IMG/VR virus record: IMGVR_UViG_3300032285_002971
Span: 1-44,098 of that record
From: a virus
DNA: 44,098 nt
Reading direction: 5' to 3' (one strand)
How positions within the stretch are numbered: the first letter of the stretch is position 1; each line of letters starts with the position of its first letter. The notes beneath the pieces are model-generated. The model was given only the letters and a program-made list of their open reading frames with translations, was not told the DNA's origin and did not search any database. Position numbers and translations under genes: made by a program. Shown here in pieces: positions 1-44,098 of this stretch.

Positions 1-7
1 CACGAAC

Positions 8-39
8 AAAAAGCCCGCTGCTTGACGGAGCAGCGGGCT
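8..39 (-). terminator. Intrinsic terminator of the leftward operon
   Basis: An 11-bp perfect stem (12-22 with 29-39) encloses a 6-base loop. The five A residues at 8-12 become a U tract when read leftward. It lies just beyond the stop of the last leftward gene (57), so it should end the 1000-to-57 transcript. Confidence 0.8.
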
Positions 40-56
40 ATTCGTCTTAGGGGTAA

Positions 57-200
57 CTAAGAGTATGGGTCTGGGCGGTCTAACAAGTTATCGCAAGTAT
101 GTCCAAAGATATCGAGCGGGTTCCAATGTACCCCGCAAGACGGACACCTATTGCTTCCAGTAGAGCGACCTAGATTATCGGACTGGTCTAGTAGGGTCAT
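57..200 (-). CDS. Small zinc-binding-like protein, 47 aa
   Basis: An ATG-initiated 47-residue reading frame, last gene of the leftward operon, ending about 20 bases before the terminator. It holds a CPSCG knuckle near residues 19-23 and a later H-x-C (HTC, about residues 34-36), which suggests a small treble-clef or zinc-ribbon fold. A purine-rich GGAAAGG lies upstream of the ATG, and an in-frame stop just before the ATG fixes the start. Function is unknown; it could be a metal-stabilised regulator or adaptor. Evidence is the cysteine pattern, tight packing and the position before the terminator. No homologue is recognised. Confidence 0.5.
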   Translation of the reverse strand: MTLLDQSDNLGRSTGSNRCPSCGVHWNPLDIFGHTCDNLLDRPDPYS

Positions 201-292
201 TAGTTATGACCTGCCTTTCCAGCTTGATTTGGTTTTGCGTAACCTTTCCTTTAGTAATGATGGTTTTAGTAGTAACGCGCAAGATTATTGAG

Positions 293-312
293 GTGGGGGC
301 TTTCGCCCCCAC
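293..312 (-). terminator. GAAA-loop hairpin downstream of the 317-625 gene
   Basis: An 8-bp GC-rich perfect stem (293-300 with 305-312) has a GAAA tetraloop when read leftward. It begins 5 bases after the stop codon of the 317-625 gene. There is no U tract after it, so it may be a weak terminator or an RNA-stabilising or processing hairpin rather than a full stop. Confidence 0.45.
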
Positions 313-316
313 TTGA

Positions 317-625
317 TTAACAAGGGACATATGTTGACCACCTAATTGTTAGGTCGGTGGATAGTTCGCCGTCATTAGACGGATTAAGAACTATCATACA
401 AACGCGGGTCGAGCCTGTGCGGTTCTCGGCGGTTTCGATAACTAGACCGACCTCGCCGGATTTCTGAGTGCGATAGATATCGCCGACTACTGGCGCGCTC
501 ACTTGCGAAGCCAGTCTGCTAGTAGGTAGAGCGCGCAAGGCGCGATGATAACAAGGGTTAGGAATTGGAATAGATTCATTTTCCAGCCCCGTAGCATTCC
601 GCCATAGTTTTTGTACACCAGCCAT
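317..625 (-). CDS. Hypothetical protein, 102 aa
   Basis: A 102-residue soluble protein in the leftward operon. The N-terminal third is polar with clustered Pro. The C-terminal half (about 45-102) reads as a compact beta-rich unit with alternating hydrophobics, for example GLVIETAEN and CMIVLNPSN. No known family is recognised and no signal peptide or membrane segment is seen. Its ATG lies inside the end of the upstream small membrane-protein frame (576-719), an overlap of about 50 bases, and no strong ribosome site precedes it, so a later start is possible. A stable GAAA-loop hairpin follows the stop. Confidence 0.6.
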   Translation of the reverse strand: MAGVQKLWRNATGLENESIPIPNPCYHRALRALPTSRLASQVSAPVVGDIYRTQKSGEVGLVIETAENRTGSTRVCMIVLNPSNDGELSTDLTIRWSTYVPC

Positions 626-719
626 TACCGACCCAATTTATATGGTCGACCGCGACAAAGAGAGCCCCGATTAGGGTGGCTACGAGAGCCACCCTAACGA
701 GAGTGCGAACGGCGCGCAT
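576..719 (-). CDS. Small single-pass membrane protein, 47 aa
   Basis: A 47-residue frame starts with ATG in a TAATG overlap with the stop of the 719-1000 gene, the standard coupling arrangement in this genome. The N-terminus is basic (MRAVRTLVR) and is followed by a hydrophobic segment at about residues 9-24 (VALVATLIGALFVAV) that can span the membrane. The tail is polar with two cysteines. It overlaps the start of the next leftward gene by about 50 bases, and an 11-bp inverted repeat (671-697) sits within it. Function is unknown. The coupling and the clear N-in hydrophobic profile are the support; no family is recognised. Confidence 0.5.
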   Translation of the reverse strand: MRAVRTLVRVALVATLIGALFVAVDHINWVGNGWCTKTMAECYGAGK

Positions 720-1000
720 TACGCGTCAACCTTAAGAGAATCAAGGTTAACCATTACCACGCCGATGTTTTCCTCGGGTGAATCGGCTTCTAGTGCCAAT
801 TCGAGAGCCTTGATAAGTGATGGGATTAGCGCGGTGTCAAATCGTATTTCGGTTTTAATGCTTGTGCCGTTATGTGTCCACCGAAGAAATTCTATGGTGG
901 TGCGGTCGACGATATGCTTGTAGTCCATACTACGATAGACGGATTCTACTTCCGCCCCTTGAGCCACCTCAGAGAAGGTGGTGATGAATTCACTACTCAC
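719..1000 (-). CDS. Hypothetical protein, 93 aa, first gene of leftward operon
   Basis: The GTG start is preceded by AGGGG at suitable spacing, and the predicted leftward promoter (1064-1069 and 1041-1046) lies just upstream. The protein is acidic and soluble. It has an N-terminal region rich in Ser/Glu, a central aromatic stretch (about 35-60) and a C-terminal helix-like segment (PSLIKALELALEAD), then a strand-like end (GVVMVNLDSL). The alternation resembles a small single-domain alpha/beta protein. No family is recognised. As the promoter-proximal gene of an operon pointing away from the virion genes, it could be an early or host-takeover gene; this is inference. Confidence 0.6.
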   Translation of the reverse strand: MSSEFITTFSEVAQGAEVESVYRSMDYKHIVDRTTIEFLRWTHNGTSIKTEIRFDTALIPSLIKALELALEADSPEENIGVVMVNLDSLKVDA

Positions 1001-1014
1001 TTGTTACCCCTAAC

Positions 1015-1035
1015 TATCAAGCACCCTGCTTGATA
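1015..1035. repeat. Perfect inverted repeat at the predicted leftward +1
   Basis: Nine-base arms (1015-1023, 1027-1035) flank a 3-base centre. It sits at the predicted transcription start of the leftward operon, so it is either an operator or a hairpin at the very 5-prime end of the mRNA. Confidence 0.6.
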
Positions 1036-1040
1036 CTTAA

Positions 1041-1069
1041 AGATTACCCCAGTACCTAGCCCATACCAA
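1041..1069 (-). promoter_or_regulatory. Leftward promoter (TTGGTA / 17 bp / TAATCT)
   Basis: Read leftward, a -35-like TTGGTA (1069-1064) is separated by exactly 17 bases from a -10 TAATCT (1046-1041). The predicted start is near 1034, at the edge of the perfect inverted repeat 1015-1035. It would drive the four leftward genes 1000 to 57. Confidence 0.55.
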
Positions 1070-1256
1070 ATTTGATAACATTCTGCGCCCTCTCAGGGAA
1101 TTCTCAGGATACCCCCCTAGGTTAAATTGTCGACAATTCAGGAGGGTGGCCAGGTGACAGGAGCAGGTAGGGCTGTGGAAGCCAGGCAGTAGCCTAAAAA
1201 TTTTAATGAGGTCCGCGGAAATGCTGACAGTAGCCGAATAAATTCGGTGCGGTTAT

Positions 1257-1265
1257 TGTTATACT
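1257..1265 (+). promoter_or_regulatory. Extended -10 promoter for Hsp20
   Basis: TGTTATACT matches an extended -10 (TG-n-TATACT); no good -35 is seen. The 15 bases around it (1256-1270) differ at one position from those before the gene at 1967, indicating a shared promoter type. The predicted start is near 1272, at the beginning of an imperfect inverted repeat (1272-1290). Confidence 0.55.
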
Positions 1266-1321
1266 TCCTCAGAGCGCTCAATTGAGGCTCATTTAACTAA
1301 TATCGTCTAAGGAGATATAAA

Positions 1322-1831
1322 ATGCCTGAATACCCAAAGCACCCTCGTGAAATAGAGACGTGGGACCCATACTCAAAGCCAAAGACCGTGCAAAAGACTT
1401 CCGCGGAGATTTTGGAGCAACTTGTGAGACAGCTCACATTGCGTGGAGTTGGATTTAATAATCGCACTGTGTTCTTCTCGGAGCTGAGTAATCAACTCAA
1501 TCCGCGCCCAACATACCCACCGTATGACATCTTATCCTCTGGGGAAGATAAGTATGAGATTCGTATGGCTCTGGCGGGCTTTAAGAAGGAAGATATCGAA
1601 GTAACCTTCCAAGACCAAGTTCTCACGGTAAAGAACATCAATATCAAAACTGAGGAAAACGAAGATGCCTACTTCCACAAAGGCATCGCTGCGCGTGACT
1701 TCACACAGTCATTTCCTCTATCGGAATACGTACTCGTCACATCCGCTGAGATGGAGGACGGTATTCTCACAATCTGCCTAGAGCGTGAGCTACCGAAGGA
1801 ATTAAAACCAAAGACAATTAAAATCAAGTAG
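1322..1831 (+). CDS. Small heat-shock protein, Hsp20/alpha-crystallin family
   Basis: This 169-residue protein has the alpha-crystallin domain at about residues 65-158, after an N-terminal helical arm. Seen features are the PxYDI entry, the ALAGFKKEDIEV strand-turn, FQDQVLTVKNI, and the C-terminal A-E-MEDGILTI strand with a following L-P-K-E stretch. Such proteins are ATP-independent holdases that keep unfolding proteins soluble. T4-like phages of aquatic bacteria often carry one, where a role in virion assembly or host stress is supposed but unproven. A strong AAGGAG precedes the ATG. The gene is monocistronic, with its own promoter (1257-1265) and terminator (1865-1888), so it is regulated apart from its neighbours. 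Confidence 0.93.
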   Translation: MPEYPKHPREIETWDPYSKPKTVQKTSAEILEQLVRQLTLRGVGFNNRTVFFSELSNQLNPRPTYPPYDILSSGEDKYEIRMALAGFKKEDIEVTFQDQVLTVKNINIKTEENEDAYFHKGIAARDFTQSFPLSEYVLVTSAEMEDGILTICLERELPKELKPKTIKIK

Positions 1832-1864
1832 ACTAATCCAGACGGATTCGCTACCTGTCCATAG

Positions 1865-1888
1865 AGCCCTCTAGCAATAGGGGGCTTT
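1865..1888 (+). terminator. Intrinsic terminator after Hsp20
   Basis: An 8-bp stem with one G-U pair (1865-1872 with 1879-1886) and a 6-base loop, followed by a short T run. It isolates Hsp20 from the next operon. Confidence 0.65.
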
Positions 1889-1951
1889 ATGCTTGGTGTA
1901 CCTACTCGGGCGTATTTGAAAGCCCTTTAAGACTTATTGTGCATTCTTAGT

Positions 1952-1960
1952 TGTCATACT
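1952..1960 (+). promoter_or_regulatory. Extended -10 promoter placed for a leaderless mRNA
   Basis: TGTCATACT is an extended -10 ending 6 bases before the ATG at 1967. The usual start distance puts +1 on or next to the A of that ATG. No ribosome site is present, consistent with leaderless translation, which is common in Actinobacteria. The flanking 15 bases (1951-1965) nearly repeat those at 1256-1270. Confidence 0.5.
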
Positions 1961-1966
1961 TCCTCC

Positions 1967-2194
1967 ATGCGTTTTGTTACTTGGCTATGGGACCAACTCG
2001 ACATTCCAGGCTCTACAGGTTCTTTTGCAAAGATATGCTGGGATGACGTTAATAATGGCTGTGCGCATCCGACATTCAGTGCGCCTCAATGGTTACATCA
2101 CTTTGAAAATAAGCATCCTGACAGTAAAGATAAGCTACGCGCAATGTTAATCAGAGCCTTTCAGGAATATATGCTTTCACTTGAAGGTAAATAG
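1967..2194 (+). CDS. Small helical protein, YozE/SAM-like, 75 aa
   Basis: Read from the ATG at 1967, because a -10 box sits 6 bases upstream and no ribosome site serves the earlier in-frame GTG at 1937. The product (75 residues) is aromatic-rich and helical: an FVTWLWDQL start, a central FAKICWDDV, then APQWLHHFENKH and a final helix with RAFQEYM. The spacing of W, A, D and the terminal F-x-x-Y resembles the short YozE-type SAM-like fold, but the match is weak and made by eye. No catalytic motif is seen. It opens the chain of small genes running to 4997. Confidence 0.65.
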   Translation: MRFVTWLWDQLDIPGSTGSFAKICWDDVNNGCAHPTFSAPQWLHHFENKHPDSKDKLRAMLIRAFQEYMLSLEGK

Positions 2195-2208
2195 GAGAGA
2201 ATTACTTT

Positions 2209-2400
2209 ATGACCGACGATATGGGTACTCCAGGACCTAACCACCCTGCTTGGCGTGGAATAGGCAAGCGCAGCGAATCTCAATTTAAAGATGATTCAAA
2301 TGTTGTAGACCTTAACGCTGAACGCAAAAAGCGTCGCACAGATAAAGCTGATGAGGCTTACTACAGCAATAAGAAGGCGCTGTGGGACGAAGACAAGTAA
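2209..2400 (+). CDS. Hypothetical small charged protein, 63 aa
   Basis: A 63-residue hydrophilic protein with GGAGAGA-like spacing before the ATG. It starts with a PGPNHPAW stretch, followed by a strongly basic AERKKRRTDKAD segment (about 38-49) and an acidic C-terminus. It appears largely unstructured with no hydrophobic core, as expected for a small DNA- or protein-binding peptide. No family is recognised. It overlaps the next frame by 19 bases if that one begins at GTG 2382. Confidence 0.6.
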   Translation: MTDDMGTPGPNHPAWRGIGKRSESQFKDDSNVVDLNAERKKRRTDKADEAYYSNKKALWDEDK

Positions 2401-2603
2401 GAGATAGCGCACTAGGTAAAACCCGCGCACAACGCGCTATGGGAGAGTTTTACACTGGTAACACTAACCGTGCCGCGCAAGATACGCGTAATGTCTCTAT
2501 GGGTCAATATGATGGTGTTCGCGCTTCATACCAACGCTACAATGTATCTGAGCAGGCGCAGGATGTCCTTAACCGCTCTATTAGAAACAGAGGAGAACGC
2601 TAA
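2382..2603 (+). CDS. Hypothetical small protein, 73 aa
   Basis: The reading frame starts with GTG 2382 inside the end of the previous gene, preceded by AGAAGG. An internal ATG at 2439 is the alternative but lacks a ribosome site. The product is Arg/Gln/Asn-rich, with a short MGEFYTGNTNRAAQ segment and a C-terminal region rich in R and N. It has no membrane segment and no known motif. Its stop overlaps the next start by one base (TAATG), so translation is probably coupled. Confidence 0.55.
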   Translation: MGRRQVRDSALGKTRAQRAMGEFYTGNTNRAAQDTRNVSMGQYDGVRASYQRYNVSEQAQDVLNRSIRNRGER

Positions 2604-2803
2604 TGTCATTTATTGCTCCTATGGCTCGTGCAGCGGCTTCTATTGCTACTAAAGCTGTTCCTATGATTGAAGATGCTACATCTGAAGGCCAAGCTAGTCG
2701 TATGGCAAGTTTTGCTCAAGGAAATACAGACCACGAAAATATGCCAAAAACACGTCCACAACCTGTTTCAGATATGAAGTCTGTAACTAGCGAGGTAATG
2801 TGA
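2603..2803 (+). CDS. Hypothetical small protein, 66 aa
   Basis: A 66-residue protein starting in a TAATG overlap with the previous stop and preceded by AGAGGAG. The N-terminal 22 residues are Ala/Met-rich and amphipathic (MARAAASIATKAVPM); the rest is polar with Asn, Gln and Met. There is no clear transmembrane helix and no recognised family. Its stop overlaps the next ATG as TGATG. Confidence 0.6.
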   Translation: MSFIAPMARAAASIATKAVPMIEDATSEGQASRMASFAQGNTDHENMPKTRPQPVSDMKSVTSEVM

Positions 2804-2889
2804 TGTCTGATTGTGTAAAATGTAACCATAAACTTGACCACGGCGTTTGTGAGAACGACTCGTGCAACTGTATATGTGAGGGTAAGTAA
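2803..2889 (+). CDS. Cysteine-rich microprotein, 28 aa
   Basis: A 28-residue product with six cysteines and two histidines, arranged as CVKC, then C, then C-N-C-I-C near the end, consistent with a tiny metal-binding knuckle. The start is the ATG of a TGATG overlap and the stop forms TAATG with the next gene, so it is embedded in the coupled chain. Similar Cys-dense mini-proteins occur in other actinophage genomes, to my knowledge without a known function. The conserved coupling on both sides argues that it is a real gene despite its length. Confidence 0.55.
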   Translation: MSDCVKCNHKLDHGVCENDSCNCICEGK

Positions 2890-3164
2890 TGGCTAAATCA
2901 GAAGCTTGGCAACGCAAAGAAGGTAAGAACGCTAAAGGCGGTCTTAATGAAAAAGGACGCAAGTCTTATGAAAAGGCGCATCCTGGTTCTGACCTAAAGC
3001 CACCTGTTAAAAAAGAACAGGCAAAGAAGTCTCCTAAGTCTGCTGCACGCCGTAAATCTTTCTGTGCACGTATGGAAGGTATGAAGAAAGCAAATACCTC
3101 TTCCAAGACCGCTAAGGACCCTAATAGCCGCATTAACAAATCATTGAGAGCGTGGGACTGCTAA
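2889..3164 (+). CDS. DUF6321-like phage protein
   Basis: A 91-residue basic protein with two modules common in phages of aquatic bacteria: an N-terminal W-Q-R-K-E-G-K-N followed by KGGLNEKGR (about 7-24), and a C-terminal RRKSFCARMEGMKK ... SRINKSLRAWDC (about 54-91). I believe this is the family catalogued as DUF6321; the name is from memory and should be checked. The function is unknown. The high Lys/Arg content would suit nucleic-acid or head-interior association. It starts by TAATG overlap with the Cys microprotein and ends in another with the next gene. Confidence 0.8.
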   Translation: MAKSEAWQRKEGKNAKGGLNEKGRKSYEKAHPGSDLKPPVKKEQAKKSPKSAARRKSFCARMEGMKKANTSSKTAKDPNSRINKSLRAWDC

Positions 3165-3262
3165 TGGCATCTCCGTGCTGGGCTAACTACCGTCAATATG
3201 GTATGAAGATGAAAAACGGTAAACAAGTACCTAACTGTGTTCCTGAAAAAAAGGAGAAGTAG
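3164..3262 (+). CDS. CW-x-NYRQYGMKMKNGK-type microprotein, 32 aa
   Basis: A 32-residue product with CWANYRQYGMKMKNGK followed by PNCVP and a basic tail. This short block is familiar to me as a terminal module attached to larger phage structural proteins. Here it stands alone, directly after the SFCARM-type protein, by TAATG overlap. The two cysteines could pair or bind metal. It ends in a TAGTG overlap with the HNH-like gene; AAGGAG near its end serves as that gene's ribosome site. Function is unknown. Confidence 0.55.
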   Translation: MASPCWANYRQYGMKMKNGKQVPNCVPEKKEK

Positions 3263-3552
3263 TGTCAGAAGTAAAAAAGTTTGGTCCTTATAAGGGCTCT
3301 AAGCAAAATGGTGGTCGTCCTACCTATGTCTTTAAAAAGAAGGTAGACGGCAAGTGGGTCAGCACTTCTAAGAATAAAGCGCGCGTTGACTATGAAGAAA
3401 AGAACGGTAAGCTTCCTAGAAACGTCGATGTTGACCATAAAGACAACAATAAAAACAATGATAGTAAGGGCAACCTTCGCGCTATGAAACACGGCAAGAA
3501 TGTTGCTAAAGAAAATAAACGCCGCGCAGGTAAAAAGGAGAATGACAAATAA
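3262..3552 (+). CDS. Small HNH-type nuclease-like protein
   Basis: A 96-residue basic protein, GTG start in a TAGTG overlap with AAGGAG upstream. Residues 54-84 carry the HNH signature in its D-H form: NVDVDHKDNNKNND, then N-L-R at 71-73 and N80 in KNVAKEN. Asp58-His59, Asn71 and Asn80 take the usual metal/catalytic positions. An N-terminal GPYKGSKQNGGRP and a strand pair KKKVDGKWVSTSK precede it. HNH proteins cut DNA as homing endonucleases, or assist terminase when next to it. Here terL lies 14 kb away, so a mobile-type or early role is as likely. Activity is not certain. Confidence 0.75.
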   Translation: MSEVKKFGPYKGSKQNGGRPTYVFKKKVDGKWVSTSKNKARVDYEEKNGKLPRNVDVDHKDNNKNNDSKGNLRAMKHGKNVAKENKRRAGKKENDK

Positions 3553-3710
3553 TGATTAAAAAAGGCGGTAAGGACCCAGTATTAGCTAAAATGAAAAAAA
3601 ATTGGGATTCTTACGGAAACAAGCCTGTGCTATCTCCAAAAGCAGCTAGCAGCATGCTGAAATCAAATTCAAATAAAAAAACTGTTATTAACAACAAGGG
3701 AGACAAATAA
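3552..3710 (+). CDS. Lysine-rich microprotein, 52 aa
   Basis: A 52-residue, strongly basic protein with TAATG overlaps on both sides. It has KKGGKDPVLAKMKKNW at the start and an Asn/Lys/Ser-rich tail, with no hydrophobic core. It was identified from overlap coupling and consistent coding on this strand; no family is recognised. It could be a nucleic-acid-binding or packaged peptide, which is inference from charge only. Confidence 0.5.
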   Translation: MIKKGGKDPVLAKMKKNWDSYGNKPVLSPKAASSMLKSNSNKKTVINNKGDK

Positions 3711-4069
3711 TGCCTATCTATCGTAAAGGTGACGAGCAGCACGAGCTCCAACTAAAAGCTTTTGACGACCGTGAAGCGGGAATAGATTCCGCGTTTACTC
3801 CTACAGGTGACGCTATTGGCTCATCCGGTGCTATGAGAGCGGTTGGCGTAGGCCCATCAACAAGGGCTAAAGTTCCCGCTCCTGGAGTTGTAACAGGACC
3901 TGTTAGCGGTGACCATATGACTGCTTTAGAAAAGCTTCATACACGTAATGGAGGCAAAAACCTTCTTGCTAAATCAAAGCAAAGAAAAGTTAATAAACTT
4001 TCTGGAAAATTTACTGGAGAGCAGATTCGTAGCGGGGCTCTTCGTAAACTTGCTGAGGAAAATCAATAA
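3710..4069 (+). CDS. Hypothetical protein, 119 aa
   Basis: A 119-residue basic protein with AGGGAGA before the ATG and TAATG coupling at both ends. It has a short N-terminal strand-like segment (YRKGDEQHELQLKAF), a Gly/Pro/Ala-rich middle (about 30-65) that is probably disordered, and a helical Lys-rich C-terminus (NKLSGKFTGEQIRSGALRKL). The pattern of disordered linker plus basic helix would suit a virion-associated protein. No family is recognised. Confidence 0.6.
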   Translation: MPIYRKGDEQHELQLKAFDDREAGIDSAFTPTGDAIGSSGAMRAVGVGPSTRAKVPAPGVVTGPVSGDHMTALEKLHTRNGGKNLLAKSKQRKVNKLSGKFTGEQIRSGALRKLAEENQ

Positions 4070-4404
4070 TGACTGATAAGCGTTCAGAAGGTCAGTTTAA
4101 TCTTATAAAGCCCGTACAACCTATTCCAACAGGTAAGGGCGTGCCTGATATTACATTAGGTTTTTTAGTTGATGGCAAAGACAACAAAGCACATATGGAA
4201 GACAAGCCAGCCCGATTTGTAGGCGGAGCCGGGGCTCGTATGAAAGCTCTATCTTCAATGGGAAGAGAAGAGCCAGACTCTGTTGTAAAAGTTGGCGAAA
4301 ACAACCCTATCTGGGCCGGTAATAAGCCTGGACGCAGCGCAATTGCTGAGCAACTAGGGCTTCCTAATAAAAAAGAATTTCGCGCTAAAAAGAAAAAAGG
4401 TTAA
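4069..4404 (+). CDS. Hypothetical protein, 111 aa
   Basis: A 111-residue protein in TAATG overlap with the preceding gene. It has a Pro/Gly-rich N-terminal half (IKPVQPIPTGKGVPDITLG), a middle with GGAGARMKALSSMG, and a basic tail (KKEFRAKKKKG). No signal peptide or transmembrane segment is seen. No family is recognised. It is the last member of the stop-start coupled run; the next gene begins three bases downstream. Confidence 0.6.
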   Translation: MTDKRSEGQFNLIKPVQPIPTGKGVPDITLGFLVDGKDNKAHMEDKPARFVGGAGARMKALSSMGREEPDSVVKVGENNPIWAGNKPGRSAIAEQLGLPNKKEFRAKKKKG

Positions 4405-4407
4405 TTA

Positions 4408-4623
4408 ATGAATACTCCAGAAGACCGCGCAGAAGAGCCAGCACGCTCACCAGTCATTCAACGCGTGCTAGCGAGTCAAATGTTGCAACAGTATATTGAC
4501 TCTGCTACTTTGGGTTCTATGACCACATCTACATCTTCTGATGTTTCTGCTGCTGCACCTACTAGTGGTAGTGGAGCAGCCGCTGGTGCGGGAATAATGG
4601 CATCAGGAAGCGGTGTTGCATGA
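4408..4623 (+). CDS. Ala/Ser/Gly-rich small protein, 71 aa
   Basis: A 71-residue protein whose first 35 residues look helical (RSPVIQRVLASQMLQQYID) and whose second half is a low-complexity Ser/Thr/Ala/Gly tract (about 39-71). The mild hydrophobicity of the tail is not enough for a confident membrane call. It overlaps the next gene by ATGA. No family is recognised. Confidence 0.55.
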   Translation: MNTPEDRAEEPARSPVIQRVLASQMLQQYIDSATLGSMTTSTSSDVSAAAPTSGSGAAAGAGIMASGSGVA

Positions 4624-4790
4624 GTCGCGTAGAACACTTTAATGGAGAAGTTCCAGAAGGCTGGGGTACTCATACACCTGAGTCTTTAGATGAAATGGAC
4701 AAGTGGGCTGAGGCTGAGCATAATAAGCTTGCTAAAGAAAAACCACAGAAGTCTTCGTTCATTCCACAAAACCCTAACCCACCGTTCTAA
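4620..4790 (+). CDS. Hypothetical small acidic protein, 56 aa
   Basis: A 56-residue frame starting in an ATGA overlap with the previous gene. It is rich in Glu, Trp and Pro, with VPEGWGTHTPESLDEMDKWA, a short helix and a Pro/Asn-rich C-terminus (FIPQNPNPPF). The stop is followed directly by the AAGGAG of the next gene. It was identified from coupling and coding continuity; function is unknown. Confidence 0.5.
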   Translation: MSRVEHFNGEVPEGWGTHTPESLDEMDKWAEAEHNKLAKEKPQKSSFIPQNPNPPF

Positions 4791-4799
4791 GGAGAGAAT

Positions 4800-4997
4800 A
4801 TGGCCACAGTAGTTGAGGCGCGAGAGTTAACGCTTCAGGACCGCTGTGATTCATGCGGAGCTGCAGCTAAAGTTGTAGCGACACTTCTTAACGGTGAACT
4901 AATGTTTTGCGGTCATCACGCAAAAGCATTTAAAGATGGTTTACAAAATAAAACTGCAAGTTTATACGACCCAGAGGGCGTACTGCTCGCGTTATAA
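4800..4997 (+). CDS. DUF7455-like zinc-binding protein
   Basis: A 65-residue protein with the pattern DRCDSCGAAAKV ... GELMFCGHHAKAF. The CDSC pair (about residues 16-19) and the F-C-G-H-H cluster (about 37-40) form a treble-clef-like zinc site. This matches a small family widespread in Actinobacteria, known to me as DUF7455 and often encoded near sigma-factor genes in those hosts; function is unknown. A strong AAGGAG precedes the ATG. Its presence is one of the better host indicators in the window. Confidence 0.85.
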   Translation: MATVVEARELTLQDRCDSCGAAAKVVATLLNGELMFCGHHAKAFKDGLQNKTASLYDPEGVLLAL

Positions 4998-5023
4998 TTA
5001 TTCTCTATTCACAGGGAGAGTGA

Positions 5024-6643
5024 TTGAGAAAACTGCGTTTATTCGCGGCATTATTCGTAGCAATATCTAGTTCTTTATTTCCTTTACTACTTGCGGATTC
5101 AGCTTATTCAACTTGCTTAAATACATCTCAGGTCGCTGCTATTGCAGCGGCTGCTGAGCCAACTCCTGCGGGAGAAACACCTACAGTAACCACGTTGGAA
5201 ACTTGCGGCGGGGATGATGTGTCCTACCAAGTTCCTATTACCGCGACTATATCTTTTAATAACGAGACCTTTACGTCCGTTTATGCAACTACTAACTCGG
5301 TAATTACTTTTGGTCGCCCCGACAATACTTACTGGACCTACCCCCGCACCCCATCAATATCTCTTTATAGTATGGACTGGTTTGTCTACCCACAAGGGCA
5401 TGCGGATGAGCATTTAATTATTAGTGCTAGTGATGGCGGCTTTCAAGTAGATATTGCTGCGCGTCCATGCTGTAGTGGCGCCCCTATTTCACAGCTAGGC
5501 GATGCTACAAACATCATTATTACTGCCGCTATAAATGCCGACGGCACGGTTGCAATTGTATACGCAGTTACTGGTCCTACTTATGACGGTCAGGCAAGAA
5601 CAGGTGTTCGATTAATTGATGGCAGTATTGTTACTCTTCAAGAGTATGGAGTTGTTCAAGTTTCTCAACCTGTGGTTCTTGCACCGGACGCAGGCGGGAC
5701 AGTGATAACTCCTGTGCCCGTCGAGACTCCAACTGCCACGGTGGATACTCCAACTGTTGTTGATACTTCGACCCCTGGGGGAAATCAGACGGATTCTTCC
5801 ACTCCCACCACGTCAGATACGCAGACAATAGTAGTAGACACATCAACACCAGTAGATACTTCAACGCCTGCTCCTTCCGAACCCGAGCCAACTCCTCCGC
5901 CAGCTCCTGCGCCTATTCCAGCTCCACCACCAGTTTTACCACCAGCGCCTGAGCCTGAGCCTGTCCCTGTACCACCAGCTCCAGCCCCAGACCCTGAGCC
6001 AGAACCACCTGTGGCTATTCCAGACCCGCCACCTCCGGTAATTGTACCTGACCCAGCACCTACGCCAGAGCCTGCCCCTGCGCCTGCCCCTGCACCAGAA
6101 CCGGCACCAGCTCCTGCACCTGAGCCTGCTCCAGAGCCCGCTCCAGCACCAGCTGAAGTTGTTGACGGTTTAATAGAAAATAACCCAAGTTCGCTACCTG
6201 ATGATATTCCAAAAGAAGCACCAGAAGAACTACTTGTTCCTCACGTACAAGAAGATAAAGCTGGCGTAGAAAACGGCGGTATTGAATTTTTTGGTACTAA
6301 GACTCAACCACAAGTTATTGGAGAAGACGGAAAGCTAACGCCTCCTCCTCCGCCACCAGGTTCAGGCTTACCTATACCACCTGATGCGATAACCTTAAGT
6401 GAAACATTTATCGGGCAACCAGGCGGCACAACATTCAATGCACCTGACGTTGCTGTCCCAGTTATCGAGACTCCAGTTACAGGAGCTCTTGCTGCCGTGC
6501 CAGGAGTTCAGGCGCTAAACCACGCATTCGTTGCTATGGCAAACATAGGTAACGATATGTCCCCAATTACTCGTAAAAAAGCTAAAAAAATCTTGGTGAT
6601 AACGACCGTTATTGCCGCAGTCAGAGGGAGAATCGGAAAGTAA
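5024..6643 (+). CDS. Exported proline-rich surface protein with NIDO-like domain
   Basis: A 539-residue protein starting at TTG 5024 with GGGAG upstream. A signal peptide covers residues 1-28 (MRKLRLFAALFV... ending near ADSAYS). A beta-rich domain at about 60-215 has FNNETFTSVYATTNSVITFG and SDGGFQVDIAAR, resembling nidogen-like extracellular domains. A Thr/Pro then Pro-Ala-Glu stalk (about 225-385, with repeated APAPEPAP) follows. Near the C-terminus a basic KKAKKILVITTVIAAVRGR segment could be a short membrane anchor. It is joined by TAATG to two small membrane proteins and the endolysin. It may be a cell-surface or envelope-spanning protein acting in lysis or superinfection exclusion; this is inference from layout. 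Confidence 0.75.
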   Translation: MRKLRLFAALFVAISSSLFPLLLADSAYSTCLNTSQVAAIAAAAEPTPAGETPTVTTLETCGGDDVSYQVPITATISFNNETFTSVYATTNSVITFGRPDNTYWTYPRTPSISLYSMDWFVYPQGHADEHLIISASDGGFQVDIAARPCCSGAPISQLGDATNIIITAAINADGTVAIVYAVTGPTYDGQARTGVRLIDGSIVTLQEYGVVQVSQPVVLAPDAGGTVITPVPVETPTATVDTPTVVDTSTPGGNQTDSSTPTTSDTQTIVVDTSTPVDTSTPAPSEPEPTPPPAPAPIPAPPPVLPPAPEPEPVPVPPAPAPDPEPEPPVAIPDPPPPVIVPDPAPTPEPAPAPAPAPEPAPAPAPEPAPEPAPAPAEVVDGLIENNPSSLPDDIPKEAPEELLVPHVQEDKAGVENGGIEFFGTKTQPQVIGEDGKLTPPPPPPGSGLPIPPDAITLSETFIGQPGGTTFNAPDVAVPVIETPVTGALAAVPGVQALNHAFVAMANIGNDMSPITRKKAKKILVITTVIAAVRGRIGK

Positions 6644-6846
6644 TGAAACAATTCTTTAAGGACATTTCAGCAGACTTCTTTAGCGAAATCTGGACATTTG
6701 TCGGTCTATTTTCAGCTTGGTTGGTGCTCACAGGCTCAGCTAAAACTGTTATTGGTAAAGTCACATTGGCTTCATTTCTTGTTTGGATTCTAACCCTTCG
6801 CCTTCGTAACCCAAAGGAAGAAGAAAAAAATGAAGACCGGAATTAA
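6643..6846 (+). CDS. Two-helix membrane protein, holin candidate
   Basis: A 67-residue protein with two hydrophobic segments, about 16-32 (IWTFVGLFSAWLVLTG) and 36-52 (VIGKVTLASFLVWILTL), then a highly charged tail (RLRNPKEEEKNEDRN). Small size, two helices and a charged C-terminus are the hallmark of holins, which permeabilise the inner membrane to release endolysin. It starts by TAATG overlap with the proline-rich gene and overlaps the next gene by 17 bases, two genes before the endolysin. No sequence family is recognised; the call rests on topology and position. Confidence 0.65.
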   Translation: MKQFFKDISADFFSEIWTFVGLFSAWLVLTGSAKTVIGKVTLASFLVWILTLRLRNPKEEEKNEDRN

Positions 6847-7237
6847 ACAATTTGGCAATATCTTGCTACGCATTGTTGCAGTATTTGCAGCAAGCGGCCT
6901 CTCAGTCATCGGTGCTGGAGCAGTAGCAGGTATCTCAACAATTAAAGCAGTATCTGTAGCAGGTTTGACAGCGGTTGCGGCGGTTGTTGAAAAGCTTGCT
7001 CGTGGCTTTATGAATGATGGTAAGCTTGACCTTGAAGAGATTAACGCAGCTTTTGCAGCTGTTGACGTTAATTCTAAGACTGCAGCTGACCTTCAAGTAG
7101 AAGCTAAGCAAAGCAATCAAGATATTGTAATTAAGGCTGCTGGAGGAACTGCAACTGTTGCAGCTGCTGCTCCTATTGCAGCTACTGGAGAAGTACCAGT
7201 GCCAGCACACGCAGCTAACGACCAAGACTACAACTAA
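6830..7237 (+). CDS. Membrane protein with EF-hand-like segment, holin-like
   Basis: A 135-residue protein with a hydrophobic N-terminal half: about 9-32 (NILLRIVAVFAASGLSVIG) and 33-55 (VAGISTIKAVSVAGLTAVAAVV), which can form two helices. DGKLDLEEINAAF (about 63-75) follows and looks like a calcium-loop-type motif. The C-terminal Ala-rich region is low complexity. Comparable proteins sit beside endolysins in actinophages. It may be the holin or a partner of the 6643-6846 protein. The gene ends 10 bases before the endolysin, which has its own AAGGAG. Confidence 0.65.
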   Translation: MKTGIKQFGNILLRIVAVFAASGLSVIGAGAVAGISTIKAVSVAGLTAVAAVVEKLARGFMNDGKLDLEEINAAFAAVDVNSKTAADLQVEAKQSNQDIVIKAAGGTATVAAAAPIAATGEVPVPAHAANDQDYN

Positions 7238-7247
7238 GGAGTAAAAG

Positions 7248-7994
7248 ATGGCAGCAGCAAAAGGCACAGCCGCTTTGATGGTAGAAATTGCCCTTAAAGA
7301 AGAAGGCTATGTAGAAGGACCAAAAGACAACGAAACTAAGTACGGCGCATTTACAAAGGCTAACTTCTTGCCTTGGTGTGGCTCATTCATTATGTGGTGC
7401 GCTAACCAAGCTGGCGTAAAGATGCCTAACACTGTTTCCACAATGGCTGGAGCAGCGGCGTACAAGAAGATGGGTACTTGGACAGATGCAGCAGTTGCTG
7501 ACCCACAACCAGGTGACATTGTGTACTTTGACTTTATGGCAGGCGGCGCTCCAATCGAGCACGTAGGTCTTGTTGTAAAGAACAACGGAGACGGTACCGT
7601 CACCACTATGGAGGGCAATACTTCTGGAGATAAGAAGAAGTCTGGCTCACAAGCAAATGGCGGAGAAGCTGTAAAGAAGATTCGCGCATACAAGAAGAAC
7701 CCAAAGGGTCTTCCTATTTTCGTAGAAGGCTTTGGTCGTCCTAATTATGTAGGAAACGAAGTTAATGCGGCAGTTGAAAAGCCAATCGTTCCAGCATTCC
7801 CAGGAACAATCAAGCCAGGAGACCGTGGAGATGCCGTTATGGTTATCCAGCACGCTTTGACTCTAGTTGAAGACGGCGATTACGGCCCTGCAACAAAGAA
7901 AGCAGTTATTGCTTTCCAAGATAACCACGCTAATTTGGATTCAAATGGCGTTGTTGGCCCTAAGACTTGGGCCGCTCTTATGGAGCTAATGTAA
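7248..7994 (+). CDS. Endolysin: CHAP amidase/endopeptidase plus PG-binding domain
   Basis: A 248-residue lysin. The N-terminal CHAP domain (about 1-165) shows the catalytic Cys44 in PWCGSFIMWC, His105 in APIEHVGLVV and an acidic/Asn partner in TMEGN (Glu122, Asn124). The C-terminal peptidoglycan-binding_1 domain (about 188-248) has KPGDRGDAVMVIQHAL, DGDYGPATKKAV and GVVGPKTWAAL. CHAP enzymes cut peptide bonds in peptidoglycan; the C-terminal domain anchors the enzyme to the wall. No signal peptide is present, so release by a holin is expected, fitting the two membrane proteins upstream. The preceding AAGGAG is strong. Confidence 0.93.
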   Translation: MAAAKGTAALMVEIALKEEGYVEGPKDNETKYGAFTKANFLPWCGSFIMWCANQAGVKMPNTVSTMAGAAAYKKMGTWTDAAVADPQPGDIVYFDFMAGGAPIEHVGLVVKNNGDGTVTTMEGNTSGDKKKSGSQANGGEAVKKIRAYKKNPKGLPIFVEGFGRPNYVGNEVNAAVEKPIVPAFPGTIKPGDRGDAVMVIQHALTLVEDGDYGPATKKAVIAFQDNHANLDSNGVVGPKTWAALMELM

Positions 7995-7996
7995 TA

Positions 7997-8110
7997 ATGC
8001 GAGACAGATGGACCTGCGACTTATGTGGCAGGTCCTTTGTCGTTCCGTCTTTAGCACGTCAATGCGAAGAAAAACACCTAGAATCGGAGAATGACAATGA
8101 AAAGATTTAG
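7997..8110 (+). CDS. Single zinc-finger microprotein, 37 aa
   Basis: A 37-residue frame starting two bases after the endolysin stop. It has C-x2-C-x12-C-x3-H spacing (Cys7, Cys10, Cys23, His27) with an aromatic (Phe14) and hydrophobics in the finger positions. This is close to a classical C2H2 finger with one His replaced by Cys. The final 14 bases overlap the next gene. It may bind nucleic acid or a protein partner; no direct homologue is recognised. Confidence 0.5.
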   Translation: MRDRWTCDLCGRSFVVPSLARQCEEKHLESENDNEKI

Positions 8111-8423
8111 CGATTCAGACGCTGCTGGAATTATTGGAGCAGCCGCTAAGCGCGCATCAACCGGAGTTTTTAGAAAAAAAGCTTCTACTACTCGTAAAAC
8201 ATCTAAGTCTCGCTCAAATAATACTGGTGCCGCTAAGCCCGCTCCTAAAACAACAGGTCCTGACGCAACCCACGCCAGAGATATGGATACCGGTCAAGCA
8301 GTTAAGTTGACGCGTAAAGAACGAAATACTATTAAAAAGTACGATGCCAAGAAAGCAGCAGCTTCCGCAGACGTGCCCTACAGCCAACGTCAGTTTAAAA
8401 CTCCTGCAACTAAGTTGGACTAA
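8097..8423 (+). CDS. Basic Ser/Thr/Ala-rich protein, 108 aa
   Basis: The ATG at 8097 is preferred over 8091 because the CGGAG lies at better spacing. The product is strongly basic (about 22 Lys/Arg in the first 100 residues). It has a short N-terminal helix (DAAGIIGAAAKRA), a disordered Lys/Ser/Thr/Asn middle and a C-terminal helix (LTRKERNTIKKYDAKKAAA). The composition is like histone-like or packaged virion proteins. TAATG coupling leads to the next gene. No family is recognised. Confidence 0.6.
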   Translation: MKRFSDSDAAGIIGAAAKRASTGVFRKKASTTRKTSKSRSNNTGAAKPAPKTTGPDATHARDMDTGQAVKLTRKERNTIKKYDAKKAAASADVPYSQRQFKTPATKLD

Positions 8424-8596
8424 TGGCCTGGAAGAAGAAGCCGAGCGTTCTTAAAGCGGATACCACAGTTAAAATTGCTGCTCGTATCGGTGCGGCTAAT
8501 ACAAGCCGTAAGAAGAGAGACCGTTTAACCCGCGTCACATCACCTATTAAAGCCGTGGATACTAACGGTCGCCAATGGAACCGTTATAGCCCGTGA
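8423..8596 (+). CDS. Basic microprotein, 57 aa
   Basis: A 57-residue, Arg/Lys-rich protein starting in a TAATG overlap. The segment KKKPSVLKADTTVKIAARIG is followed by NTSRKKRDRLTR and a short C-terminal tail with aromatic residues. No hydrophobic core is seen. The stop overlaps the next GTG start as GTGA. Identified from coupling; function unknown. Confidence 0.5.
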   Translation: MAWKKKPSVLKADTTVKIAARIGAANTSRKKRDRLTRVTSPIKAVDTNGRQWNRYSP

Positions 8597-8754
8597 AAAG
8601 AAAAGATTCTTTTAAAGAGGCTCTTGAAAAGCCTATAGTCATAAACGACTCTCGTTTTGGTATTCGACGTCTATTCCTTAATTCTCAAGAAAGACCACGA
8701 ATAGCTACCTATCGCCATCCAGGAAAAGGACCTAACGGAGAGCACCAAAACTAA
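8593..8754 (+). CDS. Basic small protein, 53 aa
   Basis: A 53-residue frame, GTG start in a GTGA overlap with the previous gene. The N-terminus is helical and charged (KRKDSFKEALEKPIVI), the centre strand-like (SRFGIRRLFLNSQ) and the end polar (HPGKGPNGEHQN). It shares the basic character of its two upstream neighbours, forming a trio of short basic genes before the fibre cluster. No family is recognised. Confidence 0.5.
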   Translation: MKRKDSFKEALEKPIVINDSRFGIRRLFLNSQERPRIATYRHPGKGPNGEHQN

Positions 8755-8796
8755 GCATTAAAGCAGTAAACTTGTTTTGCCTCTGAAAGGACACTA

Positions 8797-9507
8797 ATGG
8801 CCGCATCGTATCCAGGTTCGATTCATACCTTCAACACTCACGCAAATACTGTTGAAGTTATTGACGCATCTCACCCAAATGACATTCAAAATGAAGTTTA
8901 TGCCATTGAGGCTACCCTCGGCGTAAACCCCGCCCTATCAACAGCACCTGCCTCTTCGGGCAGCTGGACAGGTACAGCAACAACCTTTGCTAGCGTATCT
9001 GCTCGTATTGCTAACGTAGAGCAAGGCGTAGTTGGCGACAGCCACACTCAATACATCCGTAAAGCCGGTGACTCAACCAACGTTATTACCGCTGGAACGT
9101 CTTCCACAAAGCCTTTAGTTATTAAAGCAGCAGCTAGCCAAAGTGCTAACCTTTTAGAGTTTCAAGATTCATCAGGTACAGTACTCAACGCTGTAAGCTC
9201 TTCAGGAGCATTTTCTGGCGTAGTTTCCACATCTACAGTTACTACTAAGGGAGACCTTATTGTCGCTACAGCTTCAGGCACTGTATCTCGCCTTGGAGTA
9301 GGCTCCGACGGTAACTTTTTAATTGCAGACTCAACACAAACAACTGGCGTAAAGTGGGCCAGCATCTCAACAGCTGGCGCTGTTAGTGTTACAAATGGAA
9401 CCGTTACTACTGCCTCAACTTCACTTGGTGTTGTGCGTAACATTTGGACATCCACCGGCACACCTACAGGTGGCGCTGATGGGGATATTTGGATTCAATA
9501 CGCATAA
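8797..9507 (+). CDS. Tail fibre or virion appendage protein, 236 aa
   Basis: A 236-residue Ser/Thr/Ala-rich beta protein. The N-terminal module (about 1-45) contains SYPGSIHTF, HPNDIQNEVYAIEATLG and is common at the head of phage fibre proteins. A middle trimeric-fibre-like region follows. A module at about 148-190 (TTKGDLIVATASGTVSRLGV ... IADSTQTTGVKW) also occurs, diverged, at 32274-32636. The C-terminus ends in GDIWIQYA. It joins the next fibre gene by TAATG. It is probably a short fibre or connector involved in host contact. Confidence 0.75.
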   Translation: MAASYPGSIHTFNTHANTVEVIDASHPNDIQNEVYAIEATLGVNPALSTAPASSGSWTGTATTFASVSARIANVEQGVVGDSHTQYIRKAGDSTNVITAGTSSTKPLVIKAAASQSANLLEFQDSSGTVLNAVSSSGAFSGVVSTSTVTTKGDLIVATASGTVSRLGVGSDGNFLIADSTQTTGVKWASISTAGAVSVTNGTVTTASTSLGVVRNIWTSTGTPTGGADGDIWIQYA

Positions 9508-10550
9508 TGTCAAACTCAATAAAGGTAGCGGGCACCTGGAAAACTCTTAAAAGTGTCTCGTTAAACACCGGTGGAACTTGGAGAGGTTCTACTGCTGCCT
9601 TTATTAAAGTTGGCGGCATATGGAAACAGTGGTACACAGGTTTAATTTTAGATACATTTACTCGTTCAGGTGTTAACTTAGGCACCTCTGATACGGGAGC
9701 TTCTTGGAATATTCTTAGAGGTTCTTGGTATACAAATGGTTCAAGCGCGCAATCAGACGACTCTGCAAGCACTTATCCAATTGCAGTAGTTCCTCTTGGA
9801 ATTTCTGATGCTACTGTTTCAGCAACAGTAACTGCAGGAACTGGCCCTGTATTTTGGGCAGTTGACCAGGATAATTGGTGGGCGGCTGTTCTTTACGAAA
9901 CTCAATCTTCCTATACATATTCATATACTTACTCTTGTACTATTTGCGCAGCGTGCGTAACGTGTAAAACGTGTACTCAACCAGCTGGAACATACCCAAG
10001 CTGTAACTGCGGCACTACAACAACTACTACTTGTACTAATTGTTCTGGTTATCGTTCTGGAACTGTAGGGTGTTTTGGTGGATGCTGCTACCCAACAGCT
10101 ACGCCTGGCAACTATTTAGGGCCTTATAACGGCGGATGTTCTAACACCTATAGCTGCACAGCTTGTTCTGGAACGGTAACAAGTTGTTCTATTTGCGGTT
10201 CTACAACAGGCGGACCTTGTTCTTGCCCTTACACAAGCACTTGTTCAGGCTCAGCTACTGGGTACACAACTAACTACTTTTTAAGAGTTATTAAATCTGT
10301 TGCTGGAACAGTTACTGTAGAAGGTTCAGATACCTCTCTAGCGTCTCTACCTGCTGCTATAAAGGTGACAACCCTAAGTGGCGGCATAACTATTCAACCT
10401 TATTCAGATACAGCTCTAACCTCTGCTCTAGGGTCCCCAATAACCTTGACTCCATCGAGCCCTAACCAAGGTACAAATTACGGTATAGTTAAGTCCCCTA
10501 GCGCGTATGAACAAGGCGCAACAGTGGATAACTTTACGGTTCAACCATAA
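9507..10550 (+). CDS. Fibre protein with cysteine-rich insert
   Basis: Read from the ATG at 9507 (TAATG with the previous gene); 347 residues. Residues 1-40 repeat a V-x-G-x-W-K motif. A beta-sandwich (about 45-125) resembling concanavalin-like lectin domains contains DNWWAAVLYE. It is interrupted by a cysteine-rich block of roughly 105 residues (about 137-240) with 20 cysteines, many as C-x2-C. The sandwich then resumes with YFLRVIKSVAGTVTVEG. The insert is rich in Thr, Ser, Gly and Tyr, few charges. It could be a disulfide-knotted surface loop or a metal-binding patch used for receptor contact; the role is inference. Confidence 0.7.
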   Translation: MSNSIKVAGTWKTLKSVSLNTGGTWRGSTAAFIKVGGIWKQWYTGLILDTFTRSGVNLGTSDTGASWNILRGSWYTNGSSAQSDDSASTYPIAVVPLGISDATVSATVTAGTGPVFWAVDQDNWWAAVLYETQSSYTYSYTYSCTICAACVTCKTCTQPAGTYPSCNCGTTTTTTCTNCSGYRSGTVGCFGGCCYPTATPGNYLGPYNGGCSNTYSCTACSGTVTSCSICGSTTGGPCSCPYTSTCSGSATGYTTNYFLRVIKSVAGTVTVEGSDTSLASLPAAIKVTTLSGGITIQPYSDTALTSALGSPITLTPSSPNQGTNYGIVKSPSAYEQGATVDNFTVQP

Positions 10551-10560
10551 GGAGCATTAA

Positions 10561-10830
10561 ATGACTGACAGGCCAGCTAGACCTTGGGACTTGTTTAATA
10601 AAAACATTGGCCGCGTGGAAACAGAAATTGCTGAAAAGCGTTTAGCTATATGTAAAGCTTGCCCAAAGTACGTATCTTTGACCCATCAATGCCTTGAGTG
10701 CGGCTGCATTATGAACGCTAAAGTTAAGCTTCCAAATGCTTTTTGCCCATTACATAAATGGGAAGCGGCTCAAGGAATGCTAACAGGTGAGCTAACAGAC
10801 GACGGACTTAAGGAGTCAAATAATGAGTAA
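10561..10830 (+). CDS. Zinc-ribbon phage protein (DUF6171-like)
   Basis: An 89-residue protein beginning RPARPWDLFNKNIGRV, then E-x-A-E-x-R-L-x-I-C-K-A-C-P, HQCLECGCIMNAKVKLP and NAFCPLHKW. The Cys pairs C-x2-C (31, 34), C-x2-C-x-C (44-49) and a later Cys (about 62) form a zinc ribbon. Proteins of this pattern are common in T4-like and cyanophage genomes near fibre genes; DUF6171 is my recollection of the family name. The function is unknown, perhaps an assembly factor. It overlaps the next gene by 8 bases. Confidence 0.8.
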   Translation: MTDRPARPWDLFNKNIGRVETEIAEKRLAICKACPKYVSLTHQCLECGCIMNAKVKLPNAFCPLHKWEAAQGMLTGELTDDGLKESNNE

Positions 10831-11035
10831 CCCTATGCCATTTAAAATTGCTTTTGTAATTGATGGGCAAGTTGTAGAAACCCTTAACACACAAGAAAGA
10901 CTTGCAGCTATTCTTCTTAGCGAGCCTGTCATCGTAGACATAACTCATATGGCAGATGACAACGGAAACATCCCAAACATTATGGGGTTTGACTATGACG
11001 CTAAGACAGGAAAGTTTACTCCGCCTTCAGCATAG
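10823..11035 (+). CDS. Small phage protein beside fibre genes, 70 aa
   Basis: A 70-residue protein with FKIAFVIDGQVVETLNTQER, then LAAILLSEPVIVDIT and a polar tail with GFDYDAKTGKF. This arrangement resembles short conserved proteins found with tail fibres in aquatic phages. The fold is probably a small alpha/beta unit. It overlaps the zinc-ribbon gene by 8 bases, and AAGGAG in the end of that gene serves its start. Function is unknown. Confidence 0.7.
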   Translation: MSNPMPFKIAFVIDGQVVETLNTQERLAAILLSEPVIVDITHMADDNGNIPNIMGFDYDAKTGKFTPPSA

Positions 11036-11091
11036 CTGTCGTTACACTTATAGTATTTTTAATAAAGCCTGACAGAGTTAATCTTCTCTTG

Positions 11092-11110
11092 GATACTAGT
11101 AGAACCTAGT
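11092..11110 (+). promoter_or_regulatory. Possible promoter and small inverted repeat
   Basis: TTGGATACT at 11089-11097 resembles the extended -10 boxes at 1257 and 1952. It is followed by ACTAG-n6-CTAGT (11095-11110). It lies in the 90-base gap before the fibre gene at 11126, a place where transcription could restart. The match is weak. Confidence 0.3.
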
Positions 11111-11125
11111 ACCGAAAGGTTAATT

Positions 11126-12055
11126 ATGACCTACCCAAAGTCAGCATGGGAAGAAGTATCTTTCCAAGTTTTTGAAGATGAAGGCGGAAGTATTCGTTCA
11201 GGATACTATCCAACAGGAAACCCAGCTACAGGAGATGTAGCAGTAGATTTTACTTTTGGCAATTTTCCTATTCAACCTAATGAGCTCCGTAACCAATCCG
11301 GACTATCTGTTATGGACAGCCACACCGTTGCCGCAACTGAATGGAACAACTACCCTAACGTTGGCTCTAATCTAACAGTAGGTTCTAGCAACTATATGAT
11401 TACTGGCTTTAAGTTAGTTGGCGGAATCACTTATGAGTGCACCTCACAAAATAATCTTCAAAAAGGTTATTCAGTAACAATTACAGGTATTCCGTACCTT
11501 AATGGTCCAGGGTTTCCATATAGCGCAACTGTTACTTATGCAGATGTTAATCGTTTTCAATTTGAAGCTGAAATTGGTGACCCAGGAGTACTTACAGGTC
11601 TTTATGGCCGTGTAGAGGTTTACAGCGACCAATATGGAAAAACCCTTGAAAACGGAAATACTTTTTATTACCCAGCTCTTGGTTGGTGCAATGATGTAGT
11701 CGGTGAACTAGCACAAGTTAAAAATTACTTTAACTACTTAGCTGAGCTTGGTGTAGACAAAACATTCCTTAAAGACTTTACATTCTCTGGTGGAGAAAAT
11801 GAATGGGACGCTTCAGCGGACCAGCCTAATTGGGATGGCTGCGTATTTTATTACTATTTCCCAGCAGAATACGTTTGGGGAGAAGACTGGCTAGGTCAAC
11901 CTATCTACGGTTCAGACGTAGAAGGTGAAATCATTTACGGAAGTTGGCCTACAGGTTATGAATTAGATATCACTGGAACTAATCCAGAAGATTATGCAGT
12001 TATTGTAGTTTCTAACGACCCTCGTAAAAACAACTTCGCATGGTGGGGATTCTAA
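11126..12055 (+). CDS. Virion protein with shared N-terminal module, 309 aa
   Basis: The first of three paralogues. Residues 8-60 carry WEEVSFQVFEDEGGSIRSGY, YPTG, VAVDFTFGNFPIQP and then R, which recurs at 13999-14868; the NFPIQP part also occurs at 12213. A second shared element, ATEWNNYPN (about 72-80), follows. A beta-rich middle (about 90-190) looks like an Ig- or SH3-like insert, and the C-terminus is rich in Trp, Tyr and Asp (PNWDGCVFYYYF, WWGF end). It is probably a fibre-attachment or adhesin-carrier protein. AAGG lies upstream of the ATG, and the stop forms TAATG with the next gene. Confidence 0.65.
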   Translation: MTYPKSAWEEVSFQVFEDEGGSIRSGYYPTGNPATGDVAVDFTFGNFPIQPNELRNQSGLSVMDSHTVAATEWNNYPNVGSNLTVGSSNYMITGFKLVGGITYECTSQNNLQKGYSVTITGIPYLNGPGFPYSATVTYADVNRFQFEAEIGDPGVLTGLYGRVEVYSDQYGKTLENGNTFYYPALGWCNDVVGELAQVKNYFNYLAELGVDKTFLKDFTFSGGENEWDASADQPNWDGCVFYYYFPAEYVWGEDWLGQPIYGSDVEGEIIYGSWPTGYELDITGTNPEDYAVIVVSNDPRKNNFAWWGF

Positions 12056-12213
12056 TGGCAAATATTACTACAACTTGTAAGTGCGGAACAGATACTAATG
12101 TTGCCGTTGTTGATGCTCTTAAGGGAGCACGTTTCGGTTGTTCAGACTGTGGTTCTGACGTAACCGTAGCAGTCACAGGCGTTACAAAACCAAGTTCTAA
12201 GAAGGGTCGATAA
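12055..12213 (+). CDS. Zinc-ribbon microprotein, 52 aa
   Basis: A 52-residue frame with TAATG overlaps on both sides. It carries a C-x-C-G pair (8-11) and a C-x2-C-G pair (29-33), spaced like a short zinc ribbon, plus a basic tail (KPSSKKGR). It lies between two paralogous virion genes. The coupling and Cys knuckles make it a probable gene. It may stabilise or assist assembly of its neighbours, which is inference. Confidence 0.55.
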   Translation: MANITTTCKCGTDTNVAVVDALKGARFGCSDCGSDVTVAVTGVTKPSSKKGR

Positions 12214-13544
12214 TGACTTATCCAGTCGATGACAACGGAAACCCACGCGTTGATTTTGCATGGGGAAATATGCCTATGCAACCAGACCAACAACGCGCAA
12301 ATGACCCAGACCCAGTATATGTAGTTGATGACAATCAACCTCAAGACCGCGGTTGGTCACGTTCTTCTAAGGGACTTCCTAGCGATATTCTTTCAACAAC
12401 TGCTTCTGTAAATGTTTCAATCGGTGACCAAGGAAACGATGTATGGTGGGAAATCCCAGATACTCGTGCACTAGCTGTCCCCGCAGATGACCGTAAAATT
12501 GCAACCACTGAGTACAACGGTTTTCCAGGACTTAACTACGGCACTCCTTATGGAGACACTATCCCTAACGTAGTTGTTCCTAACCTTGTAGGTTTGACAG
12601 AAGCAGCTGCTACAACAGCATTAACAAATGCAAGTTTAACTAAGGGAACTGTTTCAATTGCAGACAACGTTGCGGGCGCTAATTCCAGCAACAATGGAAA
12701 AATTAAATCTCAAATACCTTCGGCTAATTCTCCAGCAAATACCGGAAGTGCAGTCAATCTTACTAAATATGAATGGACACCAGCACTTGTTTCAGGTGGA
12801 ACCATTACAAGTGATAGTACGTACTGGTACCACACATTCTTAGCAAGTGACACTTTGTCTGTAACTCAAAGCTCATTGGATTCGTGTGAAATGCTTCTAG
12901 TGGGAGGCGGAGGCTCTGGTTCTGCAATTAATAGCTATCTATCAGCTGGCGGCGGTGGAGCGGGAATTACACTGCACTCGGGTAGCCTTAACATTGGAAG
13001 TTACGCTGTAACAATTGGTGCCGGTGGTGCAAGCGGAGCTCAATCTAGTCGTTATGGTTATGAAACACCTGCTGGACAAAATGGAACAAACACAACTGTA
13101 GGTTCTATTGCAACAGGGCATTTTGGTAACGGTTCTACCGGAACAAACTACGCAAATGTTGTTGGAGGCACCGCTGGAATAAACAGTATTGGTGTTATCC
13201 ATACTTCTAATGGTGGTAGAGGCGGTGCTGGCGCTGGTGCAGATGCATCTGGTAACACACCTGGTATCGGTGAAAACTTTTCAGTTTGGGCAGCTGCAAC
13301 AACAACTGGAGATAGTGGTTATTACGCAGGTGGCGGTGGAGCTGCTGGTACGGATGGCGCTCTTGGTGGCGGAGGTTATAGTACTTATAATGGCGGATAT
13401 AATAGCGCACAACCGGGAGATGCTAACACTGGTGGCGGTGGCGGTGCCGTCGGCCAAGTTTTCTACCAAGGCATATCAGGAGCCGGTGGTTCAGGTATTG
13501 CTATAATCCGTTACCCTAAGTCTTTATCTACACCAAATATCTAA
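12213..13544 (+). CDS. PASTA plus glycine-rich adhesin, 443 aa
   Basis: A shortened form of the paralogue N-terminal module (RVDFAWGNMPMQPDQQR, 12-28; ATTEYNGFPG, 97-106) leads into a PASTA domain (about 118-187: VPNLVGLTEAAATTALTNA, SQIPSANSPANTGSAVNL). A glycine-rich domain follows (about 194-443), opened by SGGTITSDSTYWYHTF and closed by GGSGIAIIRYPKS. PASTA domains bind peptidoglycan fragments; glycine-rich domains form the receptor tips of several phage adhesins. The likely role is host-surface recognition. Similar Gly-rich domains occur in five other genes here (see findings). Confidence 0.75.
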   Translation: MTYPVDDNGNPRVDFAWGNMPMQPDQQRANDPDPVYVVDDNQPQDRGWSRSSKGLPSDILSTTASVNVSIGDQGNDVWWEIPDTRALAVPADDRKIATTEYNGFPGLNYGTPYGDTIPNVVVPNLVGLTEAAATTALTNASLTKGTVSIADNVAGANSSNNGKIKSQIPSANSPANTGSAVNLTKYEWTPALVSGGTITSDSTYWYHTFLASDTLSVTQSSLDSCEMLLVGGGGSGSAINSYLSAGGGGAGITLHSGSLNIGSYAVTIGAGGASGAQSSRYGYETPAGQNGTNTTVGSIATGHFGNGSTGTNYANVVGGTAGINSIGVIHTSNGGRGGAGAGADASGNTPGIGENFSVWAAATTTGDSGYYAGGGGAAGTDGALGGGGYSTYNGGYNSAQPGDANTGGGGGAVGQVFYQGISGAGGSGIAIIRYPKSLSTPNI

Positions 13545-13558
13545 GGAGAAAGAAACTA

Positions 13559-13948
13559 ATGGCACATTTTGCAGAACTAGATAGCAGCAACAAAGTTATT
13601 CGCGTCCTTGTTACAAAGAACGACGACCCAGCTAATGACGAGGGTTACTCTTGGCTCGTTAACACTCTTGGCGGTCGTTGGGTAAAAACCAGTTACAACG
13701 CTAAGACTAATGGTTTTAGAAAGAATTTTGCTGGTGTTGGGTTTGAGTACGATGAAGGCAGAGATGCTTTTATTGCCCCAAAGCCTTTCCCATCTTGGAC
13801 CCTTAATGAAGAAACTTGTGTATGGGCTCCCCCTACAGAAGCTCCAATTAAAGAAGGTTTCTTCTACACATGGAATGAAGAAACTAAGTCTTGGGATGAG
13901 CACGTAGTTTCAGAAGCTCCAGCAGCTCCAACAAACCCAACAGCATAA
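13559..13948 (+). CDS. Conserved virion-associated protein (MAHFAELD family), 129 aa
   Basis: A 129-residue protein with MAHFAELDSSNKVIRVLVT, GGRWVKTSYNAKTNGFRKNF, AGVGFEYDEGRDAFIAPKPF and PSWTLNEETCVW. This layout is strongly conserved in cyanophages and other aquatic myoviruses, where it lies among tail or fibre genes. Function is unproven. The C-terminus is a Glu/Pro/Ala-rich tail. It has AAGGAG before the ATG. The beta-rich first 90 residues suggest a small structural or fibre-assembly domain. Confidence 0.75.
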   Translation: MAHFAELDSSNKVIRVLVTKNDDPANDEGYSWLVNTLGGRWVKTSYNAKTNGFRKNFAGVGFEYDEGRDAFIAPKPFPSWTLNEETCVWAPPTEAPIKEGFFYTWNEETKSWDEHVVSEAPAAPTNPTA

Positions 13949-13950
13949 TT

Positions 13951-13970
13951 TTCCCTTAGACGTAAGGGAT
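13951..13970 (+). terminator. Hairpin after the MAHFAELD gene
   Basis: A 7-bp stem (13952-13958 with 13963-13969) has a 4-base loop followed by only TTT, in the gap after the stop at 13948. It could be a weak terminator or an mRNA-end hairpin. A TATAGA-like box (13981-13986) follows it, before the gene at 13999. Confidence 0.45.
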
Positions 13971-13998
13971 TTAACAACTCTATAGAGATAGGAAAGAA

Positions 13999-14868
13999 AT
14001 GACACATAGAGAACAGTGGGAAGAGGTTTCTTTCCAGGTTATCGATGACAACGGCGTTATGCGCTCAGGTTACTTCCCAACAGGTGAAGGAATTGTCACA
14101 GGTAACGTTCAAGTAGACCGCGTATGGGGCAACTTCCCAATGCAACCAGACGATGACCGCTCATATGATGAGTTTTCATTTGGCGGGGGCTCAGGCGATA
14201 ACGGCTGGAATAGCGCATGGTCGTATAACAGCGATACTCTACAAACTGGAACTTATGACGACAATTCAGCTGTTCGGTGGTTGTTTGACATTAAACCAGA
14301 CACTGGCTCAGACCACATCAACGCTGCAATTGGCTGGTCAAACTTCCCTGCATATATCCCTAACTACGCTGGCGATGAAGATTCAGGCTTAGAAACAGTA
14401 ATCCCAGATGTGCTTCGCAAGACTATTGGACAAGCAGAGTACATTCTTGACCAAGCAAACCTTAACTGGCGCATTAACTACCATAACCCAGCAGTTCAAT
14501 ACCTTGAGTCAACAGGTACAACTGTTCGAGTTTATGCGTATGACACTAACGCAGGCGGCGGAGGCGGCGGCGGGGCTCAAGAAGCTTTCCTCGTTGGCCT
14601 TAAAGTAGGCGATAAGGTATGGGTTGATAACAATCAGTATGACTTTGGTATGGCACCTGTAACAATTACTAAAGTTAATGAAGATGGAACAGACAGCTGG
14701 ATTGAGTTTGAAGTAGAAACTGCTCCAAACCTAGACACCGGAGCTTCCGGAACAATCTGGCCAGGACCTGACCTTCAAAATGTTATTACAGTAATGCGTT
14801 TCTGGAATCAACCAGGAAACATTGTTAACGAAGGAACACGTATTTACCTTCGCGCACTAGGTGACTAA
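13999..14868 (+). CDS. Virion protein with shared N-terminal module and split PASTA
   Basis: A 289-residue paralogue of 11126-12055: WEEVSFQVIDDNGVMRSGYF (7-26), VQVDRVWGNFPMQP (37-50), then IGWSNFPAYIPN. Residues 133-165 look like the first half of a PASTA domain (VIPDVLRKTIGQAEYILDQA). Residues 263-288 look like its second half (ITVMRFWNQPGNIVNEGTRI). About 97 residues lie between, with a Gly7 tract and a beta-rich unit (KVGDKVWVDNNQYDFGM). The gene is the last of the first fibre cluster, ended by the terminator at 14881. A role in wall binding is inferred. Confidence 0.65.
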   Translation: MTHREQWEEVSFQVIDDNGVMRSGYFPTGEGIVTGNVQVDRVWGNFPMQPDDDRSYDEFSFGGGSGDNGWNSAWSYNSDTLQTGTYDDNSAVRWLFDIKPDTGSDHINAAIGWSNFPAYIPNYAGDEDSGLETVIPDVLRKTIGQAEYILDQANLNWRINYHNPAVQYLESTGTTVRVYAYDTNAGGGGGGGAQEAFLVGLKVGDKVWVDNNQYDFGMAPVTITKVNEDGTDSWIEFEVETAPNLDTGASGTIWPGPDLQNVITVMRFWNQPGNIVNEGTRIYLRALGD

Positions 14869-14880
14869 TTAGTCAAATAA

Positions 14881-14911
14881 AAAAGCCCCCGGTTTTTGCC
14901 GGGGGCTTTTT
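14881..14911. terminator. Bidirectional intrinsic terminator
   Basis: A 12-bp perfect stem (14881-14892 with 14899-14910) includes AGCCCCCGG and ends in runs of A on one side and T on the other. It lies between convergent genes, so it should end both the rightward fibre transcript and the leftward WhiB transcript. Confidence 0.9.
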
Positions 14912-15166
14912 CTATGCAATTCTTCTAGTTCTACGTCTAATTCTTACTCTGTCTCTATCTGTAGTTCCTGCCCAGATTCCTACAATCTCTTGATTCTCAA
15001 GAGCGTACTCTAGGCAAGGTATTTGAAACTCACAGCTATCGCATAAGGGCTTAACCATACGCAAATTTACCATCGTCTCAGCCGAACCTTCTGGAAAGAA
15101 TAGTTCGGGGTCTACTTGAGCGCAGACCTGGCTCCCATCAAATATAGGCGCCTTAATACCATCCAT
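14912..15166 (-). CDS. WhiB-family iron-sulfur transcription regulator
   Basis: The four cysteines of the WhiB family are present at 15, 42, 45 and 51 (read from ATG 15166): QVC, then LCDSCEFQIPC. The GIWAGTT turn (about 63-69) and a basic C-terminal tail (RVRIRRRTRR) follow. WhiB proteins bind a 4Fe-4S cluster and act with sigma factor, and occur only in Actinobacteria and their phages. A longer GTG start at 15199 exists without a good ribosome site. The gene overlaps the end of the transglycosylase gene by 14 bases and is cotranscribed with it. It may redirect host transcription or control cell division; phage WhiB proteins are known for this. Confidence 0.9.
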   Translation of the reverse strand: MDGIKAPIFDGSQVCAQVDPELFFPEGSAETMVNLRMVKPLCDSCEFQIPCLEYALENQEIVGIWAGTTDRDRVRIRRRTRRIA

Positions 15167-15677
15167 GCTTTTGCCAGAACTTCCATGCACCACATGCACT
15201 CCCGTATCTTTTGTCGATGTAACGTAGTCCGTATTGAATCTGAAGCTTAGCCTCAGCTGTCTTAGCTACCTTATAGTTTCCCCACGTACTTGGCAAGAAT
15301 TGAGCTATGCCAAATGCGCCGGAGCCTTTATTGTGTGCAAGGGGGTTGAAGTGGCTTTCTCTAATCCAAACGCTGGATAGACAGTACCACTCGTGCATAC
15401 TGCGTCCTTGAGCATATACGGTCAGGAACGCAAGAGCCTGAGCGTCAAAGTACTTAACGGTCGGGCTAGCCAAGGTTTGCTTGGCCTGGGTCTTCGTCGT
15501 AGTTACTGTCAGATGGGCTAACTTAACCGTTACCGGCTTTTCGTTAGTAAGGCCTTCTACCTTGGCTGTCAGTGCGTACGCTGGTGTAACCAAGTGCGCT
15601 AGAAAGATAAATCCTGCTAGAGTACTCGCTGCCACCTTTCGTAGATTAATCGTTAGATTAATTCTGATATTAAGCAT
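15153..15677 (-). CDS. Secreted lytic transglycosylase-like protein (APF/SLT type)
   Basis: A 174-residue protein with a basic N-terminus and a signal peptide or anchor (about 14-36), a Thr/Lys-rich linker (40-85), and a lysozyme-like domain (about 88-174): WIRESHFNPLAHN with candidate catalytic Glu107, GSGAFGIAQFLPSTWGNY and C-G-A-W-K-F-W-Q-K-H-G-W-Y. The ending resembles aggregation-promoting-factor and Rpf-type domains of Actinobacteria. Such enzymes cut peptidoglycan glycan strands. Expected location is outside the host membrane, so it may aid late lysis or wall remodelling, separately from the endolysin. Its AGAGGAG is good. A hairpin (15699-15721) lies in the leader. Confidence 0.88.
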   Translation of the reverse strand: MLNIRINLTINLRKVAASTLAGFIFLAHLVTPAYALTAKVEGLTNEKPVTVKLAHLTVTTTKTQAKQTLASPTVKYFDAQALAFLTVYAQGRSMHEWYCLSSVWIRESHFNPLAHNKGSGAFGIAQFLPSTWGNYKVAKTAEAKLQIQYGLRYIDKRYGSACGAWKFWQKHGWY

Positions 15678-15698
15678 TTCTGCTCCTCTCAGTTGGCA

Positions 15699-15721
15699 AA
15701 AGCCACCTTGTGGGTGGCTTT
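15699..15721 (-). promoter_or_regulatory. 5-prime leader hairpin of the transglycosylase transcript
   Basis: A 9-bp perfect stem (15699-15707 with 15713-15721) around a 5-base loop, read leftward as a hairpin with a short U run and located just upstream of the ribosome site. It starts a few bases after the predicted transcription start, so it may be an attenuator or an RNA-stabilising 5-prime hairpin. Confidence 0.5.
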
Positions 15722-15731
15722 GTCAGGTTTA

Positions 15732-15762
15732 ACCATAGCACAGGCGTTACAGAGCAGGTCAA
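15732..15762 (-). promoter_or_regulatory. Leftward promoter for transglycosylase-WhiB
   Basis: Read leftward, TTGACC (15762-15757) and TATGGT (15737-15732) with TGC before the -10 (extended -10) and a 19-base spacer. The predicted start is near 15725, directly before the leader hairpin. Confidence 0.5.
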
Positions 15763-15880
15763 GACAAACTCAACACAAACATTTATTTAATTTAATGAGA
15801 CAAATACGTATTTATTATATTTAATTGGACATACACACAATGTGATTTGACACGGACAACTACTCTATGCTACGCATACT
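15763..15880. promoter_or_regulatory. AT-rich divergent region; TTGACA -35
   Basis: Between the leftward pair and the rightward membrane gene lies an AT-rich stretch (about 15780-15835) with little G or C. On the plus strand TTGACA (15847-15852) is followed 18 bases later by TACGCA, a partial -10. It may be a rightward promoter; the AT-rich part could be an easily melted site. I see no gene in it. Confidence 0.4.
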
Positions 15881-15900
15881 ACAGAGAGAATGGTTACATT

Positions 15901-16155
15901 GTGGGAATAGACGCTTGGATTGGCGTAACGTCTGCTGAGATTGGTATTTTAGTTGCAGCAGCTACCGGTGTCAAATGGTTAGTTAAAAAGTATTTATCAG
16001 AACTTCGCCCTAATGGGGGCTCGTCTATTCACGATAAAATTAATAAAGAAGTTATTCCTATGCTCAAAGAACTGCGCGCCGACCAAATTGCCATCGGGGA
16101 GAAGGTAGCAAAGCTAGAGGGTCGTTTTGAACAGCATGTTGAAGAAGGCGAATAA
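15901..16155 (+). CDS. Membrane-anchored coiled-coil protein, 84 aa
   Basis: A longer TTG start (15847) would use a probable -35 box as coding sequence, so the GTG at 15901 is preferred; 84 residues. The hydrophobic segment at about 8-24 (VTSAEIGILVAAATGVKWLV) is followed by KKYLSELRPNGGSSIHDKIN and a C-terminal heptad-like helix (EVIPMLKELRADQIAIGEKV). The N-terminal anchor plus coiled coil is similar to small membrane proteins near lysis genes in actinophages. It could be a holin-associated or antiholin-like protein. The start codon remains uncertain. Confidence 0.6.
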   Translation: MGIDAWIGVTSAEIGILVAAATGVKWLVKKYLSELRPNGGSSIHDKINKEVIPMLKELRADQIAIGEKVAKLEGRFEQHVEEGE

Positions 16156-16168
16156 TAAATAGAAACTA

Positions 16169-16198
16169 GGGGGCAGGGTACACCTTGCCCCCTTTTTT
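16169..16198 (+). terminator. Intrinsic terminator after the membrane-anchor gene
   Basis: A roughly 10-bp stem (16169-16178 with 16183-16192, one G-U pair) and small loop is followed by TTTTTT. It ends the short 15901-16155 transcript. A TATACT box at 16203-16208 just beyond may restart transcription. Confidence 0.8.
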
Positions 16199-16202
16199 CG
16201 TC

Positions 16203-16208
16203 TATACT
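16203..16208 (+). promoter_or_regulatory. Possible -10 box before the pre-terminase operon
   Basis: TATACT lies 25 bases before the ATG at 16233, which also has GGAGG at good spacing. A clear -35 is not seen because the region upstream is the terminator hairpin. This is a tentative restart promoter. Confidence 0.35.
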
Positions 16209-16232
16209 GGTCCTTTAACCTTTGGAGGACAA

Positions 16233-16481
16233 ATGGCAGTTAAATGCTCTAACTGTGAGCGTGACGCACAATACACTCAAGCTGACCCTGGAGCTAATCC
16301 AGCTAACTACTGTTTTGAATGCTTGCCTATCTGGTTGCGCACTCGTGCTGAAGCAGGTCACTTCCCACTAGTAGCTCCTGTTGCAGAAAAGCCTGCTGTT
16401 GAAAAGACTACTAAGAAGAAGACTACTTCTACAGCAGAAGAAACTCCTGCAGAGGAAGCCCCTGCAGATGAGAATAATTAA
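16233..16481 (+). CDS. Zinc-ribbon protein with acidic tail, 82 aa
   Basis: Starts at ATG 16233 with GGAGG at good spacing; the longer upstream reading frame lies in the terminator. Residues 5-8 are CSNC and 27-30 CFEC, spaced like a zinc ribbon with PANY before the second pair. WLRTRAEAGHFPLVA follows, then a Lys/Thr stretch and a Glu/Pro/Ala tail that is probably disordered. It overlaps the next gene by 14 bases. Function is unknown; its place suggests it belongs to the terminase-proximal operon. Confidence 0.65.
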   Translation: MAVKCSNCERDAQYTQADPGANPANYCFECLPIWLRTRAEAGHFPLVAPVAEKPAVEKTTKKKTTSTAEETPAEEAPADENN

Positions 16482-16728
16482 ACACCAAGCAAAACAAGCA
16501 CACCCGGTACCTGACCGTGTAATGGAGCCTCAAGGCCCGTTTCCACGTGAGATGTTTGATGAGCCTGAGATTGTTTATGATGTTCCTGCTTATAGTGAAG
16601 ATGGCTCTGAGTATCTTCCTGGCGCAACTGCACAGAACAATTACAGCCCACCTAAATACTTGCGCTGCGGTAACTGTTTGGCTAGGGTGTTAGAGACTGA
16701 AACTCAAAACCACTACTGCGAGGACTAA
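16468..16728 (+). CDS. Hypothetical protein with C-terminal zinc knuckle, 86 aa
   Basis: Starts at ATG 16468 inside the end of the previous gene. It has a Pro/Glu-rich first 60 residues (VPDRVMEPQGPFPREMFDEP, YDVPAYSEDG) and a C-terminal LRCGNCLARVL ... HYC pattern (C-G-N-C at about 68-71 and a later Cys) that could bind zinc. TAATG overlap with the next gene indicates coupling. No family is recognised. The C-terminal knuckle may be the functional end. Confidence 0.6.
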   Translation: MRIIKHQAKQAHPVPDRVMEPQGPFPREMFDEPEIVYDVPAYSEDGSEYLPGATAQNNYSPPKYLRCGNCLARVLETETQNHYCED

Positions 16729-17207
16729 TGGCACGCCCAGCTAAGAAAAGCTTAAATGAGTTAATGAGCGAGGCTCTTGACCAACAAGGAGCTAGAGCTC
16801 AAGAGGGCTTTGAAGTACGCTTACCTAACGAACTAGCAAACGTTGGTATGGAAACGTACAATGCGCCTACAAAGTACCCTAACCGCCCTAGAGCATTCAC
16901 AATCGCTTACAACAGCACCTCAAGGACGCTGTACGTGGTTTTTCGTGATAATACCTGGTATGAATATAGAGACGTTCCTGTGAGCTACTGGAACGGTTTA
17001 AAGGGCTCTGACTCAACTGGTGAATATCTGGCCAATAGCGGCCTTGATGCTTGGCCCGCTGATAAACGGGGCCCAGCTAACGTAGACGAGCTCAGTGAGG
17101 GTACCAAAGCTCGCATTAGTTACTCGGCTCAGATAGGTTCAGCAATTAAACAAAAAGGCTCAAGGTTGCTATCATACGAGGATGTGTTTATCCCTAAAGG
17201 AGAATAA
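16728..17207 (+). CDS. KTSC-domain protein, 159 aa
   Basis: A 159-residue protein with a KTSC-like core at about 55-105: FTIAYNSTSRTLYVVFRD, NTWYEYRDVPVSYWNGLKGS, DSTGEYLANSGL. KTSC domains are short beta-alpha units with the Y-D..VP..Y..l pattern, found attached to lysyl-tRNA synthetases and alone in phages; their role is not settled. The flanks are an N-terminal basic helix and a C-terminal region with AQIGSAIKQKGS. TAATG overlaps join it to both neighbours, so it is cotranslated. It is part of the short operon before terL. Confidence 0.8.
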   Translation: MARPAKKSLNELMSEALDQQGARAQEGFEVRLPNELANVGMETYNAPTKYPNRPRAFTIAYNSTSRTLYVVFRDNTWYEYRDVPVSYWNGLKGSDSTGEYLANSGLDAWPADKRGPANVDELSEGTKARISYSAQIGSAIKQKGSRLLSYEDVFIPKGE

Positions 17208-17473
17208 TGAAAACATTCGGTCCACTATATGTTGGTAAGTTGGAGTACTACCACAGAAACTTTCTTCCTATTGTAGAGGTAGGACTTACCCAAGAAATAG
17301 ATATGCCTTACCGCAGAGGCCGTTGCCTGGTCTTTAGAGCCCCATTCACAAAGCCTGGGTTCTACGCGGGTATACTACGCAACATTGTAAAAGACCCTCA
17401 TCTCCTCACTGAGGAGGACGTGGACCTACTAATGATTAAGGCGTTGAATGCCCATGAAGTTCAAAAAGACTAA
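17207..17473 (+). CDS. Hypothetical protein, 88 aa
   Basis: An 88-residue protein in TAATG overlap with the KTSC gene. It begins MKTFGPLYVGKLEYYHRN, has a strand-rich centre (PIVEVGLTQEIDM, RGRCLVFRAPF) and ends with helical PHLLTEEDVDLLMIKALNAH. It is compact and soluble, with no known motif. A 26-base overlap with the next gene suggests a fixed pair. No family is recognised. Confidence 0.6.
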   Translation: MKTFGPLYVGKLEYYHRNFLPIVEVGLTQEIDMPYRRGRCLVFRAPFTKPGFYAGILRNIVKDPHLLTEEDVDLLMIKALNAHEVQKD

Positions 17474-17699
17474 GAAGCGATGGGAAAAGCCTTTTTCAGA
17501 AAAGGTGGCTAAACGCGTATCCAAGATTCCTACTATGGAGCTTGAGGTATGGGTAGAACAATCTATTTATGAGGTTGGTCGTTGTATGTCCGGGTACCAA
17601 AGACACCGCGACCAAGTTTACTTAGATGAAGCATTGAATGGAGCGGAGGCTCTACACGCAGTTATAAATGAACTGCACTCGCGCACGACACGCCAGTAA
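17448..17699 (+). CDS. Conserved pre-terminase protein, 83 aa
   Basis: An 83-residue basic helical protein: KKTKKRWEKPFSEKVAKRVS, then IPTMELEVWVEQSIYEVGRC and EALNGAEALHAVINELHS. It resembles short proteins found just upstream of terL in actinophages; their function is unknown to me. It lacks a recognised small-terminase helix-turn-helix, so I do not call it TerS although its position would fit. Two ATGs (17448, 17454) are close together. After its stop at 17699 lies the promoter-terminator stretch before terL. Confidence 0.65.
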   Translation: MPMKFKKTKKRWEKPFSEKVAKRVSKIPTMELEVWVEQSIYEVGRCMSGYQRHRDQVYLDEALNGAEALHAVINELHSRTTRQ

Positions 17700-17706
17700 A
17701 AGAGAT

Positions 17707-17728
17707 TTGTCGACTTTTGTGCTAGACT
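17707..17728 (+). promoter_or_regulatory. TTGTCGAC plus extended -10 promoter motif
   Basis: TTGTCGAC (17707-17714) is followed by TTTTG and an extended -10, TG-C-TAGACT (17720-17728). A near copy lies at 20276-20298 before the portal gene. The spacing is too short for a normal -35, so TTGTCGAC may be an activator site. The predicted start is near 17735. Confidence 0.5.
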
Positions 17729-17770
17729 ACTCACGCCTCTCTTCCTCTCCCCGTGGTGGCAGCAAAGAGT

Positions 17771-17796
17771 CCTGGGTTTAACGACCCAGGCTTTTT
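17771..17796 (+). terminator. Intrinsic terminator between promoter and terL
   Basis: A 7-bp stem (17771-17777 with 17784-17790) and a 6-base loop, followed by CTTTTTG. It lies about 40 bases downstream of the predicted 17735 start and 25 bases before terL, so it may act as an attenuator or end a short RNA. Confidence 0.7.
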
Positions 17797-17820
17797 GTTT
17801 CAATCTAAACTAGGCGTGAT

Positions 17821-19401
17821 ATGAGTCAACTATTAGATGATGAAGAGGACGAGTTTTTCCCTGAAGATGAAGAGGAAAACCTTGCCCCCGAAGAAGAAGT
17901 CGAAGAGCTGGATGAGCTCTCTAAAGAATTTGTAAAAAAGCTAGTTGACCGCTGCATTCAGTTTATGGATGCCCTTGTAGGACACTCTCTACACCCATAC
18001 CAACTTCCCCTTGCTAGACGCATCATTGAATCTGTAATTATCAATGACGGCGAAGAAGTGACAGCTCTAGCGGCTCGTCAGTCAGGCAAGTCAGAGACTA
18101 TTGCTAACACAGTAGCTACCCTTATGGTTCTTCTTCCTCGACTCGCCAAGATGTATCCCGACCTGCTTGGTCAGTTTAAAGACGGAATCTGGATTGGTAT
18201 GTTTGCGCCAGTTGAGGGTCAGGTAGAAACTCTCTTTGGTCGTACCGTAAACCGTCTTACATCAGAGCGCGCATTAGAGATTCTTGGTGACCCAGAAATT
18301 GATGACTCCCTAGGTAAAGTCCCGGGCGTTACACGACAGATTAAATTAAAGAACTCTGGTTCATCTCTAATGATGATGACAGCTAACCCACGCGCAAAAA
18401 TTGAATCTAAGTCTTTCCACCTTATTGTTATTGACGAGTGTCAAGAAGCCGACGACTTTGTAGTATCTAAATCTATTTCTCCTATGTTGGCTTACTACTC
18501 AGGAACTATGGTTAAGACCGGTACTCCGACTACGCATAAGAACAACTTCTATAAAGCAATCCAGTCTAATAAACGTCGTCAAACCGGAACCCGCGCTAGA
18601 CAGAATCACTTTGAATGGGACTGGCGTGAAGTAGCCAAAGTTAACGAGAACTACGGCAAATTCATTAAGAAAGAAATGTTACGTATCGGTGAGGACTCTG
18701 ACGAGTTTCAGATGTCGTACTGCTGTAAGTGGCTTCTTGAACGCGGTATGTTTGTAACCTCTACTATTATGGATGAACTAGGTGACACGTCATCTGAAAC
18801 AGTTAAAGCGTGGCACCGCACACCTGTCGTAGTTGGTATTGACCCCGCGCGTAAACTTGACTCTACTGTTGTAACTGTAGTGTGGGTGGATTGGGATAGA
18901 CCAGATGAGTTTGGGTACTTTGACCATCGCATCCTTAACTGGCTTGAAATTCAAGGCGATGATTGGGAAGACCAGTACTTCCAGATAGTTAACTTCTTAC
19001 AGAACTATGATGTGCTTGCGGTTGGCGTAGATGCTAACGGTGTAGGTGACGCAGTAGCTCAACGTTTAAAACTTCTACTCCCACGGGCAGAGGTTCATTC
19101 TTTAGGTAGTAGCCAACCTGAGCAGTCTAAGCGTTGGAAGCACCTCAAAGCTCTTATTGACCGCCGTATGGTTAGCTGGCCTGCCCATGCTAAAACACGT
19201 CGTTTACGTACTTGGAAGCGCTTCTACCAACAGATGACTGACCTAGAGACTAAGTTTACTGGCCCTAACTTTTTGGCTAAAGCTCCTGAAGAAGCTCATG
19301 CTCACGATGACTACGCCGACAGTTTAGCTATTGCGGTCTCTTTAACTATGGACTTGACCATGCCTTCGGTAGAAGTTAGTTCATCACCTTTCTATAGATA
19401 A
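17821..19401 (+). CDS. terL: Terminase large subunit
   Basis: A 526-residue packaging motor. After an acidic tail (1-35), the ATPase domain has a Walker A-like ARQSGKSE (85-92) and Walker B LIVIDE (201-206, Asp205-Glu206), with a TGTPTTHKN coupling motif at 233-241. The nuclease domain has acidic residues in GIDPARKLDS (Asp341), GVDANGVGD (Asp404) and HAHDDYADS (496-500). The length is usual for TerL. It translocates DNA into the prohead and cuts it. No small subunit is recognised in the window. Confidence 0.95.
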   Translation: MSQLLDDEEDEFFPEDEEENLAPEEEVEELDELSKEFVKKLVDRCIQFMDALVGHSLHPYQLPLARRIIESVIINDGEEVTALAARQSGKSETIANTVATLMVLLPRLAKMYPDLLGQFKDGIWIGMFAPVEGQVETLFGRTVNRLTSERALEILGDPEIDDSLGKVPGVTRQIKLKNSGSSLMMMTANPRAKIESKSFHLIVIDECQEADDFVVSKSISPMLAYYSGTMVKTGTPTTHKNNFYKAIQSNKRRQTGTRARQNHFEWDWREVAKVNENYGKFIKKEMLRIGEDSDEFQMSYCCKWLLERGMFVTSTIMDELGDTSSETVKAWHRTPVVVGIDPARKLDSTVVTVVWVDWDRPDEFGYFDHRILNWLEIQGDDWEDQYFQIVNFLQNYDVLAVGVDANGVGDAVAQRLKLLLPRAEVHSLGSSQPEQSKRWKHLKALIDRRMVSWPAHAKTRRLRTWKRFYQQMTDLETKFTGPNFLAKAPEEAHAHDDYADSLAIAVSLTMDLTMPSVEVSSSPFYR

Positions 19402-19478
19402 TTAGCTCTTTAGCCTGACTGCGCACCTATTTTGTAGCACACTTTTCTACGAGGTACCTCAACCTATAAGGAGTCATA

Positions 19479-19877
19479 ATGGCAATCGCACCAACCCCTA
19501 AGTTCCCAGAGCGCCCAGGTAACGTTTACGACCGTAAGATGTCACCTGCAACTCCAGGACAACGTGGACCACTTCGTTTCGAAGAAGGTATCGCAACTGA
19601 TACTGACGTCCCACAAGAATTCACAAAGGGCGCTATGCAAGGATACGTTCCTGCACCAGGTCGTCCAAACCGCAATGCAAATGTTTTTGAAAAGCTTCCA
19701 GAAGAGACAATGCGCGAGCGCGCACACGTTGGTTCTGCAGCTTGGGTAGAAGCCCCAGCACATTTGCAAGAGTTTGCTGCTGGTGGTTTCGCAGACCACG
19801 GTGACAACCGTTTCGAAGAAGTTATTCGTAATGGTGCACACCAACAAGCTGGCAACGCGGCAGTAGTCCAGGACTAA
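19479..19877 (+). CDS. Hypothetical virion-region protein, 132 aa
   Basis: A 132-residue protein between terL and portal, with AAGGAG before the ATG. It is Pro/Gly/Asn-rich and appears extended: PTPKFPERPGNVYDRKM, PATPGQRGPLRFEEG, PAPGRPNRNANVF, then helical ETMRERAHVGSAAW and HQQAGNAA. No family is recognised. Codon usage favours preferred codons like the capsid gene, suggesting high expression, and a large hairpin follows, so an abundant head-associated protein is plausible. Function is unknown. Confidence 0.6.
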   Translation: MAIAPTPKFPERPGNVYDRKMSPATPGQRGPLRFEEGIATDTDVPQEFTKGAMQGYVPAPGRPNRNANVFEKLPEETMRERAHVGSAAWVEAPAHLQEFAAGGFADHGDNRFEEVIRNGAHQQAGNAAVVQD

Positions 19878-19892
19878 TAACCCTATAGATTT

Positions 19893-19930
19893 CAACCCCC
19901 GTTTCTACGGCGAATACGTGGCGGGGGTTG
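19893..19930 (+). terminator. Long-loop hairpin after the 19479-19877 gene
   Basis: A 9-bp GC-rich stem (19893-19901 with 19922-19930) with a 20-base loop, in the gap between two genes. There is no U tract, so termination is uncertain; mRNA protection is an alternative. Confidence 0.45.
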
Positions 19931-19949
19931 GACCTACTAAGGATTCATC

Positions 19950-20258
19950 ATGGCATTAATCTCAGGTAAAGAAGTAAAAGAGGGTCCAAAGCAGCTTCCT
20001 GCTAACCCTAAGATGTGGAACATGCTTACTGCTCAAGCACGTTCTAAGTTCCGTACCTATCCATCTCCCGCAGCTGCGCACTGGGTTCACTCCCACTACG
20101 TTCAACTGGGCGGGAAATTTGTCAATTCTAAAAAAGAAATTGACCCACGATTTAGAGATTATGTCCAAGAAGAGCGTGACAAAAAAGAAGAGCAGCAAAA
20201 GAAGAAGGTCACAAAGACCGTAGGCCAAGGCGGTATCCGAGGCGAACGCTTCAGATAA
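19950..20258 (+). CDS. Basic protein with YPS-GGK module, 102 aa
   Basis: A 102-residue protein with a central RSKFRTYPSPAAAHWVHSHY followed by VQLGGKFVN (about 31-59). This resembles short basic modules with a YPS-A-...-Y-x3-GGK pattern in phages and large viruses. The C-terminal third is a charged helix (EERDKKEEQQKKKVTK). It precedes the portal gene and may have a head or packaging role. The family name is uncertain to me. Confidence 0.6.
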   Translation: MALISGKEVKEGPKQLPANPKMWNMLTAQARSKFRTYPSPAAAHWVHSHYVQLGGKFVNSKKEIDPRFRDYVQEERDKKEEQQKKKVTKTVGQGGIRGERFR

Positions 20259-20275
20259 CGTGTCGCTTTAAAGCT

Positions 20276-20298
20276 TTGTCGACATTTAGTGGTACCCT
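20276..20298 (+). promoter_or_regulatory. TTGTCGAC plus extended -10 promoter for portal
   Basis: TTGTCGAC (20276-20283) is followed by ATTTA and TG-G-TACCCT (20290-20298), almost the same arrangement as at 17707-17728. A small CTTTC-GG-GAAAG hairpin (20306-20317) lies near the predicted start, merging with the AGAGG ribosome site. Confidence 0.5.
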
Positions 20299-20326
20299 TT
20301 ATTAACTTTCGGGAAAGAGGTGATTG

Positions 20327-22045
20327 GTGAGCGGTATTGATTTCTCGCCTCCGAGTTATCGCGCTGCTTCCTCTGACCTAACTATCTCCATTTCCCCACT
20401 GGGACTTGTAGAGCTAGCAGATGAAGAGTTTGAAGTTCACGGCCCACGCCTGAACCGTTACTCACTTAACTGGGCTATGTATCTTGGCCATCATTATTCT
20501 TATCGCCGTCAAACAGGCGAAACACAGATGGTACTTAATTACTATCGTGCATTCACAGATTTCGTTATTAACTTTACATTTGGTAAAGGCGTTAACTTCC
20601 GCAGCCCTAAAGCAACAGAGGCTATTGTCCCAGACCTGCTAGAGCGTGTATGGGAAGTAGATAACAACAAGGCAACTGTACTTTGGGAAATTGGACAGCA
20701 AGGTTCTGTATCAGGTGACTGCTTTATTAAAGTCGCTTACGAAGAAGCCTACAATGACCCAGCAGGAAGGCTTCACCCAGGACGAGTTCGCATCCTTCCC
20801 CTGAACTCGTCTTTTGCATTTCCAGAGTTCCACCCTCACGACCGCGAGCGCTTGATTCGTTTTAAGTTAAAGTACCGCTTCTGGGGCACATCACTAGAAG
20901 GTACCCGTCAAGTGTTTACTTATACAGAAATTTTGACGGATGACGTAATTGAGGAATATATCAATGACGAACTTATCGATTCGCGCCCTAACCCGCTTGG
21001 CGTCATTCCTGTTATTCATATTCCGAATGTTCGAATTAGTGGTTCTCCTTGGGGCCTTAGCGACTGCAATGACATTATCTCTATTAACCGTGCCTATAAC
21101 GAAACTGCGACTGATATCGCAGACATCGTTAACTACCATGCAGCGCCCGTCACAGTCATCATCGGTGCTAAGGCTTCTCAACTTGAGAAGGGCGCTAATA
21201 AAGTCTGGGGCGGTCTACCAAAAGACGCGCGCGTAGAGAACCTTGAAGGCGGAGCACAAGGCCTAAAGGGTGCTATGGACTTCCTTGCAATGATGAAGAA
21301 GTCAATGCACGAAATGATTGGTGTTCCTGAGACCGCGCTTGGTCAAGCTCAACCTATCTCTAACACATCAGGCGTAGCGCTTTCTATTCAGTTTCAACCT
21401 TTGATGAACCGCTATCACCAAAAGATTATTCAATATGCGCACGGTCTAGAGCGCGTTAATGAGCTTATCCTTTTGAACCTTGCTCTTAAGGAACCAGAGA
21501 AGTTTACTTGGAATCCTGACTCTAGCCAGACTCCACTAAAGCCTGGTCAACTGGCACAACTTGATTTCAATGACCCAATTACTTACCAAAGCATTGTTCA
21601 CTTCCCACAGCCACTTCCTCTCGACAAACTCATTGCGCTTAACGAAATTCAATCCAAGCTATCTCTTGGACTTGAATCTAAAGAAGGCGCTCTACGTGCA
21701 CTTGGCGAAGAGTTCCCAGCCGAGAAGCTCACAGAGATTCGTCAAGAACTACAAGACGACGCTATGGCAGATGGCGCACTCAAGCTTATCCAAACTCAAA
21801 TTGAACAGGACATTGTTGCTCTAACTGGTGCACAACCAGGAGCTGCTGGTGGAACATCTACCCCAACAATGTCTACTGGACCTAATGGCGAACAAGTACC
21901 TAATACTCCTACAGAGCCAGTAATCATGGATGACGCAACTATTGCGGCCCAACTAGGAGAACAAGGCCTCCGCAATCGCCTTGTAACTGATGCTTATGGA
22001 ACGCAACTCCCTCAGAGACGCGTACCACAAGAGTACGAAAAATAA
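20327..22045 (+). CDS. Portal protein (SPP1 gp6-like)
   Basis: Read from GTG 20327 because AGAGG lies 6 bases upstream; a TTG three bases earlier is the alternative. The 572-residue product has an N-terminal region with ETQMVLNYYRAFTDFV, a clip/stem region with LGVIPVIHIPN and SPWGLSDCNDII, a long helical stretch DFLAMMKKSMHEMIGVPETA and SNTSGVALSIQF. These are typical portal features. It forms the dodecameric ring at the head vertex through which DNA passes. The C-terminal 60 residues are low complexity with Gly/Thr/Pro. Confidence 0.92.
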   Translation: MSGIDFSPPSYRAASSDLTISISPLGLVELADEEFEVHGPRLNRYSLNWAMYLGHHYSYRRQTGETQMVLNYYRAFTDFVINFTFGKGVNFRSPKATEAIVPDLLERVWEVDNNKATVLWEIGQQGSVSGDCFIKVAYEEAYNDPAGRLHPGRVRILPLNSSFAFPEFHPHDRERLIRFKLKYRFWGTSLEGTRQVFTYTEILTDDVIEEYINDELIDSRPNPLGVIPVIHIPNVRISGSPWGLSDCNDIISINRAYNETATDIADIVNYHAAPVTVIIGAKASQLEKGANKVWGGLPKDARVENLEGGAQGLKGAMDFLAMMKKSMHEMIGVPETALGQAQPISNTSGVALSIQFQPLMNRYHQKIIQYAHGLERVNELILLNLALKEPEKFTWNPDSSQTPLKPGQLAQLDFNDPITYQSIVHFPQPLPLDKLIALNEIQSKLSLGLESKEGALRALGEEFPAEKLTEIRQELQDDAMADGALKLIQTQIEQDIVALTGAQPGAAGGTSTPTMSTGPNGEQVPNTPTEPVIMDDATIAAQLGEQGLRNRLVTDAYGTQLPQRRVPQEYEK

Positions 22046-22061
22046 AAGGGTTTAGCCCTTT
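22045..22061 (+). terminator. Hairpin after portal, plus inverted repeat 22065-22099
   Basis: AAAGGG and CCCTTT (22045-22050, 22056-22061) form a small hairpin overlapping the stop of the portal gene, without a U tract. Downstream, TAACGTG and CACGTTA (22065-22071, 22093-22099) form a looser inverted repeat that may be an operator before the scaffold gene. Confidence 0.35.
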
Positions 22062-22153
22062 AATTAACGTGCTGTAAGGCAAAATAAGAATACACGTTAG
22101 GTCATTTGTGCTCTCATATCGGAAAACGACCCCTAGGATAAAAGGATATAAGC

Positions 22154-22930
22154 ATGTCAGAAACTGCAGATAACATGGCTGCTGCTTTTGAAGCAGAAGC
22201 CAACACCGCTCCAGTCGTAAATGTGTCGGACGTTGACGCGCCCACTGTTACAAGTACTGAAGTTAAGTCTAAGTTTTATACAGACGAAGACTTAGCGCGA
22301 GTTCGTTCTCAAGAGAAAGATAAGCTCTACCCAGTAATTGAAGAGCTTAAGGCGAAAGTCTCTACTTTTGAGAAGGAAAGAGAAGAAGAAGCCACCCGTC
22401 GTGCTGAAGCTGAAAGAGCTGAAGCAGAACGTCTTAAGGCTTTGGAAGAAGACGAGCTTGGAGTTCGCGACCTTCTAAAGAAGAAAGAACAAGAGTGGTC
22501 TGAGCAGTTGGAGCGTGAGCGTCAAGAACGCGAACGCGCCTTCGCTCTTCTGGAACGTGAAAAGTCTTTTGCAGACCTGCAGGCTTATCGCCAGCAATTG
22601 GTTGAACAAGAGCGCGACAGTATCATTCCAGACCTTCTTGATTTGATTCAGGGTAATACTCGTGAAGAGATTCAAGCAAGCGTTGAAGGTTTGAAGTCCC
22701 GTTCAGAACGAATCCTCGAATCCGCACAATCTGCTATGCAGAATGCGCGTAAAGAGATGAAAGGTGCAAGCACTAACGCACCTACAGCTGGACCATTGGA
22801 AACTAATATGGAATCACGTCAGTTCACAGCGCAAGATATTGCGTCTATGTCGGTAAACGAATACGCAAAATATAGAGACAAGCTAATGAGCGACTCGGCT
22901 CGTGGCAAGTCTCGCGGGCTTTTCGGCTAA
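22154..22930 (+). CDS. Scaffolding protein
   Basis: A 258-residue, highly charged protein: a disordered N-terminus (1-40), a long coiled coil rich in Glu/Arg/Lys (about 50-150, with EEEATRRAEAERAEAERLKA and EREKSF), a helical SIIPDLLDLIQGNTREEI and a C-terminal tail (MSDSARGKSRGLFG). This is the usual form of phage scaffolds, which direct procapsid assembly and then leave. Position between portal and major capsid agrees. No protease gene is seen nearby. AAAGGA precedes the start. Confidence 0.85.
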   Translation: MSETADNMAAAFEAEANTAPVVNVSDVDAPTVTSTEVKSKFYTDEDLARVRSQEKDKLYPVIEELKAKVSTFEKEREEEATRRAEAERAEAERLKALEEDELGVRDLLKKKEQEWSEQLERERQERERAFALLEREKSFADLQAYRQQLVEQERDSIIPDLLDLIQGNTREEIQASVEGLKSRSERILESAQSAMQNARKEMKGASTNAPTAGPLETNMESRQFTAQDIASMSVNEYAKYRDKLMSDSARGKSRGLFG

Positions 22931-22972
22931 ACCCCCCAAACCCAAAAACAACTAACAAGGAGTCATAGCTAA

Positions 22973-24043
22973 ATGGCATCAGGAATTACCGGTACCGGCA
23001 ATCTAGCCGCGTCACCAACAGCGTACTCAGGTACAAATACACAACTTACTCAAGCGATTCAGACAATCTGGTCCAAGGAAATCTTGTTCCAGGCAATGCC
23101 TATTCTTCGCTTCGAGCAATTCGCAGTTAAGAAGACTGAACTAGGTGTTGCACCTGGTCTCCAGATTAACTTCATGCGTTACAACAACCTCGGCTTTGCT
23201 TCACCGCTCGTCGAAGGTGTTCGTATGCAAACAAACGCACTCACAGCTCAACAGTTCTCAATCACAGTATCTGAGCATGGATATGCTCTTGCTGTTTCTG
23301 AGCTTCTTTTGAACGCTTCATTCGATGACGTAATGGCATCTGCTTCACGTCTTCTCGGTCGTAACATGGCTATCTACCTAGACCAGCTTTCACGCGACAC
23401 CCTCTACGCAGCAACTTCAACCATCTACGGTGAAGACCGCTCATCACTATCAGCTGTTAACAACTGGTACGCATACGGTAACACTGCTGGTTCACGTGCT
23501 GCAATGACAGGAAACTTCTTCCTCTCAACTCACACAATCAAGGATGCAGTTGAGACACTCTCAACCAAGAACATCCCTCGTTTGGGCGAGACCTATGTCT
23601 GCTTCGTTCACCCTCACCAATCACGTCGTCTTAGTGACTTGCCTGAGTTCATCGAAGTTACAAAGTACGCAGCTCCAGGAAACTTCATGCTCGGTGAAAT
23701 CGGTCGTTTGTACGACTGCGTATTCATCGAAACAACACAAGTTCTCAAGGTTGCTGGTGGCGCTGGCGCTAACTACACCACTGATACAACTGTTGCTAAC
23801 CCAACCGTAACACCTGGTGGAGGATACATCACTCCAGCAACAAAGACCGGTAATGGTCTTGCAGACCGCTATGCATCTATCTTCATTGGAGATAACGCAT
23901 TCGGACACGCAATCTCACTTCCAGTCGAACTACGCGATGGCGGTATCTTGGACTTCGGTCGTGAGCACGCACTCGCTTGGTACTCAATCTTCGGCCTCGG
24001 TCTTATCACTGACCAAGCTGTTGTTATTGCAGAAACCAACTAA
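22973..24043 (+). CDS. Major capsid protein, N4-gp56 family
   Basis: A 356-residue capsid protein with features of the N4-gp56 family: IWSKEILFQAMPILRFEQF (about 33-51), VKKTELGVAPGLQINFMRY, PLVEGVRMQTNALTAQQFSI and SELLLNASFDDVMASASRLL, with an AAGGAG about ten bases upstream. The fold is HK97-like. The codons are more biased to a restricted set than in fibre genes, as for an abundant protein. It is followed by a strong terminator, also typical. It is the head shell subunit. Confidence 0.94.
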   Translation: MASGITGTGNLAASPTAYSGTNTQLTQAIQTIWSKEILFQAMPILRFEQFAVKKTELGVAPGLQINFMRYNNLGFASPLVEGVRMQTNALTAQQFSITVSEHGYALAVSELLLNASFDDVMASASRLLGRNMAIYLDQLSRDTLYAATSTIYGEDRSSLSAVNNWYAYGNTAGSRAAMTGNFFLSTHTIKDAVETLSTKNIPRLGETYVCFVHPHQSRRLSDLPEFIEVTKYAAPGNFMLGEIGRLYDCVFIETTQVLKVAGGAGANYTTDTTVANPTVTPGGGYITPATKTGNGLADRYASIFIGDNAFGHAISLPVELRDGGILDFGREHALAWYSIFGLGLITDQAVVIAETN

Positions 24044-24060
24044 TAACTTAATAGCAGAGG

Positions 24061-24086
24061 GAGGGGGCCGAAAGGCCCCCTCTATT
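24061..24086 (+). terminator. Strong intrinsic terminator after the capsid gene
   Basis: A 9-bp GC-rich stem (24061-24069 with 24074-24082) closed by a GAAA tetraloop and followed by TATTT. It sits 17 bases after the capsid stop. Confidence 0.8.
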
Positions 24087-24116
24087 TAACCGAGATACTA
24101 AATTGGAGGATTTATA

Positions 24117-24476
24117 GTGGCCAAGAAGCCCACCGATGTAACAGGCGTAGTTCGTGAGAAGATGCTTGCAGATAATGCAGAAGCTCTTCAAGAACGCGCA
24201 GCAGAAATGTCTATGGCAACTGCAGAAGCTAAGGTCAAGTTAGAGACCGAAGTTATTGACGCAACAAAGCCAGACCGTCAAACAGTTATTGTTGATGAAG
24301 TAGTAACTGTAGGAACCGGCAGTACTGATGTTGAGATTCGTGTAGTTCAAGATATTGAGAACATGACTCTTGGTGCTGGAAACAGCTACAGCTTTAAGGC
24401 TGGACAAAAGTACAAAGTCACACAGAATGTAGCCAACCACCTTAAGGAAAAAGGCTACCTTGCAGGAGTTATCTAA
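24117..24476 (+). CDS. Head or capsid-associated protein, 119 aa
   Basis: GTG start with GGAGG upstream. The N-terminal half is helical and charged (LADNAEALQERAAEM); the C-terminal half is strand-rich, ending TVIVDEVVTVG, VVQDIENMTLGAGNSYSFKA and GQKYKVTQNVANHLKEKGYL. The C-terminal block resembles small head-associated proteins following capsid genes in aquatic phages. A decoration or head-completion role is possible. It is enclosed by two terminators, so it may be expressed from the capsid transcript by readthrough. Confidence 0.7.
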   Translation: MAKKPTDVTGVVREKMLADNAEALQERAAEMSMATAEAKVKLETEVIDATKPDRQTVIVDEVVTVGTGSTDVEIRVVQDIENMTLGAGNSYSFKAGQKYKVTQNVANHLKEKGYLAGVI

Positions 24477-24494
24477 GACATAACTATTGGAGTG

Positions 24495-24520
24495 GGCGCC
24501 CTGACTGGGCGCCTTCTTTG
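24495..24520 (+). terminator. Intrinsic terminator after the 24117 gene
   Basis: A 7-bp stem (24495-24501 with 24507-24513) with a 5-base loop, followed by TTCTTTGTTT. A second GC-rich repeat (TTGGCGCCA-like, 24541-24551) and an AT-rich stretch follow, where a new promoter may lie. Confidence 0.75.
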
Positions 24521-24583
24521 TTTATACAGATTTTTTAGGCGTTTGGCGCCATCATTATATCTACCGTATTGTAGGGAGTTCCT

Positions 24584-25648
24584 GTGGCTGTAATTTCTGA
24601 CCTACTCTCTAGAGTTCGTCTAGAGCTGGGTGACCAGCAGAAGCAATTCACCTTTACAGGTCTTGGCGATGGTGTAACTAAAGCTTTTTACGTAGAGCAC
24701 AAGCCAATTGAGCTTTCCAGTCTTTATATTAAAGTAGGCTCTACTCAGCTTGCCTACCCCGCTGATTATTCAGTTGAAGAAGATATTGGCGTTATCCACT
24801 TTACAACAGCACCTGCTGATTTGGCGACCATCACAGTTTCTGGTCTAGAAGACCGCTACTTCCTTGATAATCAGCTTTGCCAGTTTATTAACGACGCGCT
24901 TACTCAACATACATATAACCGCACAGACGCCTTTGGCAGTCTAGTTACTATCAGTTCTGTCCCCGCAGTGGAAGAATACCCACTGGCCATCCTAGCTACT
25001 ATTGAAGCGCTATGGGCGCTCGCTACGGATGCGTCTTTTGATATAGACATCACGGCACCGGATGGGGTACATATTCCTCGTTCTGAACGTTACCGTCAGA
25101 TTAGTTCACTTATTCAACAGCGTTGGGAACAGTACCGTCAGCTATGCGCGGCGCTTAATATTGGTCTTTGGAAGATTGAAATGGGAACGCTTCGTCGTAT
25201 ATCCCGTACAACTAACAAGCTTGTACCTGTTTATATGGCACAAGAGGTAGATGATAGCCGTCGTCCAGAGCGCGTTTACATTCAAAATGACCTTAATGGC
25301 CGCTCACCGCTACCAACAACAGCACAGATTTATGACATTACTTTGTATCAAGGAAACTCTTTTGAAGCGGAATTTGACTTTCCATTTGACACAACTGGCT
25401 TAGAGTTTGCAGCACAGATTAGAACTTATCCAAATGCTCCGTCTCTATACGCTACATTTGATATAACTGTTGTATCAACGTCATCAACGTTAAGTAAGAT
25501 TAAGCTTAGCTTAACTACCGCAGATACTGATTATATGCCTGTAAGAGCATTCTGGGATTTGAGGGCTACTATGCCAGCTGACCCAAATTATGCGCAGACA
25601 TATATCAAAGGTCAGGTGTTTACAACTCAGGCGGTAACAGTTGACTAG
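24584..25648 (+). CDS. Neck/head-tail connector fused to a BppU-like domain
   Basis: A 354-residue protein, start GTG with GGGAG upstream. The N-terminal part (about 1-200) has helical [20 protein letters not shown], then a beta insert with [18 protein letters not shown] and [13 protein letters not shown], as in head-tail adaptors. The C-terminal 110 residues (about 245-354) match the BppU N-terminal type: [39 protein letters not shown] and ending [12 protein letters not shown]. It may join head and neck structures while carrying a fibre-docking domain. The junction between these units is the unusual point. Confidence 0.7.
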
Positions 25649-28340
25649 TTGCAACTACTGTTCCTGTAACCCCTGCTGCTGTGGCGCTCAAGGCGTCACA
25701 GTTATTCCTTCTTCCCCAATTGTTGTAACGGTTAATCCGTCAACACAAACAATTACCAACCCAGGCCCTATAACAGTTGTACCTGCTATTCAAGGCGCCA
25801 CAGGTATTCAAGGGCCACAAGGTTTTGGTTATGCGCAGATGCAAGGTGTTCAGGGACCGCAAGGTATCCAAGGCGGACCTGGCGCACAAGGAATTCAAGG
25901 CGTTCAAGGACGCACAGGTACGCAGGGTCTACAAGGATTTGGTTACGCGCAACAACGTGGTGCTCAAGGTACTCAAGGAACATATGGCGCTCAAGGTGTT
26001 GCCGGTACATCTGTAACCATTCTTGGTTCGTATAACTCTGAAGCAGAACTTATTGCCGCGCACCCCACAGGTAGCAATGGCGACGGTTACATCATTGACC
26101 CATATCTATATGTTTGGATTGATACTGCTTGGGTTAACGTAGGTGTTGTTCAAGGTCCTCAAGGTACGCAGGGAACTCAAGGCATTCAAGGTGTGCAAGG
26201 CACACAAGGTTTGCAAGGTGTTCAGGGTGAAACAGGAATCCAAGGATTTGATGGAATACAGGGTACTCAAGGAGTACAAGGTGACCAAGGGGTTCAAGGT
26301 TTACAAGGTTTTGACGGCATTCAGGGAACGCAAGGTTTGCAAGGCGACCAGGGTATCCAAGGCATTCAAGGATTTGATGGTACTCAAGGCACACAGGGTT
26401 TACAAGGTGACCAAGGAATTCAAGGGCTGCAAGGCTTTGATGGAACGCAAGGAACACAAGGTCTACAAGGAGACCAAGGTGTTCAAGGTGAAATTGGTAT
26501 TCAAGGACTTGATGGACTACAAGGTTTTGATGGCGCACAAGGCACTCAGGGTCTACAAGGTGAAACAGGTTTACAAGGTTTCACAGGTATACAAGGAGCT
26601 GATGGTTATCTAGGCGCGGATGGTGCGCAAGGAACGCAAGGCACGCAAGGTGTTCAAGGAAGTAACGGACTCCAAGGTACTCAAGGATTACAAGGCGTAC
26701 AAGGCGCACAGGGCGTACAAGGTGCTCAAGGTTTACAGGGAACACAAGGCACGCAAGGAACTCAAGGAAATCAAGGTGTTCAAGGAGTTCAAGGCTTACA
26801 AGGGCTTCAAGGTGTTCAAGGTATTCAAGGAGTTCAAGGCCCTGCAAATTTAAACAACGCTCACCTTTCAGTTTCTTTAGCAACTGCAGCGGTTCTTCCT
26901 AACTCACCTACTTACACAGCAGGAACAACAGATGCTTCTGGTGGAACTGGTATTGGCGCTTATTTACAAGCAACAACTTTTGGTGCTCTTGTAGTTGATG
27001 GCGTAACAGTAACCTCAGTTGGACAACGTATTTTGGTTAAAGACCAAGTAACAACAACCAATAACGGAATCTATGTAGTAACTACTATTGGTAATGGCTC
27101 CACTTACTGGAAACTTACTCGTGCCTCTGACTATGACGATAGCAGCACAGGAGAAGTTCAATACGGTGATTTTGTTCTTGTAGTTGCAGGAAACACACAC
27201 TCAGGACAGTCTTGGATTCAATACGCCACTGGTTCACTCTCTGGTGGGGCAATCAAGATTGGCACAGATGCAATCCTTTGGACACAGACTACTGGTACCG
27301 GTGCTCAAGGTGCTACTGGTTCAACTGGTGCTGGTGGAACTATTGCTTACTGGGGTTCTTTCTGGAACACAACAAATGACATTATTTCTAGCACAACAAC
27401 AGCGTATCCATTGCCGCTTAATAGCTCAGACCCTAATAACTTTGGCGTTTCTATACAGAACAGTAGCCAAATTAAGTTCTCTTATGCTGGCGTTTACAAC
27501 ATTCAGTTCTCTGCACAGATAAAAAACACCGATACTCAAATACATGATGCAAGTTTTTGGATAAGATTAAATGGAACAGATGTCGCAGAAACTCGTGGTG
27601 AAATTGCTGTAACATCTTCTCACGGAGGTACTGCAGGGTACACCCTTGCTGCATGGAACTACGTACTTAAATTAGCCGCTAATGATTATGTAGAACTAGT
27701 ATGGCAGTCAGAAAGCACACAAATATCATTAGCAACACTAAGTGCTGGAACAAGTCCTACTTCTCCAACATCACCTTCTCTTATCCTTACAGCAACACAA
27801 GTTGCTTACGCACTTCAAGGTACACAAGGTCTGCAAGGTATTCAAGGACTGCAAGGACTGCAAGGTGCTCAAGGTCTACAAGGTCTACAAGGAATTCAAG
27901 GTCTACAAGGAATTCAAGGGCTTACTGGTTCCACAGGTTCCACAGGAGCAACTGGTTTACAGGGGCTTCAAGGACTGCAAGGTTTACAAGGCACACAAGG
28001 TGTTTTAGGTGCGCAAGGAACTTACTTTGTATCAGCCACTGTTCCAGCATCTCCTGTATCAGGTAATGCTTGGCTAAACACAACAACAGGTCGTCTGTAC
28101 ATTTACGACGGAACTAGTTGGTTTGAGCCGTATAATAATCAAACTGGAGCGCAGGGTACGCAGGGAATTCAGGGACTTCAAGGTTTTGGTTACGCTCAAT
28201 TACAAGGTGTTCAAGGAGTGCAAGGAACACAGGGTATACAAGGCTTAACTGGCGCGGGAACCCAGGGTATTCAAGGTACTGCTGGTCCTGCGGCTACAAC
28301 AGATGATTTGACCGTTTCTATAGTAATGCAACGTTTCTAA
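25641..28340 (+). CDS. Large collagen-like G-x-Q tail fibre
   Basis: An 899-residue protein, TTG start overlapping the previous stop by 8 bases. The N-terminus has seven cysteines in its first 16 residues ([12 protein letters not shown]). Collagen-like G-x-Q triplets run at about 50-115, 168-399, 724-791 and 836-885. Between them are a small beta module ([12 protein letters not shown]...), a fibre module (about 403-553, [15 protein letters not shown]), and a C1q-like jelly-roll (about 564-722: ISFS... ending [11 protein letters not shown]). Glutamine replaces most Pro/Hyp of animal collagen. It is probably a long flexible trimeric fibre that places a C1q-like head near the host. Confidence 0.88.
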
Positions 28341-28350
28341 GGAGTAAGTA

Positions 28351-28659
28351 ATGGCTACTACAACATCAAAGGTTCTCTACCGCGGAGCAGCCTCTACGAC
28401 AACAACAACTACTCTTTATACTGTTCCGTCTTTAACTACTACTGTAGTAACTGACATTATTGTTACCAACACCGCCGGAACTGCCGGCTCATTCACTCTT
28501 AACTTAGCTGGCGTAAACCTTGCTACTACCGTAACTGTTGGCGCCTACGACTCAACTGTTATTCCTATGAAGCAAACCCTTGTGGCTACTAACACCATCA
28601 CTGGAGGAGCGTCCGCAACCACTATCAACTTCCACATATCGGGCGTTGAAATCGCGTAA
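28351..28659 (+). CDS. Small beta-rich fibre protein, paralogue of 32637-32951
   Basis: A 102-residue Thr-rich protein with LYTVPSLTTTVVTDIIVTN and a final NFHISGVEIA. The paralogue at 32637-32951 shares LYTVP, V-T-x-I-V-V-T-N-T and exactly the end NFHISGVEIA. Alternating Thr/Val/Ile point to a beta-sandwich. It follows the collagen-like fibre by 10 bases with AAGGAG. It may cap or decorate a fibre. Confidence 0.65.
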   Translation: MATTTSKVLYRGAASTTTTTTLYTVPSLTTTVVTDIIVTNTAGTAGSFTLNLAGVNLATTVTVGAYDSTVIPMKQTLVATNTITGGASATTINFHISGVEIA

Positions 28660-29285
28660 TGGACATTTATAAGCTTTCTAATGCGGGAGGTCTAACTACC
28701 AAAACGCGTTACTCAAGTATGCTGGCAGGTAATACAGTATGGAATCCGTATTCTGTTACTGGCTCATATGACTCTTTGGCAACTGTAACATTAAGCGCAA
28801 ATCAGTCATCTATTGTATTTAGTAATATTCCTAGCACGTATGCTCATCTTCAAATTCGTGCAATATTTAGAAATACAAATTCAGGCACAGGTGTTGACTG
28901 GGTTGATATGCAACTTAATGGAGATACTGGTTCAAATTATAAAGCACATTATCTTATCGGAGATGGCGGTTCCGCATCAGCCGCAGTAAGCGGATTAACA
29001 ACAGGAATGATTACCGCGTTAGGTAATCCCAATAGTGGCAATACAGCAAATGCTTTTGGTGCTGGAATCTTTGATATTCTTGATTATGCAAATACAAACA
29101 AATATAAAACTGTACGTACTTTACACGGATTAAGCAACAATGCAACAAGTGAAAACTATGTTGGAATTAACTCTGGTTTATGGATGAGTACTGCTGCTAT
29201 TACATCTATTACTTTATATAACAATACGGGTGGTGCAAATTTTGCTCCATATTCTTCCTTCGCACTATACGGGGTGAAAGCATAA
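28659..29285 (+). CDS. Fibre protein with beta module type 1, 208 aa
   Basis: A 208-residue protein starting in a TAATG overlap. The module at about 40-208 (SSIVFSNIPSTYAHLQIRAI, LNGDTGSNYKAHYL, DILDYANTNKYKTVRTL, SGLWMSTAAITSITLY, SSFALYGVKA) recurs in the N-termini of 29285-30640 and 30640-32016. It lacks the glycine-rich domain. Probably a fibre or tail-surface protein; the role is inferred from the module sharing. Confidence 0.65.
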   Translation: MDIYKLSNAGGLTTKTRYSSMLAGNTVWNPYSVTGSYDSLATVTLSANQSSIVFSNIPSTYAHLQIRAIFRNTNSGTGVDWVDMQLNGDTGSNYKAHYLIGDGGSASAAVSGLTTGMITALGNPNSGNTANAFGAGIFDILDYANTNKYKTVRTLHGLSNNATSENYVGINSGLWMSTAAITSITLYNNTGGANFAPYSSFALYGVKA

Positions 29286-30640
29286 TGGCTACTAATACAT
29301 ATGTTGCGCTTCAAACACAGACGCTTAGTTCAAATACAGCGGCTGTTACTTTTTCATCTATACCATCTGGTTATACAGATTTAGTTATTGTATTTAACGG
29401 TTCATTATCAAGCGCAAACTCTCCTGCTTATAGAATTAATGGAGATACCGCTAGCAATTATTCAGCAACAGATATGACTGGTGATGGTTCTTCTGCTCAA
29501 AGCGCAAGAAATAGCAGTGTTGCTTGGGGTACATTGGGTGGTATGTTTGCAACAGTAACTGCTGGTAATCAATTTTCAATGATTATCAATGTTATGAATT
29601 ATGCAAATACAACAACATACAAAACTGTTATGACTAGAACCTCAGTTGCTGGTCAAATGTCAGAAGCGTCAGTTAGTCTTTGGCGTAGCACGGCAGCAGT
29701 AACTTCATTTACAGTGCAGGGATATAACAATGGTGGAGCATATGCCACAGGCTCAACCTTCACCCTATACGGCATCGCAGCCGAAGGACAGGGTTATGCC
29801 ACAGGCGGTTTGATTACCTCCGACGCTAATTACTATTACCACGCTTTTACTTCATCAGGAACGTTTACTCCAAGCAAAGCACTTACTGCTGACATCCTTG
29901 TTGTTGCTGGCGGTGGTGGCGGCTCAGGCTCTGGAGCAGGTGCTGGTGGCTTATTGACTTTTGCTTCTCAATCTCTTACTAGCGGAACAAGTTATACTTG
30001 CACTGTTGGTGCTGGCGGTGCTGGCTCATCCAATGGACAATCAGCAAATGGTTCTAACGGTGGCAACTCACAGTTTGGCGCATTAACCGCAACAGTGGGT
30101 GGCGGTGCTGGTGTTTACACTGGCGGTAGTTTACTTAATGGTCTTAGCGGTGGTTCTGGCTCAGGTGGAACGCAAGGTGGTGGCTCAGGTTCTGGTGCAG
30201 GCTTGGGCGGCGCTGGCACTTCAGGTCAAGGCTATGCAGGCGGTGCCTCTTACACATTTACGGCATCATCATCTTCATCAGGCGGTGGCGGTGGAGCAGG
30301 TGGAGTCGGTGGAAACGCACCATCTGTAAACTCTGCTGGAGTTGGCGGAGTCGGTTACACATCATCTCTTATTAACGCAATGGCTTTAGCAACTGGTACT
30401 GGTCAACTATCAAGTGGTAATTACTACTACGCTGGTGGTGGAGGCGGTGGCTATTATGTCAATGGCTCCGCCGTAGCAGGTGGACTTGGTGGTGGTGGTA
30501 CTGGCTCATCTAACAATGCTGCTGGTTCATCAGCGCTAGCAAACACAGGCGGTGGTGGTGGTGGATATTATTCAGAAACCTATAAAACTGCTGTGTACAA
30601 CGGTGGCTCAGGCGTAATCATAGTTAGGTACCCAAGATAA
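29285..30640 (+). CDS. Beta-module plus glycine-rich adhesin, 451 aa
   Basis: A 451-residue protein with the shared beta module at about 1-165 (VTFSSIPSGYTDLVIVFNGS, INGDTASNYSATDM, STFTLYGIAAE) and a glycine-rich domain at about 175-451. The latter opens with GGLITSDANYYYHAFTSSG, has long Gly/Ser/Ala repeats, and closes with GGSGVIIVRYPR. The glycine-rich domain is like those of T-even-type receptor-binding adhesins, where polyglycine sandwich loops bind receptors. It starts and stops with TAATG overlaps in a four-gene coupled run. Confidence 0.72.
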   Translation: MATNTYVALQTQTLSSNTAAVTFSSIPSGYTDLVIVFNGSLSSANSPAYRINGDTASNYSATDMTGDGSSAQSARNSSVAWGTLGGMFATVTAGNQFSMIINVMNYANTTTYKTVMTRTSVAGQMSEASVSLWRSTAAVTSFTVQGYNNGGAYATGSTFTLYGIAAEGQGYATGGLITSDANYYYHAFTSSGTFTPSKALTADILVVAGGGGGSGSGAGAGGLLTFASQSLTSGTSYTCTVGAGGAGSSNGQSANGSNGGNSQFGALTATVGGGAGVYTGGSLLNGLSGGSGSGGTQGGGSGSGAGLGGAGTSGQGYAGGASYTFTASSSSSGGGGGAGGVGGNAPSVNSAGVGGVGYTSSLINAMALATGTGQLSSGNYYYAGGGGGGYYVNGSAVAGGLGGGGTGSSNNAAGSSALANTGGGGGGYYSETYKTAVYNGGSGVIIVRYPR

Positions 30641-32016
30641 TGGCAGCAAACTACGTTCTCCTTGAAAAGATAACAGTCGGCGCAACCAAGGCTGCTTCGA
30701 TTACTTTTAATAACATTCCTCAAACTGGTTACACTGACTTAAAATTGGTTATGTCTACACGCCTTGATTCAGCATCAGGTGCAAACTTTAACTATGTTAA
30801 ATTTAATGGAAGTTCAACTGGATTTACCATTAGAACATTAGAAGGCAGTGGCAATGGCGCAGGTTCAGGAAGCGGTTCTACTGGCAATGCTGGACTAGAT
30901 GAAGGCACAAGTTACACCGCTAATACATTTTCCAGTACTGATATTTATATTCCCAATTATACATCCAGTAATTACAAATCCTATAGCGTAGAAACCGTTA
31001 CTGAAAATAATGCGACTGCTGCTTATATGGAAATGGTTGCAGGGCTTTGGTCAAATACCGCTGCTATCACAAGCGTAACGGTTTACCCTGACACTGGTGG
31101 GCGTAACTATGTTCAATACTCAACCTTCGCCCTCTACGGCCTAGCCGCAGTCGGCGCTACTCCAGCTATTGATCCAAAGGCTACTGGCGGAGATATCATT
31201 CAGACCGATGGCACATACTGGTACCACGCCTTCTTGTCCTCTGGAACATTTACTCCGAAGGCCGGACTTACTTGTGATTATCTTGTTATTGCAGGCGGCG
31301 GTGGAGGAGGCGGGGGCTGGGAAGGTGCTGGTGGAGGAGCAGGAGGACTTCGCTCTACAGTAACTGCTACAGGAGGTGGCGGAACACTTGAACCCGCTAT
31401 ATCTTTAAATTCTGGGACGGCGTATACCGTTACTATTGGCGCAGGTGGAGCTGGAGGCGCTTCAGGTAATAACTTGCACGGTACTCAAGGTTCTAATTCT
31501 GTTTTTTCTACTATTACCTCGATAGGTGGCGGTTACGGAGCTTCGGGAGCAAACTTAGAAAACGGCGGTAGTGGAGGTTCTGGCGGTGGAACTGGACGCC
31601 AAGGAACTGGTGGAACCGGAACTTCTGGTCAAGGTTATGCTGGCGGATATAACACAACCTTCACACCAACTGGTGCTTATGCAACTGGTGGTGGTGGTGG
31701 AGCTGGTCAAGTTGGAGGTAATTCCAGTGCAGATAGCTCTGCTGGTGCTGGAGGCGCTGGCGTATCAATACCATCATTTGCTTCCGCTACCTCTACTGGA
31801 GTCAGCAATTATTATGCTGGCGGTGGTGGTGGTGCTGCTTACACCGGTTCTACTAATGGAGCTGGAGGAGCGGGTGGCGGCGGAGCTGGTAACTATAGTA
31901 CTCCTACAACAGGAACTGCTAATACTGGCGGTGGCGGTGGTGGTGCTCGTATTGATACTGGTGCTGGAGCAGCAGGCGGGTCTGGTTTAGTAATTATTAG
32001 ATACTCAAGAACATAA
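30640..32016 (+). CDS. Beta-module plus glycine-rich adhesin, 458 aa
   Basis: A 458-residue paralogue of its neighbour: beta module (about 1-172: SITFNNIPQTGYTDLKLVMS, GLWSNTAAITSVTVYPDTGG, STFALYGLAAVG), then GGDIIQTDGTYWYHAFLSSG and a glycine-rich domain ending GGSGLVIIRYSRT. The glycine-rich half is 40 percent or more Gly by eye. Different Gly-rich loop sequences from the neighbour suggest divergent receptor specificities. Function inferred: host recognition at a fibre or spike tip. Confidence 0.72.
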   Translation: MAANYVLLEKITVGATKAASITFNNIPQTGYTDLKLVMSTRLDSASGANFNYVKFNGSSTGFTIRTLEGSGNGAGSGSGSTGNAGLDEGTSYTANTFSSTDIYIPNYTSSNYKSYSVETVTENNATAAYMEMVAGLWSNTAAITSVTVYPDTGGRNYVQYSTFALYGLAAVGATPAIDPKATGGDIIQTDGTYWYHAFLSSGTFTPKAGLTCDYLVIAGGGGGGGGWEGAGGGAGGLRSTVTATGGGGTLEPAISLNSGTAYTVTIGAGGAGGASGNNLHGTQGSNSVFSTITSIGGGYGASGANLENGGSGGSGGGTGRQGTGGTGTSGQGYAGGYNTTFTPTGAYATGGGGGAGQVGGNSSADSSAGAGGAGVSIPSFASATSTGVSNYYAGGGGGAAYTGSTNGAGGAGGGGAGNYSTPTTGTANTGGGGGGARIDTGAGAAGGSGLVIIRYSRT

Positions 32017-32025
32017 GGAGAAACA

Positions 32026-32253
32026 ATGACAGATAAAAAGATTATCGTTGACTGCTCTACTGGGATAGTAACAGAAGTAGAATTGACTGCTGAAGAAATT
32101 CAGCAACGTGAACTAGAGGCTATTGCAGCGGCTACAGCTAAGGCTGAAGCTGATGCTAGGGCTGAAGCTGAGGCGGACGCCAAGCTTAATGCTCAGGCAA
32201 AGCTTGCTGCGCTAGGACTTACTCCAGAAGAAATTGCAGCACTAATTAAATAG
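32026..32253 (+). CDS. Small fibre-linked protein with Ala-rich helix, 75 aa
   Basis: A 75-residue protein with AAGGAG before the ATG. The first 18 residues are strand-like (KKIIVDCSTGIVTEVEL), followed by a long amphipathic helix rich in Ala/Glu (about 20-68, QRELEAIAAATAKAEADARA). This form resembles short proteins accompanying phage fibre genes, some proposed as assembly chaperones. Exact function is unknown. Confidence 0.6.
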   Translation: MTDKKIIVDCSTGIVTEVELTAEEIQQRELEAIAAATAKAEADARAEAEADAKLNAQAKLAALGLTPEEIAALIK

Positions 32254-32273
32254 TTTAAAGAAGCGGATAAAAA

Positions 32274-32636
32274 ATGCCTATTAGCTTTCCAACAACAGGG
32301 TTAGTAACTAATGTTACGACCTATACCTACCTGGGTCATACCTGGTTGTGGAACGGCACTACTTGGGATTCCACAGGAACTATCCAAGGACTTCAAGGAA
32401 CTCAAGGTATTACTGGCCTACAAGGGACTGTAGGGCTTCAAGGCAATACCGGTAACGCTGGAACAACAATAGTTACAGCTAAAGGCGATTTGATTGTTGG
32501 AACAGCGTCATCAACAGTAACTAACCAAGCAATAGGCGGAAACTACCAAACACTTATTGCTGACTCAGCGGTAACTAATGGGTTACGATGGGGAGACGAT
32601 TTGAGACTATTAGATATTATGGGAGCGAACCTTTAA
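32274..32636 (+). CDS. Short collagen-like fibre protein, 120 aa
   Basis: A 120-residue protein with an N-terminal beta segment (LVTNVTTYTYLGHTWLWNG), a short collagen-like G-x-Q/T stretch (about 39-63), then VTAKGDLIVGTASSTV ... IADSAVTNGLRWGD, a diverged copy of the module in 8797-9507. It ends one base before the next ATG. It may be a small fibre or capping protein of the collagen-like shaft. Confidence 0.65.
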   Translation: MPISFPTTGLVTNVTTYTYLGHTWLWNGTTWDSTGTIQGLQGTQGITGLQGTVGLQGNTGNAGTTIVTAKGDLIVGTASSTVTNQAIGGNYQTLIADSAVTNGLRWGDDLRLLDIMGANL

Positions 32637-32951
32637 ATGGCAATTACAGTAAAAGCCTTAACACGTGCAGCGGCGGCAACATCAAGCGCTACCCTATATA
32701 CAGTACCTAACTCAAGCACAACTACTATTGTTACTAACATTGTAGTAACTAATACCGCAGCCACTTCAGCCACATTTACTATTAACATTGACTCTGTAGC
32801 GATATTAAGCGGAGTTTCACTTGCTGCTAATACTTCGGCTTTCTTTGACCTTAAGCAGGTAATACCAGCTAATGCTACCCCTAAAACAATTACTGGTTTA
32901 GCTTCCGCAACTACTGTTAACTTTCATATCAGTGGCGTAGAGATAGCGTAA
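32637..32951 (+). CDS. Small beta-rich fibre protein, paralogue of 28351-28659
   Basis: A 104-residue Thr/Ala/Ser-rich protein with LYTVPNSSTTTIVTNIVVTN and the end NFHISGVEIA shared with 28351-28659. The rest has diverged, so the duplication is old. It lies one base after the collagen-like 32274 gene, and both paralogues follow a collagen-bearing gene in the same order, which suggests a fibre-plus-cap cassette copied once. Confidence 0.65.
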   Translation: MAITVKALTRAAAATSSATLYTVPNSSTTTIVTNIVVTNTAATSATFTINIDSVAILSGVSLAANTSAFFDLKQVIPANATPKTITGLASATTVNFHISGVEIA

Positions 32952-32957
32952 TAAACT

Positions 32958-33602
32958 ATGGGCGCAAATATATACCCGGTGCCGGCGTCTACAGCATCTA
33001 TTACTGACCCTACTATCGGCATTCCTACAAACGTAACTTTACGCAACTCGTACACATCAAGCACATCAGGATTATCTTTTCCTGTAACTAACGTCTTTGC
33101 ACTTGTTGTAGGCGGAGGCGGAGCTGGCGGTTGTAGCGGTAGCGGCGGATATTATGGCGGTGGCGGAGGTGGCGGAGTAGTTATGGGCTGGATTCCTGCC
33201 CCAACTTCCGTAACTGTTGGCGCTGGCGCTCCTGGCGTAGGAACTAACCAAGCTGGCGGTTCTGGTGGTTATAGTAAAGCAGGACCGCTTATTGCAGGTG
33301 GCGGCGGCGGTGGCGCAAACTATAACGCTAATGGTGGTCAAGGTTATTATGGTAGTGGTGCAGGATACGGTTACAACGGAACTGCTGGTGGCGGCGCTTA
33401 CTTAAACGCTTATGGCGGTCTTGGTGGACAATATGGAACCGGAAGCGGTGGAGACTATCCAACAGGTCTTTTTACTGGTGGTGGTGTAAGCGGTGGTGCT
33501 GCTGGACAAGCATATAAAACCTCTTATGGATATGGTGGCTACGGACGTAACGGTGGTACATCTGGTTCAGGTGGCGCTGGTTTAGTAGAGATTTACTATT
33601 AA
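32958..33602 (+). CDS. Stand-alone glycine-rich adhesin domain protein, 214 aa
   Basis: A 214-residue protein with a short N-terminal part containing LRNSYTSSTSGLSFPV (about 28-43), then a glycine-rich domain (about 45-214; GGGGAGGCSGSGGYYGGGG, ends GGAGLVEIYY). The N-terminus is like the next gene but unlike the longer adhesins. The Gly-rich domain is the type seen in fibre tips. Probably one of a pair of exchangeable adhesins. Confidence 0.68.
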   Translation: MGANIYPVPASTASITDPTIGIPTNVTLRNSYTSSTSGLSFPVTNVFALVVGGGGAGGCSGSGGYYGGGGGGGVVMGWIPAPTSVTVGAGAPGVGTNQAGGSGGYSKAGPLIAGGGGGGANYNANGGQGYYGSGAGYGYNGTAGGGAYLNAYGGLGGQYGTGSGGDYPTGLFTGGGVSGGAAGQAYKTSYGYGGYGRNGGTSGSGGAGLVEIYY

Positions 33603-33611
33603 GGAGTTCTA

Positions 33612-34274
33612 ATGGGAAGCTCAACTTTTCCTCTTTCATCAGCTGGTGCGGCAATACCTAGTACAGTTTTAGGCGCAGCTCCCGCTGGACTTACTCTTCG
33701 TAATTCATATACATCAAGCACGTCTGGTTTGTCTTTTCCAGTTTCAATGGTTTATGCAATTGTTATTGGAGGAGGCGGCGGTGGAGGAGGCTACCCTAAC
33801 TCTCCGTACGGATATGGCGGCGGTGCAGGTGGACTTGCACAAGGATGGATTCCCGCACCAACCTCAGTGACTGTTGGCGCTGGCGGCGCAGGTGGAGCGA
33901 ACTCTTATGGTGGTACTGGTGGAATGAGCCAAGCAGGATACTTAGTCGCAGGTGGTGGCGGCGGCGGTATGGTAAGCAATGGTTCTGTTACTGCTGGCGG
34001 TGCTGGTGGAGTTAACGCTGGTGCTGGCGGAGGAAACTACACAGCTCCTGTAAACTGGCCTTTAATGGGTAGTGCTGGTTCTCCCCCACTAACAATAGGT
34101 ATTAGTGGTGGTGGCGGACAGCAAACTGGAAGTTTGATAAACGGTGGCGGAAACGTCAACGCTGGAAACGGTGTTGGGTATAAGACCTCTTACGGTTACG
34201 GTGGCGGAGGCACAAGCGGTAACGGAGTTGCTGCTAATGCTGGCGGCGGTGGCCTTGTAGAAATCTATTACTAA
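33612..34274 (+). CDS. Stand-alone glycine-rich adhesin domain protein, 220 aa
   Basis: A 220-residue paralogue of 32958-33602: LRNSYTSSTSGLSFPV is identical in both, then PTSVTVGAG and a glycine-rich domain ending GGGGLVEIYY. The intervening loops differ in sequence and length, as expected for divergent binding loops. The DNA of the identical block differs at synonymous sites, so the copy is not recent. AAGGAG-type sites precede both genes. Confidence 0.68.
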   Translation: MGSSTFPLSSAGAAIPSTVLGAAPAGLTLRNSYTSSTSGLSFPVSMVYAIVIGGGGGGGGYPNSPYGYGGGAGGLAQGWIPAPTSVTVGAGGAGGANSYGGTGGMSQAGYLVAGGGGGGMVSNGSVTAGGAGGVNAGAGGGNYTAPVNWPLMGSAGSPPLTIGISGGGGQQTGSLINGGGNVNAGNGVGYKTSYGYGGGGTSGNGVAANAGGGGLVEIYY

Positions 34275-34285
34275 GGAGAAAAAAT

Positions 34286-34477
34286 ATGGCAATGTTTGCA
34301 GTTATTAGCAACGATAGAGTTGTAAATAAGATTCTTGCGGATACAAAAGCAACCGCGGAAGAAGTGACTGGGTTGACTTGCGTGGAGTTTGACGATACGG
34401 TTGTCGTACGAATTGGCGCAAAGTGGGACGGTACTTCTTTTGAAGAGCTAGAGACAGATGGTGTTCCCCCTCTATAA
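34286..34477 (+). CDS. Hypothetical small fibre-region protein, 63 aa
   Basis: A 63-residue protein with AMFAVISNDRVVNKILADTK, a short helix and a strand-rich middle (TCVEFDDTVVVRIGAKWDGT). It resembles small fibre-assembly or hinge proteins that follow adhesin genes in phages, but only loosely. AAGGAG precedes the ATG. It closes the second fibre cluster. Confidence 0.55.
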   Translation: MAMFAVISNDRVVNKILADTKATAEEVTGLTCVEFDDTVVVRIGAKWDGTSFEELETDGVPPL

Positions 34478-34505
34478 ACCTAGCAGTTAAGCATCGGAGC
34501 ATAAA

Positions 34506-35195
34506 ATGAATATTAAAGTACAGTTCTCTCATACAGATAACCAAAAGGATTTGTTTCCTCCGGTACCGGCTAGTCAAGTAATACCTGATTGGTATAAGAA
34601 CTTACCTCCATATATTGGTAATCAAAAGAAGCCTTTATTTGATGAGGATTTGACTACAGCCACAGGTAAAAAATGTATGCCTATGTTTGATGCTTTAACA
34701 GCCGGATACATCATCTTTCTTCAAGGTGACATCTATGTAGAGATTAGAGACGGAAAGCCTTTTTACCGTTGGACAAAAGCCAACGATGTTAGGTTTCACC
34801 CAGAAAGACAATTTGATGGTCACCCAGAATCTCAAGGGTTTGACCTAGCTAAATGGGATAATAAATGGATTATTACTACCCCGCAAGGCTATTCTTCTTT
34901 GTTTATTCAACCTGTACATAGAGAAAGCCCATTTAAAATCCTTGAAGGTGTCGTAGACACTGATACCTACAATAACCCGGTGCAGTTTATTTTTACCCTT
35001 AAAGACCCAAACTTTGAAGGGCTTATTCCCGCAGGCACTCCTATCGCTCAGGTTATACCTTTTAAGAGAGAAACGTACGAAATGTCAGTCGTAGACTTAG
35101 ATACAGAAAAGCATATGGCAGTACGACACTTCTTAAATAATAAATTTTTTGGTGCTTACAAAAGTAAATACTGGAGTAGAAAAGAATACAAGTAA
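34506..35195 (+). CDS. DUF6065-like protein
   Basis: A 229-residue protein with PVPASQVIPDWYKNLPPYIG near the start, KKCMPMFDALTAGYIIFLQGD in the middle (about 58-78), FHPERQFDGHP and a C-terminal FKRETYEMSVVDLD. This matches a phage and bacterial family I recall as DUF6065, with a beta-rich cupin-like fold and no proven function. It often lies near carbohydrate-related genes. Here it stands with the propeller and TPR-like genes, suggesting involvement in glycan or small-molecule metabolism, which is inference. Its first 20 residues are not a signal peptide. Confidence 0.72.
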   Translation: MNIKVQFSHTDNQKDLFPPVPASQVIPDWYKNLPPYIGNQKKPLFDEDLTTATGKKCMPMFDALTAGYIIFLQGDIYVEIRDGKPFYRWTKANDVRFHPERQFDGHPESQGFDLAKWDNKWIITTPQGYSSLFIQPVHRESPFKILEGVVDTDTYNNPVQFIFTLKDPNFEGLIPAGTPIAQVIPFKRETYEMSVVDLDTEKHMAVRHFLNNKFFGAYKSKYWSRKEYK

Positions 35196-35206
35196 AGGGC
35201 GCTAGT

Positions 35207-36202
35207 ATGAACTTGGTACAAAAAGCTGTACATTATGGTGGAAAGCTGGCACCTTTAATTATTAATGATTTGCCGTCTAAGACAGGTTTAATGAACCCGT
35301 CTGTCTTTATAGATGATGACGGTGACATTTTAGTTAACCTTCGTCACGTAAACTACACCCTGTATCACTCTGAAAACACACAGCGGTTTATATCTCCTTG
35401 GGGCCCGCTATCTTATTTGCACCCTGAGAAAGACCAGCGGTTAGTCACAGAAAATTACCTAATGCGTCTCAACACAAACCTTGAGGTTATTAACCACGCC
35501 AAGGTAGAGATGCTCTCTCTTCACACTCCCGTATGGGAATTTGTAGGACTTGAGGATGCGCGCGTTGTTCAATGGAATGGGCAGTACTACTTAGTTGGCG
35601 TTAGGCGTGACACTACTACTAATGGCCAAGGTCGTATGGAGTACACGCATATATCTATTGACAAAGACAAGTGGGAAGTAAAAGAAACTAAACGCGTACG
35701 CATACCCGCCCCTGAGCCTGATGATTCTTATTGTGAAAAAAACTGGGTACCTGTTATTGATATCCCGTATACCTTTGTTAAATGGACATCTCCAGTAGAA
35801 CTGGTTAACGCCAACCCGTATGCGCCAGAGTGCACGCAATTATCTGTTAAGCAGGGAATTAAACCGTTGGCTGACCAACGCGGCAGCTCTCACGTCATAC
35901 CGTGGAAGAACGTAAGAATATCTATTACCCACGAAGTTACTTTATTTAAGAACTACCTAAACCAGAAAGATGGAATCTACAGACATCGTTTATGTGTTTG
36001 GGATGATGAGATGAATTTGGTTGGGCTCAGTAATCAGTTCTCTTTCTTAGACGCCAGAATTGAGTTCTGTGCAGGCATAGCTAAATTAGATGAGGACTTA
36101 CTAATTAGCTGGGGATTTCAGGACAATGCGGCATTTGTATTGCGTACTCCTGGGGCATTGATAGATGAACTGATTGAGGAGGCAATGACATATGGCAATT
36201 GA
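35207..36202 (+). CDS. Five-bladed beta-propeller, GH130/GH43-like
   Basis: A 331-residue protein that looks like a glycosidase-type propeller. It has MNPSVFIDDDGDILVNLRHV (about 29-48), GLEDARVVQWNGQYYLVGVR (about 116-135), EKNWVPV, RGSSHVIPW, and FCAGIAKLDEDLLISWGFQD near the end. The N-P-S and G-x-E-D-x-R motifs resemble family 130 phosphorylases/hydrolases and related glycan-processing propellers in phages. It may cleave or process sugar chains. Active-site residues cannot be fixed by eye. An 11-base overlap joins it to the TPR-like gene. A virion position is not shown. Confidence 0.72.
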   Translation: MNLVQKAVHYGGKLAPLIINDLPSKTGLMNPSVFIDDDGDILVNLRHVNYTLYHSENTQRFISPWGPLSYLHPEKDQRLVTENYLMRLNTNLEVINHAKVEMLSLHTPVWEFVGLEDARVVQWNGQYYLVGVRRDTTTNGQGRMEYTHISIDKDKWEVKETKRVRIPAPEPDDSYCEKNWVPVIDIPYTFVKWTSPVELVNANPYAPECTQLSVKQGIKPLADQRGSSHVIPWKNVRISITHEVTLFKNYLNQKDGIYRHRLCVWDDEMNLVGLSNQFSFLDARIEFCAGIAKLDEDLLISWGFQDNAAFVLRTPGALIDELIEEAMTYGN

Positions 36203-36746
36203 GCACACAGTCGTTGAGTTATCCACAGACCCGTTTAACCCAATGTTGAACTTTAAAGCTGCCAAAGAATATGACGAGCTCGGTCAAAGTGCTTCAGCCG
36301 TATCTTTTTATCTAAGAACCGCAGAGTACGGATATGAAAGCCATAAGTATTTGGCGTATCAATCCCTATTAAGAATGTCTATGTGCTTTGAGGACCAGAA
36401 TGATAGACAACACACGGTGAGTAACTGCATACTTCAAGCAATAGCTTTGATGCCTAATAAACCGGAAGCATACTTTTTAATGTCTAGGTTCTACGAAAGA
36501 CAGAGCGCTTGGCAGTCTTGCTATACCTATGCTGTGCTGGGGCTTGAACACCCAAGCTTTGAGAACTTGTTTTTAGATTTCCCTGGGCAAATTGGGTTGC
36601 TGTTTGAACAGGCAGTTAGCGCTTGGTGGATTGGCAGACAAGAAGAATCAATAGCTATATTTAACGACCTATTGACCCGTAAGCTGCCGGAGTCCTACAG
36701 ACAGGCTATTAATAACAATTTAAATAGGATTAATCCAGTAGGTTAG
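36192..36746 (+). CDS. TPR-like protein linked to glycan genes, 184 aa
   Basis: A 184-residue helical-repeat protein: DPFNPMLNFKAAKEYDELGQ, SASAVSFYLRTAEYG, YQSLLRMSMCFEDQ, LMPNKPEAYFLMSRFYERQS, AWQSCYTYAVLGLEH. This sequence type is highly conserved in aquatic phages, often fused to or next to glycosyltransferases, and forms TPR-like pairs. Here it is a separate gene and no glycosyltransferase is seen. It may organise an enzyme complex with the propeller. GAGGAGG precedes the start. Confidence 0.78.
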   Translation: MAIEHTVVELSTDPFNPMLNFKAAKEYDELGQSASAVSFYLRTAEYGYESHKYLAYQSLLRMSMCFEDQNDRQHTVSNCILQAIALMPNKPEAYFLMSRFYERQSAWQSCYTYAVLGLEHPSFENLFLDFPGQIGLLFEQAVSAWWIGRQEESIAIFNDLLTRKLPESYRQAINNNLNRINPVG

Positions 36747-36762
36747 GCGGCCATTTAGACGG

Positions 36763-36791
36763 AATTACTGCGTAGAATAGTACTAGTAATT
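36763..36791 (+). terminator. Inverted repeat in the gap before the neck gene
   Basis: Arms of 7 bases (36763-36769 and 36785-36791) with a 15-base loop, followed by TT. The gap between the TPR-like gene and 36814 may hold termination and restart signals; evidence is modest. Confidence 0.35.
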
Positions 36792-36813
36792 TTAAGTCGG
36801 AGGGTAAAGCTTA

Positions 36814-37344
36814 ATGCGCGGATACACGCAGGGCGGTCGGTTTGATGACGACTTTGAGACCAACGATGTGCTTACCGGAATTGATGTTGAACTTAAAAAC
36901 CCAGTAGGAACTCATGCGCTTTGGTATGTCTACGACCCTGTGCATACTGTGGTTGACCCAGTTTATGATGTTGGTTATGACCCTACTTATGGTGTAGGCG
37001 GAAAAGTCTGGACCGGTCCTTACAAGCTTCCTGTAGTCCGTGCTGTTATTACTCAAGGTAAAGCTCGTACTTCAGCTGTTGGTTACTACAACTCTGATGA
37101 GCTTCATTTAACCCTTAATGCTGAAGATGTTGAAAGAATTAGCCCAGGAGTTATTAATAACCCTGACCTTCAAAACCGCGGTCGTATCGTTTGGAAGAAC
37201 CAAGTTTATCGACCATACGGAGTTCAGCAAAGAGGCATTGTATCTGAGCGATATACTCTTATTGTAGTTGACTGCATTCAGCTTATGCCTGAAGAAATGG
37301 TTAACGACCCTCAGTTCGCTGATTTCACCACACGCCCACTATAG
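36814..37344 (+). CDS. Neck or head-tail connection protein, 176 aa
   Basis: A 176-residue protein with GGRFDDDFETNDVLTGIDVE, then VVRAVITQGKARTSAVGYYN, SDELHLTLNAEDVERISPGV, RGRIVWKNQVYRPYGVQQ and SERYTLIVVDCIQLMPEEM. This layout resembles head-completion or neck proteins of actinobacterial myoviruses. It precedes other connection genes. Function is inferred by context and form; homology to a named family is not certain. GGAGGG before the start. Confidence 0.7.
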   Translation: MRGYTQGGRFDDDFETNDVLTGIDVELKNPVGTHALWYVYDPVHTVVDPVYDVGYDPTYGVGGKVWTGPYKLPVVRAVITQGKARTSAVGYYNSDELHLTLNAEDVERISPGVINNPDLQNRGRIVWKNQVYRPYGVQQRGIVSERYTLIVVDCIQLMPEEMVNDPQFADFTTRPL

Positions 37345-37352
37345 GAGTAGAT

Positions 37353-37523
37353 ATGCCAGCAAAATCAAAGGGACCTAAGAAGGTCGAAAAAGTAATGAAG
37401 GAATACGGCGAAGGAAAGCTGCATTCTGGCTCCAAGAAGGGCCCACAAGTAAAGTCTAAGAAGCAAGCAGTAGCTATTGCTATGTCCGAAGCTGGTATGG
37501 CAAAAAAGAAAGGTAAGAAGTAA
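37353..37523 (+). CDS. DUF6496-like basic protein, 56 aa
   Basis: A 56-residue basic protein with KKVEKVMKEYGEGKLHSGSK, KKGPQVKSKKQAVAIAMSEA and a Lys-rich end. This matches the small family I know as DUF6496, common in phages and bacteria and of unknown function; DNA binding is plausible from charge and helix content. TAGGAG precedes the start and a TAATG overlap follows. Confidence 0.82.
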   Translation: MPAKSKGPKKVEKVMKEYGEGKLHSGSKKGPQVKSKKQAVAIAMSEAGMAKKKGKK

Positions 37524-37804
37524 TGGCAATTAGTTCACGTAAATTTGGAAGCGGAGATATCTCTAACTGGGCTCCAGTAGTAGTTGACCCAACAGCATCT
37601 GTTACAGACATTTCTATTCAAAACCTAAGCGGCACCAATAGTGTTTATCTTTCACTTGATGCTGATTGGAATAAGCAGTTTGCTTATCTAGCTACAGGTC
37701 AACTTATTTCTTTTGAAGGTTTAACAGCAGATGATGCAAAAAGAATTTTCATTACAAATGACGGCGGAGATGCCGAAGTTGGGGTTATCGTAATTTCACG
37801 ATGA
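37523..37804 (+). CDS. Virion-associated beta protein, 93 aa
   Basis: A 93-residue beta-rich protein: ISSRKFGSGDISNWAPVVVD, SVTDISIQNLSGTNSVYLSL, ADDAKRIFITNDGGDAEVGV. It is coupled to both neighbours by TAATG and ATGA overlaps. It resembles small trimeric decoration or spike-base proteins. No family is recognised. It directly precedes the large adhesin, so an attachment role is possible. Confidence 0.6.
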   Translation: MAISSRKFGSGDISNWAPVVVDPTASVTDISIQNLSGTNSVYLSLDADWNKQFAYLATGQLISFEGLTADDAKRIFITNDGGDAEVGVIVISR

Positions 37805-40164
37805 CTTTTAAATTTAACAGCCGCATAGTAGGTCGTCGCAGATACGGTAGCACGACCTCTTTTAGCCTTGCTTCGATAGGCGTGCCAGTCGATGTCCCTT
37901 GGACAAATACTGGTGCTGGCGGTACGTTTAGATTTTACGGTGGAACTAACTCATACGTTAGAGTCGCTAACAACGGCCAATTTAATCTAGGTTCTGGCGA
38001 TTTTACTATTGAGTGGTGGCAGTTTGAAACTGACGTTAATGGTGCTCCTAGACCTTGGGCGTTTGGCCCTTGGCCATTAACAGAACTTGGTGTTTCATTT
38101 GAAGGCGGAAGTTTCCTTCTTTGGAGACAGGGCACAAATGCACCTATGGCTTTAAGCAAAGCAACGCTTAATAAGCGTAACCACTTTGCTATTGTTAAAC
38201 ACTCATCTGTAATTGCCGTATATCAAAATGGCGTTAAGTTAAACGAAACAACTGATACCTATACTTATAATTTAACTTATGATTTAACAATTGGTTACGA
38301 AGGCGGTACTTACAACAGTCAATGTTTTGGCGGAGATATAACTAACTTTAATATTGTAAATAGCGCAAAATACACAGCTAACTTTACTCCAACAGACACC
38401 GCTCTTGGCTATGACTCAAATACAAGACTATTATTATCTGCGGAAACCCTTGCCACTTGGACTGCAACAAAGGGAAGTTACACGGGGAGCGTTAGCACAG
38501 GACCTAATACTGATTGGATAAACGTAAGTCCATTCCTTTATCCAGCGCCTGTTCACCCTCTTCCAGTAGTAACGGGCGGAACCCTAAGCCACGATTCAAC
38601 TTACTATTATCGTACGTTTACCGCTAGCGACAGTTTAGTTGTAACTAGCGCTGATTTAACAGCTGACATTCTTGTTGTTGCAGGTGGTGGTTCAGGCTCT
38701 TACTATGGCGGTGGCGGAGCCGGTGGAGTTCTTTACTATTCTTCTCAAACACTAACACCAGCTACTTACACTTGTGCTGTAGGTGCGGGGTCTTCCCTTA
38801 GATATTGGACAGGTAGTGGCGTAGGAAATAATTCACAGTTTGGCTCTTTAGCTCCTGCAATAGGCGGTGGAGCTGGTGGCTCGGTCTATGACCCAACTAT
38901 GGATGGTGGCTCCGGTGGTGGAGGTAGTGAAGGTTATGGAACAAATGGCCACGGAATTCCTGGTCAAGGTCACGATGGTGGAAACCCTAGCTCCGGTGGT
39001 TCTGGTGGCGGAGGTGCAGGTGCAGCTGGTATCGGTAGCAGCGGATACCGTGCTGGTGGAAATGGTGGAGTTGGTACCGCAGATTATTCTGACTGGGGCT
39101 TAGCTACTAGTACTGGTCACCTTGTAAGTGGAACTTACTATTACGCAGGTGGTGGCGGCGGCGGTTCTGGAGAAGGACGTTATAAAGCTGCTGGTGGATA
39201 CGGCGGTGGAGGTGCTGGCGGAGCTAGCGCTGCAGATAACGGCTTACCTGGTATGGCTAACACAGGTGGTGGCGGTGGAGCTGCTGGAACTCAATCTGGT
39301 TGCTGTAACTCCGTTCCTGATACAGGCGGTTCTGGAATTATTATTGTTCGTTACTTAAAGACAGCAGTTGCTCCAGTTCCAACTCCAGTAGTAACAGGTG
39401 GAACTTTAACCTCTGACTCAACTTACTATTACAGAACATTTACAGCTAGCGATACTTTAAATATTACAACCGCGCCATTAAATGTTGATTACCTTGTCCT
39501 TGCTGGTGGCGGTAGTGGTGGATTAAGAATTGGTGGCGGTGGAGGAGCCGGAGGCTACAGAACAAGCCTTGGCGGTTCTCAATTATCTTTGTCACCTAGC
39601 GCTTATTCAGTAATTGTTGGCGCTGGCGGTTCTGCTGGAGGTAATGGAAACGATTCAACATTAGCAACCATTACATCTCTTGGCGGCGGTTATGGTGGCG
39701 ATATTGATGGAGTAACAAACAATGGTAATTCAGGAGGCTCTGGCGGTGGCGGAGAAGCTACTGGTGTAGCTGGTGCTGGAACACCTGGCCAAGGTAATGC
39801 TGGCGGAGACGGTGCTTATGATGGCGCAGGTTGGATATTTGGCGGAGGCGGCGGAGGAGCTGGCACCGCAGGATATCCAGGTAACCACGGCTATTACGGC
39901 GGTGGCGGAGGAGCTGGTGGCGCTGGTGTTACTAGCGATATCTCAGGCACTTCTGTAACTTACGCTGGTGGTGGCGGAGGATGCTTTAACGCAGGATGGG
40001 GCTCTTACTCTGGTGCCGGAGGTGCTGGAGGCGGAGGCGCTGGCGGCGGAGTAAATGGAACTGCAAACCTAGGTGGCGGAGGCGGAGGTGCTACTAATGG
40101 TGGTGCTCCTGGTTCCGGTGGCTCTGGTGTTGTTGTAGTTCGCTACTTAAAATCAGATGTTTAA
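37801..40164 (+). CDS. Large adhesin: lectin-like domain plus two glycine-rich domains
   Basis: A 787-residue protein. Residues about 35-235 form a concanavalin/LamG-like domain (YVRVANNGQFNLGSGDFTIE, WRQGTNAPMALSKATLNKRN, IAVYQNGVKLNETTDTYTYN). Two glycine-rich domains follow at about 255-520 and 528-787, opened by GGTLSHDSTYYYRTFTASDS and GGTLTSDSTYYYRTFTASDT, and closed by GGSGIIIVRYLKT and GGSGVVVVRYLKS. The duplicated halves share the opener but differ in loops. It is probably the main receptor-binding spike, with lectin and Gly-rich tips. ATGA overlap with the previous gene. Confidence 0.82.
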   Translation: MTFKFNSRIVGRRRYGSTTSFSLASIGVPVDVPWTNTGAGGTFRFYGGTNSYVRVANNGQFNLGSGDFTIEWWQFETDVNGAPRPWAFGPWPLTELGVSFEGGSFLLWRQGTNAPMALSKATLNKRNHFAIVKHSSVIAVYQNGVKLNETTDTYTYNLTYDLTIGYEGGTYNSQCFGGDITNFNIVNSAKYTANFTPTDTALGYDSNTRLLLSAETLATWTATKGSYTGSVSTGPNTDWINVSPFLYPAPVHPLPVVTGGTLSHDSTYYYRTFTASDSLVVTSADLTADILVVAGGGSGSYYGGGGAGGVLYYSSQTLTPATYTCAVGAGSSLRYWTGSGVGNNSQFGSLAPAIGGGAGGSVYDPTMDGGSGGGGSEGYGTNGHGIPGQGHDGGNPSSGGSGGGGAGAAGIGSSGYRAGGNGGVGTADYSDWGLATSTGHLVSGTYYYAGGGGGGSGEGRYKAAGGYGGGGAGGASAADNGLPGMANTGGGGGAAGTQSGCCNSVPDTGGSGIIIVRYLKTAVAPVPTPVVTGGTLTSDSTYYYRTFTASDTLNITTAPLNVDYLVLAGGGSGGLRIGGGGGAGGYRTSLGGSQLSLSPSAYSVIVGAGGSAGGNGNDSTLATITSLGGGYGGDIDGVTNNGNSGGSGGGGEATGVAGAGTPGQGNAGGDGAYDGAGWIFGGGGGGAGTAGYPGNHGYYGGGGGAGGAGVTSDISGTSVTYAGGGGGCFNAGWGSYSGAGGAGGGGAGGGVNGTANLGGGGGGATNGGAPGSGGSGVVVVRYLKSDV

Positions 40165-40198
40165 TATAAACTAACAAGTACCTCATAGAAAAGGGAAA

Positions 40199-40369
40199 AT
40201 GATGGCAGCAAAAAAACCTAAGCTCGGTTCAGGCAAGCGCTTTGAACAAATCGAGGAAAAGGCAAAAAAGTCTGGCGCCAAGAATCCTGCTGCGGTTGCT
40301 GCCGCTGCTGGTATTAAAAAGTATGGCGTTAAGAAAATGGAAAAAATGGCACAGAAGGGAAAGAAATAA
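40199..40369 (+). CDS. Lys/Ala-rich small phage protein, 56 aa
   Basis: A 56-residue protein with LGSGKRFEQIEEKAKKSGAK, then PAAVAAAAGIKKYGVKKMEK. Short proteins with this L-G-S-G-x-R-F and A-x-x-G-x-K-K-Y-G pattern are recurrent in phage genomes, with unknown function. Two adjacent ATGs (40199, 40202) are possible; AAAGGGA lies upstream. A TAATG overlap leads to the next gene. Confidence 0.7.
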   Translation: MMAAKKPKLGSGKRFEQIEEKAKKSGAKNPAAVAAAAGIKKYGVKKMEKMAQKGKK

Positions 40370-40560
40370 TGTGCGCAACATGCGGATGCCGTAGCAAGGC
40401 AAAAGATAAGAAGCAAGACGCTAAAGTAATGAAAGGCATGACTCCTTCTCAAAAGAGCAAGTTTAAGAAGGAAGATGTCAAGATGGATAAGAAGAAGCCT
40501 TCAGCTAAAGCAGATGCAAAGATGGACAAGGCATTAGCTAAGAGGATTAAAAAGAAGTAA
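40369..40560 (+). CDS. Cys/Lys-rich small protein, 63 aa
   Basis: A 63-residue protein with CATCGCR at the N-terminus (Cys2, Cys5, Cys7) and an extremely Lys-rich remainder. Metal binding by the N-terminal cysteines is possible. Composition suggests nucleic-acid or acidic-partner binding. It is coupled to the previous gene by TAATG and followed at once by a strong terminator. Confidence 0.6.
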   Translation: MCATCGCRSKAKDKKQDAKVMKGMTPSQKSKFKKEDVKMDKKKPSAKADAKMDKALAKRIKKK

Positions 40561-40566
40561 ACGTTA

Positions 40567-40588
40567 GGCCCCCGAAAGGGGGCCTTTT
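40567..40588 (+). terminator. Intrinsic terminator after the third adhesin unit
   Basis: A 7-bp GC-only stem (40567-40573 with 40578-40584) with a GAAA loop and TTTT after it. A second perfect hairpin follows at 40604-40621 (7-bp arms, 4-base loop), without U tract. Confidence 0.85.
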
Positions 40589-40603
40589 GCTTTATCCTTT
40601 AAG

Positions 40604-40621
40604 TAATCCCGTGCGGGATTA
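40604..40621 (+). repeat. Second inverted repeat after the terminator
   Basis: TAATCCC and GGGATTA arms (40604-40610, 40615-40621) around GTGC. It lies just upstream of a TTGACC (40626-40631) and may mark a promoter or operator for the 40664 operon; no clear -10 is seen. Confidence 0.4.
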
Positions 40622-40663
40622 AAGCTTGACCCCTGCGAAGTACGTTGCCACTCCTAAAGGAGA

Positions 40664-40816
40664 ATGCCTATGTCTAAAATAGACAGAGCTTCAGATAGTG
40701 AATTTGCACAGGCTATTGCCGATGCTATCCCTGAAGCCAAAGAGCATCATTTACTTGCAGCTCTGGGCGCGGCTTACGTAGCAGGAAAAGTAATCAAGCG
40801 TGTTACTAAAAAATAA
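40664..40816 (+). CDS. Hypothetical small protein, 50 aa
   Basis: A 50-residue frame from ATG 40664 (second ATG at 40670), with AAAGGAG directly upstream, the better site for the second. It is helical: IDRASDSEFAQAIADAIPEA, HHLLAALGAAYVAGKVIKRV. The hydrophobic C-terminal half is short for a membrane segment. It overlaps the next gene by 17 bases. It opens the tail-completion operon; function unknown. Confidence 0.55.
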   Translation: MPMSKIDRASDSEFAQAIADAIPEAKEHHLLAALGAAYVAGKVIKRVTKK

Positions 40817-41135
40817 CCCTAACCTTATTATTGAAGAAGAAGTCCATGAGTTGGCTTCTATCCTTGATGCTGAACTAAAGTCATACACCAAAAATGCTGG
40901 GTGGCCAGACCACATTGTTAAGTCATTACGTGTGGTTGCCGACACAAACAATAACATCTCGTACTCCTTCCCAGAAGAGCTTAGTGATGAGATTGATGAC
41001 CTCGAGTACGGCGCAATGGGAAAAATGCCTAGCGCAGCTAAGCGTCCATTTGAAAATAGAGCTGGCAGTATTATTGCTAACTATATAGAAAGCAAAGCTT
41101 TCCCAAGACTGTTTGATGCGTTGGAGGTTATGTAA
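40800..41135 (+). CDS. Neck/tail-completion protein, gp10-like size, 111 aa
   Basis: A 111-residue protein starting with GTG inside the end of the previous gene. It has LIIEEEVHELASILDAELKS, HIVKSLRVVADTNNNISYSF, PSAAKRPFENRAGSIIANYI, with a size, order and helical-strand profile close to HK97 gp10-like neck proteins. The following gene resembles a tail terminator, matching the usual neck order. No sharp motif, so the family call is tentative. TAATG overlap with the next gene. Confidence 0.65.
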   Translation: MLLKNNPNLIIEEEVHELASILDAELKSYTKNAGWPDHIVKSLRVVADTNNNISYSFPEELSDEIDDLEYGAMGKMPSAAKRPFENRAGSIIANYIESKAFPRLFDALEVM

Positions 41136-41764
41136 TGGGTGACAAATTCATTCTTGCCGAAGATAAAGCCCTTAAAGCCTACCTTCAAGGAATCACAGTT
41201 ACAGATGACAAGAACGCAGCTCGACTAGTCAAGGTGTGGTACGGGTACCCAGACGTTGAAGTCCGTGACCAGTCTTTCCCATTTATTACTATTGACTTGA
41301 TTGACGTTGTTCCCGCAAACGAGCGCCAGACATCAGGTGTTCTGTATGACAGCGACTACATTGGGACTGTAGCTGTTGACGGTACAACCCTTTATTCTTA
41401 CGACACACCAGTCGCATATGACCTTGTGTACCAGGTCACTTCCTACAGCCGCCATCCTCGCCATGACCGCGAGTTAATGTTCCGGCTTCACCATAAGTTT
41501 CCATCAAAGTACGGGTCACTTGAAGTACCTAATGAACTAGGTACAGCTAGTGCTAGCCGCAGTATGTTTCTTGATGGATTCACAAAGCGAGACGCTGTTG
41601 AAGGGGAAACGGGCAACCGTCGTCTTCTTCGTAATGTGTACTCGGTTCGCGTAATCAGCCAGATGACACCTTTGGTAGCGGCTCAGGTCTCTGTCGCGGT
41701 TGAGGACGTATTACTAAATACCAACACTTCGTTTATTCCGCCTGAGTACTACCCGGTCCAATAA
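41135..41764 (+). CDS. Tail terminator-like protein, 209 aa
   Basis: A 209-residue protein: LAEDKALKAYLQGITVTDDK, VWYGYPDVEVRDQSFPFITI and DLIDVVPANERQTS near the N-terminus, then YDLVYQVTSYSRHPRHDREL, and a C-terminal EDVLLNTNTSFIPPEYYP. Strand patterning and the place just before the sheath match tail terminator/completion proteins, which cap the tail tube and sheath at the neck. The family is inferred from context and pattern rather than a named domain. Confidence 0.72.
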   Translation: MGDKFILAEDKALKAYLQGITVTDDKNAARLVKVWYGYPDVEVRDQSFPFITIDLIDVVPANERQTSGVLYDSDYIGTVAVDGTTLYSYDTPVAYDLVYQVTSYSRHPRHDRELMFRLHHKFPSKYGSLEVPNELGTASASRSMFLDGFTKRDAVEGETGNRRLLRNVYSVRVISQMTPLVAAQVSVAVEDVLLNTNTSFIPPEYYPVQ

Positions 41765-41798
41765 TCGTTAATCCGTAAAAAAACTAAGGAGACAAAGC

Positions 41799-43316
41799 AT
41801 GGCATCTTTCTTACGACCAGGAGTTTACGTCCAAGAGACGCTAAACCCTATCGCACCTATTGCTGGCGCTAACTCAAACGCAATTGGTGCGTTTATTGGC
41901 GCTAACGACCGTGGTCCAACTACACCTACTTACCTTACATCTTGGAGTCAATATGTAACAAAGTTTGGTGGATGGAACTCAGTTGCTTCTAATGACCTTC
42001 CACTTGCTGTTTATATGTTCTTTGCAAATGGTGGTAACGGAGCATATGTAGCTCGCGTCACAAGCTCTACTGCTGCATCAGCGGCTCGTACTCTTACTGA
42101 CCGCGCAGTTTCACCTCTTTCTACTCTCTCTGTAGCAGCCAACTCATCTGGCTCTTGGGGAACAAATATTTATGTAGCTATTACAGACTCAGCTACATCT
42201 GGCTTGTTTAACGTAGTTGTTTACTACAAGGGCAATACAGCAGCTAACATTGTTGAGCGTTGGACAGACCTTTCAATGGACTCAGCTAACCAACGTTATG
42301 CTCCAACAGTAATTAACGCAGCTTCTAACTACATCTTGGTAGCAGACCTTCTATCAGCTTCATCTGGTAATACAAAGAACCCAGCAGTTATTTCTGCAAC
42401 ACAGCTTCTTGGTAGCAGCCTAGATGGAACAGCTGTAGGAAGCGCAGAAATCGTTGCTTCTCTTGGAGTAAACACTCCTTGGGATACAGTTAAGCAATCT
42501 TTGATTCTTAATATTCCAGGCTACACAGATGACGTAACTATTAACGCAGCTATTGCTTATGCTGATGGCCGTGGGGATATCTTTGTAGTTGTTGATGGCG
42601 CTAACGACACTGTAGCTAATCAGCTAACACTTGCCGCAAGCTATACAGCTACTTCTGCAGCTGCTGTTTACTACCCACGCATCTCAATTGCTGACCCAAC
42701 TCTAGGAGTAGGCGCAGCAACAGGAACAACAAAGCTTGTTGGGCCTGGTGGAGCTGTTGTAGGAGTTTACTCAGCAACAGATAAGTCTCGCGGAGTGTTT
42801 AAAGCACCTGCTGGTCTACAAGCAAAGGTTGCAGGCGCAGTCAGCGTAGCTTCTCTTACAAACACAGAGTTAGATTCTCTAAACAGCGCATCTGCTCCAG
42901 TAAACGCAATTAAGTTTGTACCTGGCGCAGGAATTGTTGTTATGGGAGCTCGCACCCTTAAGACAGGATACGTAGACCGTTACGTGCCAGTCCGCCGCAC
43001 ACTTATCTACTTGGAGAAGTCTCTAAAGGACCTCACCGAGTTTGCTGTCTTTGAGCCAAACGATGCACGTCTATGGCGCCGCATTGAATCTACAGTAAGC
43101 ACCTTCTTGACTGGTTTCTGGTCACAAGGTGGATTAGCTGGTGGAACACCTGCTCAAGCATTCTTCGTTAAAGTTGATTCAGAAAATAATACTTCTGCAA
43201 CAATTGACAACGGAGAAGTACACATTGAAGTTGGCGTTGCTCTACAACGTCCAGCTGAATTCGTAGTCATTAAAATTGGTCAGTTTGACGGTGGAACCAC
43301 CGTTACTGTGGCGTAA
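41799..43316 (+). CDS. Contractile tail sheath protein
   Basis: A 505-residue sheath protein. The N-terminus FLRPGVYVQETLNPIAP fits the conserved PGVYV-x-E entry. A variable middle domain with LTSWSQYVTKFGG and GNGAYVARV follows. The C-terminal region RRTLIYLEKSLKDLTEFAVF, then EPNDARLWRRIESTVSTFLT, and EVGVALQRPAEFVVIKIGQF is characteristic. It wraps the tail tube and contracts to drive it through the envelope. AAGGAGA upstream. Together with the tube gene it defines the virus as a myovirus. Codon bias is high, as for abundant structural protein. Confidence 0.95.
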   Translation: MASFLRPGVYVQETLNPIAPIAGANSNAIGAFIGANDRGPTTPTYLTSWSQYVTKFGGWNSVASNDLPLAVYMFFANGGNGAYVARVTSSTAASAARTLTDRAVSPLSTLSVAANSSGSWGTNIYVAITDSATSGLFNVVVYYKGNTAANIVERWTDLSMDSANQRYAPTVINAASNYILVADLLSASSGNTKNPAVISATQLLGSSLDGTAVGSAEIVASLGVNTPWDTVKQSLILNIPGYTDDVTINAAIAYADGRGDIFVVVDGANDTVANQLTLAASYTATSAAAVYYPRISIADPTLGVGAATGTTKLVGPGGAVVGVYSATDKSRGVFKAPAGLQAKVAGAVSVASLTNTELDSLNSASAPVNAIKFVPGAGIVVMGARTLKTGYVDRYVPVRRTLIYLEKSLKDLTEFAVFEPNDARLWRRIESTVSTFLTGFWSQGGLAGGTPAQAFFVKVDSENNTSATIDNGEVHIEVGVALQRPAEFVVIKIGQFDGGTTVTVA

Positions 43317-43331
43317 AGGAGAAAATAAATA

Positions 43332-43904
43332 ATGGCAACTTTCGAACCGATTGTCTATGGCTCAACGCTTGCGACAGACCCTTTACGTACGTTTAGGTTC
43401 CAAGCAGAGTTTACGCCTACAGAAGGGTCAACTCAATCCCTAGGGTTGGGTTGGAGGGGCGGCTTCACAAGCATTGATGGTCTTGGTATCAACACCCAGA
43501 ACATCCAATACCGTGAAGGCGGCTTCAACACTACTGTCCACCAGATTCCTGGTATGACAACATTTGCACCAGTTACTTTTAGCCGTGGCGTAATCCAAGG
43601 ACATGACACAGCAATTAACTGGATGAAGGGATTGTTTTCAGCTCAATTGGGGACAGGTCTCCCTGTAGCATCTGCTACTGGTTTTCGCGTTAACATCGAT
43701 ATCTATGTTATGGACCACCCAAATGCTGGTGCGGTTAATGACACAGCTAAGATGAAGTTCACAATCAAGAACGCTTGGATTACCAACCTCAACTTCACAA
43801 GCTTGGATGCTACTAACGGAGCAATCATGTTTGAGACAATGACTTTGGTACACGAAGGCCTTACAGCAGAGTATGTAACTAACCCTACTGGCGTACAAGC
43901 GTAA
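43332..43904 (+). CDS. Tail tube protein, T4 gp19-like
   Basis: A 190-residue tube protein: DPLRTFRFQAEFTPTEG, GFTSIDGLGINTQNIQYREG, PGMTTFAPVTFSRGVIQGHD, FTIKNAWITNLNFTSLDATN and FETMTLVHEGLTA. This is the T4-like tail-tube family (beta-barrel subunits forming hexameric rings through which DNA passes). It follows the sheath by 15 bases with AAAGGAG. Length and pattern are complete. Confidence 0.93.
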   Translation: MATFEPIVYGSTLATDPLRTFRFQAEFTPTEGSTQSLGLGWRGGFTSIDGLGINTQNIQYREGGFNTTVHQIPGMTTFAPVTFSRGVIQGHDTAINWMKGLFSAQLGTGLPVASATGFRVNIDIYVMDHPNAGAVNDTAKMKFTIKNAWITNLNFTSLDATNGAIMFETMTLVHEGLTAEYVTNPTGVQA

Positions 43905-43926
43905 CAACTAACTAGGAGTAAAAATC

Positions 43927-44098
43927 GTGGCAGAAATTATTACAGATGCACAAATGGTAAATCAGCTTGCCCAAAAAGCAATGGAGGAGCCCGCACAAGC
44001 TGTGGCTACTAGGGCTCCTTCAGGCTCAGAAGTAAAACTACCTGGTGGGTTTCTTGAACCAAACGGAGAAGTAATTTATACCGCAGAGGTTCAAGAAC
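43927..44098 (+). CDS. Tail assembly chaperone-like protein, partial
   Basis: GTG start with AGGAG upstream; the frame runs off the window edge at 44098, so at least 57 residues are visible. It contains LPGGFLEPNGEVIYTAEVQE, a pattern typical of the N-terminus of tail assembly chaperone or gpE-like proteins, which follow the tube gene in contractile-tailed phages and often use a programmed frameshift. The rest, including any slippery site, is outside the window. Confidence 0.6.
   Translation, partial: MAEIITDAQMVNQLAQKAMEEPAQAVATRAPSGSEVKLPGGFLEPNGEVIYTAEVQE

What the first reader, a model, noticed from the sequence alone, without database searches (positions are those of the whole stretch)
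9507..10550. Twenty cysteines inserted into a fibre beta-sandwich
In the 347-residue fibre protein, a beta-sandwich region is interrupted by a block (about residues 137-240) with 20 cysteines, many as C-x2-C, in a Thr/Ser/Gly/Tyr-rich background, and then resumes with YFLRVIKS. Virion proteins assembled in a reducing cytoplasm seldom carry so many cysteines. The block could be a metal-binding or disulfide-locked surface loop, perhaps closing only after release into oxic water. No common family is recognised.
Basis: partly seen in the sequence, partly recalled or inferred. Interest (0 to 1): 0.75.

Follow-up and report, generated by a model that had tools for sequence, protein, structure and literature searches.

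The report
Phage fibre with hypervariable disulfide knob
A tail-fibre-like protein of an uncultured phage, probably infecting Actinomycetota, carries a 20-cysteine block that is a real, fast-changing, almost certainly disulfide-locked knob held out from a sugar-binding-type domain, much as some cow antibodies hold out a cysteine-rich knob; [quoted passage not shown]

Summary
The 20-Cys block (residues 144-246) is real and in frame; the protein has no other Cys. It belongs to a large phage family with no Pfam match, no relative found in cultured phages and none recovered from GTDB genomes. About 100 distinct complete relatives carry an insert at the same point of the same beta-sandwich. Inserts differ almost completely in sequence and length (2-64 Cys), yet every one has an even Cys number, including many not divisible by four. 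Over 60 inferred changes, Cys number changed only in even steps. Cys is the most conserved insert residue (95%). This is a disulfide-pairing signature and argues against metal sites or free thiols. AlphaFold2 gives a confident lectin-like sandwich (CBM66 / mycobacteriophage central-fibre fold) whose two strands run on as a beta-ribbon stalk, with an unpredicted knob at the end. Some relatives have a Cys-free Tyr-rich insert or none. I infer a receptor-binding domain presenting an exchangeable, disulfide-locked knob, architecturally like bovine ultralong CDR-H3 (convergence, not homology). Receptor binding, and when and how the disulfides form, are not shown.

The parts
9507..9641 (+). N-terminal module with KV(A/G)GxW repeats (residues 1-45), probable attachment/shaft part
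   Evidence: phrog_25859 E=1.8e-8 over residues 1-45, unknown function; 23 of 56 family members match it
9645..9884 (+). First half of the lectin-like beta-sandwich (residues 47-126), ending in the strand motif FWAVDQDNWWA
   Evidence: AlphaFold2 pLDDT mostly 94-98; Foldseek to CBM66 and Douge central fibre; conserved in all relatives
9885..9935 (+). Ascending stalk strand AVLYETQSSYTYSYTYS (residues 127-143): a strand of the sandwich that runs on outward
   Evidence: AF2 strand 123-146, block pLDDT 98/93/65 outward; aromatic residues fall on alternate positions, 92 vs 38, in family arms
9936..10244 (+). Cys-rich knob (residues 144-246), 20 Cys, hypervariable insert
   Evidence: even Cys number in all complete relatives; AF2 pLDDT below 50 over most of 150-235
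10245..10280 (+). Descending stalk strand SGSATGYTTNYF (residues 247-258)
   Evidence: AF2 strand 242-265, block pLDDT 76 then 96
10281..10547 (+). Second half of the beta-sandwich (residues 259-347, LRVIKSVAG...DNFTVQP)
   Evidence: AF2 pLDDT 94-98; conserved in relatives
10561..10830 (+). Adjacent 89-aa Cys protein (weak DUF6171 match), conserved neighbour of the family; functional link not shown
   Evidence: directly downstream in 58 of 80 loci anchored on it and in 57 of the loci anchored on the fibre; Pfam DUF6171 below cut-off
8797..9507 (+). Upstream fibre-like ORF (236 aa, no Cys), overlaps the start codon by one base
   Evidence: ORF list and translation; no Pfam match

Best explanation
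The protein is a tail-fibre or appendage receptor-binding domain. A lectin-like jelly-roll sandwich (shown by prediction) has one strand pair extended outward as a two-stranded beta-ribbon stalk (predicted) that carries an exchangeable, hypervariable knob. All knob cysteines pair within the chain, ten disulfides in this copy (inferred from strict evenness), and hold together a low-charge, Ser/Thr/Gly/Tyr/Asn-rich chain with little hydrophobic core. The disulfides let the knob vary freely in sequence and length while keeping a rigid shape, so that different phages can recognise different host-surface structures (inferred). Because the virion is made in a reducing cytoplasm, the disulfides probably form at or after lysis (inferred, untested).
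For: Same insertion site in about 100 distinct complete relatives. Every complete insert has an even Cys number: 97 unique inserts with one flagged odd, L221, where 3 of the 11 counted Cys lie in an extra C-terminal Gly-rich domain and the insert has 8; four further motif variants are also even. 53 clusters with Cys at the 50% insert-identity cut; 60 tree edges with a changed Cys number, none an odd step after that correction. Other ORFs of 200 aa or more with 4 or more Cys in the same loci: 150 even, 81 odd. Evenness is an established sign of disulfide pairing (PMC3177088). Cys is conserved at 95.2% of aligned insert positions, next best Tyr and Gly at about 80%. At 70-80% sandwich identity the median insert identity is 31%. 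dS is higher in the insert than in the flanks in several close pairs (0.146 vs 0.019; 0.287 vs 0.086; 0.498 vs 0.154), which points to exchange of inserts by recombination. AF2: strands 123-146 and 242-265 form the stalk, sandwich pLDDT 94-98; same layout in L195. Fold hits: Mycobacteriophage Douge central fibre gp20 (prob 1.00) and CBM66 (prob up to 0.99), Gordonia phage minor tail protein; Douge fibre domains of CBM-like fold bind mycobacterial glycans (PMC13033339).
Against: No experiment. The knob is not modelled with confidence (below 50 here, 50-70 in L195), so no disulfide map. Receptor binding rests on fold, position and variability. Foldseek E-values to PDB are marginal (best 2.9e-3) and the sequence profile finds no PDB chain. 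Evenness alone could come partly from duplication of two-Cys modules. No phage-encoded thiol oxidase was seen, and how disulfides form is unexplained.
Confidence: 0.7

Rival explanations
1. Metal-binding knob: the Cys form zinc, iron-sulfur or metallothionein-like clusters in the reducing cytoplasm and stay reduced.
For: Seven C-x2-C in this copy; this copy and about 60% of clusters have Cys counts divisible by four; cytoplasm is reducing.
Against: About 40% of clusters have counts of 2 mod 4, including inserts with 2, 6, 10, 14, 18, 22, 26 and 30 Cys; His is 0.3% and Asp/Glu about 3% of insert residues; C-x2-C is 9% of Cys spacers, no dominant motif. The adjacent metal-type protein keeps a fixed 6 Cys in 98 of 104 distinct copies, unlike the variable, even counts here.
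Confidence: 0.1
2. Inter-chain cross-links: the Cys link fibre trimers or neighbouring fibres covalently, stabilising the virion and not forming a knob.
For: Phage fibres are usually trimers (general knowledge); oxidation in water would cross-link exposed thiols.
Against: Cross-links between chains would not require an even number per chain; strict evenness favours pairing within the chain. Insert is far more variable than the rest.
Confidence: 0.1
3. Neutral low-complexity expansion: repeat-rich DNA with TGY codons drifting without function.
For: Tandem-like modules in several relatives, e.g. L025, L066, L234.
Against: Mostly dN/dS 0.1-0.3 in inserts, Cys 95% conserved, evenness. Neutral drift predicts none of these.
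Confidence: 0.02
4. The protein is not receptor-binding but a structural decoration or an environmental-adhesion/anti-protease appendage with a disulfide-hardened tip.
For: No host-range data; several other fibre-like, Gly-rich and collagen-like proteins in the window could bind the host.
Against: Hypervariability with a conserved scaffold and signs of insert exchange are typical of host-recognition parts (general knowledge); fold relatives bind host glycans.
Confidence: 0.2

Closest known systems
Bovine ultralong CDR-H3 (stalk-and-knob antibodies)
   Same: Long insert in a beta-sandwich loop; two-stranded beta-ribbon stalk; disulfide-rich hypervariable knob; Tyr-rich strand (IGHD8-2 ends SSYSYSYTYEY; this phage has SSYTYSYTYSC); bias to even Cys.
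   Different: No homology: vertebrate immunoglobulin against a phage lectin-like sandwich; phage knobs vary between lineages and reach 64 Cys; no somatic mutation; formed in a reducing cytoplasm.
Mycobacteriophage Douge central fibre gp20 and BppU CBM-like domains
   Same: Best PDB fold match of the sandwich; tail fibre of an actinobacterial phage; CBM-like domains bind cell-wall glycans.
   Different: About 9% sequence identity; the full-text search of the paper found no mention of disulfides and one of cysteine, in a formula; matching insert not reported there.
CBM66 / concanavalin-A-like lectin (LamG-type) domains
   Same: Jelly-roll beta-sandwich, Foldseek prob up to 0.99, TM 0.65 on the CBM66 length.
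   Different: No Pfam lectin or CBM family matches any of 56 members; ligand residues not tested.
Diversity-generating-retroelement variable proteins (e.g. Mtd of Bordetella phage BPP-1)
   Same: Phage receptor-binding protein with a variable region on a fixed scaffold (general knowledge).
   Different: No reverse transcriptase (RVT_1) in this record or 43 others with the family; variation is by length, module and Cys number.
UniProt/BFVD proteins of uncultured Caudovirales phages (A0A6J5KM36, A0A6J5RDN1, A0A6J7WYT9)
   Same: Likely members: Foldseek E 1e-29 to 7.5e-16, 36% identity for the first.
   Different: Unnamed, no function assigned; their sequences were not read here.

Membership tests
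Disulfide-rich (all Cys paired) domain | Even Cys number retained while sequence and length change | tested here: met
   All complete inserts even; 60 changes, none odd after resolving L221
Disulfide-rich (all Cys paired) domain | Disulfides physically present | not testable with these tools
   Needs protein chemistry or a structure
Zinc/Fe-S tetrathiolate domain | Cys (plus His) in sets of four | tested here: not met
   About 40% of clusters 2 mod 4; His 0.3% of insert residues
Concanavalin-A-like lectin/CBM fold | Jelly-roll sandwich fold | tested here: met
   AF2 pLDDT 94-98; Foldseek prob up to 0.99-1.00 to CBM66 and Douge fibre
Concanavalin-A-like lectin/CBM fold | Sequence match to a known lectin/CBM family | tested here: not met
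   No Pfam hit in 56 members; no PDB sequence hit
Bovine-type stalk-and-knob | Beta-ribbon stalk projecting from a sandwich | tested here: met
   AF2 strands 123-146 and 242-265; 99-114 and 192-206 in L195. Analogy only, not homology
Bovine-type stalk-and-knob | Compact disulfide-bonded knob | tested here: inconclusive
   pLDDT below 50 in this copy, 50-70 in L195
Phage receptor-binding protein | Binds host surface / sets host range | not testable with these tools
   No cultured member found
DGR variable protein | Reverse transcriptase and template repeat in the genome | tested here: not met
   RVT_1 absent in 44 records, some fragmentary; template repeat not searched

The most novel reading that the evidence does not exclude
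Uncultured phages have independently evolved an antibody-like presentation system: a lectin-type sandwich with a beta-ribbon stalk and an exchangeable, hypervariable, fully disulfide-paired knob, which folds or locks only on oxidation after lysis and sets host range.
Probability: 0.4. Interest if true: 0.88.

Novelty: new variant of a known kind. Interest (0 to 1): 0.75.

Why it matters
Phages that assemble in a reducing cytoplasm are not expected to rely on ten or more disulfides per chain. A widespread family that does, with Cys number changing only in even steps, gives a natural library of disulfide-rich binding knobs on a common scaffold. It makes two questions testable: how phages of uncultured hosts vary host recognition without a diversity-generating retroelement, and whether phage fibres can mature by oxidation after release. 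The convergence with bovine ultralong CDR-H3 suggests a general solution for hypervariable recognition.

Tried and rejected
P0001 alone found no relative in IMG/VR; its compositionally biased block hides homology, and anchoring on the next gene solved this. An alignment of 17 diverse members was too diverged to scan. GTDB genome scans with two alignments found no relative. Cultured/GenBank phages gave only the N-terminal KVGGxW part or nothing. Diversity-generating retroelement rejected. Assembly error or frameshift rejected (in-frame relatives, dN/dS). First-Cys position was tested for a fixed strand parity: not found (30 even, 25 odd), so stalk length is not locked to steps of two. The first automatic parity count flagged 7 odd inserts; each was traced to a Cys in the sandwich, a mis-set boundary or a truncated contig. 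The adjacent DUF6171-like protein as a dedicated partner: not supported, since relatives occur in cyanophages and Stenotrophomonas phages. Literature searches found no description of such a phage family in the open-licence library searched.

Full report
WHAT WAS CHECKED. The ORF at 9507-10550 (+) encodes 347 aa with 20 Cys, all at residues 144-246. The rest of the protein has none, and no other ORF in the window has more than 6. The record is a 44,098-base virus contig with SPP1-type portal, large terminase, capsid, contractile sheath and a CHAP/peptidoglycan-binding lysin. The host is probably an actinomycete: the nearest cultured terminases are Streptomyces phages, 54-56% identical, a DUF7455 protein is present (its actinobacterial association is from general knowledge), and the fibre fold resembles actinophage fibres.

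FINDING THE FAMILY. The protein alone recovers nothing from IMG/VR, and only its first 50 residues match cultured phages and a PHROG of unknown function. Anchoring on the next gene (10561-10830) brought 80 loci; most carry a homologue with the same sandwich and a different Cys-rich insert just upstream. Two alignment scans added more. In all, 178 homologous ORFs were found, about 100 with distinct complete inserts. No Pfam family matches any of 56 members; none were recovered from GTDB genomes.

ANATOMY. The insert sits after a strand motif like FW(V/I)(T/S)D..(S/N)WWA and before a strand like YYLRL(L/I)KSV.G. L082 is an empty-site homologue (FWVEDSDNWWAAVVISTNLKLLKSANG). L182, L185, L207, L225 and L242 have long Cys-free, Tyr-rich (24%) inserts. 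L170-L173 have no insert there but a Cys-rich C-terminal part. AlphaFold2 with 56 sequences gives pLDDT 94-98 for most of the sandwich and two long strands (123-146, 242-265) that leave it as a beta-ribbon; residues 150-235 are mostly below 50. L195 gives the same layout with its knob at 50-70. Aromatic residues in the ascending arm fall on alternate positions (92 against 38), as in a strand with one aromatic face; the position of the first Cys is not locked to that parity.

PARITY. If all Cys pair within the chain the count must be even; this test is established (PMC3177088). Of 97 unique inserts one was flagged odd, L221, where 3 of 11 counted Cys lie in an added Gly-rich domain and the insert has 8 (sequence printed); four motif variants missed by the pattern are also even. 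Counts run from 2 to 64, besides the few inserts with none. Relatedness is handled in two ways: 53 clusters at a 50% insert-identity cut, none odd after that correction; and 60 edges of a minimum spanning tree with a changed Cys number, none an odd step after it. Other ORFs in the same loci are 35% odd (150:81). About 40% of clusters are 2 mod 4, His is 0.3% of insert residues and C-x2-C 9% of spacers, against tetrathiolate metal sites. The neighbouring gene, which looks like a metal site, keeps 6 Cys in 98 of 104 distinct copies.

EVOLUTION. Inserts change far faster than the scaffold: at 70-80% sandwich identity the median insert identity is 31%, while aligned Cys stay 95.2% identical. Inserts are mostly under purifying selection, dN/dS about 0.1-0.3. 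Synonymous divergence is higher in the insert than in the flanks in several close pairs, e.g. L013/L014 0.146 against 0.019, which is expected if inserts are exchanged between phages; DNA identity drops at the insert and recovers after it (L019/L025). Short Cys modules recur in otherwise unrelated inserts (TYPSCNCG of this copy in L069, TYSCTAC in L064 and L069). No reverse transcriptase occurs in 44 records.

FUNCTION. The sandwich resembles CBM66 and the central fibre of mycobacteriophage Douge, whose CBM-like domains bind cell-wall glycans (PMC13033339). With the hypervariable tip, the best reading is a receptor-binding domain that presents an exchangeable disulfide-locked knob on a stalk. 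Shown: insert, family, hypervariability, evenness, Cys conservation. Predicted: fold and stalk. Inferred: disulfides as such, receptor binding, oxidation at or after lysis.

COMPARISON. The closest analogue in design is the bovine ultralong CDR-H3: sandwich, beta-ribbon stalk, disulfide-rich variable knob, even Cys bias and a Tyr-alternating strand (PMC7366855, PMC6440498). This is analogy, not membership. I found no description of a phage counterpart in the open-licence literature searched; subscription papers were not covered.

Noticed in passing
L066:2110-3183: Insert with a (CNPYx)n run on the N-terminal side and a (CYxT)n run on the C-terminal side, about nine Cys in each; could form a ladder of disulfides between two strands.
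   Followed up: no
L182, L185, L207, L225, L242: Homologues whose insert at the same site has no Cys and about 24% Tyr with much Ser/Thr, so the site accepts two chemically different kinds of variable loop.
   Followed up: partly
L170-L173 (about 3980-6073): Homologues with no insert at the usual site but a 44-Cys C-terminal part, also an even number.
   Followed up: partly
window 10561-10830: Small protein with 6 conserved Cys (weak DUF6171), next to the fibre gene in most loci; relatives in cyanophages and Stenotrophomonas phages. Role unknown.
   Followed up: partly
window 25641-28340: Collagen-like fibre protein (899 aa) that begins with a Cys cluster, [13 protein letters not shown], and has no Cys afterwards; possibly a covalent trimer knot.
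   Followed up: no
window 1322-1831: HSP20/alpha-crystallin small heat-shock protein gene on the phage contig (Pfam E=2e-16).
   Followed up: no
window 29285-34274 and 37801-40164: Several Gly-rich fibre-like proteins with GGGGAG-type repeats, one matching Pfam Gly_rich_2, suggesting several alternative host-contact proteins in one phage.
   Followed up: no
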